Shown here: positions 1-45,180 of the stretch, in pieces | Numbering within the stretch: position 1 is the first letter of the stretch | How the letters are laid out: every line of letters begins with the position of its first letter | Virus record (IMG/VR): IMGVR_UViG_3300046000_007614 | Coordinates: 1-45,180 of that record | DNA length: 45,180 nt | Direction: 5' to 3' (one strand) | Source: a virus | Notes under the pieces: generated by a model | Databases searched by the model: none | Told to the model about the DNA's origin: nothing | Seen by the model: the letters and a program-made list of their open reading frames with translations, nothing else | Translations under genes and position numbers: made by a program

Positions 1-253
1 CAGTATACCAGCGTGGATCAAAAATCATTGCTGTTTGTGATTGCGAACAGCCATAGCCCTCCGAATTAATAAGTAATTCAGGCCAGAGTATTCTCCAAAA
101 TCCACAGCCTGAATAATCCGCTAGATAATTAACATATCTCGGAAGAGACAACTCCCTTGGTTGCTCTGCACTTGGTCGAGTATGTACTATATTATTAATG
201 AATGGTTCTACTACAGCATTAACAAAAGGGCTGACGAATGGTTGTACGTGCAT
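1..253 (-). CDS. Glycosyltransferase-like protein, N-terminal part
   Basis: Open reading frame entering from the left edge; only its first 84 codons are in the window. The ATG at 251-253 is preceded in frame by the stop of the upstream gene region (269-271), so it is the only reasonable ATG. After about 45 residues comes a segment reading YLADYSGCGFWRILWPELL, which resembles the N-terminal nucleotide-sugar-transferase fold entry of phage GT4-type glycosyltransferases (a G-x-G/W-R pattern followed by WPE). This is recognition of a pattern, not a family match. It follows gp46 by 15 bases in the same direction, and TGTAAATA lies 7 bases before the ATG. It could be another conserved phage protein. 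Confidence 0.5.
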   Translation of the reverse strand, partial: MHVQPFVSPFVNAVVEPFINNIVHTRPSAEQPRELSLPRYVNYLADYSGCGFWRILWPELLINSEGYGCSQSQTAMIFDPRWYT

Positions 254-268
254 GTAAACATATTTACA

Positions 269-2077
269 TTAGTATTCAGAATATTCCACACGTCTTGTTA
301 TGCCTTCTCGCTTTTCTAGAAAAATAATATCACCTGTAACAGCTTTTAGGGTTTCATGGCGATGGCTTATAATAATAACACATTCATCTAATGAATCTAC
401 TCGTTCGCGAAGTATTTCTGTAATGAGCTCTATACCTTTATCGTCAAACGAGCTATCAAAAAGCTCATCATATATCACGGTGTTATAGCTTACACCGCCC
501 TGTAACCTTCTAATATCTGAAAACGCAAATAAACATGCAAGATCAATAGATTTGCGCTCTGCACCTGAAAAATTAAAGTACGAACATATCTTATTCTTAT
601 CATTTACAATTTCTTCCTCAAAATACTCATTAAAAACACAAGTAGAATTAGAATCGAGCTTTTTAAGGTAGAAATATAACTTATTATTAAGGAGTTCTAG
701 CAACTTATTTACAATATATGATTTTACACCTTCTTCTGATACAACAAATTTAACAATATCTAACTTACTTAACTGTTTTGATATGTTAGATACTGTATTA
801 TTAATTTCTGCTTGTCTACTTTCCGTAATATTAATAAGATCATCAAACTCACTTGTATCATTATTCAACGATTCAATGTCAATTTCAAGCTCTTCCTGCC
901 ATTTTGTAAGCTTATTGATATTATTTTGTAAATTTTTCTTCGACTGTAGCTGTAAATTAGCAGTATTAAGTGATCTAGTTGTTTGTTGTATAAGGGTTTT
1001 AATTTTAGTCTTAAGATCTTTTGAATCTTGAACCCTGGTAAGTAGAATTTTAACGTCTGATACAATTTGCACGATCTCTTCTTTAAGTTTTTGCTTTTCA
1101 GATTCAATTGTCTCTTTATCATGATCCTCAATTGATCGCAAGCACACTGGACACTTAGATTCATCAGTACCAATCTTCGTGTAGTGATCTTTTTTATGGT
1201 TAAGAGTCGCTTTTTGAGTTGTGCTTTCTTCAATAAGTGTAGATATTTTATCCTCGCAAGTAGATAACTTCACTTCGAGGTCAGTTATTTGTTGTTTATA
1301 TTTGGTAATATCTGCACTACCTGACATCTGGTTGATCTGTTTAGTAAGATCAGCTAGTTCTTGACTATTATTACGTTGTCTCTCAAGATATAAGTCACGT
1401 TTTTCTTGTTTTTTATCCAAACTACGCGTTTTTTGTAAATTATAGCTTGTTAATGAAGATGTTACTTCATCTAATTTAGTATTTTGAACATCATATTCCT
1501 TTTTAATATCATTATATTCAGCTCTAAGGATAGAAATCATCCTACTAAACACCTCCATACCAAAAATATCTTCAATAAACCGGCGCTTTTCCGTTTTATT
1601 TTTCGCCATAAAGGGTACAGCATTATTGACTGTCATGATAACACAGTTTTGAAAGATGGCAGGCGATGCACTTAACACTTCACAAATATATTTCGTAGTA
1701 TTAGCTAGACTATCACGTGTTTTATCCACACCATCCTTATAAACTTGTACTTTAGTAGGTGATAAAGTACGAATAATATGAAATTTGTTGTTTCCACGTG
1801 GTGAATCCACCTCAAACTCAAGCTCAACCTGTGTTTTACCGCCTGTAATATTATTAATAATGAGTTCTTTCTTAATCTCTCGTAAAGTTTCACCAAAAAT
1901 TGCAAAATATAACGCGTCTGCTATGGTTGACTTACCAACTGCGTTCTTTCTTTCAGGTTTATCTATGTTTATACCTGTAATAATATGTAATCCTCGTTTA
2001 AAGTCTACAACAACAGGTTCTTCTCCCACAGAAAGGAAGTTTTGAATAGCAATTTTTGTGAAATTAACAGTTTTCAT
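269..2077 (-). CDS. 46: gp46-like recombination endonuclease subunit (Rad50/SbcC family)
   Basis: ATPase subunit of the phage Mre11/Rad50-type complex that resects DNA ends for recombination-dependent replication. Visible parts: an extended P-loop ending NAVGKST at residues 45-51; long coiled-coil arms; a zinc-hook CPVC at residues 309-312; a signature motif FSGAERKS; a Walker B segment VIYDELFD; and the H-loop IIISHRH near the C-terminus. Length is 602 aa, near T4 gp46. I place the start at ATG 2075-2077, which overlaps the gp47 stop as ATGA; an upstream GTG at 2084-2086 is also open but less likely. The gp47 partner lies immediately upstream, so the two are translationally coupled. Confidence 0.93.
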   Translation of the reverse strand: MKTVNFTKIAIQNFLSVGEEPVVVDFKRGLHIITGINIDKPERKNAVGKSTIADALYFAIFGETLREIKKELIINNITGGKTQVELEFEVDSPRGNNKFHIIRTLSPTKVQVYKDGVDKTRDSLANTTKYICEVLSASPAIFQNCVIMTVNNAVPFMAKNKTEKRRFIEDIFGMEVFSRMISILRAEYNDIKKEYDVQNTKLDEVTSSLTSYNLQKTRSLDKKQEKRDLYLERQRNNSQELADLTKQINQMSGSADITKYKQQITDLEVKLSTCEDKISTLIEESTTQKATLNHKKDHYTKIGTDESKCPVCLRSIEDHDKETIESEKQKLKEEIVQIVSDVKILLTRVQDSKDLKTKIKTLIQQTTRSLNTANLQLQSKKNLQNNINKLTKWQEELEIDIESLNNDTSEFDDLINITESRQAEINNTVSNISKQLSKLDIVKFVVSEEGVKSYIVNKLLELLNNKLYFYLKKLDSNSTCVFNEYFEEEIVNDKNKICSYFNFSGAERKSIDLACLFAFSDIRRLQGGVSYNTVIYDELFDSSFDDKGIELITEILRERVDSLDECVIIISHRHETLKAVTGDIIFLEKREGITRRVEYSEY

Positions 2078-3138
2078 AGGATACACTTACTGTATAGATC
2101 AATAGTATAATCTAATACATCTTTTTTATTCTCAATTTCAAGAAGATTTACGAATTCTTCAATAGCTTCAGATATATCGATACCTGACAGGTCTTTTTCT
2201 CTAATATTATTAGTAATTTTGTTATAACTAATATCGTAATCAATAGATAAATTTTGCGGTCGTAGTTGGTTTAACTTAGTGGTCAGTATAATTTGATCTT
2301 CCTGTGATATATTACGATCAATCTTTAGTTTAACAATATTATTAGTAAATAAGTTACGAAGTTCAGGAGTAATTGTTCCATAACTCACTAATTCACTTAG
2401 GCTAATCTTAATATAATGAGGTGAAACCGGATTTTCTGTAAATTCATACTCTAGTGTATCTAAATCTAAGATATAATAACCTTTATAGTTACCAGCATCA
2501 CCAAAATCCATTTGAAACGGGTTACCTACATACAGAATTGTACCAGCTCCGAACTTTTTTTCATGTCTAATATGGAAATGCCCAGATATAACAAGATTAC
2601 TACGTTGAAGTAGATCTTTAATACGCATTCCTTCCTCACAAACCTTGTAAGAGTTCATTTTAAACGTTTCGATCTCAAAATGACCGAAGATCACATCACT
2701 TTTAGGTATTTCTGACACGCTAGTATTCCAAGGACATAATGTTATCACACGATCAAATGCTGTAAACGTAACAACCTTATTAAAAATCGTGACATTATCA
2801 CGATTCTTAAAAATAGAAAGAGAATTTACATCAGTTCTATGCTTATAATACACATCATGATTACCTGTAATGGCAATTAAATTAAATTCTTTAAATATAT
2901 CCAGTATATCCGCTGATATTTGCAAGGTATTTACAGAAATCTCGCTACGATTATGGTGCCAATCACCGCAAAATACTATATCTTTAATGTTTTGTCGTTT
3001 AAACTCACTTACAAGCCAATTAGCCCATGTAATTGCTATTTCATGCCATTGTGTACTATTAGTATGTACACCTAAATGTAAATCTGATACAATTCCTATA
3101 CGTGGCTTATTAATCTTGATCATATTCTTCATCATCAT
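2074..3138 (-). CDS. 47: gp47-like recombination nuclease subunit (Mre11/SbcD family)
   Basis: Metallophosphoesterase nuclease partner of gp46. The family's metal-binding motifs are in order: SDLHLG (residues 18-23), FCGDWHHN (57-64), TGNHD (91-95), then FGHFEIE and SGHFHIRHE further on. The length of 354 aa is close to T4 gp47. The start is ambiguous among clustered ATGs at 3136-3138, 3133-3135, 3130-3132 and 3121-3123; all overlap the end of the gp55 gene (stop at 3110-3112). Its own stop overlaps the gp46 ATG. The run gp55-gp47-gp46 resembles the T4 arrangement of these genes. Confidence 0.93.
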   Translation of the reverse strand: MMMKNMIKINKPRIGIVSDLHLGVHTNSTQWHEIAITWANWLVSEFKRQNIKDIVFCGDWHHNRSEISVNTLQISADILDIFKEFNLIAITGNHDVYYKHRTDVNSLSIFKNRDNVTIFNKVVTFTAFDRVITLCPWNTSVSEIPKSDVIFGHFEIETFKMNSYKVCEEGMRIKDLLQRSNLVISGHFHIRHEKKFGAGTILYVGNPFQMDFGDAGNYKGYYILDLDTLEYEFTENPVSPHYIKISLSELVSYGTITPELRNLFTNNIVKLKIDRNISQEDQIILTTKLNQLRPQNLSIDYDISYNKITNNIREKDLSGIDISEAIEEFVNLLEIENKKDVLDYTIDLYSKCIL

Positions 3139-3544
3139 CCGAAATAGGTTTTACATAAATATAAGCTCCCCCATTTTCAGGATCAGTCATAATATCTTCA
3201 TATAATTTTTCGCGATAATTCTTTTCAGCTTCATGATGTCTTTTTTCTTTTTTAATACGATTAATAAAAGCATTAAAAGCAATTGTAGTAAAATAAGAAA
3301 AAGGATTAGATTCTGTATCAAAACTATATTTTTTACGTGATAAGGCTGAGTACATTTTAATAAGAGCGTCACCAACCATATCATCTTTATATGTATAATT
3401 AATAAAGTTACTATTATAGCTTAATCCGTAAGCTATTTTTTTAACATTCTCAGCTAAGTCATTAGTTAAAATGTCCGAATCATAAAATCTCTTAAGAGAG
3501 TCTTTAAATTCCTTTGGACTTATATAGTAATCAGCTTTGGACAT
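3110..3544 (-). CDS. 55: gp55-like late-transcription sigma factor
   Basis: Small sigma-70-family protein that in T4 directs host RNA polymerase to TATAAATA late promoters, with the sliding clamp as activator. The 144-aa product has a recognisable sigma region 2-like core at about residues 53-101 (YKDDMVGDALIKMY, then SNPFSYFTTIAFNAFINRIK), followed by a charged, acidic C-terminal tail (SDDDEEYDQD). In T4 the C-terminus of gp55 contacts the clamp; this tail has no clear hydrophobic clamp-binding end, so that part is uncertain. It sits between uvsW and gp47 on the minus strand. Its presence agrees with the many ATAAATA motifs found before late genes here. Confidence 0.85.
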   Translation of the reverse strand: MSKADYYISPKEFKDSLKRFYDSDILTNDLAENVKKIAYGLSYNSNFINYTYKDDMVGDALIKMYSALSRKKYSFDTESNPFSYFTTIAFNAFINRIKKEKRHHEAEKNYREKLYEDIMTDPENGGAYIYVKPISDDDEEYDQD

Positions 3545-3574
3545 ATAATCATTCTATTAGCTCTATTAATAAAA

Positions 3575-5026
3575 TCAATACAATTTTATTTCTTTTTCTG
3601 AATAAGCTATTTTTTCCTTTTTATAGATCTCAATACGCTTCTCGCAGTGCCTCTCACCATAATGTAGTAGATCGCACAAGTCTATAATGATTAATCGGGT
3701 TTTATTAGCGTGTAACCGCAATCCACGACCAATAGACTGTACAGTCCGTATGAAAGACTTGCCGCCAGCAGCAAAAACAATGTTATGAAGGTTTTTTATA
3801 TTAACCCCCGTGGAAAATATAGCACTAATAGCAATACACACGACATTATCATTACTTTCCATGATCTTTTTAACATTTTCACGTTCTTCAACATCAATTT
3901 CACCACGAATAAAATAAATCTGTCTGTCCTTACACATATTCGTCAGTGTTTCATATAGATTCACACCGTGTTTAATGTGATTTACAAGAATTAGTGTATT
4001 ATTTGCTAGTCTACTACACAATTTTGCTATTAAATCGTTTCTTTTCGTGCTTTCGTATATATAATCTAGTTCATTTCGGTAAGCACTGTCAGATAGCCGC
4101 GGTATTTGTACGTTACCATGATCAATATTAAGTATTTTTACCTCAACATTAGTTAAAAATTTTTCATTTCTAAGTTCGGAGCTTGTTTTTTCATATAAAA
4201 TAGGGCCCAGCTTACCAATAAGAAACCATTTATCCTCGTTATTATCAGGTAGAGTACCTGTAAACCCATAACGATGTCTAGTCTTAATTTTTGTAATAAC
4301 TTTACTAATTTTACTTGATGATTTAATTTTATGGCACTCATCTACTACAAGTAAATCAATATATTTTACCCAATCTGACTCACTGAACCGTGATAAGAGA
4401 ATGCCTATATTACAAATAATGACATTAGCAGCTAGATCAGGCTTAATCGTTCCGGTCCACATAGTTACACTATAGTTTACACCGCAATCAATAAACTCCT
4501 GATATGTTTGTGACACAAGAGATAAGTCAGGTACTAACATAATACACTTAAATGTACTTTTATTATTACTATTACGATAAAAATTCTCTATAAGAGCAGC
4601 TGTAGTAAGTGTTTTTCCAGCCCCTGTACCTAAAATACACGTCCCCCAACCTAACTTAAGTGCTTTTTTGAGTACATCAGCTTGATAGTCTCTTAATTCT
4701 AAATTAAATTTAGTGTAGGCTTCATTTTCTGTACCAATGTGTAACGCTTTTGTAAGATTATCTGTAATACTAACATTAAGAATAATTTGTTTTTCAATTA
4801 GATATTTTCTAATCTCCCAATAAAGGCCAATATCGCACGTACCGGTAGGTGTAATTACATATTTTCTTGTCGGTATTCTGACTCCACGCGTTTTAAACCT
4901 TCGTTGCATGAAAGACGCATTTTTATTTTCAGTACTAAAATGCTCACGTAAATTATCAAAAGTAAAACTGTCATCACACCGTATTAAAAGCTTGTTTGTA
5001 GATTTATTATAGTCTAATTCAATCAT
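3575..5026 (-). CDS. uvsW: UvsW-like SF2 DNA/RNA helicase
   Basis: ATP-dependent superfamily 2 helicase. T4 UvsW unwinds R-loops and branched DNA and switches replication from origin-dependent to recombination-dependent mode. The 483-aa product (T4 UvsW is about 500) has an N-terminal substrate-binding region, a Q-like LRDYQ (111-115), Walker A GTGAGKT (133-139), a DECH box (229-232), the motif III sequence GFTGTLPD, and motif VI QSIGRGLRLH near the C-terminus. Its ATG overlaps the uvsY stop as ATGA, so the two are coupled, and this pairing is conserved with T4. Confidence 0.92.
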   Translation of the reverse strand: MIELDYNKSTNKLLIRCDDSFTFDNLREHFSTENKNASFMQRRFKTRGVRIPTRKYVITPTGTCDIGLYWEIRKYLIEKQIILNVSITDNLTKALHIGTENEAYTKFNLELRDYQADVLKKALKLGWGTCILGTGAGKTLTTAALIENFYRNSNNKSTFKCIMLVPDLSLVSQTYQEFIDCGVNYSVTMWTGTIKPDLAANVIICNIGILLSRFSESDWVKYIDLLVVDECHKIKSSSKISKVITKIKTRHRYGFTGTLPDNNEDKWFLIGKLGPILYEKTSSELRNEKFLTNVEVKILNIDHGNVQIPRLSDSAYRNELDYIYESTKRNDLIAKLCSRLANNTLILVNHIKHGVNLYETLTNMCKDRQIYFIRGEIDVEERENVKKIMESNDNVVCIAISAIFSTGVNIKNLHNIVFAAGGKSFIRTVQSIGRGLRLHANKTRLIIIDLCDLLHYGERHCEKRIEIYKKEKIAYSEKEIKLY

Positions 5027-5418
5027 AACTGCTCCATTTTCATAATTTCTAAAATATTTTTGATATCAAACCCCATACCAGCCATTATCTTTTCAACTTT
5101 TTCAAGATATTCTATGACAAACTCATAATCTCTCAGCTCGTTAGTAATATTTTGCAGTTCTTCAGAGGATTCAGCTGCTATTTCAGCTGTTTGTTGTGTT
5201 ACTCTTACAGGAGCTTCATTAATAATACGTTTAGCAATAGATTCTTTAAGAGATTTCTTACGCTTAATTAGTTTATAATGTGCAATCTTAGCATCAATCA
5301 ATCTAGCTGCCCAGTAATGCTTACGAGACGGCAATTTTAACTGAATATCTTTAATATTGAAATCATTTATTACAAGATCTTTTCCAATCTCTTCTCTGTA
5401 TCGCTCTATCAAATCCAC
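5023..5418 (-). CDS. uvsY: UvsY-like recombination mediator
   Basis: 131-aa, mostly helical, charged protein. In T4, UvsY (137 aa) loads the UvsX recombinase onto gp32-covered single-stranded DNA. Assignment rests on three points: matching size; the pattern of a Y-WA-RL segment (about residues 35-40), a long amphipathic middle and a C-terminal GFDIKNILEIM like the T4 GFAIKHIQDM segment; and its place directly upstream of uvsW with a 4-base overlap, as in T4. There are no catalytic motifs to check. It starts 25 bases from a divergent plus-strand gene, so 5419-5443 must carry signals for both directions. Confidence 0.75.
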   Translation of the reverse strand: MDLIERYREEIGKDLVINDFNIKDIQLKLPSRKHYWAARLIDAKIAHYKLIKRKKSLKESIAKRIINEAPVRVTQQTAEIAAESSEELQNITNELRDYEFVIEYLEKVEKIMAGMGFDIKNILEIMKMEQL

Positions 5419-5426
5419 AAAGTTAT

Positions 5427-5434
5427 TATAAATA
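5427..5434 (+). promoter_or_regulatory. T4-type late promoter, exact TATAAATA
   Basis: Perfect match to the T4 late -10 element, 9 bases before the ATG at 5444. It would give a leader of only a few bases. It lies in the 25-base divergent gap with uvsY. Confidence 0.75.
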
Positions 5435-5443
5435 CTTTTATAT

Positions 5444-5680
5444 ATGAAATCAACTGTAACTATTGAAGAAATTTATCAAAGATTAGTTGAAATGGATTCA
5501 GCTGGTGTTTTGGGAGGTAGTGCTGAGGGATTTAGTCCGAATAACCCTACAAGTAGTGATTTTTATGCTCCTGGTGACGCTAGAATAGCTACACCTGACA
5601 AGTATATACGAACAAGGTCGGGTGTTTTACAACGTAAACGCAAAATTAAGCGTAAGACGAAACGTAAGAGTAAGAAATAA
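5444..5680 (+). CDS. Small basic protein with a capsid-like GDAR motif
   Basis: 78-aa protein of unknown function. The N-terminus contains IEE (residues 7-9), which fits the (I/L)-x-E prohead-protease pattern. The middle reads DFYAPGDARIA (39-49), closely resembling DTYASGDARLP (88-98) of the major capsid protein in this window. The C-terminus is strongly basic (QRKRKIKRKTKRKSKK), suggesting nucleic-acid binding. It is preceded by an exact late promoter, so it is likely made late and may be a virion or DNA-binding protein; that role is inferred. Its stop overlaps the next start as TAATG. Confidence 0.75.
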   Translation: MKSTVTIEEIYQRLVEMDSAGVLGGSAEGFSPNNPTSSDFYAPGDARIATPDKYIRTRSGVLQRKRKIKRKTKRKSKK

Positions 5681-6114
5681 TGGACTTAGGTCACTGGATC
5701 ACCCTTGTAAATACAGCAGACGGTAATATACCGTATGGTTTTATATATAAAATTACATGCTATACTAACTCTAAGTCATATATTGGTAAAAAACAATGTA
5801 AAACTATTTTTAAACGTAAGCCATTAAAAGGTAAGCGCAATAAAAGACACGAAGAACGTGAAACAGACTGGAAAACATATACATCCTCTTCACGAGAGCT
5901 TAATGAAGATATAATTACATACGGAAAAGACAATTTTAAATTTGAGATTTTGCGTTTCTGTAAATCAAAATTTGAGTTATCTTATTTTGAGACTAAACTT
6001 CAATTTGAAGAAGAGGTATTACTACGAGATGACTATTACAACGGAATCATTAACCTACGGGTCGGAAAGCCTAAAAACGGAAATGCTTATAGATCACAAA
6101 TTACTGAGGTATAA
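5680..6114 (+). CDS. GIY-YIG endonuclease (SegE-like)
   Basis: 144-aa protein with a GIY-YIG nuclease-type N-terminus: GFIYKITCYTNSKSYIGKKQ at about residues 20-39 supplies the two short strands of the module. A basic stretch (KRKPLKGKRNKRHEER) and a conserved-looking E (FETKLQFEEEVLL) follow. Such proteins in T4-like phages are free-standing homing endonucleases of the Seg type. It overlaps the upstream gene by one base and probably overlaps the downstream gene. Whether it is active cannot be seen. Confidence 0.78.
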   Translation: MDLGHWITLVNTADGNIPYGFIYKITCYTNSKSYIGKKQCKTIFKRKPLKGKRNKRHEERETDWKTYTSSSRELNEDIITYGKDNFKFEILRFCKSKFELSYFETKLQFEEEVLLRDDYYNGIINLRVGKPKNGNAYRSQITEV

Positions 6115-6619
6115 CATTAGGTTAGTTAACTTTGATTACGTTCTTAGAGAGATATTTAAAAAATATAATGCGGATATTAGCTTATACGGTATTCGTAATG
6201 ACTTTAAATATAAGGACACTCAAAAAATCTTTATAAATGCATTAATTATAACACTTTGTGATCGTATTAAACTAATGGCTCATAGAGAATCAATTGCTAT
6301 ATACGTTAATCGTAATACAAGGTTTATACCTAGTGAGGAATTTGATATTATTTTTAATTTAATACACATAACTTTAAAAAAATTACCTTTTCAATTTATA
6401 ATTAGTGATACTACAGTTGATTTTTTTATTGACGGAATACATAACAATGTAGTTGATAAGGTGGTATTACTTGAAACGCAATTACATTATAGTAATAACT
6501 TCGATGTCCTTAGATTTTCTTTTAAGAATTTAATTAAATTTTTAAAATCGTATGATCTATGTTACCTTAATGATGTATACTTTAAACATATAAGTAACAA
6601 ATTGTTAGTTGTTAGATAA
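6083..6619 (+). CDS. Hypothetical phage protein
   Basis: 178-aa product from the ATG at 6083; an earlier ATG at 6029 would extend the overlap with the GIY-YIG gene to 86 bases. I do not recognise the family. It is rich in Ile, Asn, Phe and Lys, looks like a mixed alpha/beta soluble protein, and has no signal peptide or membrane segment. Its TAA stop (6617-6619) is embedded in the late promoter of the next gene. The start choice is uncertain. Confidence 0.6.
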   Translation: MLIDHKLLRYNIRLVNFDYVLREIFKKYNADISLYGIRNDFKYKDTQKIFINALIITLCDRIKLMAHRESIAIYVNRNTRFIPSEEFDIIFNLIHITLKKLPFQFIISDTTVDFFIDGIHNNVVDKVVLLETQLHYSNNFDVLRFSFKNLIKFLKSYDLCYLNDVYFKHISNKLLVVR

Positions 6620-6622
6620 ATA
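6615..6622 (+). promoter_or_regulatory. Late promoter GATAAATA, 5 bases before ATG 6628
   Basis: One mismatch to TATAAATA. The TAA inside the motif is also the stop codon of the upstream gene. The five-base spacer predicts a transcript starting at or next to the ATG. Confidence 0.75.
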
Positions 6623-6627
6623 TAGAC

Positions 6628-7020
6628 ATGAATAAGTTTCTTAATTTAGTGGAGAATAATCTACCTCCACAAGATCTTGATAAAAACAGAGAAGTACTAC
6701 GTAATTTACAGCAACTTTTTAGTAAAGCTGGAATAACTTCATCTTTAAAAACATTTAGTGACACAGTGACCGTCACTGTAGGTGATAAGATTATCGATTT
6801 AGAGCTTAAACATATTTCTCAAGCTTCAGAAGAAGAAGCTGAGGATCCTGCATCTACTATTAAAGCAATTACAGCTATAGCAAGCTTACCAGATCAGGGA
6901 CTTGGTAAACAACTTACGAGTAGTACCGCTCGTAAGTTACAAATGGCTAGGCGTAATATGGCTTCTGCAGCAGAAAAAATATCGAAAGACTTTCTAGCAG
7001 CAGCAAACTCAACACAGTAA
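6628..7020 (+). CDS. Putative internal head protein
   Basis: 130-aa protein beginning MNKFLNLVEN, with L-V-E at residues 7-9 as a possible gp21-type cleavage site. The rest contains a beta-like segment (TVTVTVGDKIIDLEL), an acidic linker and an Ala/Lys-rich helix (RKLQMARRNMASAAEKIS). There is no recognised domain. It is the first gene after a late promoter and leads a run of genes with similar N-termini, so a packaged virion protein is the best inference. It ends 10 bases before the next start. Confidence 0.7.
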   Translation: MNKFLNLVENNLPPQDLDKNREVLRNLQQLFSKAGITSSLKTFSDTVTVTVGDKIIDLELKHISQASEEEAEDPASTIKAITAIASLPDQGLGKQLTSSTARKLQMARRNMASAAEKISKDFLAAANSTQ

Positions 7021-7030
7021 GTATAATTAA

Positions 7031-7774
7031 ATGAATAAGGTAAAAACACTATTTAAAAGGTATTATAGAATACTCAACGAGCAAGAACCTGCACCTGCTC
7101 CAGAAACTGCTCCAGCTCAAATAGCACCACCGGCGGCTGCTGGACCAGTAGAGCCTGTAATTAAGCCGATGGATGTAAATGAAAAGAAAGTTATTAAGAT
7201 CTTAACAAATGCATTCATTTTTGATAAGACTCGTTTTGATAAGAATAAGCGTAAGTATATTGATAATAAGCTTGCTGAAATACAAAACGCTATAAACGTA
7301 CCTGTAGCAGGTATAATAGATGAGATTAAAAAAATAATAAATCTGGATAAAAGCTTATATATAGAATCAAAAACATTAAAATTATTATCAAAATATAATT
7401 TAATGTTAGAACAACCAGCTGATGCTACTGAGCCTCAACCAGGTACAGAACCGAGCGAATCTACAGGTTATCAACCTACTACACCTAACGTGGACGTTAA
7501 CAGCTTAACTCTCGCTGAAATATTTCAGTCTGAGTATAAGGAACTTATTATTGAAGCTTTAAATCACATACCCAATCCTGAAGAAATAATAACCCTAAGA
7601 ACCGTTGTTAGTGAATTTGGCGAAACGGATCCAGAGAGAATTAAAATAGCTATTAAGGATTTGCTCAATCTTAGCGACGATACTAGTTTATCAGACGAAC
7701 AAATAGAGAGAAGACGAAAAAGTGATGGCTCAATCGACGACGATAGCATCGAACAATATCTAGCAAATGCGTAA
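7031..7774 (+). CDS. Putative internal head protein with Pro/Ala linker
   Basis: 247-aa protein. A basic N-terminus ends in L-N-E (residues 15-17), a candidate capsid-targeting signal. It is followed by a low-complexity Pro/Ala segment (about 18-45), a helical region, a second Pro/Thr-rich linker (about 130-155) and an acidic C-terminal part. Two globular parts joined by flexible linkers are suggested. The family is not recognised. It overlaps the next gene by 8 bases. Confidence 0.7.
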   Translation: MNKVKTLFKRYYRILNEQEPAPAPETAPAQIAPPAAAGPVEPVIKPMDVNEKKVIKILTNAFIFDKTRFDKNKRKYIDNKLAEIQNAINVPVAGIIDEIKKIINLDKSLYIESKTLKLLSKYNLMLEQPADATEPQPGTEPSESTGYQPTTPNVDVNSLTLAEIFQSEYKELIIEALNHIPNPEEIITLRTVVSEFGETDPERIKIAIKDLLNLSDDTSLSDEQIERRRKSDGSIDDDSIEQYLANA

Positions 7775-9017
7775 CAAACAACTAGCTAATATATACAGAC
7801 AACAAATATCCGAAGCAGGTAAAGTTGTTCCTGATAGATTTATTGTACGTGAGTTCAATACAAAAAAGGATGTAGAAAAAGCTGTTGTAAATGCCAACCC
7901 AGATGTACGCGGCGGATCAGGTAAAAAAGGATCAATTAGATTTCAGCCTATTAAAAAAGTTGAAGATAAGGAGCAGTTTACTCAAGATTTCTTAAAAACC
8001 CTCGATGAAATCAATCTTATTATAGTCGGTTCAATTTTACCAGGCGATCCCGATTCACCATCCGGTAAATTTCCTTCATATATAGTTAAAGATGAAGTAT
8101 CAAATAATGAGTTTACTATTACTCTCGGGGGTGGTAGTTTCTCGAATGAAGGTATGGAGTACGAGCGACGCCTATTAGAAGAGCTCGAGCAATATTTTGA
8201 TAATAAAGAAGGAGGAGCTGATAAACCATCTTTTTTAGATAAGCTTGAGAGTGCTCTAGATGTAGAGTTTGATGGTCTCGATAAAACGCAAACATTCAGT
8301 AGACGTGTAAAAAGGCCGTTAACGAGTAAAGGTCCTGAAGATAAAGGAGATGAAATTTCTGATATCACCCTTATAGATACTAATAATAAAAAATACTTTA
8401 TATCACTTAAAAATATTGGCGGTAAAACAGTATCAAATGCTGGTGCTAAAGGTATGTTTGGTATTGAGGATGATCAAGTTAAATTTACTAATAAGGAGAA
8501 AAATAATATAGGTAAAGATCTTATGGAAGCTGGAGCTGTTAATATTAAAGCAGCAGTTCGCGGTCTTGAAGATTATAAAGAAAAGGTACAATCAGTTCCC
8601 TATTTAACAGAAACACACGACGTTACAGATAAGGCGGATAAAGATGAACTATATAAGTTTCTTGGATCAGCATTTGATTACGGTTATATATATGTAAAAC
8701 AAAAAGACAAAAAGGATAATCTTGAAATAGCTGATGTAACTGATGAGGATAAGCTTAATGAATTTATAGGTGATATAACCGAAGTTAAAGTCAAATATCC
8801 TTATTATATTAATAATAGGAGATCGAGAAAAAATATATCTATAGTTATTATTACTGATAAAGGTAATTATAGTTTCGATATAAGAAATGCTTCAGGTGGA
8901 TTCTTACCTAATCAAATCAATCTTGTACGTACAGGATCTGCTAAAGATATAAAACTTCAAAAAGCTAACATTTCTAAAGTAAATACGGGTAGCTCAAATA
9001 TAGAAAACTTACTATGA
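7767..9017 (+). CDS. Possible PD-(D/E)xK-like nuclease with capsid-targeting N-terminus
   Basis: 416-aa protein. The N-terminus MRNKQLANIYRQQISEAG contains I-S-E (14-16), resembling gp21 prohead-protease sites. The mid-region has EYERRLLEEL followed by GDEISDITLIDTNNKKYFISLKN, an E...D...(S)xK arrangement like a PD-(D/E)xK nuclease core in which the usual acidic residue before K is Ser. That makes a nuclease plausible but unproven. The C-terminal half is a charged mixed fold. It overlaps its neighbours by 8 bases (upstream) and 4 bases (downstream, ATGA), so it belongs to the operon running to 12165. Confidence 0.65.
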   Translation: MRNKQLANIYRQQISEAGKVVPDRFIVREFNTKKDVEKAVVNANPDVRGGSGKKGSIRFQPIKKVEDKEQFTQDFLKTLDEINLIIVGSILPGDPDSPSGKFPSYIVKDEVSNNEFTITLGGGSFSNEGMEYERRLLEELEQYFDNKEGGADKPSFLDKLESALDVEFDGLDKTQTFSRRVKRPLTSKGPEDKGDEISDITLIDTNNKKYFISLKNIGGKTVSNAGAKGMFGIEDDQVKFTNKEKNNIGKDLMEAGAVNIKAAVRGLEDYKEKVQSVPYLTETHDVTDKADKDELYKFLGSAFDYGYIYVKQKDKKDNLEIADVTDEDKLNEFIGDITEVKVKYPYYINNRRSRKNISIVIITDKGNYSFDIRNASGGFLPNQINLVRTGSAKDIKLQKANISKVNTGSSNIENLL

Positions 9018-10717
9018 TAGATTTTAAACATTATTACCATGTTATTGTTGAGGGAGGAAACGTGTTTAAGCAAAATCCTACTACACGTATACAGTTAGCT
9101 AATATCAAACCAACGGTCGATATGCTCTCAAATATTGTTGGTATTAATCTTAATAGATGCTTATTAGGAAGTACTGGTAAAAGAGAGTCTTCCGGAGATT
9201 TAGATATAGCTATTAATAGTCAAAAATATACAAAAGATGAGTTAACAGCAATATTAAAAAATTGGTGTGAAGAGCGAAATCTTAATCCTAAAGATTATAT
9301 TGCTAGATCAGGTATAAGTGTCCATTTCAGAACACCTATTAGAGGAGTTAATGAACAGTATGTACAAACTGATTTTATGTTTGTACATGACATTAAATTT
9401 GCTCAATTTGTTTTAGCTAATGATGAGGTATCTCCCTTTAAGGGAATGCATAGAGCTATTGTACTTTCAAATCTTGCTAAAAATATTAACTGTAGGTGGA
9501 GTGGTATAAACGGTATTACAGATAGAGCTACAGGAGCTGTAGTAGAGAGGTCGGACCCGGATAGAGTATCGCAAATTTTACTTGGTGATCCAAGTGCTAG
9601 AGAACGTAATCTTAAAACAATTCCTAATATTATGTCATCTTTATATAAGAGATACAAAGATGTTAATATTGTTCTAGCTATAGTAGCAGATGCAAGGTGG
9701 ACTATTTTAAAGGAAGGTATAGATATTGCTTCTTTACTACCACAGCAAAAATTAACAGAGAGTACAACAGCAGAAGGAACGAGAGTAGGTGTACAACATC
9801 TTTATTCAGAGTACAAATCAGATCAATACTCAATGAGTTTTGAGAATTTTGTTAATTTTATAAATGTATTAGATGATTCGAACGGTGTCATACAACCCGG
9901 TAATTCAAGCATATCTGAAAAAGCTGATGGTTTGAGTGTAAAGTTCGGTATCACACCAGAAAATAAGTTTTTCTTGCAAGGTAGTTATTCGGGCCCTGTA
10001 ACAGACGGTAATTTTACAGAAAAAATAAAACATGCACCTACACGAGAAGCATTTGAAGTTAATTTTAATAAGATTAAAAAAATAGTATTCAAGACATTAG
10101 ATCGCTACAAAAAAGATTTAGATCTAGACGGTATACGTGTTCAAGCTGAGTGGCTGTATTCGCCGTTCGCTTTAACGCGTGAGGATAACCCTAACGTAGT
10201 TTATTTTGTAGCTACAAATTATGAAAAGGATAAGTTGGGTGTATGGTCAACATTCCCTATTATTAATATAACAGATTATCAAGGTAACGAGTTACCAGGT
10301 AATATAAAATATGACATAACAAAGAGTCTAGTCGATTTATCTACTAAGGATGTAAAGTTTCTTCCTTTAGATATAGAAGTATTTAATCCTATTAATTTAT
10401 CGAACGAAATGAACTTAGCTGAACAAGAGTTGAATAATTTTTATTCGCAATACCCCAACTATGCTGAGATTTTAAATAACCCTTCAAGAAAGCAAGACGA
10501 TCAACGTGAGAAAAAGGCATTAAGGCAGCATATAACTAAAGTATTACTTCCTATACAGAAGAGAATGCACTTAAAGATCTTAGATGAACTTAATAAATTA
10601 GCTGGTAGTCTCGGTGAGTATGAAGGCCTTGTAATTAAACTTAAGGGATCTGATGGTAACCCGTTTATCTTTAAAGTCATATCACCTACATTTCATAAAA
10701 ACAAAGGAAGAATATGA
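9014..10717 (+). CDS. Nucleotidyltransferase-ligase fusion protein
   Basis: 567-aa protein that appears to join two enzyme domains. N-terminal: a polymerase-beta-type nucleotidyltransferase, with GSTGKRESSGDLDIA (residues 52-66) and a third acidic residue in VQTDFMFV (D120). C-terminal: a covalent nucleotidyltransferase (ATP-dependent DNA/RNA ligase fold), with motif I EKADG (nucleophile K303), a motif III-like VQAEWLY (E379), motif IV EGLVIK (537-542) and motif V FKVISP (K554). The first residues, MIDFKHYYHVIVEGG, include I-V-E (11-13), a possible capsid-targeting signal. Substrate is unknown; RNA or DNA end modification or repair is likely. Coupled by ATGA overlaps to both neighbours. Confidence 0.78.
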   Translation: MIDFKHYYHVIVEGGNVFKQNPTTRIQLANIKPTVDMLSNIVGINLNRCLLGSTGKRESSGDLDIAINSQKYTKDELTAILKNWCEERNLNPKDYIARSGISVHFRTPIRGVNEQYVQTDFMFVHDIKFAQFVLANDEVSPFKGMHRAIVLSNLAKNINCRWSGINGITDRATGAVVERSDPDRVSQILLGDPSARERNLKTIPNIMSSLYKRYKDVNIVLAIVADARWTILKEGIDIASLLPQQKLTESTTAEGTRVGVQHLYSEYKSDQYSMSFENFVNFINVLDDSNGVIQPGNSSISEKADGLSVKFGITPENKFFLQGSYSGPVTDGNFTEKIKHAPTREAFEVNFNKIKKIVFKTLDRYKKDLDLDGIRVQAEWLYSPFALTREDNPNVVYFVATNYEKDKLGVWSTFPIINITDYQGNELPGNIKYDITKSLVDLSTKDVKFLPLDIEVFNPINLSNEMNLAEQELNNFYSQYPNYAEILNNPSRKQDDQREKKALRQHITKVLLPIQKRMHLKILDELNKLAGSLGEYEGLVIKLKGSDGNPFIFKVISPTFHKNKGRI

Positions 10718-11256
10718 TTAATTTTAAACAATTTCTCGAACAACATCAAATAGAAGAAACTGTAGCAGTTTTTCCTGGAGGATTTAAACCACCTACTAAG
10801 GGTCATTTTTTAGCATTTCAAGAACTCTTACAAAATGCCAGTAGAGGTGTTGTATTTATAGGTACTAATATACGTGATGGTATTGATCAAGACATGTCAT
10901 ATCAGATATGGTCTATATACGCACCGTATCTTCCTAAGCCTGTTAGAATAGAGAAAAGTATGGGATCACCAGTTAAATCTACCTATGATTTAGCTAAAGA
11001 GTTTCCGTATACAAAAATTATTGTAGGGGCTGGTTCAAAAGAAAAAGATACGAGATTTAACTCTTTTGAAAAAAATCCAGATACTTACCCTAATGTTAGT
11101 ATTAGTCGTATTGATATGCAATCAGGTGGTATTAACGGTACAGATGTTAGAGTGAAATTAATAAATAAGGATCCAGATGCTGTAAATTATTTTGTACCTC
11201 AACAAATAAAAGAAACAGATAAAGAAAGAATAAAGAGTATCCTAGGTATAGCATAA
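10714..11256 (+). CDS. Cytidylyltransferase/NMNAT-like nucleotidyltransferase
   Basis: 180-aa HxGH-class nucleotidyltransferase: VAVFPGGFKPPTKGH carries the T-x-G-H signature (28-31), and INGTDVR (140-146) matches the position of the ISxTxxR motif. Relatives transfer AMP or CMP to phosphate acceptors such as nicotinamide mononucleotide, pantetheine phosphate or glycerol phosphate; the acceptor here cannot be told. The N-terminus MINFKQFLEQHQIEE shows I-E-E (13-15), a candidate prohead-protease site. It overlaps the ligase-like gene by ATGA, and its TAA stop lies inside the next late promoter. Confidence 0.82.
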   Translation: MINFKQFLEQHQIEETVAVFPGGFKPPTKGHFLAFQELLQNASRGVVFIGTNIRDGIDQDMSYQIWSIYAPYLPKPVRIEKSMGSPVKSTYDLAKEFPYTKIIVGAGSKEKDTRFNSFEKNPDTYPNVSISRIDMQSGGINGTDVRVKLINKDPDAVNYFVPQQIKETDKERIKSILGIA

Positions 11257-11259
11257 ATA
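11252..11259 (+). promoter_or_regulatory. Late promoter CATAAATA, 5 bases before ATG 11265
   Basis: ATAAATA at 11253-11259. The stop codon of the upstream gene (11254-11256) is inside the motif. The five-base spacer predicts a leaderless transcript. Confidence 0.75.
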
Positions 11260-11264
11260 ATGTT

Positions 11265-11717
11265 ATGCTAAAACGTAGAGACCAAAATTTGTTATCAGAA
11301 GCTTACGGTCAGGTAGGCGGTGGTGATCTAAGTGCTCCGAGCCTTATGGGTAAGCCTGTTATGATAACAATGGATATGCCTGGTGCAGAAGTATCAACAG
11401 ATAGTAGTGATCATCATGAAAATGATCCTAGTGAAATTGAAATGGCATTGTCTGAGTTGCATAAGCTTACAGAGTATGCTCCTAAGCTAAAAGAAATTGT
11501 TGCAGATTTACCTTCCCTTGAGGGTTGGGTATCATCTAAAATAACAAAAGCATCGGATTATATTTCTTCTGTATATCACTGGCTTGAGTATCAACAACAC
11601 GAGGGTTGTGATGGTCATAATCAAGACATGTACAATATGGGTAGTGAGGATTCAGGTTGTGAATACGCAAAACAAGGGTGCGCGTGTGGAGAATGTAAAG
11701 CCTGTACTCATGATTAA
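11265..11717 (+). CDS. Conserved phage virion-associated protein, Cys-rich tail
   Basis: 150-aa protein starting MLKRRDQNLLSEAYG, with L-S-E (10-12) as a possible prohead-protease site. The central segment LEGWVSSKITKASDYISSVY is of a type I recognise from many T4-like environmental phages, where the family is uncharacterised. The C-terminus is Cys-rich (EGC, SGCEYAKQGCACGECKAC), suggesting metal binding or disulfides. It has its own late promoter and overlaps the next gene by 8 bases. Confidence 0.75.
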   Translation: MLKRRDQNLLSEAYGQVGGGDLSAPSLMGKPVMITMDMPGAEVSTDSSDHHENDPSEIEMALSELHKLTEYAPKLKEIVADLPSLEGWVSSKITKASDYISSVYHWLEYQQHEGCDGHNQDMYNMGSEDSGCEYAKQGCACGECKACTHD

Positions 11718-12165
11718 CTTTAAACATTTTTTTGAGAAAACAGTTATAGGCCTTATCGAGGAGATGGATATAGCCGGTATAGGTAGAGTCAAAGTTAAAA
11801 TTGACTCTGGTAATGGCGCCTATAACGTGATACACGGTGAAGACCTTACGAGACAAGGTTCAAAAGTTTCCTTTACAACTATTAACGGAAAACGTTTAAT
11901 AAAGGATACCGTTGATACTATAACTATTAACGTTGGAGCAGGTCACACTGAGGAACGACCTGTTGTGGGGTTTAGAATTAAATTCGCAGGTACGGAATTC
12001 GATAATGTACCTTTCAGCATCGGTAATAGAGAGGCTAATGACTATAAAGTTCTTGTTGGAAAGGACTTTATTAAACAGTTAGATGCTCTTATTGATGTTA
12101 ATGCTAATAATATTGCTGACGATCAAATTGATATTCAGTATGATACCAATCAGGCGACTGTCTAA
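11710..12165 (+). CDS. Retropepsin-like aspartic protease-like protein
   Basis: 151-aa protein starting at ATG 11710. A DSG triad (D32-S33-G34) sits in VKVKIDSGNGAYNVIHG, followed by NGKRL and a later KVLVGKDFI, a layout like retropepsin-fold aspartic proteases (DTG/DSG) and the RimB/ATP-dependent zinc-protease-like family. The N-terminus MINFKHFFEKTVIGLIEE carries L-I-E/I-E-E, like the neighbouring capsid-targeting candidates. The 3' end overlaps the convergent gene at 12104 by 62 bases. Protease activity is inferred from the motif alone. Confidence 0.68.
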   Translation: MINFKHFFEKTVIGLIEEMDIAGIGRVKVKIDSGNGAYNVIHGEDLTRQGSKVSFTTINGKRLIKDTVDTITINVGAGHTEERPVVGFRIKFAGTEFDNVPFSIGNREANDYKVLVGKDFIKQLDALIDVNANNIADDQIDIQYDTNQATV

Positions 12166-12670
12166 TAGTCCATGTAGCAAAGTCTTTATCGTGAATAATA
12201 TAAGCGCGGTATTGATCGATAACGCTTAGCTGATTAAATCCCGGTAACTTACGACAATTACAATCAATATTAATAGCGACTGCATACGGTGTTAGCTCAG
12301 TACGTGTAGTAATAATATTGTGTGTATTATTATTACACCATTCAATAAAGGTTTTTGTAAAATGTTCCTTGGAATTAGGCCACCGATACATTCTTTCTGT
12401 AAACATTTCTAAGGTATGATCTACTAACCATTCGAAGTTAGATTTTGTTTCACGGGCCCATATAGAACATTGATGTTTTGCGTAACCTTTACCAGCTTTC
12501 CTAGGCTTACCAGATTGAGTTCTAGGTGTTGAGGGATGATTTAGTAGTTCTTGCGGAAATGCATGAGCTAACATAATACTTCCCTCCACTTGCATTTTAG
12601 ATCTTACATGCTGATCACAAAGATCCCGTGCTGCTAACACGGGATCATCGTTAGTTACGAATATATTCAT
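12104..12670 (-). CDS. Conserved phage protein of the MNIFxxxxDPxxAAxxxCDxHV type
   Basis: 188-aa protein whose start, MNIFVTNDDPVLAARDLCDQHV, matches a family common in phages that is sometimes labelled as pyrimidine-dimer-glycosylase-like; the true function is not established as far as I know. Other conserved-looking parts are LAHAF, HQCSIWAR and NFEWLVDH. It is the second gene of a short minus-strand unit behind folE, 22 bases apart. Its last 62 bases are antisense to the end of the aspartic-protease-like gene. Confidence 0.75.
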   Translation of the reverse strand: MNIFVTNDDPVLAARDLCDQHVRSKMQVEGSIMLAHAFPQELLNHPSTPRTQSGKPRKAGKGYAKHQCSIWARETKSNFEWLVDHTLEMFTERMYRWPNSKEHFTKTFIEWCNNNTHNIITTRTELTPYAVAINIDCNCRKLPGFNQLSVIDQYRAYIIHDKDFATWTIRQSPDWYHTEYQFDRQQYY

Positions 12671-12691
12671 AACTTATAATATGTAAGTTCC

Positions 12692-13387
12692 TTACTTTCT
12701 GGAAGCCATATCAATGAACTTATAAAGTTCTGTACGTGTCTTTTCATCAGCGAGGAAATCACCTGACAGCTTAGATGTAATCATAAAGCATCCATCATGT
12801 CTTACTCCACGATTACAAGCGCATGTATGTTGAGCTTTGAGTACAACAGCTACACCTAGATTACCTTCACAAGCGACGTTAACTGCGTCATGAATCTGCA
12901 CACTCAACCCCTCCTGAATTTGCGGACGTCTTGCGTAAAACTCAACAATACGATTAAGCTTACTAAGACCGATAACCTTACCTTCTGGGCTCGGTATATA
13001 CGCTACATGAGCAACACCAGAAAAAGCTAAGTGATGATGGGAACAAAGTGATTTAACTGGAATATTGCACTGTGCAACAATACCGTCATAACCATTATTC
13101 GGAAATGCAGTGACATTAGGCTGATTATCATAACAGCCGGTTGCAATATCATTAACGAAAGCCTTAGCGACTCGCATTGGAGTATTATCCGAGTTAGGAT
13201 CATTTCTCCAGTCAAATCCAAGAGCATCCATGTATTTTTCATAAGCCTTAGCAGCTCGTTTAATAATAGCTTGCTTTTCCTTTTCTGTACGGGGAGCATT
13301 ACCGTTAGCATATGGTAGCTTAACGATATCTCCAATTTCGGTATTTTCAGAATCATCCATAATCAGATTATAATATCGTATATTCAT
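12692..13387 (-). CDS. folE: GTP cyclohydrolase I (FolE)
   Basis: Converts GTP to dihydroneopterin triphosphate, the first step toward folates and 7-deazaguanines. In phages carrying queD and queE, as here, it usually feeds preQ0 synthesis. The 231-aa product has the zinc and catalytic residues in [12 protein letters not shown] (C115, H117, H118) and [11 protein letters not shown] (C189), plus the fold's [19 protein letters not shown] core. An alternative Met (residue 10) would shorten the N-terminus slightly. It is divergent from the gene at 13410, with 22 bases between. Confidence 0.95.
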
Positions 13388-13396
13388 AATATCAAC

Positions 13397-13404
13397 TATA
13401 AATA
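13397..13404 (+). promoter_or_regulatory. Late promoter, exact TATAAATA, 5 bases before ATG 13410
   Basis: Perfect consensus in the 22-base divergent gap with folE. The spacer TAGAT leads straight into the start codon, which decides the start at 13410. Confidence 0.82.
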
Positions 13405-13409
13405 TAGAT

Positions 13410-14261
13410 ATGCATAAGCTTTCACAGTTGAAATTATTAGAACAAGGATTTTTAAATAAGATAAGAACTGCAGGTCGAGCTATGAAAGCGGTTGGAAAAG
13501 GTATATATGCATTAGATCCAGAGGGGTTTAATACACTAACAGCACCACTTAAGACAATATCGTCACCAGTAACGGGTATAGCTAAAGGTTTATATGAACT
13601 AAGGCCGAATGCATCCCCAATTACGGATCCAAAAAAATTCGTCTTACAAGAATTAAAAATATCATATTACAAAACCTTCAACCCCAACAGTATAAAGGTT
13701 TTAGAGGTTAAAAAAGATACAACTGCATCACAAAATGTTCAATATTTACCCAAAGTTAATACAAATACAAATAGATTTATAGTTAGTTTTAAAGCAGAAA
13801 GATTTAAACCATCAGGTGGCTCGTCGCCATCAGAAATATATTATGCTTATGTTTTTAGGGGTGGGAAAGAAAACGAACTTTCAATGGATGTAAGAGATGC
13901 AAAGGGTAATCAGGTACAAGGTGAAAAAAGTAAAAAAAATAAAAAATCTGAAACCCCCACGTTTGAAAGTATTATAAAAAAATACCAAGCTAAAGGTACT
14001 GCTATTACAGTTGCTTTATTATCAACTATTATTACCAAAAATCTAGGTATTAGTGAACAACAATACGCAAATAAGCTATCACCAGGTGCGACGGACATGG
14101 ATGGGGTTATTATGGATATTACGAATAAAACAGCCGTTCAGGATGTACTTGACGTAGATGATATTAAAAGTGTTTATCAAGTATTACAAACACGTGGATT
14201 AACAGAAAAAGTTAAAGTATCCCAAAAAGTTTTACTCGAACAGTTGACTAAGCTATTATAG
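13410..14261 (+). CDS. Putative internal head protein
   Basis: 283-aa basic protein of unknown family. The N-terminus [13 protein letters not shown] contains L-L-E (9-11), a candidate prohead-protease site. A Gly/Ala/Lys segment ([17 protein letters not shown]) follows, then a beta-rich middle with a Lys-rich loop ([10 protein letters not shown]) and a helical C-terminus. The exact late promoter and the shared N-terminal style tie it to the 6628-12165 group, although the folE unit separates them. Confidence 0.7.
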
Positions 14262-14277
14262 TAATTACAATGTTGAT

Positions 14278-14919
14278 ATGAAACCTGTTTTTCAGTCAAC
14301 AAAAGTAATGGAGCTTGGCTCCTGTGCATTTAGACAATGGCGTGCATCTCATTCACATTGTCGTTTTCTTCATGGATATCAGCTAAAAGCTAAACTATGG
14401 TTTAGTTGTTCATCCTTAGATGATAAGGGGTGGGCAGTAGATTTTGGAGGATTAAAAGAGCTTAAGGCTACACTTAATAATCTTTTTGATCATACTACTA
14501 CCATTGCAGCAGATGATCCATCACTAGATATTTTCAAAGATCTTGATAGTCGTGGACTTATTCAGCTTCGTATTATGGATAAGGGTGTAGGTATTGAGCG
14601 TGCAGCTGAGACTGTATTTGAACTTGCAGATAAACATGTACGTAGTCTTACTGACGGTCGGTGCTGGGTTAATAAGGTTGAAGTCTTTGAACATGAGGAT
14701 AATTCTGCTGTATATACAGAGTCTAATAGTGCTGTAGAACAAGAGACAATCAAGACAACATATAGTTTTAATGCAGAAGCAGATTTACAACCCGCTGTAA
14801 CGACCCCCGTTGAGACAGTAACTCAACAGCAGTCCGCTCCAAATAGAGGAGCTGCTGTTGGTAATGGAGTTTCACAAGGAATGAGTAATCCCTTTGCAGG
14901 TACATCATGGGGTGCTTAA
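14278..14919 (+). CDS. queD: QueD-like 6-carboxytetrahydropterin synthase, with extra tail
   Basis: Second enzyme of the preQ0 pathway, acting on the FolE product. The pattern CAFRQWRASHSHCRFLHGYQL carries the catalytic-type Cys (C28) and zinc-binding histidines (H27, H32), but the usual HGH is HGY (Y34), so one canonical zinc ligand appears replaced. The segment AVDFGGLKELK and the C-terminal VEVFEHEDNSA also fit. After about residue 150 a low-complexity Gln/Gly/Pro tail ending SNPFAGTSWGA is added. Given the altered ligand, it could be a phage 6-PTPS paralogue with a changed activity. It ends overlapping the convergent phoH gene by 4 bases. Confidence 0.83.
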   Translation: MKPVFQSTKVMELGSCAFRQWRASHSHCRFLHGYQLKAKLWFSCSSLDDKGWAVDFGGLKELKATLNNLFDHTTTIAADDPSLDIFKDLDSRGLIQLRIMDKGVGIERAAETVFELADKHVRSLTDGRCWVNKVEVFEHEDNSAVYTESNSAVEQETIKTTYSFNAEADLQPAVTTPVETVTQQQSAPNRGAAVGNGVSQGMSNPFAGTSWGA

Positions 14920-15665
14920 CGCTGCTTAGCTTCTAGTACCTTAACGATAAACTTGAGAATCTTACTTCTAACGATTTCTGATTCTCCAAATTCGAATGCG
15001 TGTATTTTATGATCCACGCATTCGTCTGTATCGAAACGTTCATAAACTTCTTTAAAGCCGGACAGTTTGCCGATATCACTTTGATTTAAATCGCCGCAAA
15101 TAACATACTTTGTATTTTTACCAAAGCGTGTTAGAATTGTTATAAGTTCGCTCAAAGATAAATTTTGTGATTCGTCAACAATAACTAAAGCATCGTTAAA
15201 TGTGAGACCTCTAACAAAGTTAACAGGTACAGCGCGAATAATCTCATTTGTTTTAAGGTTATTACACGTACTAGCATCTGTAATTTCTGTTATTTTTTCA
15301 ATAAGAGGCATAGCGTACGGTGAGAACTTGTCATCTATCTCTCCCGGTAGAGCTCCAATGCTACGTGATGCCGATTCAATAACAGACCTAATGTATATAA
15401 TACTTGTTATTTTCTTCTCCTTGAGTAATTCAAGTCCTGCTAACACAGCAATATATGACTTAGCAGACCCTGCCGGTCCAGCTACAAAAGCCATATTTGT
15501 ATCATCGTGCTTTATACTATTAAAGAACTGTTGATGATTAGTGTTGAAGTGGAAAGGTTTCTTGATTTTAAAATCAAGGATCCAGTTTTTTTGAAAAGAA
15601 GCTTCAATATCTGAAATTTCCTCCAAACCAGCAGGCTTGCGCTTTCGCGCCACTTTACGGGTCAT
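14916..15665 (-). CDS. phoH: PhoH-like ATPase
   Basis: P-loop ATPase of the PhoH family, common in phages and of uncertain role (RNA metabolism and phosphate stress have been proposed). The 249-aa product has Walker A GPAGSAKS (63-70), a Walker B-type VIVDESQN, and GDLNQSD as sensor motif. The N-terminus is basic (TRKVARKRKPAG). It lies alone on the minus strand between queD and queE, with a 35-base divergent gap to queE. Confidence 0.92.
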   Translation of the reverse strand: MTRKVARKRKPAGLEEISDIEASFQKNWILDFKIKKPFHFNTNHQQFFNSIKHDDTNMAFVAGPAGSAKSYIAVLAGLELLKEKKITSIIYIRSVIESASRSIGALPGEIDDKFSPYAMPLIEKITEITDASTCNNLKTNEIIRAVPVNFVRGLTFNDALVIVDESQNLSLSELITILTRFGKNTKYVICGDLNQSDIGKLSGFKEVYERFDTDECVDHKIHAFEFGESEIVRSKILKFIVKVLEAKQR

Positions 15666-15700
15666 GTTAATAATATTTAATCAAAATGCTTGATTAAGAT

Positions 15701-16489
15701 ATGTCTTATTTTATAATTAATATAATTATGAGTATCGATTGTGATAAAGAAACATTATTTCTCTCTAGCGACAAAGTCTTCTATACGATTGAAGGGGAGG
15801 GAGCGTTTGTTGGGAAACCTTCTGTTTTTATGAGGCTCGCTAGTTGTAACTTAACTTGTGCTGCATTTATTTCTGAAGATTCACCTAATGGCTGCGACTC
15901 GTATATTTCGTGGTCAGTAAAAAATAAAATGACCTTTAATGAAATCTTTGTGTTACTTGAAACAGGTAATCATATTAATCATCTTAGAGAAGGTGCAATT
16001 TTTAAGCTTACAGGAGGTGAGCCTCTTGTATCTGGTAAGCAACTTATTAAGTTTATTGAGGCTTTTGTGATAAAGTATCAGTTCTTACCTCAAATAGATT
16101 TTGAAACAAATGCAACTATTATGCCTGATCCTAGATGGGTAACAGAATTCAAAGCTACGTTTACTACCTCACCTAAGCTAACTACAAACGGCGATCCGGA
16201 AGAAAAAACATATAAACCTGAAGTTCTCAAATGGCATAAGGAAAATGGATCTGGTTTTAAGTTTGTTATTACATGTTCAGAAGATATTGATGAAATCTGG
16301 CGTAAATATGTCTTAGATGGTAATGGAATTAACGTACCTCTAAAGCGTATTTGGTTTATGCCTTGTTGTGGATCACGTAATGAGCATATCGAAAGAGCAC
16401 CGGCTGTTGTTGAATATGCTAAGGCAATGTGTGTTAATTTTAGTCCTAGACTACATCTACTTGTGTGGGACAAAGCGTTATCTGTTTAA
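15701..16489 (+). CDS. queE: QueE-like 7-carboxy-7-deazaguanine synthase (radical SAM)
   Basis: Radical SAM enzyme converting 6-carboxytetrahydropterin to 7-carboxy-7-deazaguanine. The iron-sulfur cysteines fall in ASCNLTC (C49, C53) and NGCDSY (C65), so spacing is C-x3-C-x11-C rather than the common C-x3-C-x2-C; QueE homologues with an inserted cluster loop are known. FYTIEGEGAFVG and the SAM motif TGGEPL support the family. The start may instead be the ATG at 15728 (MSIDCDKE), which lies closer to the conserved region. QueC, needed to reach preQ0, is not in this window. Confidence 0.9.
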   Translation: MSYFIINIIMSIDCDKETLFLSSDKVFYTIEGEGAFVGKPSVFMRLASCNLTCAAFISEDSPNGCDSYISWSVKNKMTFNEIFVLLETGNHINHLREGAIFKLTGGEPLVSGKQLIKFIEAFVIKYQFLPQIDFETNATIMPDPRWVTEFKATFTTSPKLTTNGDPEEKTYKPEVLKWHKENGSGFKFVITCSEDIDEIWRKYVLDGNGINVPLKRIWFMPCCGSRNEHIERAPAVVEYAKAMCVNFSPRLHLLVWDKALSV

Positions 16490-17088
16490 TGAAAAGTAAA
16501 ATACTAGTATTAAATAAATACTACTTCCCTATTGCCGTAGAAGATATTGAAAGAACCTTTGGTAATATATTTTCAAAATCTGTAATTCCGCTTGATATTA
16601 GTTATGAAACTACAGATGAAAATAAAATTAATCAGGAGGTTATAGATTACTTTGTACCTATCCCGAGTGTAAAAGAATGGTTAGAACTACCTATAAGACC
16701 GTTTGACGAATATATTCAAACAGCCCGTGGACCTATTCGTATTCCATCCGTGGTAGTATGTGCTCGATATGATAAAATCGTATATAATCGTGTATCATTT
16801 CCTACCAAACAAAATATTCTTAAACGCGATAATTTTACATGTGTATACACAGGTAAAAAACTTTCTAAAGACGATCTTAGTGTTGACCATATTATACCTA
16901 AAAGCAGAGGCGGTACTGATACATGGGAAAATATGGTTTGCTGTTGTCGGTTAACCAATTCACGAAAAGCATCTCTTACCCCCGAACAAGCTGGGTTAAA
17001 GCTTAAATATAAGCCTTATAACCCAAATAGGGGGTTATCTTTTGATATTTACAAGGATGAATGGGCTTCGTTCTTGAAAAATATGTAA
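16489..17088 (+). CDS. HNH endonuclease
   Basis: 199-aa protein with an HNH module near the C-terminus: NFTCVYTGKKL, then SVDHIIPKSRGGTDTWENMVCCC, giving Cys pairs and the D-H...N arrangement. The N-terminal half (LNKYYFPIAVEDIERTFG) is typical of McrA-like HNH proteins found next to phage and bacterial genes. The start ATG overlaps the queE stop as TAATG; an upstream GTG is not needed. It may be a homing nuclease or a processing/packaging nuclease. Confidence 0.88.
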   Translation: MKSKILVLNKYYFPIAVEDIERTFGNIFSKSVIPLDISYETTDENKINQEVIDYFVPIPSVKEWLELPIRPFDEYIQTARGPIRIPSVVVCARYDKIVYNRVSFPTKQNILKRDNFTCVYTGKKLSKDDLSVDHIIPKSRGGTDTWENMVCCCRLTNSRKASLTPEQAGLKLKYKPYNPNRGLSFDIYKDEWASFLKNM

Positions 17089-17106
17089 CATAAACTATAT
17101 ATAAGT

Positions 17107-17865
17107 ATGAGAATCGCAGTTTCAGGTACAGCTAACACCGGTAAGTCCACACTTGTTGATAATATATTGGCTGTTTGGCCTAACTACAAAACACCCTCTA
17201 AGACCTATAGAGATCTTATTAAAGAAAAGAATTTACCTCACTCATCCGGTACATCAATTGATACACAGTGGGATATTCTTAACTTTATGTTAGATCAATT
17301 ACAGTCTACCGACGCTAACTCTAACATTGTATTTGATAGGTGCCCACTTGATAATCTTGCGTATACTCTCTGGGCTCATGATCATGAGGTTGAAGGCTTT
17401 ACAAAAGAATATGTAGATAAAGCAATCAAGCTTACTAGAGAGTCAATGAGACACTTAGACCTTATTTTACTTCTAAAGTATGATCCAGCTATTAAAATCG
17501 TTGATGATAGTCTTCGTGAAACTGATGAAACATATATAAAAGAAATTGATGAAATATTTGATGCGCTATATATTCAATATCGTCAAAACTATGATGCAGA
17601 TATTTTCTACCCTAAAGATGATTCTCCGGGTATTATTGTGCTACCTACAAGTCCACAAAAGCGTATTGATATGATCTCGGATTATCTCACACCTACTGGC
17701 GAATTATATGGTGATGAACATTCTATCTTTAATTCTGATAATCTCTCTGAACTAGAAACACTCGTTAAACAGCAAAAAGCAGCTCTTGAAGCGGAAGAAA
17801 AAGAAAAGGAGCTGTTTAAGAAATTTAGTATACCGGTCAAGCAGTCTGACCGCCCACTATTCTAA
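17107..17865 (+). CDS. NadR/thymidylate-kinase-like P-loop kinase
   Basis: 252-aa P-loop protein with Walker A SGTANTGKST (6-15), a DR motif in VFDRCPLDNLAY that is typical of deoxynucleoside kinases and NadR-like AAA_28 proteins, and a RETDE segment that fits a lid region. A C-terminal charged helix (EAEEKEKELFKKF) is extra. It probably phosphorylates a nucleoside or ribosyl-nicotinamide; the substrate is unknown. It ends inside the convergent gene at 17837, a 29-base overlap. Confidence 0.78.
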   Translation: MRIAVSGTANTGKSTLVDNILAVWPNYKTPSKTYRDLIKEKNLPHSSGTSIDTQWDILNFMLDQLQSTDANSNIVFDRCPLDNLAYTLWAHDHEVEGFTKEYVDKAIKLTRESMRHLDLILLLKYDPAIKIVDDSLRETDETYIKEIDEIFDALYIQYRQNYDADIFYPKDDSPGIIVLPTSPQKRIDMISDYLTPTGELYGDEHSIFNSDNLSELETLVKQQKAALEAEEKEKELFKKFSIPVKQSDRPLF

Positions 17866-18487
17866 TAGTAGCACGCTCAGTGAGCGAGTTATTATTATAA
17901 AATCTATCCTTTATATAGATATTAATATAATCCGTAGTAATATCACTAAGTGAATCAGGACCAGCAATAGTAGATAATTGTGTATTTATAGTATATCCAT
18001 AATTACTATCTAAGAAGCGATTATTAAAGGTTATTTTTACACTAGATAAGCTAGGAGAAACCTGATTGACTTGTAGAGAGTAAATATTAGAACCTCTTAA
18101 AAGTTTGAGACCATTATTATTATACCCTGATAAACTAAATACAGCATATGTATCTGTTGCTGTTGTAGATGTAAGAGCTGTAACAGCAGAATTTAGGGTA
18201 TTAAATTGAGCTGTAACAGCAGAATTTAGCGTATTAAATTGAGATACAGTAGCTGATGAGCTACTTAGAGATGCTAAATCTGTACTAAGAGTAACAATAT
18301 TTGTTGTATTTGTTGTGATCTGGTCCGCAAATGTAGTATTATCTAGTGTTACGAGGAAATTTTGATAATCTAATATAGTTGTACCGTTAGTTGTTTCTAC
18401 AATTAAAAAGTCACCATTATTAATATCACTTATTTCGGGAAGCTCTTTTATATTAACGTATGTTTTAGTACCATTTGTGCACGCCAT
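17837..18487 (-). CDS. Fibre-like virion protein
   Basis: 216-aa Ser/Thr/Asn-rich protein. The N-terminus (ELPEISDINNGDFLIVET) resembles the first domain of short structural/fibre proteins in environmental T4-like phages. The middle is a predicted coiled coil containing a perfect repeat of QFNTLNSAVTA, and the C-terminus is beta-rich with YINIYIKDRF. It has its own late promoter on the minus strand and lies alone between plus-strand genes. Exact role (neck whisker, short fibre or other) is not determinable. Confidence 0.72.
   Translation of the reverse strand: MACTNGTKTYVNIKELPEISDINNGDFLIVETTNGTTILDYQNFLVTLDNTTFADQITTNTTNIVTLSTDLASLSSSSATVSQFNTLNSAVTAQFNTLNSAVTALTSTTATDTYAVFSLSGYNNNGLKLLRGSNIYSLQVNQVSPSLSSVKITFNNRFLDSNYGYTINTQLSTIAGPDSLSDITTDYINIYIKDRFYNNNSLTERATIRIVGGQTA
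18177..18242 (-). repeat. 33-base tandem duplication inside the fibre-like gene
   Basis: Two adjacent copies, 18177-18209 and 18210-18242, differ at one base. In frame they encode QFNTLNSAVTA twice, within a likely coiled-coil stalk, so copy number could change stalk length. Confidence 0.92.
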
Positions 18488-18492
18488 ATATG

Positions 18493-18500
18493 TATTTATT
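18493..18500 (-). promoter_or_regulatory. Late promoter AATAAATA (minus), 5 bases before ATG 18487
   Basis: ATAAATA on the minus strand at 18499-18493, spacer CATAT, then ATG. Same five-base geometry as the plus-strand late genes. Confidence 0.76.
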
Positions 18501-18541
18501 ACAGTTGATCTTTTATTAGTGGAGATATAATTAACAATGTA

Positions 18542-19384
18542 ATGAGCGATGTAAGAGGTAAGGTAGGCGTTGGTATAATTACGTGTAATCGACCCGACTA
18601 CCTACGTGGATTACTAGATACATTAATTAAGTGTAAGACTTCTATAGATAAACTGGTTATTATTAATGACGGCTCCCCTTTAGAAAATTTTAAATTACCA
18701 TTCGGAGAGTGGGTAAATAACGAAGCTAATATAGGTGTAGGTAAATCAAAAAATAAAGCTATGCAGCATCTCTTAGATAAGGGTTGCGATTATATTTTTA
18801 TAATTGAAGATGATATGCTCATTTTAGATCCTACTATTTTTGATAGATATATTGAAGCTCATAAAGCTAGCGGTATACATCATTTTAACTATGGTCCTGG
18901 TTCACCATTCAATCGTAAGCAATCAATACAGAATTTCGATCTACACAATAGACATTTACTAGATCAACATACAGAACCAAATCCTAAGCTCATTATAGAC
19001 TACGGGGATATAAAGGTATCCCTATTTGAACATACAGTCGCTATGTTTTCTTTCTTTACCAAAGAGGTACTGGAGAAGGTAGGGTTTATTGATGACGATT
19101 TCTTTAATGCATGGGAGCATGTTGATCATACATATCGAATTATTAAAGCAGGTTACCACCCACCATTTTGGTGGTTTGCAGATTTACACGATAGTCACAA
19201 ATATCTAACTGAAGCGCCTGATGCTATTAATAATTCATCTATTGCTAACGATAATGAACAATGGCATAAAAATGTATACGGTGGTAGAGAAATTTATAAA
19301 CAAAAGCACGGACATTACCCTAATGAACCTCCGCATGTTACAAAGGAGCAAGTTATACAAATAATTAAACAACTTAAAAAATGA
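18542..19384 (+). CDS. GT2-type glycosyltransferase
   Basis: 280-aa GT-A-fold enzyme opening the sugar cassette. VGIITCNRPDYLRGLL and VIINDGSP are the nucleotide-binding start of GT2 enzymes, and IIEDDM (E89-D90-D91) is the DxD-type metal/sugar-nucleotide motif. The later EHVDHTYRIIKAGY fits the acceptor region. Donor and acceptor are unknown. No late-promoter motif lies before it. The next gene starts within its stop (ATGA), so the three first transferases form one translational unit. Confidence 0.87.
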   Translation: MSDVRGKVGVGIITCNRPDYLRGLLDTLIKCKTSIDKLVIINDGSPLENFKLPFGEWVNNEANIGVGKSKNKAMQHLLDKGCDYIFIIEDDMLILDPTIFDRYIEAHKASGIHHFNYGPGSPFNRKQSIQNFDLHNRHLLDQHTEPNPKLIIDYGDIKVSLFEHTVAMFSFFTKEVLEKVGFIDDDFFNAWEHVDHTYRIIKAGYHPPFWWFADLHDSHKYLTEAPDAINNSSIANDNEQWHKNVYGGREIYKQKHGHYPNEPPHVTKEQVIQIIKQLKK

Positions 19385-20127
19385 AAATCGCTATTTTAGT
19401 ACCAACACGAGAAAGGATGAATAATAGACTTACGCTATTATTCTCGATATTAACAACAGTTAATGATATTAATAACATTACCGTATATTATGGTGTTGAT
19501 AAAGATGATCCAACTCTTGAAACAATAAAAAAAGTATCAACCGCAATCCCCTGCTTAAAAGTTATAGAGATTGAAAATGAAGGAAAATTTCTCGGTCTAG
19601 GTAAACTATGGAATATACTAACAGACGAATCTACAGAAGATATTATATCTATGATTGGCGACGATATGGTCTTTAAAACCAAAGACTGGGACCTCGAAAT
19701 CCTAAAAGAGTTTAAAGATGCACCTCTTGATAATATTAAAGCTGTTCACTGTAATGATGACTGTCATGGTGCTAAGCTAGCTGTCAACCTCTTTTGCCAT
19801 AGAAAATATGCAGAAGTGTTAGGCGGGTTTATGAGAGAAGAATTTAAAATTAATTGGGTTGATCAATGGTTACATCAGTTATTTAGTGCTTTTGATAGAC
19901 TGGTATATCGAGGTGATATTATGATTGAACATAGACACTGGGTTCTTGGTAAAAGTGCTCATGATAAAACAGCAGAACGTATGGCTATTGCTGATGTTAA
20001 TAAAATAAGTGATAAGCTCTGGTATTCTTTAAAGGATAAAAGAGTAGAGGATGTAAAAAAACTAGCTGCATACCTTAATGCTACTCCGGATTGGACAAAA
20101 GTAGATACAGACGATATAACATTATGA
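19381..20127 (+). CDS. GT-A fold glycosyltransferase
   Basis: 248-aa protein beginning MKIAILVPTRERMN, with a GT2-like start, ENEGKFLGLGKLWN, and the DxD-like MIGDDM (D94-D95). A later HRHWVLGKSAHDKTAER supplies conserved-looking His and Arg residues. It probably uses a nucleotide sugar; specificity cannot be told. Coupled by 4-base ATGA overlaps to the genes before and after. Confidence 0.83.
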   Translation: MKIAILVPTRERMNNRLTLLFSILTTVNDINNITVYYGVDKDDPTLETIKKVSTAIPCLKVIEIENEGKFLGLGKLWNILTDESTEDIISMIGDDMVFKTKDWDLEILKEFKDAPLDNIKAVHCNDDCHGAKLAVNLFCHRKYAEVLGGFMREEFKINWVDQWLHQLFSAFDRLVYRGDIMIEHRHWVLGKSAHDKTAERMAIADVNKISDKLWYSLKDKRVEDVKKLAAYLNATPDWTKVDTDDITL

Positions 20128-20972
20128 TAGTACAAATGACAATGACCAGAAATGAATGCTTTTTAATAAAAGAAATGCTGCCTATTTGGTCAAAATATGT
20201 TGATGGTTTTGTTTTTTTGAGTGATAATTCTACCGATGATACAGTTGAATATCTTAAAGCAAATAAAGAAAAGTATAATATACTTGAGATTATTGAAGCA
20301 AAAACAGCTGATGATATGGGTGAATGGGAAACAAGTATGAGGCAGCAGCTATTTGATGCAGCATATAGTTACTCCAATAAAGTTATATGTTTAGATACTG
20401 ATGAGTATCTTGACGGTAAAGCTACAAAAGCGGAGCTTGAAGATATATTAGATAAGAATTTAGATACAGTCTTTATGTGTCAGTGGATTCAATATACAGG
20501 TAAAAATAAACGCCGTGTTGATTCTTTTTGGAGAGATTCGTTTCATGATAGAGTAGGTAATTTTATACCAAATTCTAAATTTGGTAAGACTTTTAGTCAT
20601 TCCTCTCATATGCCTTCTGTTTCAAAAGGTACTCGTATCGATCCTTCGGATCTTTTTATTGCACACTTGCAGTGGTTAGATAAACGATGGGTAGGTATAA
20701 AGCAGTATTATTGGAAGGTTTGGGATTACGTTAATAATCTTGAACATGGTGTTGGTATTATTAACGTAGGTGATTATGATATTTCTGTTAATAACTTTGC
20801 ATGGCTGTATGAAGATTTTGACGTAACTCTTAAAGTAAGGGAAGATATATACTCAACTGAAAACGTTAAAGATAATTATAAACTTTTATACATTGTAGAG
20901 CAAACTAAAAAACATAACATACCTAATCTCGGTGATTGGAGGATGGGTATACATGATTTTGCAATAAAATGA
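20124..20972 (+). CDS. GT2/GT92-like glycosyltransferase
   Basis: 282-aa product from the ATG at 20124 (MIVQMTMTRNE), which overlaps the previous stop as ATGA; an in-frame upstream start is not needed. MTRNECFLIKEMLPIW, then VDGFVFLSDNSTDDT and LDTDEYLD (D91, D93) follow the pattern of DUF23/GT92-type and related GT2 transferases. The C-terminal WLDKRWVGIKQYYWK is a likely acceptor-binding part. It closes the first group of three transferases. Confidence 0.83.
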   Translation: MIVQMTMTRNECFLIKEMLPIWSKYVDGFVFLSDNSTDDTVEYLKANKEKYNILEIIEAKTADDMGEWETSMRQQLFDAAYSYSNKVICLDTDEYLDGKATKAELEDILDKNLDTVFMCQWIQYTGKNKRRVDSFWRDSFHDRVGNFIPNSKFGKTFSHSSHMPSVSKGTRIDPSDLFIAHLQWLDKRWVGIKQYYWKVWDYVNNLEHGVGIINVGDYDISVNNFAWLYEDFDVTLKVREDIYSTENVKDNYKLLYIVEQTKKHNIPNLGDWRMGIHDFAIK

Positions 20973-21010
20973 GTTGATACCAATATAAAACATATTATAA
21001 TTAATTTGTA

Positions 21011-22330
21011 ATGTCGAAAAAAGAACAAATCTTAGCCCTCGTTAAAGAATATATCCACGAACAACAGGCAGCAAAGCAATGGACAGCAGGTAAAGACTGG
21101 GTTCAATATGCTGGTCCACTTTTTGATGATAATGAATATACTTCATCTATTGAAACGCTACTTGAAGGTTGGTTGGTTCTAGGTAAAAAAGGTATTAGCT
21201 TTGAAAATAAGTTTCCAAAGCTTGTAGGTAAAAATTACGGTATCTTAACTAATAGCGGTAGCAGTTCTAACTTACTGATGATGTCTGCTCTCACATCTAA
21301 GCGATTATATAATCTTCAAAAAGGTACTAAAGTAATTACTCCAATCGCAGGTTTTCCTACTACTATTAATCCTATTTTTCAACTGGGGTTTGAACCGTTG
21401 TTTGTAGATATTGATCTCGATACTCTTAACTTAAACCTTAAACAAGTTGAAGAGCAAGCCAAAAAAGGAGCAAAAGCAATTACATTTGCACACGTGTTAG
21501 GTAATCCTCCCAACATGGATGAATTGATGAGAATTGTAGAACAATACGAGCTTATTCTTCTCGAGGATTGTTGCGACGCTCTCGGCTCAACATACGACGG
21601 TAAACCTCTCGGTTCATTCGGTGAGTTTGCTAGCTGTTCTTTTTACCCTGCTCATCATATTACAATGGGTGAAGGTGGTTTTGTTGCTTGTAAAACTCAT
21701 CAGCAAGAAATTGTAACACGTAGTTTTAGAGAATGGGGTCGAGGTTGTTACTGTATTGGAATGAAGGCAGGGTTGCTTAAAAATGGTACATGTGGTAGTA
21801 GATTTGATAATTGGTTGCCATCCTTACCTGATGAAATTTTTGATCATAAGTATGTATATGACGAGATTGGCTATAACTTAAAACCTATTGAAGTTCAAGC
21901 AGCAATGGGTCTTGAGCAAATTAAAAAACTACCTTATATCAATGAAAGACGTAAGCATAATCATAAGCGTTTATGTGAAATATTTTCTAAATATGAAGAG
22001 TATTTTATTATACCTAAAGCTACTGAAAAGAGTGACCCGAGTTGGTTTGCTTTTGCAGTAACAATTAGAGATAATGCTAACTTTAAACGCCGTGATATTA
22101 TTAATCACTTTGAAAGTAATAAAATTCAAACACGACCATACTTCGCAGGTAATATTATGTTACAGCCAGCGTACGAAGGCTTAATGGATGTAAATGAGGT
22201 TATTAAGAACTACCCTAATGCTAGAAAAGTAACAACAGATACCTTCTTCCTCGGAACCAGTCCAGTTATTACAGATGATCAATTAGATTATATTGAGGAA
22301 ATTTTAACCAGCTTTTTTACTACAAAATGA
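21011..22330 (+). CDS. rfbH: RfbH-type CDP-4-keto-6-deoxyglucose 3-dehydrase
   Basis: 439-aa PLP-fold (DegT/DnrJ/EryC1 superfamily) enzyme that removes the C3 hydroxyl of a 4-keto-6-deoxy sugar nucleotide. Two features single out this subfamily. The aminotransferase lysine is His in SFYPAHHITMGEGG (H215). The iron-sulfur cysteines are present: C188, C246, C248 and C261, spaced C-x57-C-x1-C-x12-C against C-x57-C-x1-C-x7-C in the Yersinia E1 enzyme. E1 needs an iron-sulfur flavin reductase (RfbI/AscD), not seen in this window; the host might supply it. Product: a 3,6-dideoxy sugar intermediate. Confidence 0.92.
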   Translation: MSKKEQILALVKEYIHEQQAAKQWTAGKDWVQYAGPLFDDNEYTSSIETLLEGWLVLGKKGISFENKFPKLVGKNYGILTNSGSSSNLLMMSALTSKRLYNLQKGTKVITPIAGFPTTINPIFQLGFEPLFVDIDLDTLNLNLKQVEEQAKKGAKAITFAHVLGNPPNMDELMRIVEQYELILLEDCCDALGSTYDGKPLGSFGEFASCSFYPAHHITMGEGGFVACKTHQQEIVTRSFREWGRGCYCIGMKAGLLKNGTCGSRFDNWLPSLPDEIFDHKYVYDEIGYNLKPIEVQAAMGLEQIKKLPYINERRKHNHKRLCEIFSKYEEYFIIPKATEKSDPSWFAFAVTIRDNANFKRRDIINHFESNKIQTRPYFAGNIMLQPAYEGLMDVNEVIKNYPNARKVTTDTFFLGTSPVITDDQLDYIEEILTSFFTTK

Positions 22331-23001
22331 AAACTCTAATACTAACTGGCAGTGATCAAAGTATGATAGATGTACTAGATTTAACACTACCTTCAAAGCA
22401 AGAATATTGTAAAAAGCATAATTATGATCTACTGGCCCTTAGATCTTTTGCTGCAGATACGGAATGTAATTTTAATTCGTCACATGTAGGATTTTTACGT
22501 GCTGTGATGGCCTTTAGGCAGTTAAGATTTTACGACAACGTAATGTGGATAGATGCTGACTCTATTATTACAAATATGGATTATAAAATTGAAGATTTTA
22601 TACAAAACGAAGCGTGCTTTATTGCATCGTATGATTGGATGCACTTTAATAGTTTTAGTACAGGTAATTTTATAATTCGTAAAACTAATGATACACAAAA
22701 TTTGTTTAACAGATTTCTTGCTGTGAGTCAGTATAGACTAAATGATATTATGGCTGAGCAAGGTACATTAAATCAGATCTATAATGAACTAGATAGCAAT
22801 AAGACAATGTTTAATATATTACCACATAAATTTTTAAATAGTGTACCAGAATTTCTTGTTGATACAGGTACATGGCGTAACGATAATAACCGATCAGGTA
22901 TAATTAAACCGTGGACGCCTGATTGCTTTTTAGCGCATTTAACAGGTCTCTCTACAGCAGAACGTGTTAATATACTATCTAATAATAAATTAAATCTTTA
23001 A
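22327..23001 (+). CDS. Galactosyltransferase-like protein (GT34-like)
   Basis: 224-aa protein coupled by ATGA overlap to the RfbH gene. It resembles the GMA12/MNN10 type: LPSKQEYCKKHNYDLL near the N-terminus, MWIDADSIITN (D76-A-D78) as the DxD motif, and STGNFIIRKT. The length is short for the family, but phage members are compact. It probably transfers a hexose within the cassette's product. Confidence 0.78.
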   Translation: MKTLILTGSDQSMIDVLDLTLPSKQEYCKKHNYDLLALRSFAADTECNFNSSHVGFLRAVMAFRQLRFYDNVMWIDADSIITNMDYKIEDFIQNEACFIASYDWMHFNSFSTGNFIIRKTNDTQNLFNRFLAVSQYRLNDIMAEQGTLNQIYNELDSNKTMFNILPHKFLNSVPEFLVDTGTWRNDNNRSGIIKPWTPDCFLAHLTGLSTAERVNILSNNKLNL

Positions 23002-23003
23002 TA

Positions 23004-23750
23004 ATGAACTATAAATTTGTACAGTATGTTAGCTCGGGATTTTTCTCCGATTTTAATGTTATAATTGGTTGTCTGGATTTTATTATAAAACATAATATTA
23101 CCAATTTTAATTTTGTGTGGAATAACGTATACTATCAGAACAACAATGAAAATTTATTCCATAAATTTTTCTTTAAAACACCTGAATATAATAGTTACGA
23201 TCACGAATTAACAGCAATATCAATTGGCGCTACATACTATCAACCGTTTAATGAGAGAGAGAAATTTATTAACTCCAATAATATTCTAGCACATTTTAAT
23301 TACTTTAGTAACCCTATATACATACAGTTAAAAAATTTATGCGCTAAAGCAGATAACTGCCTCGGTGTGCATGTAAGAGGTACAGATCACTGGCAGCACG
23401 GTCCATTAATTAATTTAGATGAATATTTTAAACATATTGACGATAAAATAGAATTAGGTATATATACTAAAATATTCCTTGCTACTGATGAAGCAAGATA
23501 CGTTGAAAGTTTTCAACAAAGGTATGGAGATAAGGTTATTATTAACGATAATATAACACGTAGTAATACGTCGATTGCTATTCACAGTAGTGGGGTTGAT
23601 AACAAAGAAAAGCTAATTACTGATGTTATGTTGGATGCTATCTCACTTGCGCAGTGTGAGGAAATTATCATTACATCAAGTAATGTTTCTGCCTATACTC
23701 TAGCTATCAATCCGCATATAAAATACACATTTATAGATTCACCACATTGA
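23004..23750 (+). CDS. Fucosyltransferase-like protein
   Basis: 248-aa protein with GVHVRGTDHW (121-130), the H-x-R-x-T-D peptide that binds the GDP part of the donor in alpha-1,2/alpha-1,6 fucosyltransferases and NodZ-like enzymes. A typical IFLATDEARYVESF follows, then a C-terminal ITSSNVSAYTLA segment. A GDP-linked deoxyhexose donor is therefore likely, though the cassette carries no obvious GDP-fucose pathway beyond the SDR at 25896. Two bases separate it from the previous stop. Confidence 0.8.
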   Translation: MNYKFVQYVSSGFFSDFNVIIGCLDFIIKHNITNFNFVWNNVYYQNNNENLFHKFFFKTPEYNSYDHELTAISIGATYYQPFNEREKFINSNNILAHFNYFSNPIYIQLKNLCAKADNCLGVHVRGTDHWQHGPLINLDEYFKHIDDKIELGIYTKIFLATDEARYVESFQQRYGDKVIINDNITRSNTSIAIHSSGVDNKEKLITDVMLDAISLAQCEEIIITSSNVSAYTLAINPHIKYTFIDSPH

Positions 23751-23780
23751 AAAATTAAAATACGTATATAAATTATTGAT

Positions 23781-24728
23781 ATGAAAAAAGTTGTATACGT
23801 GACTGGTTGTCTCGGGTTTATCGGATCATATGTCACAAGAGCTTGCCTCATGAGAGGGTGGTATGTTAAGGGTGTAGATAAAATGACATACGCGGCTAAT
23901 AAATCCTTACTAGAAGAATTTAAACAACACTCTAATTTTTCATTTGTTAATTGCGATCTGAATGAATTAAAATTTCTCTATGAGTGTGATTATATTATAA
24001 ATACAGCAGCTGAGACGCATGTAGGTAATTCAATCGCTAACAGTGATGAGTTTGTTAGTTCGAACATCACCGGTGTACATAATATTCTCGAGTTAATTAA
24101 AAACTATAGACAAGAGACCAATAAGAAACCAGTACTGTTACATTTTAGTACGGATGAAGTTTATGGTGATATCATTGAAGGTGCTCACACGGAGGTAGAT
24201 TTGCTAAAACCTAGCAACCCCTATTCAGCTACTAAAGCTGCTGCAGATATGTTAGTACTAGCATGGAACAGAACATATAATATACCTTATGTTATCGTAA
24301 GACCAACTAATAATTACGGTATAGGGCAGTATGTAGAGAAGTTAATTCCTAAAGCGTGTAAATATATAGAACTTAATAAGAAACTTCCATTACACAACAA
24401 CGGTACACCTATACGTAACTGGCTACATGCTCGTGATACAGCAGAAGCAATTATCACAATTATAGAGAGTGGTGTAAGGGACGAGATATTTAACATTAAC
24501 GGCGATTACGAGCAGAGTAACTATCAGACATTTGATAAGATAGTTAAGCTCTATGAAAATAAAAAGACTGAAGATTATATTGATTTCTCATATAATAGAG
24601 AAGGTCAAGATCTTAGATACGCTCTCGATGATAGTAAATTACGCTCGCTAGGATGGTCACCTTCAGCAGATTTTGATGTTGAACTTCCCATGATTGTAGA
24701 TTATTATAAGGAAAAGTATATATGGTAA
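23781..24728 (+). CDS. NDP-glucose 4,6-dehydratase-like SDR
   Basis: 315-aa extended short-chain dehydrogenase of the RmlB/CDP-glucose-dehydratase type. NAD-binding TGCLGFIGS (8-16); TYAAN and AAETHVGNSI resemble RmlB; the catalytic STDEVYGD (T124, D125, E126) and Y148-x3-K152 are present. It would turn an NDP-glucose into the 4-keto-6-deoxy form, the substrate of the RfbH-type enzyme encoded two genes earlier. It could be an epimerase; the T-D-E triad favours a dehydratase. It overlaps the next gene by 7 bases. Confidence 0.88.
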   Translation: MKKVVYVTGCLGFIGSYVTRACLMRGWYVKGVDKMTYAANKSLLEEFKQHSNFSFVNCDLNELKFLYECDYIINTAAETHVGNSIANSDEFVSSNITGVHNILELIKNYRQETNKKPVLLHFSTDEVYGDIIEGAHTEVDLLKPSNPYSATKAAADMLVLAWNRTYNIPYVIVRPTNNYGIGQYVEKLIPKACKYIELNKKLPLHNNGTPIRNWLHARDTAEAIITIIESGVRDEIFNINGDYEQSNYQTFDKIVKLYENKKTEDYIDFSYNREGQDLRYALDDSKLRSLGWSPSADFDVELPMIVDYYKEKYIW

Positions 24729-25351
24729 CTGTTGAAGAATTAATTAAGTTTGAACGTGAAATAGGTGATACGTTTGATAGCGGTGCGATTAGGGCTCCTG
24801 TCCATTTATACCATGGTAACGAATCTATTATGATTGATATTTTTAAAGATATCAATATAAATGATGATTGGGTATGTTGTACGTGGCGTAATCATTATCA
24901 AGGATTATTAAAAGGTATACCAACAGAGGTTCTTAAAGAAAATATTGTCAGCGGTAAATCAATGGTAGTAACACTCCCAGAGTATAAATTTATTTGTAGC
25001 TCAATTGTAGGTGGTATTCCATCTATTGCAGCTGGTATTGCTTTATCTATTAAGTTACAAAACAAACCTAACAAGGTATGGTGCTGGGTTGGAGATATGA
25101 GTGCTGAAACAGGTGCATTTCATGAAGCATACAAATATAGTGTTAATCATAATCTACCTATAACATTTATTGTAGAGGATAATAAAAAATCTGTATGTAC
25201 TCCTACAGCTCCTATATGGGGTAGAGAGACACCATACTATCTTAATGAAAAATATAAAGGTGGTATAACAAGACAGCAAAACCTTATTTACTATCAATAC
25301 GACAATACAATGTACCCGCATGCAGGAGCTGGTAAACGTGTACAATTTTAA
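24722..25351 (+). CDS. Thiamine-diphosphate enzyme, E1-alpha-like, shortened
   Basis: 209-aa protein like the thiamine-diphosphate-binding half of pyruvate/acetoin dehydrogenase E1-alpha or transketolase N-half. The cofactor motif is GDMSAETGAFHEAYKY (G124-D125) ending with N154 in VEDNKKS. LPITFIVEDN is typical. It is much shorter than usual E1-alpha (over 300 aa), ending soon after the cofactor domain. It is followed 6 bases later by its probable beta partner. Placed in a sugar cassette, it may add a two-carbon unit to a keto sugar, as proposed for other PDH-like sugar enzymes; that is inference. Confidence 0.83.
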   Translation: MVTVEELIKFEREIGDTFDSGAIRAPVHLYHGNESIMIDIFKDININDDWVCCTWRNHYQGLLKGIPTEVLKENIVSGKSMVVTLPEYKFICSSIVGGIPSIAAGIALSIKLQNKPNKVWCWVGDMSAETGAFHEAYKYSVNHNLPITFIVEDNKKSVCTPTAPIWGRETPYYLNEKYKGGITRQQNLIYYQYDNTMYPHAGAGKRVQF

Positions 25352-25356
25352 TATAT

Positions 25357-25893
25357 ATGAAATATTTTAATGAACTACAAAAAGCAATGACATTGCTTGC
25401 TGAGCATCCTGATACAATCTTTATAGGTCAAGCTGTTGAATATGAAGGTACAGGACTTTATGAATCTCTAGCACATCTACCTTCACATAAAAAAATGGAA
25501 TTTCCTGTTGCCGAATATTTACAATCAGGTATTGTAAATGGTATGGCTATAGAAGGGATGATACCAGTATCTATTTTTCCAAGATGGAACTTTTTGCTGA
25601 TGGGTACAGATCAGATTGTAAACCACCTCGATAAATTTGCTTCAATGTCGCGAGGTAAATGTACACCAAAAGTTATAATACGTGTAGCGGTAGGAAGTGA
25701 AAGACCTGTCGATCCACAAGATCAACATAAAGGTAATTTTGCAGAAGCCTTTAGACATATGTGCAAAACACTCGATATAATCGAGCTTAATGAACCAGAG
25801 GATATTATACCTGCCTATGAAAAGGCACTAGACAGAGTTGATGGTAGGAGTACTATGCTAGTTGAGTTTGGTGATTATAATAAGGAAAAATAA
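25357..25893 (+). CDS. Thiamine-diphosphate enzyme, E1-beta/pyrimidine-domain-like
   Basis: 178-aa protein matching the pyrimidine-binding domain of E1-beta or the transketolase middle domain. Visible: FIGQAVEYEG, then FPVAEYLQSGIVNGMAIEGM, in which E53 corresponds to the glutamate that activates the cofactor, and GTDQIVNHLDKF. The C-terminal transketolase-C domain of a normal E1-beta (about 320 aa) is missing, so the pair is a minimal split enzyme. Lies between the alpha-like gene and an SDR, 2 bases from the latter. Confidence 0.83.
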   Translation: MKYFNELQKAMTLLAEHPDTIFIGQAVEYEGTGLYESLAHLPSHKKMEFPVAEYLQSGIVNGMAIEGMIPVSIFPRWNFLLMGTDQIVNHLDKFASMSRGKCTPKVIIRVAVGSERPVDPQDQHKGNFAEAFRHMCKTLDIIELNEPEDIIPAYEKALDRVDGRSTMLVEFGDYNKEK

Positions 25894-25895
25894 AA

Positions 25896-26666
25896 ATGAA
25901 TATACTCATTACCGGCAAGACAGGGTACTTATCCAAAGCACTTGTACAATTCCTATCTACCGATCATAATATTACATGTATTGGGAGACAGGACTTATTG
26001 TTAACTGATAAAGCCGCTGTCAATAAATGGTTTGAAGGTAAACATTTTGATATTGTATTACATACAGCTATTACAGGAGGAAACAGACTAATACCTGAAA
26101 CGGATAATATATTATCTGATAATATAAAAATGTTTTTTAATCTTTTATATCAAAAAGATAAGTATAACAAGTTTATAAGCTTTGGTTCAATAGCAGAGTA
26201 TGATTTATATAGTAGTGTTTATGGCTTGAGTAAGAATATTATAGCACAATATATTAAAGATGAACCTAAGTTCTATAATCTAAGAATTTGCGGGTTATTT
26301 GATCACAATGATATAGATACGAGATTTATAAAAAACAATATTAATAATTATAGGTTATATAGAGATCAAGTTATATATAAGGATAAATATATGGATTTTA
26401 TATATATGGAAGATCTACTTTCTATAGTAAGATTTTATATTGATAACACTAACCCACCAAAACTTACCGATTGTGTTTATAAGGAAAAATACTGGTTAAG
26501 TGAAATAGCGGTAATGATTAATAAATTAGACATACATAAAGTGCGCATTCAAATAAACGATACAGTTAAATGTACACCGTATATCGGTACTGAATGTAAA
26601 CTACCTATTACGTTCTTAGGATTACAGGAAGGTATTAAACGAACATATCTTAACCTTAAAGCTTGA
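25896..26666 (+). CDS. NDP-sugar reductase/epimerase-like SDR
   Basis: 256-aa SDR: NAD(P)-binding ITGKTGYLSKAL (5-16), a Ser-containing FGSIAEYD, and the catalytic Y109-x3-K113 in VYGLSK. Similar to RmlD/GDP-fucose-synthase-type reductases. It would fit the last step, reduction of the keto sugar. It ends the sugar cassette, followed by a 30-base gap. Preceded by an AGGAAAA Shine-Dalgarno-like run. Confidence 0.8.
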   Translation: MNILITGKTGYLSKALVQFLSTDHNITCIGRQDLLLTDKAAVNKWFEGKHFDIVLHTAITGGNRLIPETDNILSDNIKMFFNLLYQKDKYNKFISFGSIAEYDLYSSVYGLSKNIIAQYIKDEPKFYNLRICGLFDHNDIDTRFIKNNINNYRLYRDQVIYKDKYMDFIYMEDLLSIVRFYIDNTNPPKLTDCVYKEKYWLSEIAVMINKLDIHKVRIQINDTVKCTPYIGTECKLPITFLGLQEGIKRTYLNLKA

Positions 26667-26696
26667 AATAATATTTAAATATTATATAATAATCGT

Positions 26697-27278
26697 ATGA
26701 TTATTGAACATCCGATTTATAATGGGAATTTAATTCACTCCCGCTTTGCATACCGCTTCTTTAATAAAGAAGTGTCACCTTACGGTAATATTGTTGCATT
26801 TAGAGCGCCAATGTTCGTTAGTGATAACCTAATCGATCTTGAAGATTCGCTTACTAAAGATTATATTTTTAGTGACGACGCTATTAACTTCTGTTGGGAG
26901 ATTCCTAATCTTTGCCCTATTGGTGCTGTAGCTTTTCAACGTCTACTTAATACAGCTATTGCAAACGTATTGTCACATATTATTCAAAGACCTATTCAGA
27001 TGAAAGGTGATGATCTTATGGTTCATGATAAGTTTCTTGGCTCAGATAAAACTGAACGCGAGGTAGGTAAGGTAAGTGTATCTATTACATATTCAAAGGA
27101 TAATGTAGCGATTGGTCATACAGGCATTAATGTTAATGCTGGTAAGAAAGCTCCAGGCTTTGCATATAGCTCTAATCTTAGTGATGAACAAATCGAAGTA
27201 TTTATTGCTAAGGTAGTTAACTACTTCAATAATGAAATTAAGGATCAACAAATTGCGACGACAAAAGTGATTGTATGA
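26697..27278 (+). CDS. DUF366-like conserved protein
   Basis: 193-aa protein. The start, with an HSRFAYRFF segment followed by NIVAFRAPMFV and LIDLEDSL, has the layout of DUF366 (PF04017-type) proteins, whose function is unknown to me. The family call is from memory of the pattern and is tentative. A later FCWEIPNLCPIGAVAFQRL looks conserved. Overlaps the next gene by 4 bases (ATGA). Confidence 0.72.
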   Translation: MIIEHPIYNGNLIHSRFAYRFFNKEVSPYGNIVAFRAPMFVSDNLIDLEDSLTKDYIFSDDAINFCWEIPNLCPIGAVAFQRLLNTAIANVLSHIIQRPIQMKGDDLMVHDKFLGSDKTEREVGKVSVSITYSKDNVAIGHTGINVNAGKKAPGFAYSSNLSDEQIEVFIAKVVNYFNNEIKDQQIATTKVIV

Positions 27279-27652
27279 ACTTCTTTGATTTACTAAGAAA
27301 ATTAGTTTTTAGTAAAAAGACAAACGCTGAAGATCTCGACTACGAAGGTCTTCAAGCGTTTGTTCCTTATATGCTAAATAGATGGATTTCATTTTACGAT
27401 AAGCCTCAAGCTGTTTTTGTGAATGAAACATTTAATAGGTTTACAGGTTTATTCGATGATAAAAATGAACAATACAAATTATATCATCACTTACTACCTA
27501 CGTGTAAATATAAAAAGATTTCCTACGTGAAAAAGAAGAAAGAGAAAGAAGAAAAAGAAGATACAAATATTCCTATCCTTGCTCGGAATCAAATGATATC
27601 ACAACGTGAGGTGAGTATATACCTTGACTTTATTAAAACTCTACCTAATTAA
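27275..27652 (+). CDS. 62: Clamp-loader small-subunit-like protein (gp62-like)
   Basis: 125-aa protein. The segment GLQAFVPYMLNRWISFYDKPQAVFVNETFNRF resembles short phage proteins annotated as DNA polymerase clamp-loader subunits (T4 gp62-like), which share a 'Y-NR-S' start. It is much shorter than T4 gp62 (187 aa), and a Lys/Glu-rich linker (YVKKKKEKEEKEDT) precedes a short C-terminal helix. The large subunit gp44 is not in the window. The function is therefore probable, not certain. Confidence 0.58.
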   Translation: MNFFDLLRKLVFSKKTNAEDLDYEGLQAFVPYMLNRWISFYDKPQAVFVNETFNRFTGLFDDKNEQYKLYHHLLPTCKYKKISYVKKKKEKEEKEDTNIPILARNQMISQREVSIYLDFIKTLPN

Positions 27653-27656
27653 CTAT

Positions 27657-28079
27657 ATGGCATCAAGAAGTATCGACACACTAGCGCCGATGAGAAGTCT
27701 CATCGATCTTTCATCACACTCAGACGGAGATTTCGGTTTAGAGGATTTAGAGCTAACATTTATCTTTGACGATATTGTCTTAGTAGAATATGTAGATTTA
27801 GCTCCTGATAAAGACGGAATCCTAAGAAATGGAATTTATATTCCAACAAATACAATGTCAAAGGCGTGGAGAAAAGCAAGAGTAATTCTCGTAGGACCAG
27901 AAGTTAAATATACTAAGGTTGGTGATATCGTTGTGTTTCCAAGTAATTTAGGTATTACTATCGCTAATATGGCAATCAAAGATTATGGTATTGTAAGTAA
28001 CGGTGTATTTTTAAACGAAAATAGAATCTTCGGAATTTGTAAAGCAAAAGAAAATGATAGTAACGCGACAGACTCTTGA
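27657..28079 (+). CDS. 31: GroES-like co-chaperonin (gp31-like)
   Basis: 140-aa product from the ATG at 27657. FIFDDIVLVEYVDLAP, then GIYIPTNTM, ARVILVGPEV, VGDIVVFPSNLG fits the chaperonin-10 beta-barrel with a mobile loop (KAWRKA region). T4 gp31 replaces GroES so that GroEL can fold gp23, and a homologue would serve the capsid protein encoded here. It overlaps the next gene by 26 bases. Confidence 0.78.
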   Translation: MASRSIDTLAPMRSLIDLSSHSDGDFGLEDLELTFIFDDIVLVEYVDLAPDKDGILRNGIYIPTNTMSKAWRKARVILVGPEVKYTKVGDIVVFPSNLGITIANMAIKDYGIVSNGVFLNENRIFGICKAKENDSNATDS

Positions 28080-28431
28080 AACATTATTACTTAATAATGT
28101 ACTTGATTTAAGATTTACAAGACGTATTAAGTCTGCTGATAAATCACCAACAAGAAGAATGATTTGTACAAAATCATTCGATCTACTTAATTCTACGAAT
28201 GGTAAAATTGTACTGAATTACAATCCTCCAAAGCATCAAAAACAAATAAATGAAGCAGTAAAAAATGTTTGTGTTGTTTGGGATATATTAATGCAGAACT
28301 ATAGAATAGTTTCAGCGGATCAAGTAGACGTATTAAGAGAAATGCCAGCAAACGATGAATTCTGGAAGACATTTAATAATGAGATATACCCTATGTCAAC
28401 AGATCAAAAAATACAATTTATGAACTCATGA
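28054..28431 (+). CDS. Small SH3-like phage protein (DUF2693/WYL-like)
   Basis: 125-aa protein with KSADKSPTRRMICTKSFDLL followed by VWDILMQNYRIVSADQVDVL, the layout of phage DUF2693-type proteins (short SH3-like barrel). Function unknown. It overlaps its neighbours by 26 bases (upstream) and 4 bases (downstream). Confidence 0.65.
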   Translation: MIVTRQTLETLLLNNVLDLRFTRRIKSADKSPTRRMICTKSFDLLNSTNGKIVLNYNPPKHQKQINEAVKNVCVVWDILMQNYRIVSADQVDVLREMPANDEFWKTFNNEIYPMSTDQKIQFMNS

Positions 28432-28772
28432 GTTTAGAGCACTACAATAAAATACTACAAAACTTTTTACAATCAAAAGTTATATTTAAATGTGATAATA
28501 AAATTTTAAAAACGGGTAAATTAAAATTGTTTAATGTAAAGCAGTATTTTATTAAGTTCTATATTGAAACTGATAAAGGTGAAAGTAAAATTCTTGAGCT
28601 ACCATATCCGTTTTCTATTGATTATACCGATGCAGGTAGATGCACTCTTAACTATAAAGTTAGCTCATTGTGTAATAATACGCAACCGGTAATAGGAAAA
28701 TTAAAAACCTGTAAAATAAATTCGTCGCATAAAATATATGATAATGTTGTTAGTCTTACCTCTTTAAATTAA
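28428..28772 (+). CDS. Hypothetical phage protein
   Basis: 114-aa protein, not recognised. A helical start is followed by beta-rich segments (KLKLFNVKQYFIKFYIETD, ILELPYPFSIDY). No motifs. Coupled to the upstream gene by an ATGA overlap and placed 26 bases before the helicase, so probably a replication-accessory protein; that is weak inference. Confidence 0.65.
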   Translation: MSLEHYNKILQNFLQSKVIFKCDNKILKTGKLKLFNVKQYFIKFYIETDKGESKILELPYPFSIDYTDAGRCTLNYKVSSLCNNTQPVIGKLKTCKINSSHKIYDNVVSLTSLN

Positions 28773-28798
28773 AGGGAACTTCTATATCATTATCATAT

Positions 28799-30442
28799 AT
28801 GCTTACTGGTCTACTTAGTAAATTCCCTGGAACATTCACCCCTAATAAATCGCAAGTTAAACTCGTAAAGAGTCTAGAACAAGCATTTGAGGAAGGTTAT
28901 AAATTTGTTGTATGTAGTGCTCCTACCGGTTCGGGTAAATCGTTTATTTCTAAGACTCTTGGTAACGATTCGACGGAGCCTTCTGTAGAATTTCAAGATC
29001 TTGTAACATCTTATCAGATATACAAGCACAACAATCTCGGTGGATATCAAAATGCAGATGAAGCGGCAGAAGAAAAGCCATTCGGAGCATTTGCATTGAC
29101 AATCACTAAGGCTCTACAGGATCAATATAAAGAATTGTTTAACGAAGTAGATGTATTAAAAGGTAAGTCAAATTATCAATGTAGCTACGATAATAATTTT
29201 ACTGTAGAAAGTGCACCATGCGTGCATATTAAATCTCTTAAGGAAGATTGTTGGAAGCGTAACTCCTGCCCTTATTATAATGCTCGTAATAAAGCAATCA
29301 TATCTAAGTTTGCAACCCTCAACTATAATATGTTTTTTGCATTACCAGATCACGTAAAGCGAAAGCAATATCTTATTTGCGATGAAGCTTCCGAGCTTGA
29401 AGACCAGCTTGTAAAAGCATTTTCATGTCAAATTAATTTTGATTTTCTTAAGAAATCTATGGTTATTGTGAGACCGTTTCCAAGTAATACTGACTACGGT
29501 AAAGTAGGTAAATGGGTAAATACTCTCTGTCAGGATATTGAAGATCAAGTCGAAGATCTACGTGATGCTATTGCTAAAACAACAGGTAAGGTTATTACAG
29601 CTACAATTAACGAGAAGAAAAATGAAGTGATTCAACTCCTAACTCTACATAGCAAATTACGTGCTATTGTTGATACATGGCATGATAGTGAGTACCTTTT
29701 TGAACGAACCGCAAAAGGTATTAATTTTATGCCTCTTAAGGTTGATCAATTATCTAAATATCTTTTTAATTTTGCTGATAAAGTAATTCTTATGTCGGCA
29801 ACTATTATCGATCCAGTTAATTTTTGTAAGACGTTAGGTATTGATAAGTTCAAATATATTGAGGCAGAGTCAACGTTTGATCCTAAGAAAGCTCCTATAT
29901 ATGCAAATACAAAGATTAAGCTAAATTACAGTAATATGCAGGCAAATCTTCCTAAGATTGCTGAACAAGTAAGACAAATTTGTGAGCATCACATTAACGA
30001 TAAAGGACTTATTCATACGCAAACAAATACAATTACAAAATATCTGCAGGATAATGTTAAATGTTCGCGTATTTTGTACCGTGAACCAGGTGTTAGAAAT
30101 GAAGAGTTATTAGATATACATTACAATTCTACTGAACCAACTATTATGGCATCACCGTCTATGTCACATGGTGTTGATTTAAAAGACGATCTAGCACGCT
30201 TTCAAATTATTATTAAGGCACCTTATTTACCTACAAATGATAAGCGTGTAGAGCGAATGATGAAATTAGACTTTAACTGGTATACAAATAAAATGCTTAG
30301 TTCACTTATTCAATCATGTGGTCGTGGTGTGCGTTCTAATAAAGATCATTGTATTACATACATTCTTGATGCAGCTATTGTTGAAAATATTGTAAAGTAT
30401 AAGCATAAGATTCCAAAATACTTTTTAGATAGATTTGCGTAG
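28799..30442 (+). CDS. DinG/XPD-type iron-sulfur DNA helicase
   Basis: 547-aa superfamily 2 helicase. Walker A APTGSGKS (41-48); four cysteines C128, C141, C151 and C157 between motifs I and II, the position of the iron-sulfur domain in XPD/DinG; a DEAS box (195-198) in place of DEAH; VILMSATI as motif III; and SCGRGVRS as motif VI. It probably unwinds DNA or DNA-RNA structures during replication or repair. It starts 26 bases after the previous gene and lies just upstream of the morphogenesis block. Confidence 0.9.
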   Translation: MLTGLLSKFPGTFTPNKSQVKLVKSLEQAFEEGYKFVVCSAPTGSGKSFISKTLGNDSTEPSVEFQDLVTSYQIYKHNNLGGYQNADEAAEEKPFGAFALTITKALQDQYKELFNEVDVLKGKSNYQCSYDNNFTVESAPCVHIKSLKEDCWKRNSCPYYNARNKAIISKFATLNYNMFFALPDHVKRKQYLICDEASELEDQLVKAFSCQINFDFLKKSMVIVRPFPSNTDYGKVGKWVNTLCQDIEDQVEDLRDAIAKTTGKVITATINEKKNEVIQLLTLHSKLRAIVDTWHDSEYLFERTAKGINFMPLKVDQLSKYLFNFADKVILMSATIIDPVNFCKTLGIDKFKYIEAESTFDPKKAPIYANTKIKLNYSNMQANLPKIAEQVRQICEHHINDKGLIHTQTNTITKYLQDNVKCSRILYREPGVRNEELLDIHYNSTEPTIMASPSMSHGVDLKDDLARFQIIIKAPYLPTNDKRVERMMKLDFNWYTNKMLSSLIQSCGRGVRSNKDHCITYILDAAIVENIVKYKHKIPKYFLDRFA

Positions 30443-30443
30443 A

Positions 30444-30450
30444 CTAAATA
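30444..30450 (+). promoter_or_regulatory. Late-promoter-like CTAAATA before gp15
   Basis: Weaker match to the late element, seven bases before the ATG at 30458. A nearer ATG (30454) is followed in frame by GAT, GCG and a stop, so 30458 is the gene start. Confidence 0.5.
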
Positions 30451-30457
30451 CATATGG

Positions 30458-31567
30458 ATGCGTAATTATACATATAACTTCGAAGTAAAAGATTTACTCA
30501 CGCAATTTTTATGTGCTTTTAATGATGTAGTTGTAAAACGATACGACAACGATAGAAAAGCACGCGAAGATATAGAAGTTCGTTATGTCTTAGCGCCTAA
30601 GCAAAGGGTAATGTATGACATTGTTAATAAAGCGCAAAATCTTACATTACCTGTTGTTGCTGTTACCGTAACGGGTATATCACGCGATACAGCGAGAGTA
30701 TTTAATAAACTTGATAATGTCTATAACCCTCTTAGTGAGACTAATAATAGTACTATAAAGACACCTGTACCGATTAATATCGAGGTAAGTATGTCAATTA
30801 TAACGCGTTATATGCAAGATATGGATCAGATTCTTTCGAATTTTATACCGTATAATAACCCGTATATTATCTTATCATGGAAAGAACCGTCTGTTGATCC
30901 ATCACAAATTGTTGAAATACGCTCTGAAGTACTGTGGAGCGGTAATATTGGACTTACTGAACCAACGGATATATCATATTCAGAAAAATTTAGAGTTGTA
31001 GCTGATACAAGCTTTACAATAAAGGGATGGCTTTTTAAAGACAAAAATGATGTATCAAGTCGAATATATTTTATTGATTCTAACTTTATACCGGTTAATA
31101 AGAATATGATAATTGATGAAGACAATTATAATAGTTTCTTTGCAGCAACATCTGGGATTGACAATATAGAGACAGTTAGCTTATCTGCAATACCTACATT
31201 TTCAAACATATATTATAATCTTTCTGGTCAAGGTAAGTTGCATGAAATAGTTTCTAATTTTAATATTAATAAGAATTTCACTAATAATTTTCTTATATAT
31301 GGGACTAATTTTAATCATACAACAGCGATATTACTAAGCACAACAAGCAGTATTATAGGTACATTAACAGGTATAAATTCCGAATATACAGGGTCTACCA
31401 CAGGTTATATTCTCAGTAGTCAATATTATAATATATTATCCGATAATATGTTAACAATTTCATTACCCACACTTACAGGTGCGTGCAATTTTAATTTTAT
31501 TGTAAATAATGAAGCTGGGTGGTCGAGCTCTTATAACATAAATAACTTTACTTTTACGAACATGTGA
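30458..31567 (+). CDS. 15: gp15-like tail completion/sheath stabiliser protein
   Basis: 369-aa protein. T4 gp15 caps the tail tube and sheath and joins the tail to the neck. The match rests on IEVRYVLAPKQRVMYDIV, VPINIEVSMSIITRYMQDMDQILSNFIPYNNP (compared with the T4 pattern of an IFTRYEDDM segment followed by a QILPYF segment), and SEKFRVVADTSFTIKGWLF. It is about 100 residues longer than T4 gp15 (272 aa), with a Ser/Thr/Asn-rich beta C-terminal extension from about residue 240. In T4, gene 15 is separate from 20; here it is directly upstream of the portal. Confidence 0.75.
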   Translation: MRNYTYNFEVKDLLTQFLCAFNDVVVKRYDNDRKAREDIEVRYVLAPKQRVMYDIVNKAQNLTLPVVAVTVTGISRDTARVFNKLDNVYNPLSETNNSTIKTPVPINIEVSMSIITRYMQDMDQILSNFIPYNNPYIILSWKEPSVDPSQIVEIRSEVLWSGNIGLTEPTDISYSEKFRVVADTSFTIKGWLFKDKNDVSSRIYFIDSNFIPVNKNMIIDEDNYNSFFAATSGIDNIETVSLSAIPTFSNIYYNLSGQGKLHEIVSNFNINKNFTNNFLIYGTNFNHTTAILLSTTSSIIGTLTGINSEYTGSTTGYILSSQYYNILSDNMLTISLPTLTGACNFNFIVNNEAGWSSSYNINNFTFTNM

Positions 31568-31574
31568 ATAAATA
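31567..31574 (+). promoter_or_regulatory. Late promoter AATAAATA, 8 bases before ATG 31583
   Basis: ATAAATA at 31568-31574 directly follows the gp15 stop (TGA 31565-31567). Leader would be about 2-3 bases. Confidence 0.68.
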
Positions 31575-31582
31575 TGTTGTAG

Positions 31583-33397
31583 ATGGATGGTACAACTTCG
31601 AATCAAAATAAGAACTACACAGGCAATGACGGTCGCTCGTCAACATTTGGTAGAGGTTTAGCAGCATTTATTCAAAATAAACTACCGTATGCTAATATTA
31701 TTGATACAGATAATAATCAGTTAAATCCAAAATATAAAATCTTTGCGGATGCGGGATTAAGAAGAACAGAAGCTCTAGCTAAAAATTCGATTTCTATATC
31801 GAATGAATATAATAATCTACCTATTGGGTCCATAGGTAAAGATTCATCTTTCGGTCAGGTGATGTATGCAAACATCCAGGAGAATAAGGGTGGTAGATTA
31901 CGTGATTATAGGATGATAGCCGCATATTCAGATGTAGCAGATGCATTGGATGAGCTTTGTGATGAGACTATTAATACAAATGAGAACGGTGAAGAAGTAA
32001 TACTTAAACTACGCCATACAGATTTAAGCTCGCAAGACAAAACTAATCTCGATGAGGAGTTTAACAAATTTGCTGAATATTTTGATCTTAAAAACAAAGG
32101 TTGGCAATACTTTAGACAGCTACTTGTTGAGGGTGAACTTTTCTTTGAACTTATTATACATAAGGACCATATTCAAGAAGGTGTTCTAGGTGCAATTAAT
32201 TTACCTGCTGAATTAATTGACCCTGTATATAATAATATACAAAACATGATGGTTCGTGGATTTATCTATAGAAAGCCAATTTTTGATCCACGTCACCCTG
32301 ATAAGCAAGAAAAGGTTGAGCATATACCTCTTGATCAAAATCAAGTTATATATATTAATTCTGGTGTTATGAATGAATCTAAGACAATGGTTTTACCATT
32401 CTTAGAAAATGCTCGACGCGCTTATAGACAGCTTTCACTTATTGAAGATGCTATTGTTATCTATAGATTGGTAAGAGCGCCAGAACGTCTTGTATTTAAT
32501 GTTGATGTTGGTAATATGCCTGCACCTAAAGCAGAAGCTTATCTTAAAAAGCTTATTAGCAACTACTGGTCAAGTAAAACGTTTGATATTGATCAAAATG
32601 ATGTTGTTAAAAAGTTTAATCCACAATCAATGCTTGATGCTTTCTGGTTTCCAAAAAGACAGGGCTCAGAAGGCTCAAGTGTAAGTCAGCTTGCAGGTGG
32701 ACAAAATTTAGGTGAATTAACTGACTTGATGTATTTTATTAAAAAGCTTTACCGTTCGCTTAAAGTACCGACATCTAGATTAGACCCTGCAGATGCATTT
32801 AGAGATGGTGCTGAAATCTTAAGAGAAGAACTTAAGATGGCAAGATTTATTATTAGACAGCAACAAAGATTCGCTACTGGTATAAAAAGAGGATTTATTA
32901 CACATTTACAATTAAAGGGACTGTGGGATAAGCTTGAACTTACAGATAATAATATCGTTGTTGATTTTAATGTACCTACGAACTTCTACGAGATGCGTGA
33001 AAGCCAGCGTCTTGAACAGAAAGCAGGTAACTTTGCATCAATTGCATCTAACGAATTTGTCTCTAAGACATACGCACAAAAGAAATATTTACAATGGAAA
33101 GATAAAGATATTCTCGCTAATAGAGAATTTTTACGTAAGGATGCTGAGCTTCAATGGGAGCTACAACAGATTGCTTCACTTGGACCTGCATGGAGAGAGC
33201 AGATTATTGCTGCCGATATAACTGGCGGTGCTGAAGCCGGTGGTATGGGAGCTGAAGCGGGTGGTATGGAAGGTGGTGGTATACCACCAGCATTTGGTGG
33301 CGGTGAAGCTGCACTAGGTGGCGCTCCTCCTGAGGCTGGTGCAGCTCCAGCTGGTGGTGGTACTCCAGCACCAGAAACTCCTCCTCCAGCAGCATAA
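31583..33397 (+). CDS. 20: gp20-like portal protein
   Basis: 604-aa portal; the dodecameric vertex through which DNA is packaged and to which the neck attaches. Conserved segments include FADAGLRRTEALAKNSISIS, DYRMIAAYSDVADALDELCDE, SLIEDAIVIYRLVRAPERLVF, and RLDPADAFRDGAEILREELK (residue clusters characteristic of T4-type portals). From about residue 550 it carries a Gly/Ala/Pro-rich tail of roughly 55 residues (repeats of GAEAGGM and APPEAG types) that T4 gp20 (524 aa) lacks. Located between gp15 and gp13, 15 bases from each. Confidence 0.95.
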   Translation: MDGTTSNQNKNYTGNDGRSSTFGRGLAAFIQNKLPYANIIDTDNNQLNPKYKIFADAGLRRTEALAKNSISISNEYNNLPIGSIGKDSSFGQVMYANIQENKGGRLRDYRMIAAYSDVADALDELCDETINTNENGEEVILKLRHTDLSSQDKTNLDEEFNKFAEYFDLKNKGWQYFRQLLVEGELFFELIIHKDHIQEGVLGAINLPAELIDPVYNNIQNMMVRGFIYRKPIFDPRHPDKQEKVEHIPLDQNQVIYINSGVMNESKTMVLPFLENARRAYRQLSLIEDAIVIYRLVRAPERLVFNVDVGNMPAPKAEAYLKKLISNYWSSKTFDIDQNDVVKKFNPQSMLDAFWFPKRQGSEGSSVSQLAGGQNLGELTDLMYFIKKLYRSLKVPTSRLDPADAFRDGAEILREELKMARFIIRQQQRFATGIKRGFITHLQLKGLWDKLELTDNNIVVDFNVPTNFYEMRESQRLEQKAGNFASIASNEFVSKTYAQKKYLQWKDKDILANREFLRKDAELQWELQQIASLGPAWREQIIAADITGGAEAGGMGAEAGGMEGGGIPPAFGGGEAALGGAPPEAGAAPAGGGTPAPETPPPAA

Positions 33398-33399
33398 TA

Positions 33400-33407
33400 G
33401 ATAAATA
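33400..33407 (+). promoter_or_regulatory. Late promoter GATAAATA, 5 bases before ATG 33413
   Basis: ATAAATA at 33401-33407, spacer CTTAT, then ATG. Leaderless geometry. Confidence 0.76.
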
Positions 33408-33412
33408 CTTAT

Positions 33413-34558
33413 ATGGCTCTAGCTTGCGAAGTATTACCTGTATCAGCGTTTCAATCAACTAATTTAAATAATAAACTTGAAACATTTGGCGATTTATCTG
33501 ATAGAATTAAAAGAGCTCTTGGTTATCCTCTTATTACACTTGAGGTTCATCAGGATCAACTATTTCAAAATATTCAGATCGCCTGCGAATATTTTTCTAA
33601 ATTTGCAGGATTTACAACTGAATATCTTATTTTTAGTTCAGCGTTATACGAAAAAAATAAAGGTATAAGACTTGATCATCTGTTTACTCTTTCTAAGGCC
33701 GGTCTTACTGATCAACAAAAAATAGCAAATGCCCCTGTATGGACGGGAGCTGATTTTACTATAGAGGAGCCGTCTACTGTATATGTAGCTACTTCAGCGT
33801 TAAGTACATCAACATTTACAGGTTCATCTGCTCTCTCAAGTGTATTTAGTAACGGATTAACAGAGTTTGAAATAGTAGATCTACCACTATACACAAAAAT
33901 TGTTACATTCAGTCCTATATTATCTACAATATTTAAGGAGTCAGTTTCAAATAAAATATCACTTCAATCACAGGAAGCAACAGCAACACAATACTCTAAT
34001 GTATTTGACTACGATGTAATGGATTATAGAAAAGTTACTGCTGTAGTAGACTTCGAAGAAGGTTCTAACCAAGGTATTAACTCTTTATTTACTTTAGAGC
34101 AAACGTTAGCGCAGCAAACCTATTTTAGTTATTCGATGGGTAATTATGGTTTCGATCTTGTATCATGGTACACAATGAAAGAGTGGATGGATACGCGCGA
34201 GAAAGTCCTTGCAACTAGACGTGATCTAAAGTTTGATGCAAGAACGCAATACTTGCAAATGTATCCACAACCCGGTTCGAGTCAGTTTTACGGTGTTATT
34301 TCATGTTACCTCGAGAGACCGTTACGTGATCTTGTTAAGGAGCAATGGGTATATGAGTACGCACTCGCGTTAACAATGATTGTTATTGGTAGAGTAAGAG
34401 GTAAGTTTGGTGGTGTAGCTATATTAGGAGGCGGTACACTAAATGCAAGCTTACTGGAAGAGGGTACTGCTAAGAAAAAAGAACTAGAAGATATGCTTAC
34501 TACCGGTGCATCAGCAGGTTTCGGGGATTCAGATCCATGTATGTTTTTTTGTAATTGA
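33413..34558 (+). CDS. 13: gp13-like neck (head-completion) protein
   Basis: 381-aa protein. T4 gp13 with gp14 forms the neck that seals the filled head. The pattern DLSDRIKRALGYPLITLEVHQDQLFQNI matches the gp13 start (RALG.P...V..DQ...), and the C-terminal QWVYEYALALTMIVIGRVRGKFGG, LLEEGTAKKKELEDML and CMFFCN match the gp13 end. A Ser/Thr-rich segment (about 110-150) is inserted. Length exceeds T4 gp13 (309 aa). Confidence 0.77.
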   Translation: MALACEVLPVSAFQSTNLNNKLETFGDLSDRIKRALGYPLITLEVHQDQLFQNIQIACEYFSKFAGFTTEYLIFSSALYEKNKGIRLDHLFTLSKAGLTDQQKIANAPVWTGADFTIEEPSTVYVATSALSTSTFTGSSALSSVFSNGLTEFEIVDLPLYTKIVTFSPILSTIFKESVSNKISLQSQEATATQYSNVFDYDVMDYRKVTAVVDFEEGSNQGINSLFTLEQTLAQQTYFSYSMGNYGFDLVSWYTMKEWMDTREKVLATRRDLKFDARTQYLQMYPQPGSSQFYGVISCYLERPLRDLVKEQWVYEYALALTMIVIGRVRGKFGGVAILGGGTLNASLLEEGTAKKKELEDMLTTGASAGFGDSDPCMFFCN

Positions 34559-34607
34559 TATTATATTATTAGTAGATAAGAACTAAGTGGATTACTGTCA
34601 CCGTAGC

Positions 34608-34614
34608 ATAAATA
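34608..34614 (+). promoter_or_regulatory. Late promoter ATAAATA, 5 bases before ATG 34620
   Basis: Preceded by C. The five-base spacer fixes the start of the homing-endonuclease-like gene at 34620 rather than the upstream in-frame ATG at 34587. Confidence 0.7.
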
Positions 34615-34619
34615 TATGT

Positions 34620-35555
34620 ATGGGTAAAAAGTATTTTCTTTTATTAAAACAACATACTGTGACAGGGTTAAAATATCTATGTTTTCACCACGGCACAAGG
34701 GATAATTGCTTTAAATATAAGGGATCAGGTACGTATTGGACTAGTCATTTATCAAAGCATGGGAATAGTATTAATACTATTATTCTTGAGATCAAGGATA
34801 CAAGAGAAGAGCTGGTTGAGTATGGATTAAAATATTCGAAGCTGTGGGATGTAGTTAAATCAACGGAATTTGCAAATCTTATTGATGAAGATTGTAATTC
34901 TACAAGCGCACCTCTACAGCGTGAAGATGTTCGTCTAAGACGAAATAAAGCGTTTAGTGATAGAGTTAGATTGCATGGCCAGACTGATAAAGAGAAAGCA
35001 AGAAATAAAAAAACATCAGTAATATTACAATCTACCGAGATACGAGAAAGAGCAGCTAATACGCTTAGAACAAGACTAAATACAGGTCACCGAACAGAAA
35101 AAGAACAACAAAAAGGAATAAATCAAAGTAATCGTATTAAAGAGTGTGGATTTACGGAAGCAGAGCTTAAAGCTCAAAAAGAAACAAGTTTACGTCAAGT
35201 TAGTAAAACAATGAAAGAGCGGCTTAACAATCCTGACTATATTGACTCACGTAAAGGCAAATCAGCAAAGGAAATATTTGGTGATACGTATAAAGGACCG
35301 TGGAATAAGGGTAAGACAGTAAATGAATTAAAGGGACAAGACTATATAGATCCGAGATGTAAACCGTTTACAATTACATCACATTTAGGTACATACAAAT
35401 ATAAAAATGAACGAGAATTTTTAACAGAGACAAAATTCTCACAACCAACACTAACAAAATTAAAACGTAACGGTAAATATGTAGTGAAGCGTCAATCTAA
35501 TACTCTGCATAATTTTAAGCATGGCGAAACAATTTTTTATAGCGAATTAAGATGA
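34620..35555 (+). CDS. Homing-endonuclease-like protein (GIY-YIG-related, Seg/Mob type)
   Basis: 311-aa product from ATG 34620. The N-terminal part, YFLLLKQHTVTGLKYLCFHHG followed by CFKYKGSGTYWTSHLSKHG, matches the atypical GIY-YIG module seen in free-standing homing endonucleases of T4-like phages. The long basic middle (RLRRNKAFSDRVRLHG, many Lys/Arg and repeated RxR/KxK patterns) resembles a NUMOD-like DNA-binding region, and the C-terminus (LTKLKRNGKYVVKRQ) a winged-helix-like end. It splits gp13 from gp4, and has its own late promoter. Its last codons overlap the gp4 start (ATGA). Confidence 0.78.
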   Translation: MGKKYFLLLKQHTVTGLKYLCFHHGTRDNCFKYKGSGTYWTSHLSKHGNSINTIILEIKDTREELVEYGLKYSKLWDVVKSTEFANLIDEDCNSTSAPLQREDVRLRRNKAFSDRVRLHGQTDKEKARNKKTSVILQSTEIRERAANTLRTRLNTGHRTEKEQQKGINQSNRIKECGFTEAELKAQKETSLRQVSKTMKERLNNPDYIDSRKGKSAKEIFGDTYKGPWNKGKTVNELKGQDYIDPRCKPFTITSHLGTYKYKNEREFLTETKFSQPTLTKLKRNGKYVVKRQSNTLHNFKHGETIFYSELR

Positions 35556-35986
35556 GTTCTAAAAAATATAGACAAGGTGTATTTACACCTATTAATAAAG
35601 CCAAATTTATAGGTACAACCGCGTTTTATAGATCTGGACTAGAACTTAAATTTATGCGCTTTTGTGATAATAATCCAAATGTAATAAAATGGGGATCTGA
35701 AAACGTTATTGTACCGTATATAAGTCCGATAGACGGTAGAGCTCATAGATATTTTGTAGATAACTTTGTATCGATAAAGGAAGGTAATAATGTAAAACAT
35801 TATTTAATTGAGATTAAACCTTCTAAACAAACACAAGCTCCAAAGACGAACTATAAAAATAAGGCTCATCTAATATATGAGCAGTCAGCGTGGATGGTAA
35901 ATCAAGCAAAATGGATTGCAGCTAAAGAGTTCTGTAGGAGAAAAGGTTTAGATTTCCTAATCCTTACTGAAAAGCACCTTATTTGA
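35552..35986 (+). CDS. 4: gp4-like head-completion nuclease
   Basis: 144-aa protein. T4 gp4 (150 aa) is needed to finish packaged heads. It shows FYRSGLELKFMRFCDNNPNV and WGSENVIVPYISPIDGRAHRYFVDNF, as in T4-type gp4. Residues E31, D70, E87 and K89 (LIEIKPSK) form a TnsA/PD-(D/E)xK-like nuclease layout. The stop is 33 bases before the gp21 start. Confidence 0.88.
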   Translation: MSSKKYRQGVFTPINKAKFIGTTAFYRSGLELKFMRFCDNNPNVIKWGSENVIVPYISPIDGRAHRYFVDNFVSIKEGNNVKHYLIEIKPSKQTQAPKTNYKNKAHLIYEQSAWMVNQAKWIAAKEFCRRKGLDFLILTEKHLI

Positions 35987-36006
35987 TAGATTATATTAGT
36001 ACTAGC

Positions 36007-36013
36007 ATAAATA
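36007..36013 (+). promoter_or_regulatory. Late promoter ATAAATA, 5 bases before ATG 36019
   Basis: Motif CATAAATA with spacer TACAT. It decides the gp21 start at 36019 over an in-frame ATG at 35983. Confidence 0.76.
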
Positions 36014-36018
36014 TACAT

Positions 36019-36684
36019 ATGGCATTAAAGCTTAATCTATTAGTAGAAAAACCGGCCCTTAACGATCAATTTGAATATGTTGTTGAGGAAAGCAATAGAA
36101 ATGCACCATCAACTCTTTTTATTAAGGGTCCTTATATGATGGCAGAAGGTGTTAATAAAAATAAGCGGCTATACCCTATTGATGAGTTACGCCAGGAAGT
36201 ACACCGGTATAACGAAGAGATGATTAAACCAGGTAGAGCTATGGGTGAGCTTAATCATCCAACGACTGCTGATGTTGATCTAGAACGTGCCTGTCATATG
36301 GTAACAGAAATGTATGAAGATAATAATGTATTCTTCGGTAAATCAAAAGTACTTTCTACACCTTGCGGTCTTATTGTTAAGTCACTTATTAATGATGGGG
36401 TAAAGGTTGGTATGTCATCTAGAGCTTTAGGCACACTTGAAGAAGGATCTACCCATAATACAGTTAGAAATCTTAAACTTGTTGCTGTTGACTGTGTAGC
36501 AGACCCATCGTACCCAAAAGCGTTCGTTAATGGTATACTTGAATCAAAACAGTGGGTTGTTGCTGTAAATGGTAAGTATGAAGAAGTATACGAAGGGTTT
36601 GAAAAATCAATTTCTAAACTCCCGCGTAAGGATATGGAGTTTTTTCTAAGAGAACAAATCTTAAAATTCATACAATCTATATAA
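36019..36684 (+). CDS. 21: gp21-like prohead core protease
   Basis: 221-aa serine protease of the gp21 (herpesvirus-assemblin-fold) type that cleaves scaffold, capsid and internal proteins during head maturation at (I/L)-x-E sites. Motifs: GELNHP with the catalytic His (H80), GMSSRALG with the catalytic Ser (S133 or S134), and VAVDCVADPSYP at the expected third position. The start MALKLNLLVEK contains L-V-E (8-10), a possible self-processing site. The TAA stop (36682-36684) lies inside the next late promoter. Confidence 0.94.
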   Translation: MALKLNLLVEKPALNDQFEYVVEESNRNAPSTLFIKGPYMMAEGVNKNKRLYPIDELRQEVHRYNEEMIKPGRAMGELNHPTTADVDLERACHMVTEMYEDNNVFFGKSKVLSTPCGLIVKSLINDGVKVGMSSRALGTLEEGSTHNTVRNLKLVAVDCVADPSYPKAFVNGILESKQWVVAVNGKYEEVYEGFEKSISKLPRKDMEFFLREQILKFIQSI

Positions 36685-36687
36685 ATA
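36680..36687 (+). promoter_or_regulatory. Late promoter, exact TATAAATA, 5 bases before ATG 36693
   Basis: Includes the gp21 stop codon. Spacer AATAAT-like (36688-36692) then ATG. Confidence 0.8.
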
Positions 36688-36692
36688 ATAAT

Positions 36693-37007
36693 ATGGCAAA
36701 GAAAACAGCTAAAAAAGATTACGATAAAGACGGTAAGCTAGAATCGCCTAGTAAAGAATATGAGGGTGTAAAATCTAAGGCTATTAAAAAAGCTACAGGT
36801 AAAAAGACACCTAAAACAAAAGGTAAAGGTAATCCCTTCGCTAAAAAGGAAGATGAAGAAATGGTTTCTGAGTCTTCTGGTATTGCTAAATTTATCAACG
36901 CTATTTCTTCTAAAAACTACGCACAAGCCAATAAATATTTAAAAGGTATAGTGGACAGCAAAATCGAAAACAGAATTAGTGCATCCCTTAACGAACCTCT
37001 CTTCTAA
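36693..37007 (+). CDS. Prohead core protein (gp67/gp68-like)
   Basis: 104-aa protein. A highly basic N-terminal half (Lys-rich, KKTPKTKGKGNPFAKK) with possible V-S-E protease site in MVSESSG, followed by a helical KFINAISSKNYAQANKYLK and NRISASLNEPLF, like the gp68 core protein pattern (a short helix with 'ANKYL'). It sits between gp21 and gp22, the T4 position of small core proteins. The ATG of gp22 follows after one base. Confidence 0.77.
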   Translation: MAKKTAKKDYDKDGKLESPSKEYEGVKSKAIKKATGKKTPKTKGKGNPFAKKEDEEMVSESSGIAKFINAISSKNYAQANKYLKGIVDSKIENRISASLNEPLF

Positions 37008-37008
37008 T

Positions 37009-37860
37009 ATGAAAGTCAAGAACATACTACCCGACGAAGCAACGCAGATTCTCTCTGAAGAATCTTTACAAGTTATTGAGAGTGCTTTCAGTAAGAAACT
37101 TCAATTAACTGTTGAAGCTGCTCTTACCGAACAGGACGATCTTTACTCGAAGAAACTCGAACAACTTATCACTGCTATTGACAAAGACCATACAACTAAA
37201 TTAAAAAGAGTTGTTGAAGCTGTTGATAAAAGCAACGCAGGTAAGCTTGTTAAAGTTGTTAAAAAATATGAGCGTGAGCTTACAACAGAAGCTAAGCAAT
37301 TTAAAGCTACCCTTACAGAAGCGATTTCTAATTACTTAGAAGAATTTCTTGATGAAGCTATTCCAACTCAAGCAATTGCTGAGGCTACTAAGAATAGAAC
37401 AGCAAGAGAAGTTCTCGGTAATCTTCGTAAGGTATTAGCTATTGATTCAGCTCTTATGAGTGAGTCAGTACAAGATGCTGTTATTGATGGTAAGAAACAA
37501 ATTGATACACTCACCACACAAGTATCTGAACTTTCAAAAGAAAACGCTCTTATTAGAGAGAGTTATTTTAAGACAAAAGCTTCCCTTCTTATCGAAACAA
37601 AGACATCAGGTCTTTCAGATAAAAAGAAAGAATATATAAAGAGAGTTCTTAGCGATAAATCACCTAAGTTTATCGAAGAGAATTTTGACTACACACTTAG
37701 ATTGTTCGATAAGAAAGAAAAGGAAAATATCGACATTATAAGAGAAGAAGCTTTTAAAACAAGAAGCGTTAAAGCTGATGCACCTGTTTTAAAAGAATCT
37801 ACAGAAAACAAACAAATTTCAGGAAATCCTTACTTATCTGAGCTCCAAAAGTATAAATAA
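37009..37860 (+). CDS. 22: gp22-like scaffolding protein
   Basis: 283-aa helical, Lys/Glu-rich prohead scaffold. The start from ATG 37009 is MKVKNILPDEA. Candidate gp21 sites include I-L-S-E and L-T-E. Long coiled-coil region at about residues 30-110 (KLEQLITAID, VVEAVDKSNAGKL) and again 150-200 match T4 gp22 style (269 aa). Immediately precedes gp23. The stop codon is inside the gp23 late promoter. Confidence 0.88.
   Translation: MKVKNILPDEATQILSEESLQVIESAFSKKLQLTVEAALTEQDDLYSKKLEQLITAIDKDHTTKLKRVVEAVDKSNAGKLVKVVKKYERELTTEAKQFKATLTEAISNYLEEFLDEAIPTQAIAEATKNRTAREVLGNLRKVLAIDSALMSESVQDAVIDGKKQIDTLTTQVSELSKENALIRESYFKTKASLLIETKTSGLSDKKKEYIKRVLSDKSPKFIEENFDYTLRLFDKKEKENIDIIREEAFKTRSVKADAPVLKESTENKQISGNPYLSELQKYK
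37852..37859 (+). promoter_or_regulatory. Late promoter for gp23, exact TATAAATA
   Basis: Overlaps the gp22 stop (37858-37860). The ATG of gp23 is 80 bases beyond the motif, so this transcript would have a leader of about 75 bases, unlike the other late genes here. Confidence 0.8.
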
Positions 37861-37888
37861 TAAGGTAAAGAGTTTTTAACCCTGAACA

Positions 37889-37939
37889 ATGAGGCCCATA
37901 CTAGTGGCCTGAGTTAATCGAAAGGAAAAATATATAATT
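37889..37939 (+). promoter_or_regulatory. gp23 leader: hairpin, mini-ORF, A-rich GGA site
   Basis: AGGCC (37892-37896) and GGCCT (37906-37910) can form a five-base-pair hairpin with a 9-base loop. A seven-codon ORF (37889-37912, MRPILVA then stop) runs through it. A GAAAGGAAAAA Shine-Dalgarno-like run (37920-37930) stands about 14 bases before ATG, a rather long spacing. The structure could stabilise the mRNA or tune translation; that is inference. Confidence 0.5.
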
Positions 37940-39409
37940 ATGAGAAACATACGTCCAACACAATCATTTGTCGACAAGACAAGAGCAGACCAACTTCTTG
38001 AGAAGTGGGCCCCTATTCTTGACTTTAAGTCAGATTCCGTAAGAGAAATTCGTGATGAAAATACCCGTTTGAACACAGCTATGCTACTTGAGAACCAAGA
38101 AGCATGGTGCATCCAAGAAGCTAACACCAATGGTGGTGGTGTTTTTGGTGCTACAAGCCAAGGTAACTACAATCCAGGAACAGGTGCAATCAACTCAGCC
38201 GACACATATGCGTCGGGTGATGCACGTCTTCCAAAGATCCTCATCCCGATGATCCGTCGTACATTCCCAGAACTTATCTCGAACGAGATTGTTGGTGTTC
38301 AACCAATGTCTGGTCCAGTAGGTCTTGCCTTTGCACTTCGTTATACCTATCAATCACAGAACCTTGGTTCCGGTATTGATGGTAGCAGCATTGCAACAGG
38401 TACCGGTGGTGATGGTCAACGTGCTGGTTATGCCGGTACAGTTGCTAACAGAGAATTAGGTTATCAATATCTTGATACCCGTTTCACTGGTGCATCGTCA
38501 CAAAGACTTAGTGGTAGCACAGCTGCTGGCTGGACTTTTGCTGACCAAGATCAGGGCGTTGCCCAAATCTTATCAGCATTTGAAATCACTGGTAACATCC
38601 CACAAATCGAAGTCAAGTTTGAAAAGACAGCTGTTGAAGCTGGTACTCGTAGACTTGGCGCTCGTTGGTCCGTTGAACTTGAGCAAGACCTTAAGAATAT
38701 GAATGGTATCGATATCGATGCTGAAATCACAAACGCTATGTCGTATGAGATCCAAGCTGAAATCGACCGTGAAATGATCATGAGAATGATCCAATCCGCC
38801 CTTAACGGTGGTTCATATTCGTTCTGGTCCCCTGCTTCTGCAGACGGCCGCTGGCTCGTTGAGAGAAATAGAGACTTCTATCAAAAGCTTATCATTGAAG
38901 CAAACAGAGTTGCTGTCCGTAATAGACGCGGCGCTGCTAACTTCATTGTTGCAACACCACGTGTTTGCGCCATTCTTGAAATGCTCCCTGAATTTCAGTG
39001 GGTACCTGTTCAAGGTGACGTATCAACACAACCAGTTGGTATTGCCAAGGTAGGTTCAGTTGGTGGAAGATTCGCAGTCTACCGTGATACACGTACTGAA
39101 GTACAGAACACATCACAATATCAAGGATCCGGCTACACCACAGGTGGCGCTAACTCCGGTGGTATTGAGTATGCCCTTCTTGGGTATAAGGGTTCTGAAT
39201 TCTATGATACAGGTATCATCTACTGCCCATACATTCCTATCATGGTACAAAGAACAATCGGACCGAATGACTTCGCTCCACGTGTCGGCTTGCTTACACG
39301 TTATGGTGTCGTTGATAATATCTTCGGTGCTAATCTTTATTACCACGTTGTAATTGTTCAGGGTCTTGGTATTGCGTTCTCACCAGCAAATCAGTCGGTC
39401 TATTTTTGA
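37940..39409 (+). CDS. 23: gp23-like major capsid protein
   Basis: 489-aa HK97-fold capsid protein. Start MRNIRPTQSFVDKTRADQLL; conserved WAPILDF, NTAMLLENQEAW, GDARLPKILIPMIRRTFPELI, PMSGPVGLAFALRYTY, and the C-terminal FAPRVGLLTRYGVV are all T4-type. A likely gp21 cleavage site is I-Q-E (58-60) followed by A-N-T, at a position close to the T4 site after residue 65. The codon use is noticeably more GC-rich at third positions than its neighbours, as usual for a very highly expressed gene. Confidence 0.96.
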   Translation: MRNIRPTQSFVDKTRADQLLEKWAPILDFKSDSVREIRDENTRLNTAMLLENQEAWCIQEANTNGGGVFGATSQGNYNPGTGAINSADTYASGDARLPKILIPMIRRTFPELISNEIVGVQPMSGPVGLAFALRYTYQSQNLGSGIDGSSIATGTGGDGQRAGYAGTVANRELGYQYLDTRFTGASSQRLSGSTAAGWTFADQDQGVAQILSAFEITGNIPQIEVKFEKTAVEAGTRRLGARWSVELEQDLKNMNGIDIDAEITNAMSYEIQAEIDREMIMRMIQSALNGGSYSFWSPASADGRWLVERNRDFYQKLIIEANRVAVRNRRGAANFIVATPRVCAILEMLPEFQWVPVQGDVSTQPVGIAKVGSVGGRFAVYRDTRTEVQNTSQYQGSGYTTGGANSGGIEYALLGYKGSEFYDTGIIYCPYIPIMVQRTIGPNDFAPRVGLLTRYGVVDNIFGANLYYHVVIVQGLGIAFSPANQSVYF

Positions 39410-39475
39410 CCTATTGAGTCTTAATGAGTTAGCTTATTAAGATCTGGTGTTCTAAGAATCAACACAACAAACTAA

Positions 39476-39509
39476 GAACCGCAGGTGCCGAAGCGCCTGC
39501 GGTTCACTT
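39476..39509 (+). terminator. Intrinsic terminator after gp23
   Basis: A 13-base-pair stem (39476-39488 with 39493-39505) around a CGAA loop, GC-rich, followed by a short T run (CACTTTT). It ends the capsid transcript. The other bases of the 39410-39576 gap hold a weak CTTAAT/ATTAAG inverted repeat (39420-39441) but nothing else I can support. Confidence 0.9.
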
Positions 39510-39576
39510 TTGGACTAAACTAATTATTATTTTTATTAGGTTGATAATATATTCGGTTTGATTAAATAATATTATA

Positions 39577-40344
39577 GTGAGTGAGTTTAGACGTAATAAG
39601 AAGTATACTGATACTGAGAAGCAAGAAATTATTGCTTATGCGCAAAAGCATGGTATACAGACTGTGAAAGAAAAATTTAATGTTTGGCCTGAGAATGTAC
39701 GGTATTGGCTCGCGTCAAAAAAGGTAAAGCAGGAGATATCAGAAAAAGGTAAAGAGAGACATCAAAAAACAAAGCTCGATAAAGAGGTACAGAAGAGAAA
39801 TAAAGAGTATAGAGAATACCGTAAGTTGCAGGGTATAACACCAAAGAAGTGGAAGGAATGGTATGAAGGACTGACTGCAGAGGCGCGAGTAAAGCTTAAT
39901 GAGAATGTCAAACAACACAGACACGATAACAGGGCGCATTATTTAATAAAGTCAAAGAGTCGGTATTTAGAGGATAAAACAAAAGGTGTATTTCGAAGAA
40001 AGTATAATGAGGATCCTCTATATAAGTTAAGATGTAATATACGTGAGCATGTACGACAAGCTGTAAAATATTCTGATGTATCTCGCTCACACCCATCAAT
40101 AAAGTATCTTGGTTGTTCGATAGAAGAGTTTAGAGTGCATATAGAAAGTCAATTCGTTGAAGGTATGTCCTGGGATAATCATGGTAGAGGTGATCATTGC
40201 TGGCATCTAGATCACATTAAACCACTCGCAATGCTTAAGGAAGTTTCTAATATGGATCTACTTAAAGAGATTTGTCACCACTCAAATTATCAACCTCTAT
40301 GGGAGAGAGATAATTTATCTAAGCAAGCAAAATATGAAGTGTAA
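39577..40344 (+). CDS. HNH endonuclease with N-terminal helix-turn-helix
   Basis: 255-aa protein starting at GTG 39577. The N-terminus (TEKQEIIAYAQKHGIQTVKEKFNVWPENVRYWL) looks like a transposase/homeodomain-type helix-turn-helix. The middle is basic. The C-terminal HNH module reads HCWHLDHIKPLAML then CHHSNYQPLWERDNLSK. Such proteins are free-standing homing endonucleases in T4-like phages, but the pairing with the adjacent methyltransferase could also make a restriction-modification-like unit. A weak ATTAAATA lies eight bases before GTG. The gene overlaps the next by 11 bases. Confidence 0.82.
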   Translation: MSEFRRNKKYTDTEKQEIIAYAQKHGIQTVKEKFNVWPENVRYWLASKKVKQEISEKGKERHQKTKLDKEVQKRNKEYREYRKLQGITPKKWKEWYEGLTAEARVKLNENVKQHRHDNRAHYLIKSKSRYLEDKTKGVFRRKYNEDPLYKLRCNIREHVRQAVKYSDVSRSHPSIKYLGCSIEEFRVHIESQFVEGMSWDNHGRGDHCWHLDHIKPLAMLKEVSNMDLLKEICHHSNYQPLWERDNLSKQAKYEV

Positions 40345-41272
40345 AGATCTCAGAGATGCTGTAGTTGAATATGCAAGTAAAAATACTGTAACGGAGTGTG
40401 CAGAGTTATTTGAAGGTATTGTATCATTAAATACTGTTTATAAGTGGTTGCGAGATAGTAAAAATCTCACTTACGCTTACACACACGATCAATGCAGACA
40501 TGAGCTAGAGTTATATAAGTTACGTGAGGCAAAATACACGTGTAGTATAGGAATGAATCGTCTAGTTCATACGTTTCAACCACACTTTTTCGATGTAGAA
40601 AGAGAATTGTGGCAGGATAAGATCATACAACAGAAGCTGAAAGAGAATAGAAGAAAATATCTAAATAAAGACACACTAACAGACCGTGAGATTTTAAGAG
40701 GCTTTAAGATATCAGGTATACACACCGGTTATTCACACTTCTCTCCTCTATGGCTAAAGAAGTATGCTCATGAAGAAGATGTATCGTGTATATATGACCC
40801 GTGTGGTGGTTGGGGGCACAGACTAATAGGTGCGTATCTTTCTGATATTGATTATATCTATAATGATATGTGGGATAAGACGTTCATGGGTAGCAATACT
40901 ATTGCTAAGTTTATTAATTATAAGTGCACTCTATATAATAATGATTGTACAAAATTTATACCTCAAGAAACCTATGATTGTGTATTTACGTGTCCGCCGT
41001 ATTATAATGTAGAGAGATATAACGGTAAACTGTTTAAGGATATTGAGGATTATAATAGGTTTATAAACGCAATGCTGGTAAATAGTATTAAACCATCCGT
41101 TACAAGAGTTGGTATAGTTATTAACGATACATACGAGCAAGCTGTAAGTGATAACATGGATAGCAGTTTTAAATTAGCAAGCAGAGTTGTTTTAGGTACA
41201 TCAGCTGCCGTGTCACATTTTAATAAGTCAACCTCATCCAAAAAAGAAGTACTATTAAAGTATCAACGATAA
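40334..41272 (+). CDS. DNA methyltransferase with N-terminal helix-turn-helix
   Basis: 312-aa SAM-dependent DNA methyltransferase. The N-terminus (LRDAVVEYASKNTVTECAELFEGIVSLNTVYKWL) is a helix-turn-helix very like the one of the upstream HNH protein. Motif I IYDPCGGWGHRL (153-164) and motif IV CPPYYNVERY (220-229) are present; the CPPYY form suggests an N4-cytosine or N6-adenine enzyme. Overlap with the HNH gene implies they are made together. The target site is unknown. The TAA stop lies inside a late-promoter motif. Confidence 0.83.
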   Translation: MKCKDLRDAVVEYASKNTVTECAELFEGIVSLNTVYKWLRDSKNLTYAYTHDQCRHELELYKLREAKYTCSIGMNRLVHTFQPHFFDVERELWQDKIIQQKLKENRRKYLNKDTLTDREILRGFKISGIHTGYSHFSPLWLKKYAHEEDVSCIYDPCGGWGHRLIGAYLSDIDYIYNDMWDKTFMGSNTIAKFINYKCTLYNNDCTKFIPQETYDCVFTCPPYYNVERYNGKLFKDIEDYNRFINAMLVNSIKPSVTRVGIVINDTYEQAVSDNMDSSFKLASRVVLGTSAAVSHFNKSTSSKKEVLLKYQR

Positions 41273-41275
41273 ATA
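41268..41275 (+). promoter_or_regulatory. Late-promoter motif GATAAATA without a start codon at the usual distance
   Basis: ATAAATA at 41269-41275 containing the methyltransferase stop. The next five bases (TACAT) match the gp21 spacer, but TTT, not ATG, follows. Could be a second promoter giving the 41348 gene a short leader, or a remnant. Confidence 0.5.
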
Positions 41276-41334
41276 TACATTTTATAGAAAGTCGTGCAGA
41301 TAGTCGCTGATTTATTAAAAATACAACCTAAAGG

Positions 41335-41342
41335 AATAAATA
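41335..41342 (+). promoter_or_regulatory. Late promoter AATAAATA, 5 bases before ATG 41348
   Basis: ATAAATA at 41336-41342, spacer TTAAT. It decides the start at 41348 rather than the in-frame GTG at 41294. A GGA just upstream would lie outside the predicted transcript. Confidence 0.76.
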
Positions 41343-41347
41343 TTAAT

Positions 41348-41773
41348 ATGGCAGTCATCGGCTTTAACAATCAGGCATTATCAGCATTTGGAGATAGCCC
41401 AGCTAACTTAAGCTGGTCTTTATCGAGTTCTGGTACATTTAAAACAGTAGAACTATTAACAGTAGGTACAGCAGGAACAACACCTGCACTTAGCTCAAAA
41501 CGAGTAAGAGGTATCGCGTTTAACACTCTACTCTCTTCTGCTGTATCACCCGCATCAGGTACAGGTTCATTCGCAACATTATCTGCATTCTCTGGTACTA
41601 CATTCAGAGTAGATCGTGCTTATAACGGTGGGACAATGGCTCTATTGTTTACTGACGAGTCTTCATCACTCTTTACCGTACTTACCGGGACAACACAACA
41701 ATCACTTACAGCAAATGGATTTGATACTTCATTCCCCGAAATCAAAAGACTCTGGCTCTTAGGTTATCGTTAA
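41348..41773 (+). CDS. Small virion-like protein
   Basis: 141-aa Ser/Thr/Ala-rich, beta-predicted protein from ATG 41348 (MAVIGFNNQAL). No domain recognised; composition and late promoter suggest a virion decoration or tail protein. It is followed by a strong terminator. Confidence 0.72.
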   Translation: MAVIGFNNQALSAFGDSPANLSWSLSSSGTFKTVELLTVGTAGTTPALSSKRVRGIAFNTLLSSAVSPASGTGSFATLSAFSGTTFRVDRAYNGGTMALLFTDESSSLFTVLTGTTQQSLTANGFDTSFPEIKRLWLLGYR

Positions 41774-41784
41774 TTTTTAATTCG

Positions 41785-41792
41785 TATAAATA
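41785..41792 (+). promoter_or_regulatory. TATAAATA just before the terminator
   Basis: Exact late consensus, but the predicted start would lie in the terminator stem and no plus-strand gene follows. Probably chance in AT-rich DNA. Confidence 0.25.
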
Positions 41793-41795
41793 TAA

Positions 41796-41827
41796 AAAAA
41801 GACCTAGTAGAAATACTAGGTCTTTTT
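41796..41827. terminator. Bidirectional intrinsic terminator
   Basis: A 14-base-pair stem (41796-41809 with 41814-41827) around GAAA, with A and T runs on the two sides, so it can stop transcripts from both directions. It separates plus-strand late genes from the minus-strand fibre unit, which ends at 41893. Confidence 0.9.
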
Positions 41828-41892
41828 AGTTTTAGATTAGCTCGGTCTAAACTATCAATCCGACTCTATCCTTCAACTGATTATTCATATGT

Positions 41893-42294
41893 TTATAATT
41901 CTTTAGCCAGCCTAAACAAATCATCAATTTCTTTAGAAGTTTTTCCTAATGCTGACCCCATTTGGATGACTAAAGGATGTTGTCTATCAATTGTTGTGGC
42001 ATAATTCCATTCAATTGATGCCGCCTTATTGGATGATAACATTGCTGTAATAGTGTCGGGGTCAATTCCAGACTGTAAAAGCCCTAATCTGAGTTGTCTT
42101 TGTGTTACAAAATTTTTAGAGTCATTTACGAAGAAATCATTTGCCAATATTTCGCTATTAAACCAATACCATCCATCTACTGGATACTCGTATGTGTCTT
42201 TCTCAGATGAAATTAATACATATCCATTACCCTCAATATAATTAGGAGCATATTGTATTTCGTTGTTTTGTTTTTTATAAAATCCTTGTGTCAT
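41893..42294 (-). CDS. Tail-fibre accessory/assembly-like protein
   Basis: 133-aa protein. The C-terminal VTQRQLRLGLLQSGIDPDTITAML, then AASIEWNYATTIDRQHPLVIQMGSALGKTSKEIDDLFRLAKEL resembles the domain found at the end of many tail-fibre accessory proteins (short helical module with 'EW.YATTI.R..PLV'). The N-terminus is short and has a Tyr-rich patch (YEYPVDGWYWF). Directly follows the fibre gene with a 4-base gap, in keeping with a chaperone or fibre-tip role. Confidence 0.7.
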   Translation of the reverse strand: MTQGFYKKQNNEIQYAPNYIEGNGYVLISSEKDTYEYPVDGWYWFNSEILANDFFVNDSKNFVTQRQLRLGLLQSGIDPDTITAMLSSNKAASIEWNYATTIDRQHPLVIQMGSALGKTSKEIDDLFRLAKEL

Positions 42295-42298
42295 AAAA

Positions 42299-44644
42299 TT
42301 ATCCCGTTACTGTCCAACCCTTTAATAAAGCTGTTCCTGTTTTTAATTGTCGAAAGGCTAAGGTACTTGAGGAAGTTCCTGCCATTGGTCTAGTCATAGT
42401 AACACTTGTGTTTGTGATGATTGATGCTACTTCTGTTCTGTATCTTAACTTTGCAGTCCCATTACCTGTTAATGGTAATACCGACCCACTAGGCGTTGCT
42501 GCCAACTGAAAACTATCTGCCAATATAGTTCCAGCAACATAATAAATTATGCTGTCCGTAATTCCAGTTGTTCCTAATATTAATGTAAATGCAACTTCGT
42601 CTCCGTCGCTTAATCCATGATTGGTTAAATAAACACGATCATCTGTACCATTTAAAGTTACTGATGTTATGGTAGTTAAAGGTGAATTAGTACCTGTGGC
42701 TTGCATACCAACCTCAATACCAGTTGTGCTAGCCATTGTTACAGTGGTGCTTTGTGCTGTGCTGGTTCCTGTTAATGATACTGGAGTTGGTGCTCCCCAG
42801 TTAGATGTTATTGTTATTGTTGGTGATGTTCCTGTATCAAGATTATCAAATATGGATTCTAGTTCTTCTTTGTTTAATTTACAACCAGAATAAGATATAG
42901 AAGCTGAAATATTACTGAATGATGCTCTTGTGAGAGACACACACCCTGAAAATATACTTGTAATAGTTGAACCAAAATTAGTCACTAATACTGTATTAAA
43001 AGCTGGAACCGTTATCAAAGATACGCAACTTAAGAACATGCCAGACATGCTGGTAACAGACGCTGTATTAAAAAGCGGGACTGATACCAAAGAGGAGCAA
43101 TTTGTGAACATGGTGAGCATAGTATTCACTAATGCTGTATTAAAAAGAGGAACCGTTACCAAAGAGGAACAACCATTGAACATGCTGCTCATATTGGTAA
43201 CAGACGCTGTATTAAAAAGCGGGACTGTTGTTAAAGAGGCACAACCGTTGAACATGGTAATCATAGTATTCACTAATGCTGTATTAAAAAGAGGAACCGT
43301 TACCAAAGAGCGACAACTATTGAACATGCTGCTCATGATAGTAACAGCTGCTGTATTAAAAAGCGGGACTGTTGTTAAAGAGGAGCAGCCATTGAACATA
43401 GCGTTCATAGTAGTAACAGCCGCTGTATTAAAAAAGGGAACCGCTACCAAAGAGGCACAACCACTGAACAAGGAGCTCATATTGGTGACAGACGCTGTAT
43501 TAAAAAGCGGAACTGATGTCAAAGAGGAGCAACTTAGGAACATACCGTTCATGATCACAAGAGACGCTGTATTAAAAAGTGGAACTGATGTCAAAGTGCC
43601 GCAATTTTGGAACATGATAGTCATGGTATAAATAGACGCTGTATTAAAAAGTGGAACTGATGTCAAAGAGGAGCAACTACCGAACATGGCACCCATATCG
43701 CCGACAGATCTCGTATTAAAAAGCGGAACTGATGTTAAAGAGGAACAAGTAAGGAACATGTTAGCCATGGTAGTAACAGCCGCTGTATTAAAAAGTGGAA
43801 CTGATGTCAAAGAGAAACAAGAGCTGAACATGCTAATCATGGTAGTAACAGCCGCTGTATTAAAAAGTGGAACTGTCACCAAAGAGGAACAACCACTGAA
43901 CATGTTAGCCATGGTAGTAACAGACGCTGTATTAAAAAGTGGAACTGTCACCAAAGAGGGACAATTACCGAACATGCTCGCCGTGCTAGTAATATTTCCG
44001 ATTATGCCGAATGATACGTTTGACAACTTTCCTAAATTGTTAAACAAACTTTGGTAAGTAGTCGCTCCTCCCATATTGATTCCAGAAAAATTGATCAATT
44101 CTTTACAAAAAACATTTGCAGCGGTGGCACTACCTATTGGCATACTTGTTAAATTTGGACAAGAAAGTATTATTTCTAAAATCGGAGAGCTATTTGGGAA
44201 TGTAGATCCAGTCTGTGCATACTTTTGATTGAAATCCACTGATGTTAAATTTTGTCCACTTTGTGGAGTAATTACAACAACAGCCATTTTATATCCACCA
44301 CTTGTAACGGTAGCATTTAAATCTGGATCAGCATAATCATATTCGTGTTGTGCCTTGATCCCAGTAGCAACATTTTCGGTATTACCATCTCCCCAATCAA
44401 CAGTATATGCTCCAGCTATTGTAAAAGCTAACAAATTAGAACCCTGTGGAAAAATCGGCATTAATAATGCTATTTTTTGCTCAGAACTTGTAATGGTTGG
44501 CATGGTCAACCAATCCGTAGGACGAATCCATCCTCCACTAGTTATTGGTTTTTTTATTAAATTTCTATCGTATCTATTCTTTTTAAAGAAAGAAGACTTA
44601 CGAGAGATCAATGGACCTACTTTATTACCATATCTAGCGCTCAT
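42299..44644 (-). CDS. Large tail-fibre/adhesin with DUF285 (BspA-like) repeats
   Basis: 781-aa protein. Residues 1-60 are basic and probably anchor the fibre; 75-95 include YTVDWGDGNTE, a PKD-like beta motif. From residue 224 there are about fourteen 24-residue repeats of the form MFxxCxSLxxVPLFNTAxVxxM, the pattern of DUF285/BspA-like leucine-rich surface repeats. From about 600 to the end, two beta domains (TITSNWGAP, TSVTLNGTDDRVYLTNHG) close the molecule. Such repeats stack into a curved solenoid used for binding; in this place a receptor-binding fibre is likely. No late promoter stands directly before its ATG. Confidence 0.86.
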   Translation of the reverse strand: MSARYGNKVGPLISRKSSFFKKNRYDRNLIKKPITSGGWIRPTDWLTMPTITSSEQKIALLMPIFPQGSNLLAFTIAGAYTVDWGDGNTENVATGIKAQHEYDYADPDLNATVTSGGYKMAVVVITPQSGQNLTSVDFNQKYAQTGSTFPNSSPILEIILSCPNLTSMPIGSATAANVFCKELINFSGINMGGATTYQSLFNNLGKLSNVSFGIIGNITSTASMFGNCPSLVTVPLFNTASVTTMANMFSGCSSLVTVPLFNTAAVTTMISMFSSCFSLTSVPLFNTAAVTTMANMFLTCSSLTSVPLFNTRSVGDMGAMFGSCSSLTSVPLFNTASIYTMTIMFQNCGTLTSVPLFNTASLVIMNGMFLSCSSLTSVPLFNTASVTNMSSLFSGCASLVAVPFFNTAAVTTMNAMFNGCSSLTTVPLFNTAAVTIMSSMFNSCRSLVTVPLFNTALVNTMITMFNGCASLTTVPLFNTASVTNMSSMFNGCSSLVTVPLFNTALVNTMLTMFTNCSSLVSVPLFNTASVTSMSGMFLSCVSLITVPAFNTVLVTNFGSTITSIFSGCVSLTRASFSNISASISYSGCKLNKEELESIFDNLDTGTSPTITITSNWGAPTPVSLTGTSTAQSTTVTMASTTGIEVGMQATGTNSPLTTITSVTLNGTDDRVYLTNHGLSDGDEVAFTLILGTTGITDSIIYYVAGTILADSFQLAATPSGSVLPLTGNGTAKLRYRTEVASIITNTSVTMTRPMAGTSSSTLAFRQLKTGTALLKGWTVTG
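42967..43975 (-). repeat. Array of about fourteen 72-base repeats coding the DUF285 units
   Basis: In-frame, imperfect 72-base repeats encode the 24-residue motif. Residues outside the scaffold vary (for example AVTTM, SIYTM, LVNTM), while C, L, VPLFNT and MF are fixed. The array can change by recombination. On the plus strand the same repeats leave long open frames that are shadows. Confidence 0.88.
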
Positions 44645-44647
44645 ATA

Positions 44648-45013
44648 TTAACTAATTCTATTCACATAACCAAATACATTAACTCCACTTAATGTTGGTG
44701 AATTTCCATATATTGAAAATCCAGTCGCACCATTACCTTTGGCGATAAGCCCTGGGCATACTAAAACACTGCCAGCATAAGCTTCTATAACTCCTTCAAA
44801 TAAAATATCTGTGGTAAAGTTTGTGCCGCCATATAATAGGTTAAACGTAACATCAGATGTCGTTGGGTTTGTTGCATACATCCAAACCTCATCTATAATA
44901 CCTGAACTTATCGGTGTAGTATGTATAGTGTTTGTATTAATGCCTGACGCGGAAATAGTAATTGATTTACCATTTATACTTTCTGATAGGAATTCTTTTG
45001 TGTAATTTGACAT
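44648..45013 (-). CDS. Small virion/fibre-associated protein
   Basis: 121-aa protein. The IIDEVWMYATNPTTSDVTFNLLYGG segment and VLVCPGLIAKGNG look like a small beta-sandwich protein found beside fibre genes in environmental phages. It ends 3 bases before the fibre start (44644) and follows the partial fibre gene by 13 bases, so all belong to one minus-strand fibre unit. Confidence 0.72.
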   Translation of the reverse strand: MSNYTKEFLSESINGKSITISASGINTNTIHTTPISSGIIDEVWMYATNPTTSDVTFNLLYGGTNFTTDILFEGVIEAYAGSVLVCPGLIAKGNGATGFSIYGNSPTLSGVNVFGYVNRIS

Positions 45014-45026
45014 ATTGTTTATTTTA

Positions 45027-45180
45027 TTAGATGAACATTGAAGTTTTGATTATTGAACTAGAGTCGTTAGTAGATGACTCTAAAATATTAACACCATTTA
45101 TAAAGTAATTACCCGTAACATTTAAATCGCCGTTCATGGTTCCACCGTTGGCAAACTGTTGAGCTACAGAGCCTCCACCT
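45027..45180 (-). CDS. Tail-fibre protein, C-terminal end (partial)
   Basis: Only the last 50 codons are inside the window; it continues beyond the right edge. The visible stretch includes GGGSVAQQFANGGTMNGDLN and TGNYFINGVNILESSTNDS, the G-x-L-N-V-T-G-N-Y-x-I-N-G-V pattern common in trimeric fibre shafts, and ends SMFI. Stop TAA at 45029-45027. Confidence 0.72.
   Translation of the reverse strand, partial: GGGSVAQQFANGGTMNGDLNVTGNYFINGVNILESSTNDSSSIIKTSMFI

Follow-up and report, generated by a model that had tools for sequence, protein, structure and literature searches.

C-branched deoxysugars are known only from few sources, some O-antigens and antibiotics. In Yersinia O-antigens yersiniose A is made by RfbF, RfbG, RfbH, the single-chain thiamine diphosphate (ThDP) dependent carboligase YerE and a ketoreductase. 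Two-gene ThDP enzymes resembling the E1 component of pyruvate dehydrogenase (PDH) form the alphaKADH2 class, which includes AviB1/AviB2 (avilamycin), Pau11/Pau12 (paulomycin) and KbDH-alpha/beta and which is proposed or shown to use pyruvate for adding C2 to keto sugars or analogues. Split-gene transketolases have been proposed for miharamycin and amipurimycin biosynthesis, where their function itself is unproven (PMC12247030). For viruses, literature searches yielded no phage-encoded branched-sugar or dideoxyhexose pathway; the viral papers retrieved mention rfbH only as a stand-alone auxiliary gene, and the rare-sugar pathways of giant viruses covered by a review are unbranched.

The window analysed here, a stretch of 45,180 nucleotides from the IMG/VR virus record IMGVR_UViG_3300046000_007614, carries at positions 18542-26666 a cassette which is likely to make and transfer a branched 3,6-dideoxyhexose, with a pair of ThDP genes as a swappable branch module. 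Its ten ORFs are all open, run in the same direction and are tightly packed or overlapping. They comprise five glycosyltransferase-like genes, RfbH, a dTDP-type 4,6-dehydratase, a split ThDP enzyme and a reductase-type SDR:

18542..19384, + strand, GT2-family glycosyltransferase (Pfam PF00535, 24.3 bits; phrog_2456, 7e-27)
19381..20127, + strand, putative glycosyltransferase (phrog_14945, 8e-28; without Pfam match)
20091..20972, + strand, putative GT2-like glycosyltransferase (PF13704, Glyco_tranf_2_4-like, 25.9 bits, just under the cut-off of 27.5)
21011..22330, + strand, RfbH/E1-type NDP-4-keto-6-deoxyglucose 3-dehydrase (NF011936, 478.6 bits; 3bcx, E=3e-109)
22327..23001, + strand, GT34 (GMA12/MNN10)-like glycosyltransferase (PF05637, 38.3 bits, over the cut-off)
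23004..23750, + strand, putative fucosyltransferase-like glycosyltransferase (PF19745 FUT8, 22.8 bits, weak, below the cut-off of 27.6)
23781..24728, + strand, RmlB-like NDP-glucose 4,6-dehydratase (TIGR01181, 295.8 bits; TDE and YxxxK motifs)
24722..25351, + strand, PDH-E1-alpha-like ThDP (PP) domain subunit of 209 aa, TKN (E1_dh PF00676, 54.3 bits)
25357..25893, + strand, PDH-E1-beta-like pyrimidine-domain subunit of 178 aa, TKC (PF02779, 29.7 bits)
25896..26666, + strand, extended SDR, a ketoreductase predicted to act on the branched product (PF01370, 48 bits)

The original prediction had named a dehydratase-like SDR, an RfbH-type 3-dehydrase, a two-gene thiamine enzyme, a reductase and five transferases, and the family or profile matches for the ten ORFs bear this out. 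These gene identities, the intact active-site motifs, and the linkage and module swaps described below are established at the level of sequence. The ORF at 20091..20972 probably starts slightly after the listed TTG; this glycosyltransferase-like gene precedes RfbH in many of the sister cassettes too. As the cassette is flanked by genes for portal, prohead protease, major capsid, tail sheath stabiliser and gp46/47-like proteins, the contig is a fragment of a T4-like phage. Genes for FolE, QueD and a QueE-like protein are also present in the window. Searched by Megablast against 50,697 phage records, the cassette as a whole gave no match, and no cultured phage matched at the DNA level.

The 3-dehydrase scores above the curated family cut-off (NF011936, 478.6 versus 423 bits). 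Its SFYPAHH motif (SFYPAHHITMG, aligned with E1 3bcx) has a histidine in place of the lysine which binds PLP, and all four conserved cysteines (EDCCD, GCYC, GTC), presumably the ligands of a [2Fe-2S] cluster, are present, with a gap before the last one that is 5 residues longer. The dehydratase contains the catalytic Thr-Asp-Glu and YxxxK (STDEVYG, YSATK) in its translation. It stays under the equivalog cut-off of TIGR01181, dTDP-glucose 4,6-dehydratase (295.8 versus 365.1 bits), which is still the best model by far, as compared to 72.9 bits for the CDP-glucose dehydratase model TIGR02622, and its closest structures are dTDP-glucose 4,6-dehydratases (2hun, 3e-66). As the dehydratase is of this type, the sugar nucleotide is inferred to be probably dTDP rather than CDP. 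The SDR is Epimerase/RmlD-like (nearest by profile RmlD 1vl0, 3e-17), its catalytic serine 98 being kept in 107 of 111 sequences and tyrosine 109 and lysine 113 in 110 of 111. A nucleotidyltransferase (PF00483; RfbF/RmlA type) is absent from the window and was found in 9 of 48 related viral records, and an RfbI/E3 partner reductase (NAD_binding_1-type, PF00175) was found neither in the window cluster nor in any of the 48 records. The pathway gene set is thus nearly complete; for want of these activating and partner enzymes, NDP-glucose and electrons have to come from the host.

The protein encoded at 24722..25351 matches PDH E1 alpha profiles (4e-16), and its predicted structure (pLDDT 89, pTM 0.88) has human PDH E1 alpha as best fold match; histidine 58, aspartate 125 and asparagine 154 are invariant in alignment A4. 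The predicted structure of its partner (pTM 0.81) matched E1 beta chains at TMq 0.71-0.78, and glutamate 53 and histidine 124 are kept in 76/76 sequences. This subunit consists of the pyrimidine domain only (178 aa) without the C-terminal transketolase domain. The pair, E1 alpha/beta by profile and fold, has the Glu, His, Asp and Asn of the ThDP site conserved, and its GDG motif reads GDM. The single-chain architecture of TPP_enzyme N, M and C domains seen in YerE-like proteins is absent from it according to domain search. It thus resembles a two-subunit enzyme of the alphaKADH2/PDH-E1 type trimmed to its two catalytic domains. The YerE-type logic invoked by the original prediction largely holds: ThDP-dependent branching of a 3,6-dideoxy-4-keto sugar is the best fit, with the correction that the enzyme itself is E1-like and not YerE.

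Sugar branching is the best reading because this RfbH lineage is almost universally linked to ThDP enzymes and because three branching classes have been interchanged in one slot. In the proposed pathway, in which each reaction is inferred, the RmlB-like enzyme would dehydrate host NDP-glucose, probably dTDP-glucose, to a 4-keto-6-deoxy sugar, and RfbH would remove the oxygen at C3, using electrons that the host provides. The E1-like pair would then decarboxylate pyruvate and place the acetyl unit on the C4 ketone, position and donor being likewise inferred, and the SDR would reduce the side-chain ketone to give a yersiniose-like 4-C-(1-hydroxyethyl) sugar, which the phage glycosyltransferases may put into a glycan. 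The target is likewise inferred, with DNA, virion and host glycan as candidates. In sister phages a split transketolase, or a YerE-like enzyme with its own keto-acid-donor genes, would act in the same slot. Against the proposal, no enzyme of the lineage has assay data, the RmlB match is below its equivalog cut-off, the E1-like subunits are without the C-terminal parts found in known alphaKADH2 enzymes and read GDM for GDG, and host functions are needed. Branching might instead occur on an already transferred, glycan-bound keto-sugar, as proposed for eurekanate and paulomycose, and the nearest two-subunit analogues, AviB1/AviB2 and Pau11/Pau12, are indeed proposed to act after glycosyl transfer (PMC4425429). 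This is unlikely but retains some weight; against it stand the position of the ThDP genes, in most contigs directly after RmlB and before the SDR, an order that fits reactions on the nucleotide sugar, and the use of a CDP-sugar by YerE (PMC12247030).

Three unrelated ThDP classes occupy the slot between RmlB and SDR: the E1-like pair of the window, a split transketolase (TK) pair (clusters c24/c25, about 204-212 + 158 aa) and a full-length YerE-like enzyme (cluster c8, a single chain with TPP_enzyme N, M and C domains). They are the classes known or proposed to C-branch keto-sugars. Several pairs have near-identical flanks: in L024/L122 and L109/L133 these agree at 83-90% in DNA although the module is replaced, and the sequences to either side of the window's E1 pair align to L067 (YerE type) and L068 (TK type). 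On the RfbH tree (85 ingroup rows) the ThDP type changed at least 18 times. The gene pair seems to be a swappable branch module, the swaps themselves being shown by sequence. The modules do not strictly exclude each other, since about 6 of 105 contig groups combine an E1 pair with a YerE-like gene. The YerE-like sister member is nearest to JanthE (8rph, 1e-112), a YerE-like carboligase which accepts ketones (PMC12188165). In phage records a YerE-like query matched nothing but acetolactate-synthase-like proteins at about 27-33% identity, some of which are annotated as ilvB/acetolactate synthase or lie in bacterial records, so that no YerE of a cultured phage was found.

Genes for alpha-keto acid synthesis occur in 19 of 20 YerE-only modules and in none of 46 with E1 or TK only. 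This fits pyruvate as the donor in the window and matches the report that the YerE-like ErwE accepts 4-hydroxy-2-oxo acids while alphaKADH2 enzymes are restricted to C2/pyruvate (PMC12247030). Assignment of c21, c34 and c46 from their sizes as HisF, HisH and WbpG was rejected; they are HpcH/HpaI-like, SDR and AroB-like proteins. That the window pair adds another unit, hydroxyacetyl or a longer chain, is clearly improbable: the TK-type modules of sister phages may take ketol donors and the donor range of the minimal E1-like family is unknown, but sequence and fold are E1-like with the active-site histidines conserved, donor-making genes are found in 0 of 39 E1-only modules, and alphaKADH2 enzymes are reported as C2-branch specialists.

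Linkage was surveyed in 53 non-redundant viral contigs retrieved by RfbH alone and having at least 5 kb downstream. All but one (L127) contain a ThDP enzyme: 31 are YerE-like, 12 have the E1-like pair, 8 the TK-type pair and 1 two types. Dehydratase, 3-dehydrase, ThDP enzyme and reductase share one cluster in the window, as in a yersiniose-type pathway. In 55/55 non-redundant contigs the gene after PDH-alpha is PDH-beta, with the SDR next in 45/55; this arrangement is far from chance. In 20 viral loci sampled as control by an unrelated RmlB no ThDP enzyme was seen in the retrieved stretch, short contigs limiting about half of them; in the complete record of L191 a TPP_enzyme_C gene lies some 15 kb off. 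Where E1-pair contigs have no classical RfbH, their DegT genes encode products that look like 3-dehydrases as well. Their identification as aminotransferases, which would break the 3-deoxy link, was rejected for those checked, as these have a histidine at the lysine position.

Viruses also have another RfbH lineage (S-H68 type, 5 loci), near which no ThDP enzyme lies, so RfbH by itself does not imply branching, and RfbH, RmlB-like enzyme and SDR would be enough for a paratose/abequose-type sugar. It is nevertheless quite improbable that the product is an ordinary unbranched 3,6-dideoxyhexose and that the ThDP pair serves some separate chemistry not involving sugars, on acetoin or acyl carriers for instance: 52/53 contigs of the present lineage have a ThDP enzyme, which is placed between dehydratase and reductase and replaced only by other classes with a known or proposed role in sugar branching. 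Genes for E2/E3 dehydrogenase partners were not seen among the annotated cassette neighbours, and the E1-beta C-terminal domain is missing. Modification of phage DNA rather than a surface glycan by the sugar or its glycosyltransferases, conceivable via modified guanines given the FolE, QueD and QueE-like proteins, is very improbable, as 0/5 glycosyltransferase-like proteins match a DNA-base glycosyltransferase family, the queuosine-type genes may serve tRNA and no DNA transglycosylase was identified.

An evenly balanced proposal is that aquatic T4-like and related phages recombine a fixed RmlB/RfbH/SDR core with one of three unrelated ThDP carboligases, the YerE type bringing keto-acid genes, so that sister phages put chemically different branched sugars on the same glycan in a manner like serotype variation. 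If so, no C-branched sugar pathway encoded by a virus would have been known before, nor any slot served by all three ThDP classes of branching enzyme. A cassette with such swaps at the branching step would show that viruses diversify sugar chemistry at the level of the carbon skeleton. It would also make the role of phage glycan clusters testable and provide ThDP carboligases of minimal size (209+178 aa), which may accept ketones and would then belong to a class wanted in biocatalysis.

Among the known systems, the ThDP alpha-imino acid decarboxylase AzcB/AzcC (9u8q) has a pyrimidine-domain subunit that is likewise split off and minimal, with about 170 aa, but it is only a fold match (TMq ~0.6, 14% identity) and catalyses a different reaction. 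The fused 'transketolase central region' proteins of cyanophages S-SM2 and P-TIM68 have homologous PP and pyrimidine domains (~40% identity) and lie in glycan clusters; unlike the window pair they are single 400-aa chains next to a zinc alcohol dehydrogenase and a sugar kinase, with no 3-dehydrase. The split-gene transketolases represent the class of the sister-phage TK pair and not that of the window. The alphaKADH2 enzymes are two-gene PDH-E1-like enzymes as in the window, but are full length (Pau11 325, Pau12 345 aa; PMC4425429) as compared to 209 + 178 aa, and reside in actinobacterial antibiotic clusters, whereas the phage pair travels with a 3-dehydrase. Compared with yersiniose A biosynthesis the window has a split E1-like enzyme where Yersinia has the single-chain YerE (YerE-like enzymes do occur in sister phages), a dTDP-type dehydratase, neither RfbF nor RfbI, and its own glycosyltransferases on a phage genome; common to both are the 4,6-dehydratase, RfbH, a ThDP carboligase, the final reductase and, as predicted, the 3,6-dideoxy-4-keto acceptor.

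The window, a 45,180-base IMG/VR virus record, is a piece of a T4-like phage: it has gp46/gp47-like genes, encodes a portal, a prohead protease and a tail sheath stabiliser, and its major capsid protein shares 32-34% identity with its marine cyanophage counterparts. The sugar cassette (18542-26666) is bordered at one end by a thymidylate-kinase-like gene together with a minus-strand gene without known function, and at the opposite end by a DUF366 gene. The central cassette genes are:

21011-22330, RfbH, passing the curated NCBIfam cut-off (478.6 versus 423 bits)
23781-24728, 4,6-dehydratase (RmlB-like), nearest to dTDP-glucose 4,6-dehydratases by both families and structures, below the equivalog cut-off
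24722-25351, PDH-E1-alpha-like ThDP protein
25357-25893, PDH-E1-beta-like ThDP protein

On sequence criteria the identity of RfbH is secure. The protein matches E1 structures at 5e-108 or better, carries a histidine at the position of the PLP lysine of aminotransferases, and retains all four iron-sulphur-site cysteines, the loop that precedes the last of them being longer. The SDR encoded by the last cassette gene is nearest to RmlD reductases, and the Ser-Tyr-Lys triad is intact in its family. Five further genes are glycosyltransferase-like, with weak support for two.

The following genes lie outside the cassette; the first four make up a partial 7-deazaguanine (preQ0) set surrounding it.

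12692-13387 (-), GTP cyclohydrolase I
14278-14919 (+), QueD/PTPS-like
15701-16489 (+), QueE-like radical-SAM-type protein, identified by eye, with no Pfam match
26697-27278 (+), DUF366 protein, present again in about 15 related loci
16465-17088, HNH endonuclease, confirmed by Pfam
5680-6114, 34587-35555 and 39577-40344, homing-endonuclease-like by eye, dispersed among phage genes
9014-10717 (+), 567 aa, nucleotidyltransferase- and ligase-like stretches by eye only
10714-11256 (+), adenylyltransferase-like by eye only, containing 'FPGGFKPPTKGHF'
42299-44644 (-), 781 aa, BspA-like 'MFxxCSSLxxVPLFNT' repeats, adjoining structural genes, possibly an adhesin or fibre

Two genes encode the ThDP enzyme, one for a 209-aa protein with the PP domain and one for a 178-aa protein with the pyrimidine domain; profiles and predicted folds match them to PDH E1 alpha and beta, respectively. 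In the beta subunit, glutamate 53 and histidine 124 are unchanged in all 76 of 76 homologues; in the alpha subunit, histidine 58, aspartate 125 and asparagine 154 are invariant in A4. The roles of these residues are inferred from alignment with human PDH E1, by which the first two would be the activating glutamate and an active-site histidine. The beta subunit lacks the domain by which true PDH E1 beta binds E2.

Related viral contigs were fetched by two separate queries, the E1-alpha-like protein (62 loci) and RfbH alone (80 loci, closest relatives kept, selection not based on ThDP genes); reading frames were called and clustered, and redundant contigs removed. Of 53 non-redundant RfbH-sampled contigs extending 5 kb or more downstream, 52 contained a ThDP enzyme: a YerE-like enzyme of about 580 aa in 31, the E1-like pair in 12, a transketolase-type split pair in eight and two types in one. 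Their position is after the RmlB-like gene and before the SDR. The YerE-like enzyme of the 31 contigs has all three TPP domains; its nearest PDB entry is JanthE and its second match 5ahk (PpYerE). JanthE (8rph) is a YerE-like enzyme accepting ketones (PMC12188165). In L090 (11977-12732) and L097/L098 the YerE-like enzyme is split, its C-terminal ThDP domain being a separate 252-aa gene. A distantly related RfbH lineage of viruses (S-H68 type) had no nearby ThDP enzyme in five loci; in one whole record a TPP_enzyme_C gene lies about 15 kb away.

The whole cassette had no match in cultured phages at the DNA level. In cyanophages only fused E1-like proteins were found, none with a neighbouring RfbH. 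This fused PP-pyrimidine protein of 400 aa (P-TIM68, L143:12049-13194; S-SM2, L144:9983-11191; also L159, L164 and L171, Prochlorococcus) adjoins, in the cyanophages, a zinc alcohol dehydrogenase and a sugar kinase, and a 3-dehydrase is absent.

In E1-pair contigs without classical RfbH the visible DegT-family gene has histidine at the lysine position, being either a short E1-like form without cysteines (nearest PDB entry E1, 7e-54) or ColD-like. Bacterial MAG relatives (Parcubacteria, L146; Bacteroidales, L147) have the same kind of partner; in six E1-pair contig groups no DegT gene was seen within the available stretch. No RfbI/E3-type reductase was found among 48 viral records, and only nine had nucleotidyltransferases; both are absent from the window, which is a fragment. 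NDP-glucose and reductant are probably supplied by the host. An LdpA-like double 4Fe-4S protein, possibly an electron donor or involved in radical chemistry, occurs within some YerE-type cassettes (L075:12892-14055, L135:12827-13984).

The original prediction of a branched 3,6-dideoxy sugar made by an NDP-glucose dehydratase, RfbH, a ThDP enzyme and a reductase/epimerase appears right about the kind of pathway, as supported by the gene identities, the linkage in 52 of 53 contigs and the slot between RmlB and SDR. This reading rests on genes alone; the reactions, branching position, nucleotide and target are not shown by the data.

A stronger finding is that these phages have, for the branching step (its reaction being inferred), a module that is exchanged among three enzyme classes. 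Loci L024 and L122 show 86-90% identity to either side of a swapped module: one has 1.2 kb with the E1 pair, the other 4.2 kb that encodes an HpcH/HpaI-type aldolase, an SDR, an AroB-like protein and a YerE-like enzyme. Between L109 and L133 the identity is 83% for 11 kb, as far as the RmlB gene reaches; beyond it, a transketolase pair stands against a YerE module. The window aligns with L067 (YerE type) and L068 (transketolase type) at about 67-80% flanking the E1 pair on both sides. On the RfbH tree the three types require at least 18 changes (minimum 2, shuffled mean 29), which argues for repeated replacement in a slot that retains a ThDP enzyme.

Genes expected for alpha-keto acids (HpcH/HpaI-type aldolase, ketopantoate hydroxymethyltransferase, NeuB-type synthase or HMGL/DmpG aldolase, some with acetaldehyde dehydrogenase) were located between RmlB and SDR in 19 of 20 YerE-only modules, whereas none were found there in 39 E1-only and seven transketolase-only modules. 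The Fisher test (p about 1e-15) is only indicative, as the categories were fixed post hoc and the contigs are related. In some YerE-type cassettes (L104:12759-14656, L113, L092) an acylating acetaldehyde dehydrogenase is paired with a DmpG-like aldolase, and together they would yield 4-hydroxy-2-oxopentanoate from pyruvate and acetyl-CoA.

Exactly these three ThDP classes are known or proposed as makers of C-branched sugars according to a 2025 review, in which the YerE-like ErwE uses 4-hydroxy-2-oxo acids and E1-like enzymes add C2 from pyruvate (PMC12247030). The gene content of the modules fits these donor rules, since donor genes accompany YerE-like enzymes and not the E1 or transketolase pairs, and together they suggest pyruvate as the donor for the E1-like pair of the window, the reaction itself being inferred.
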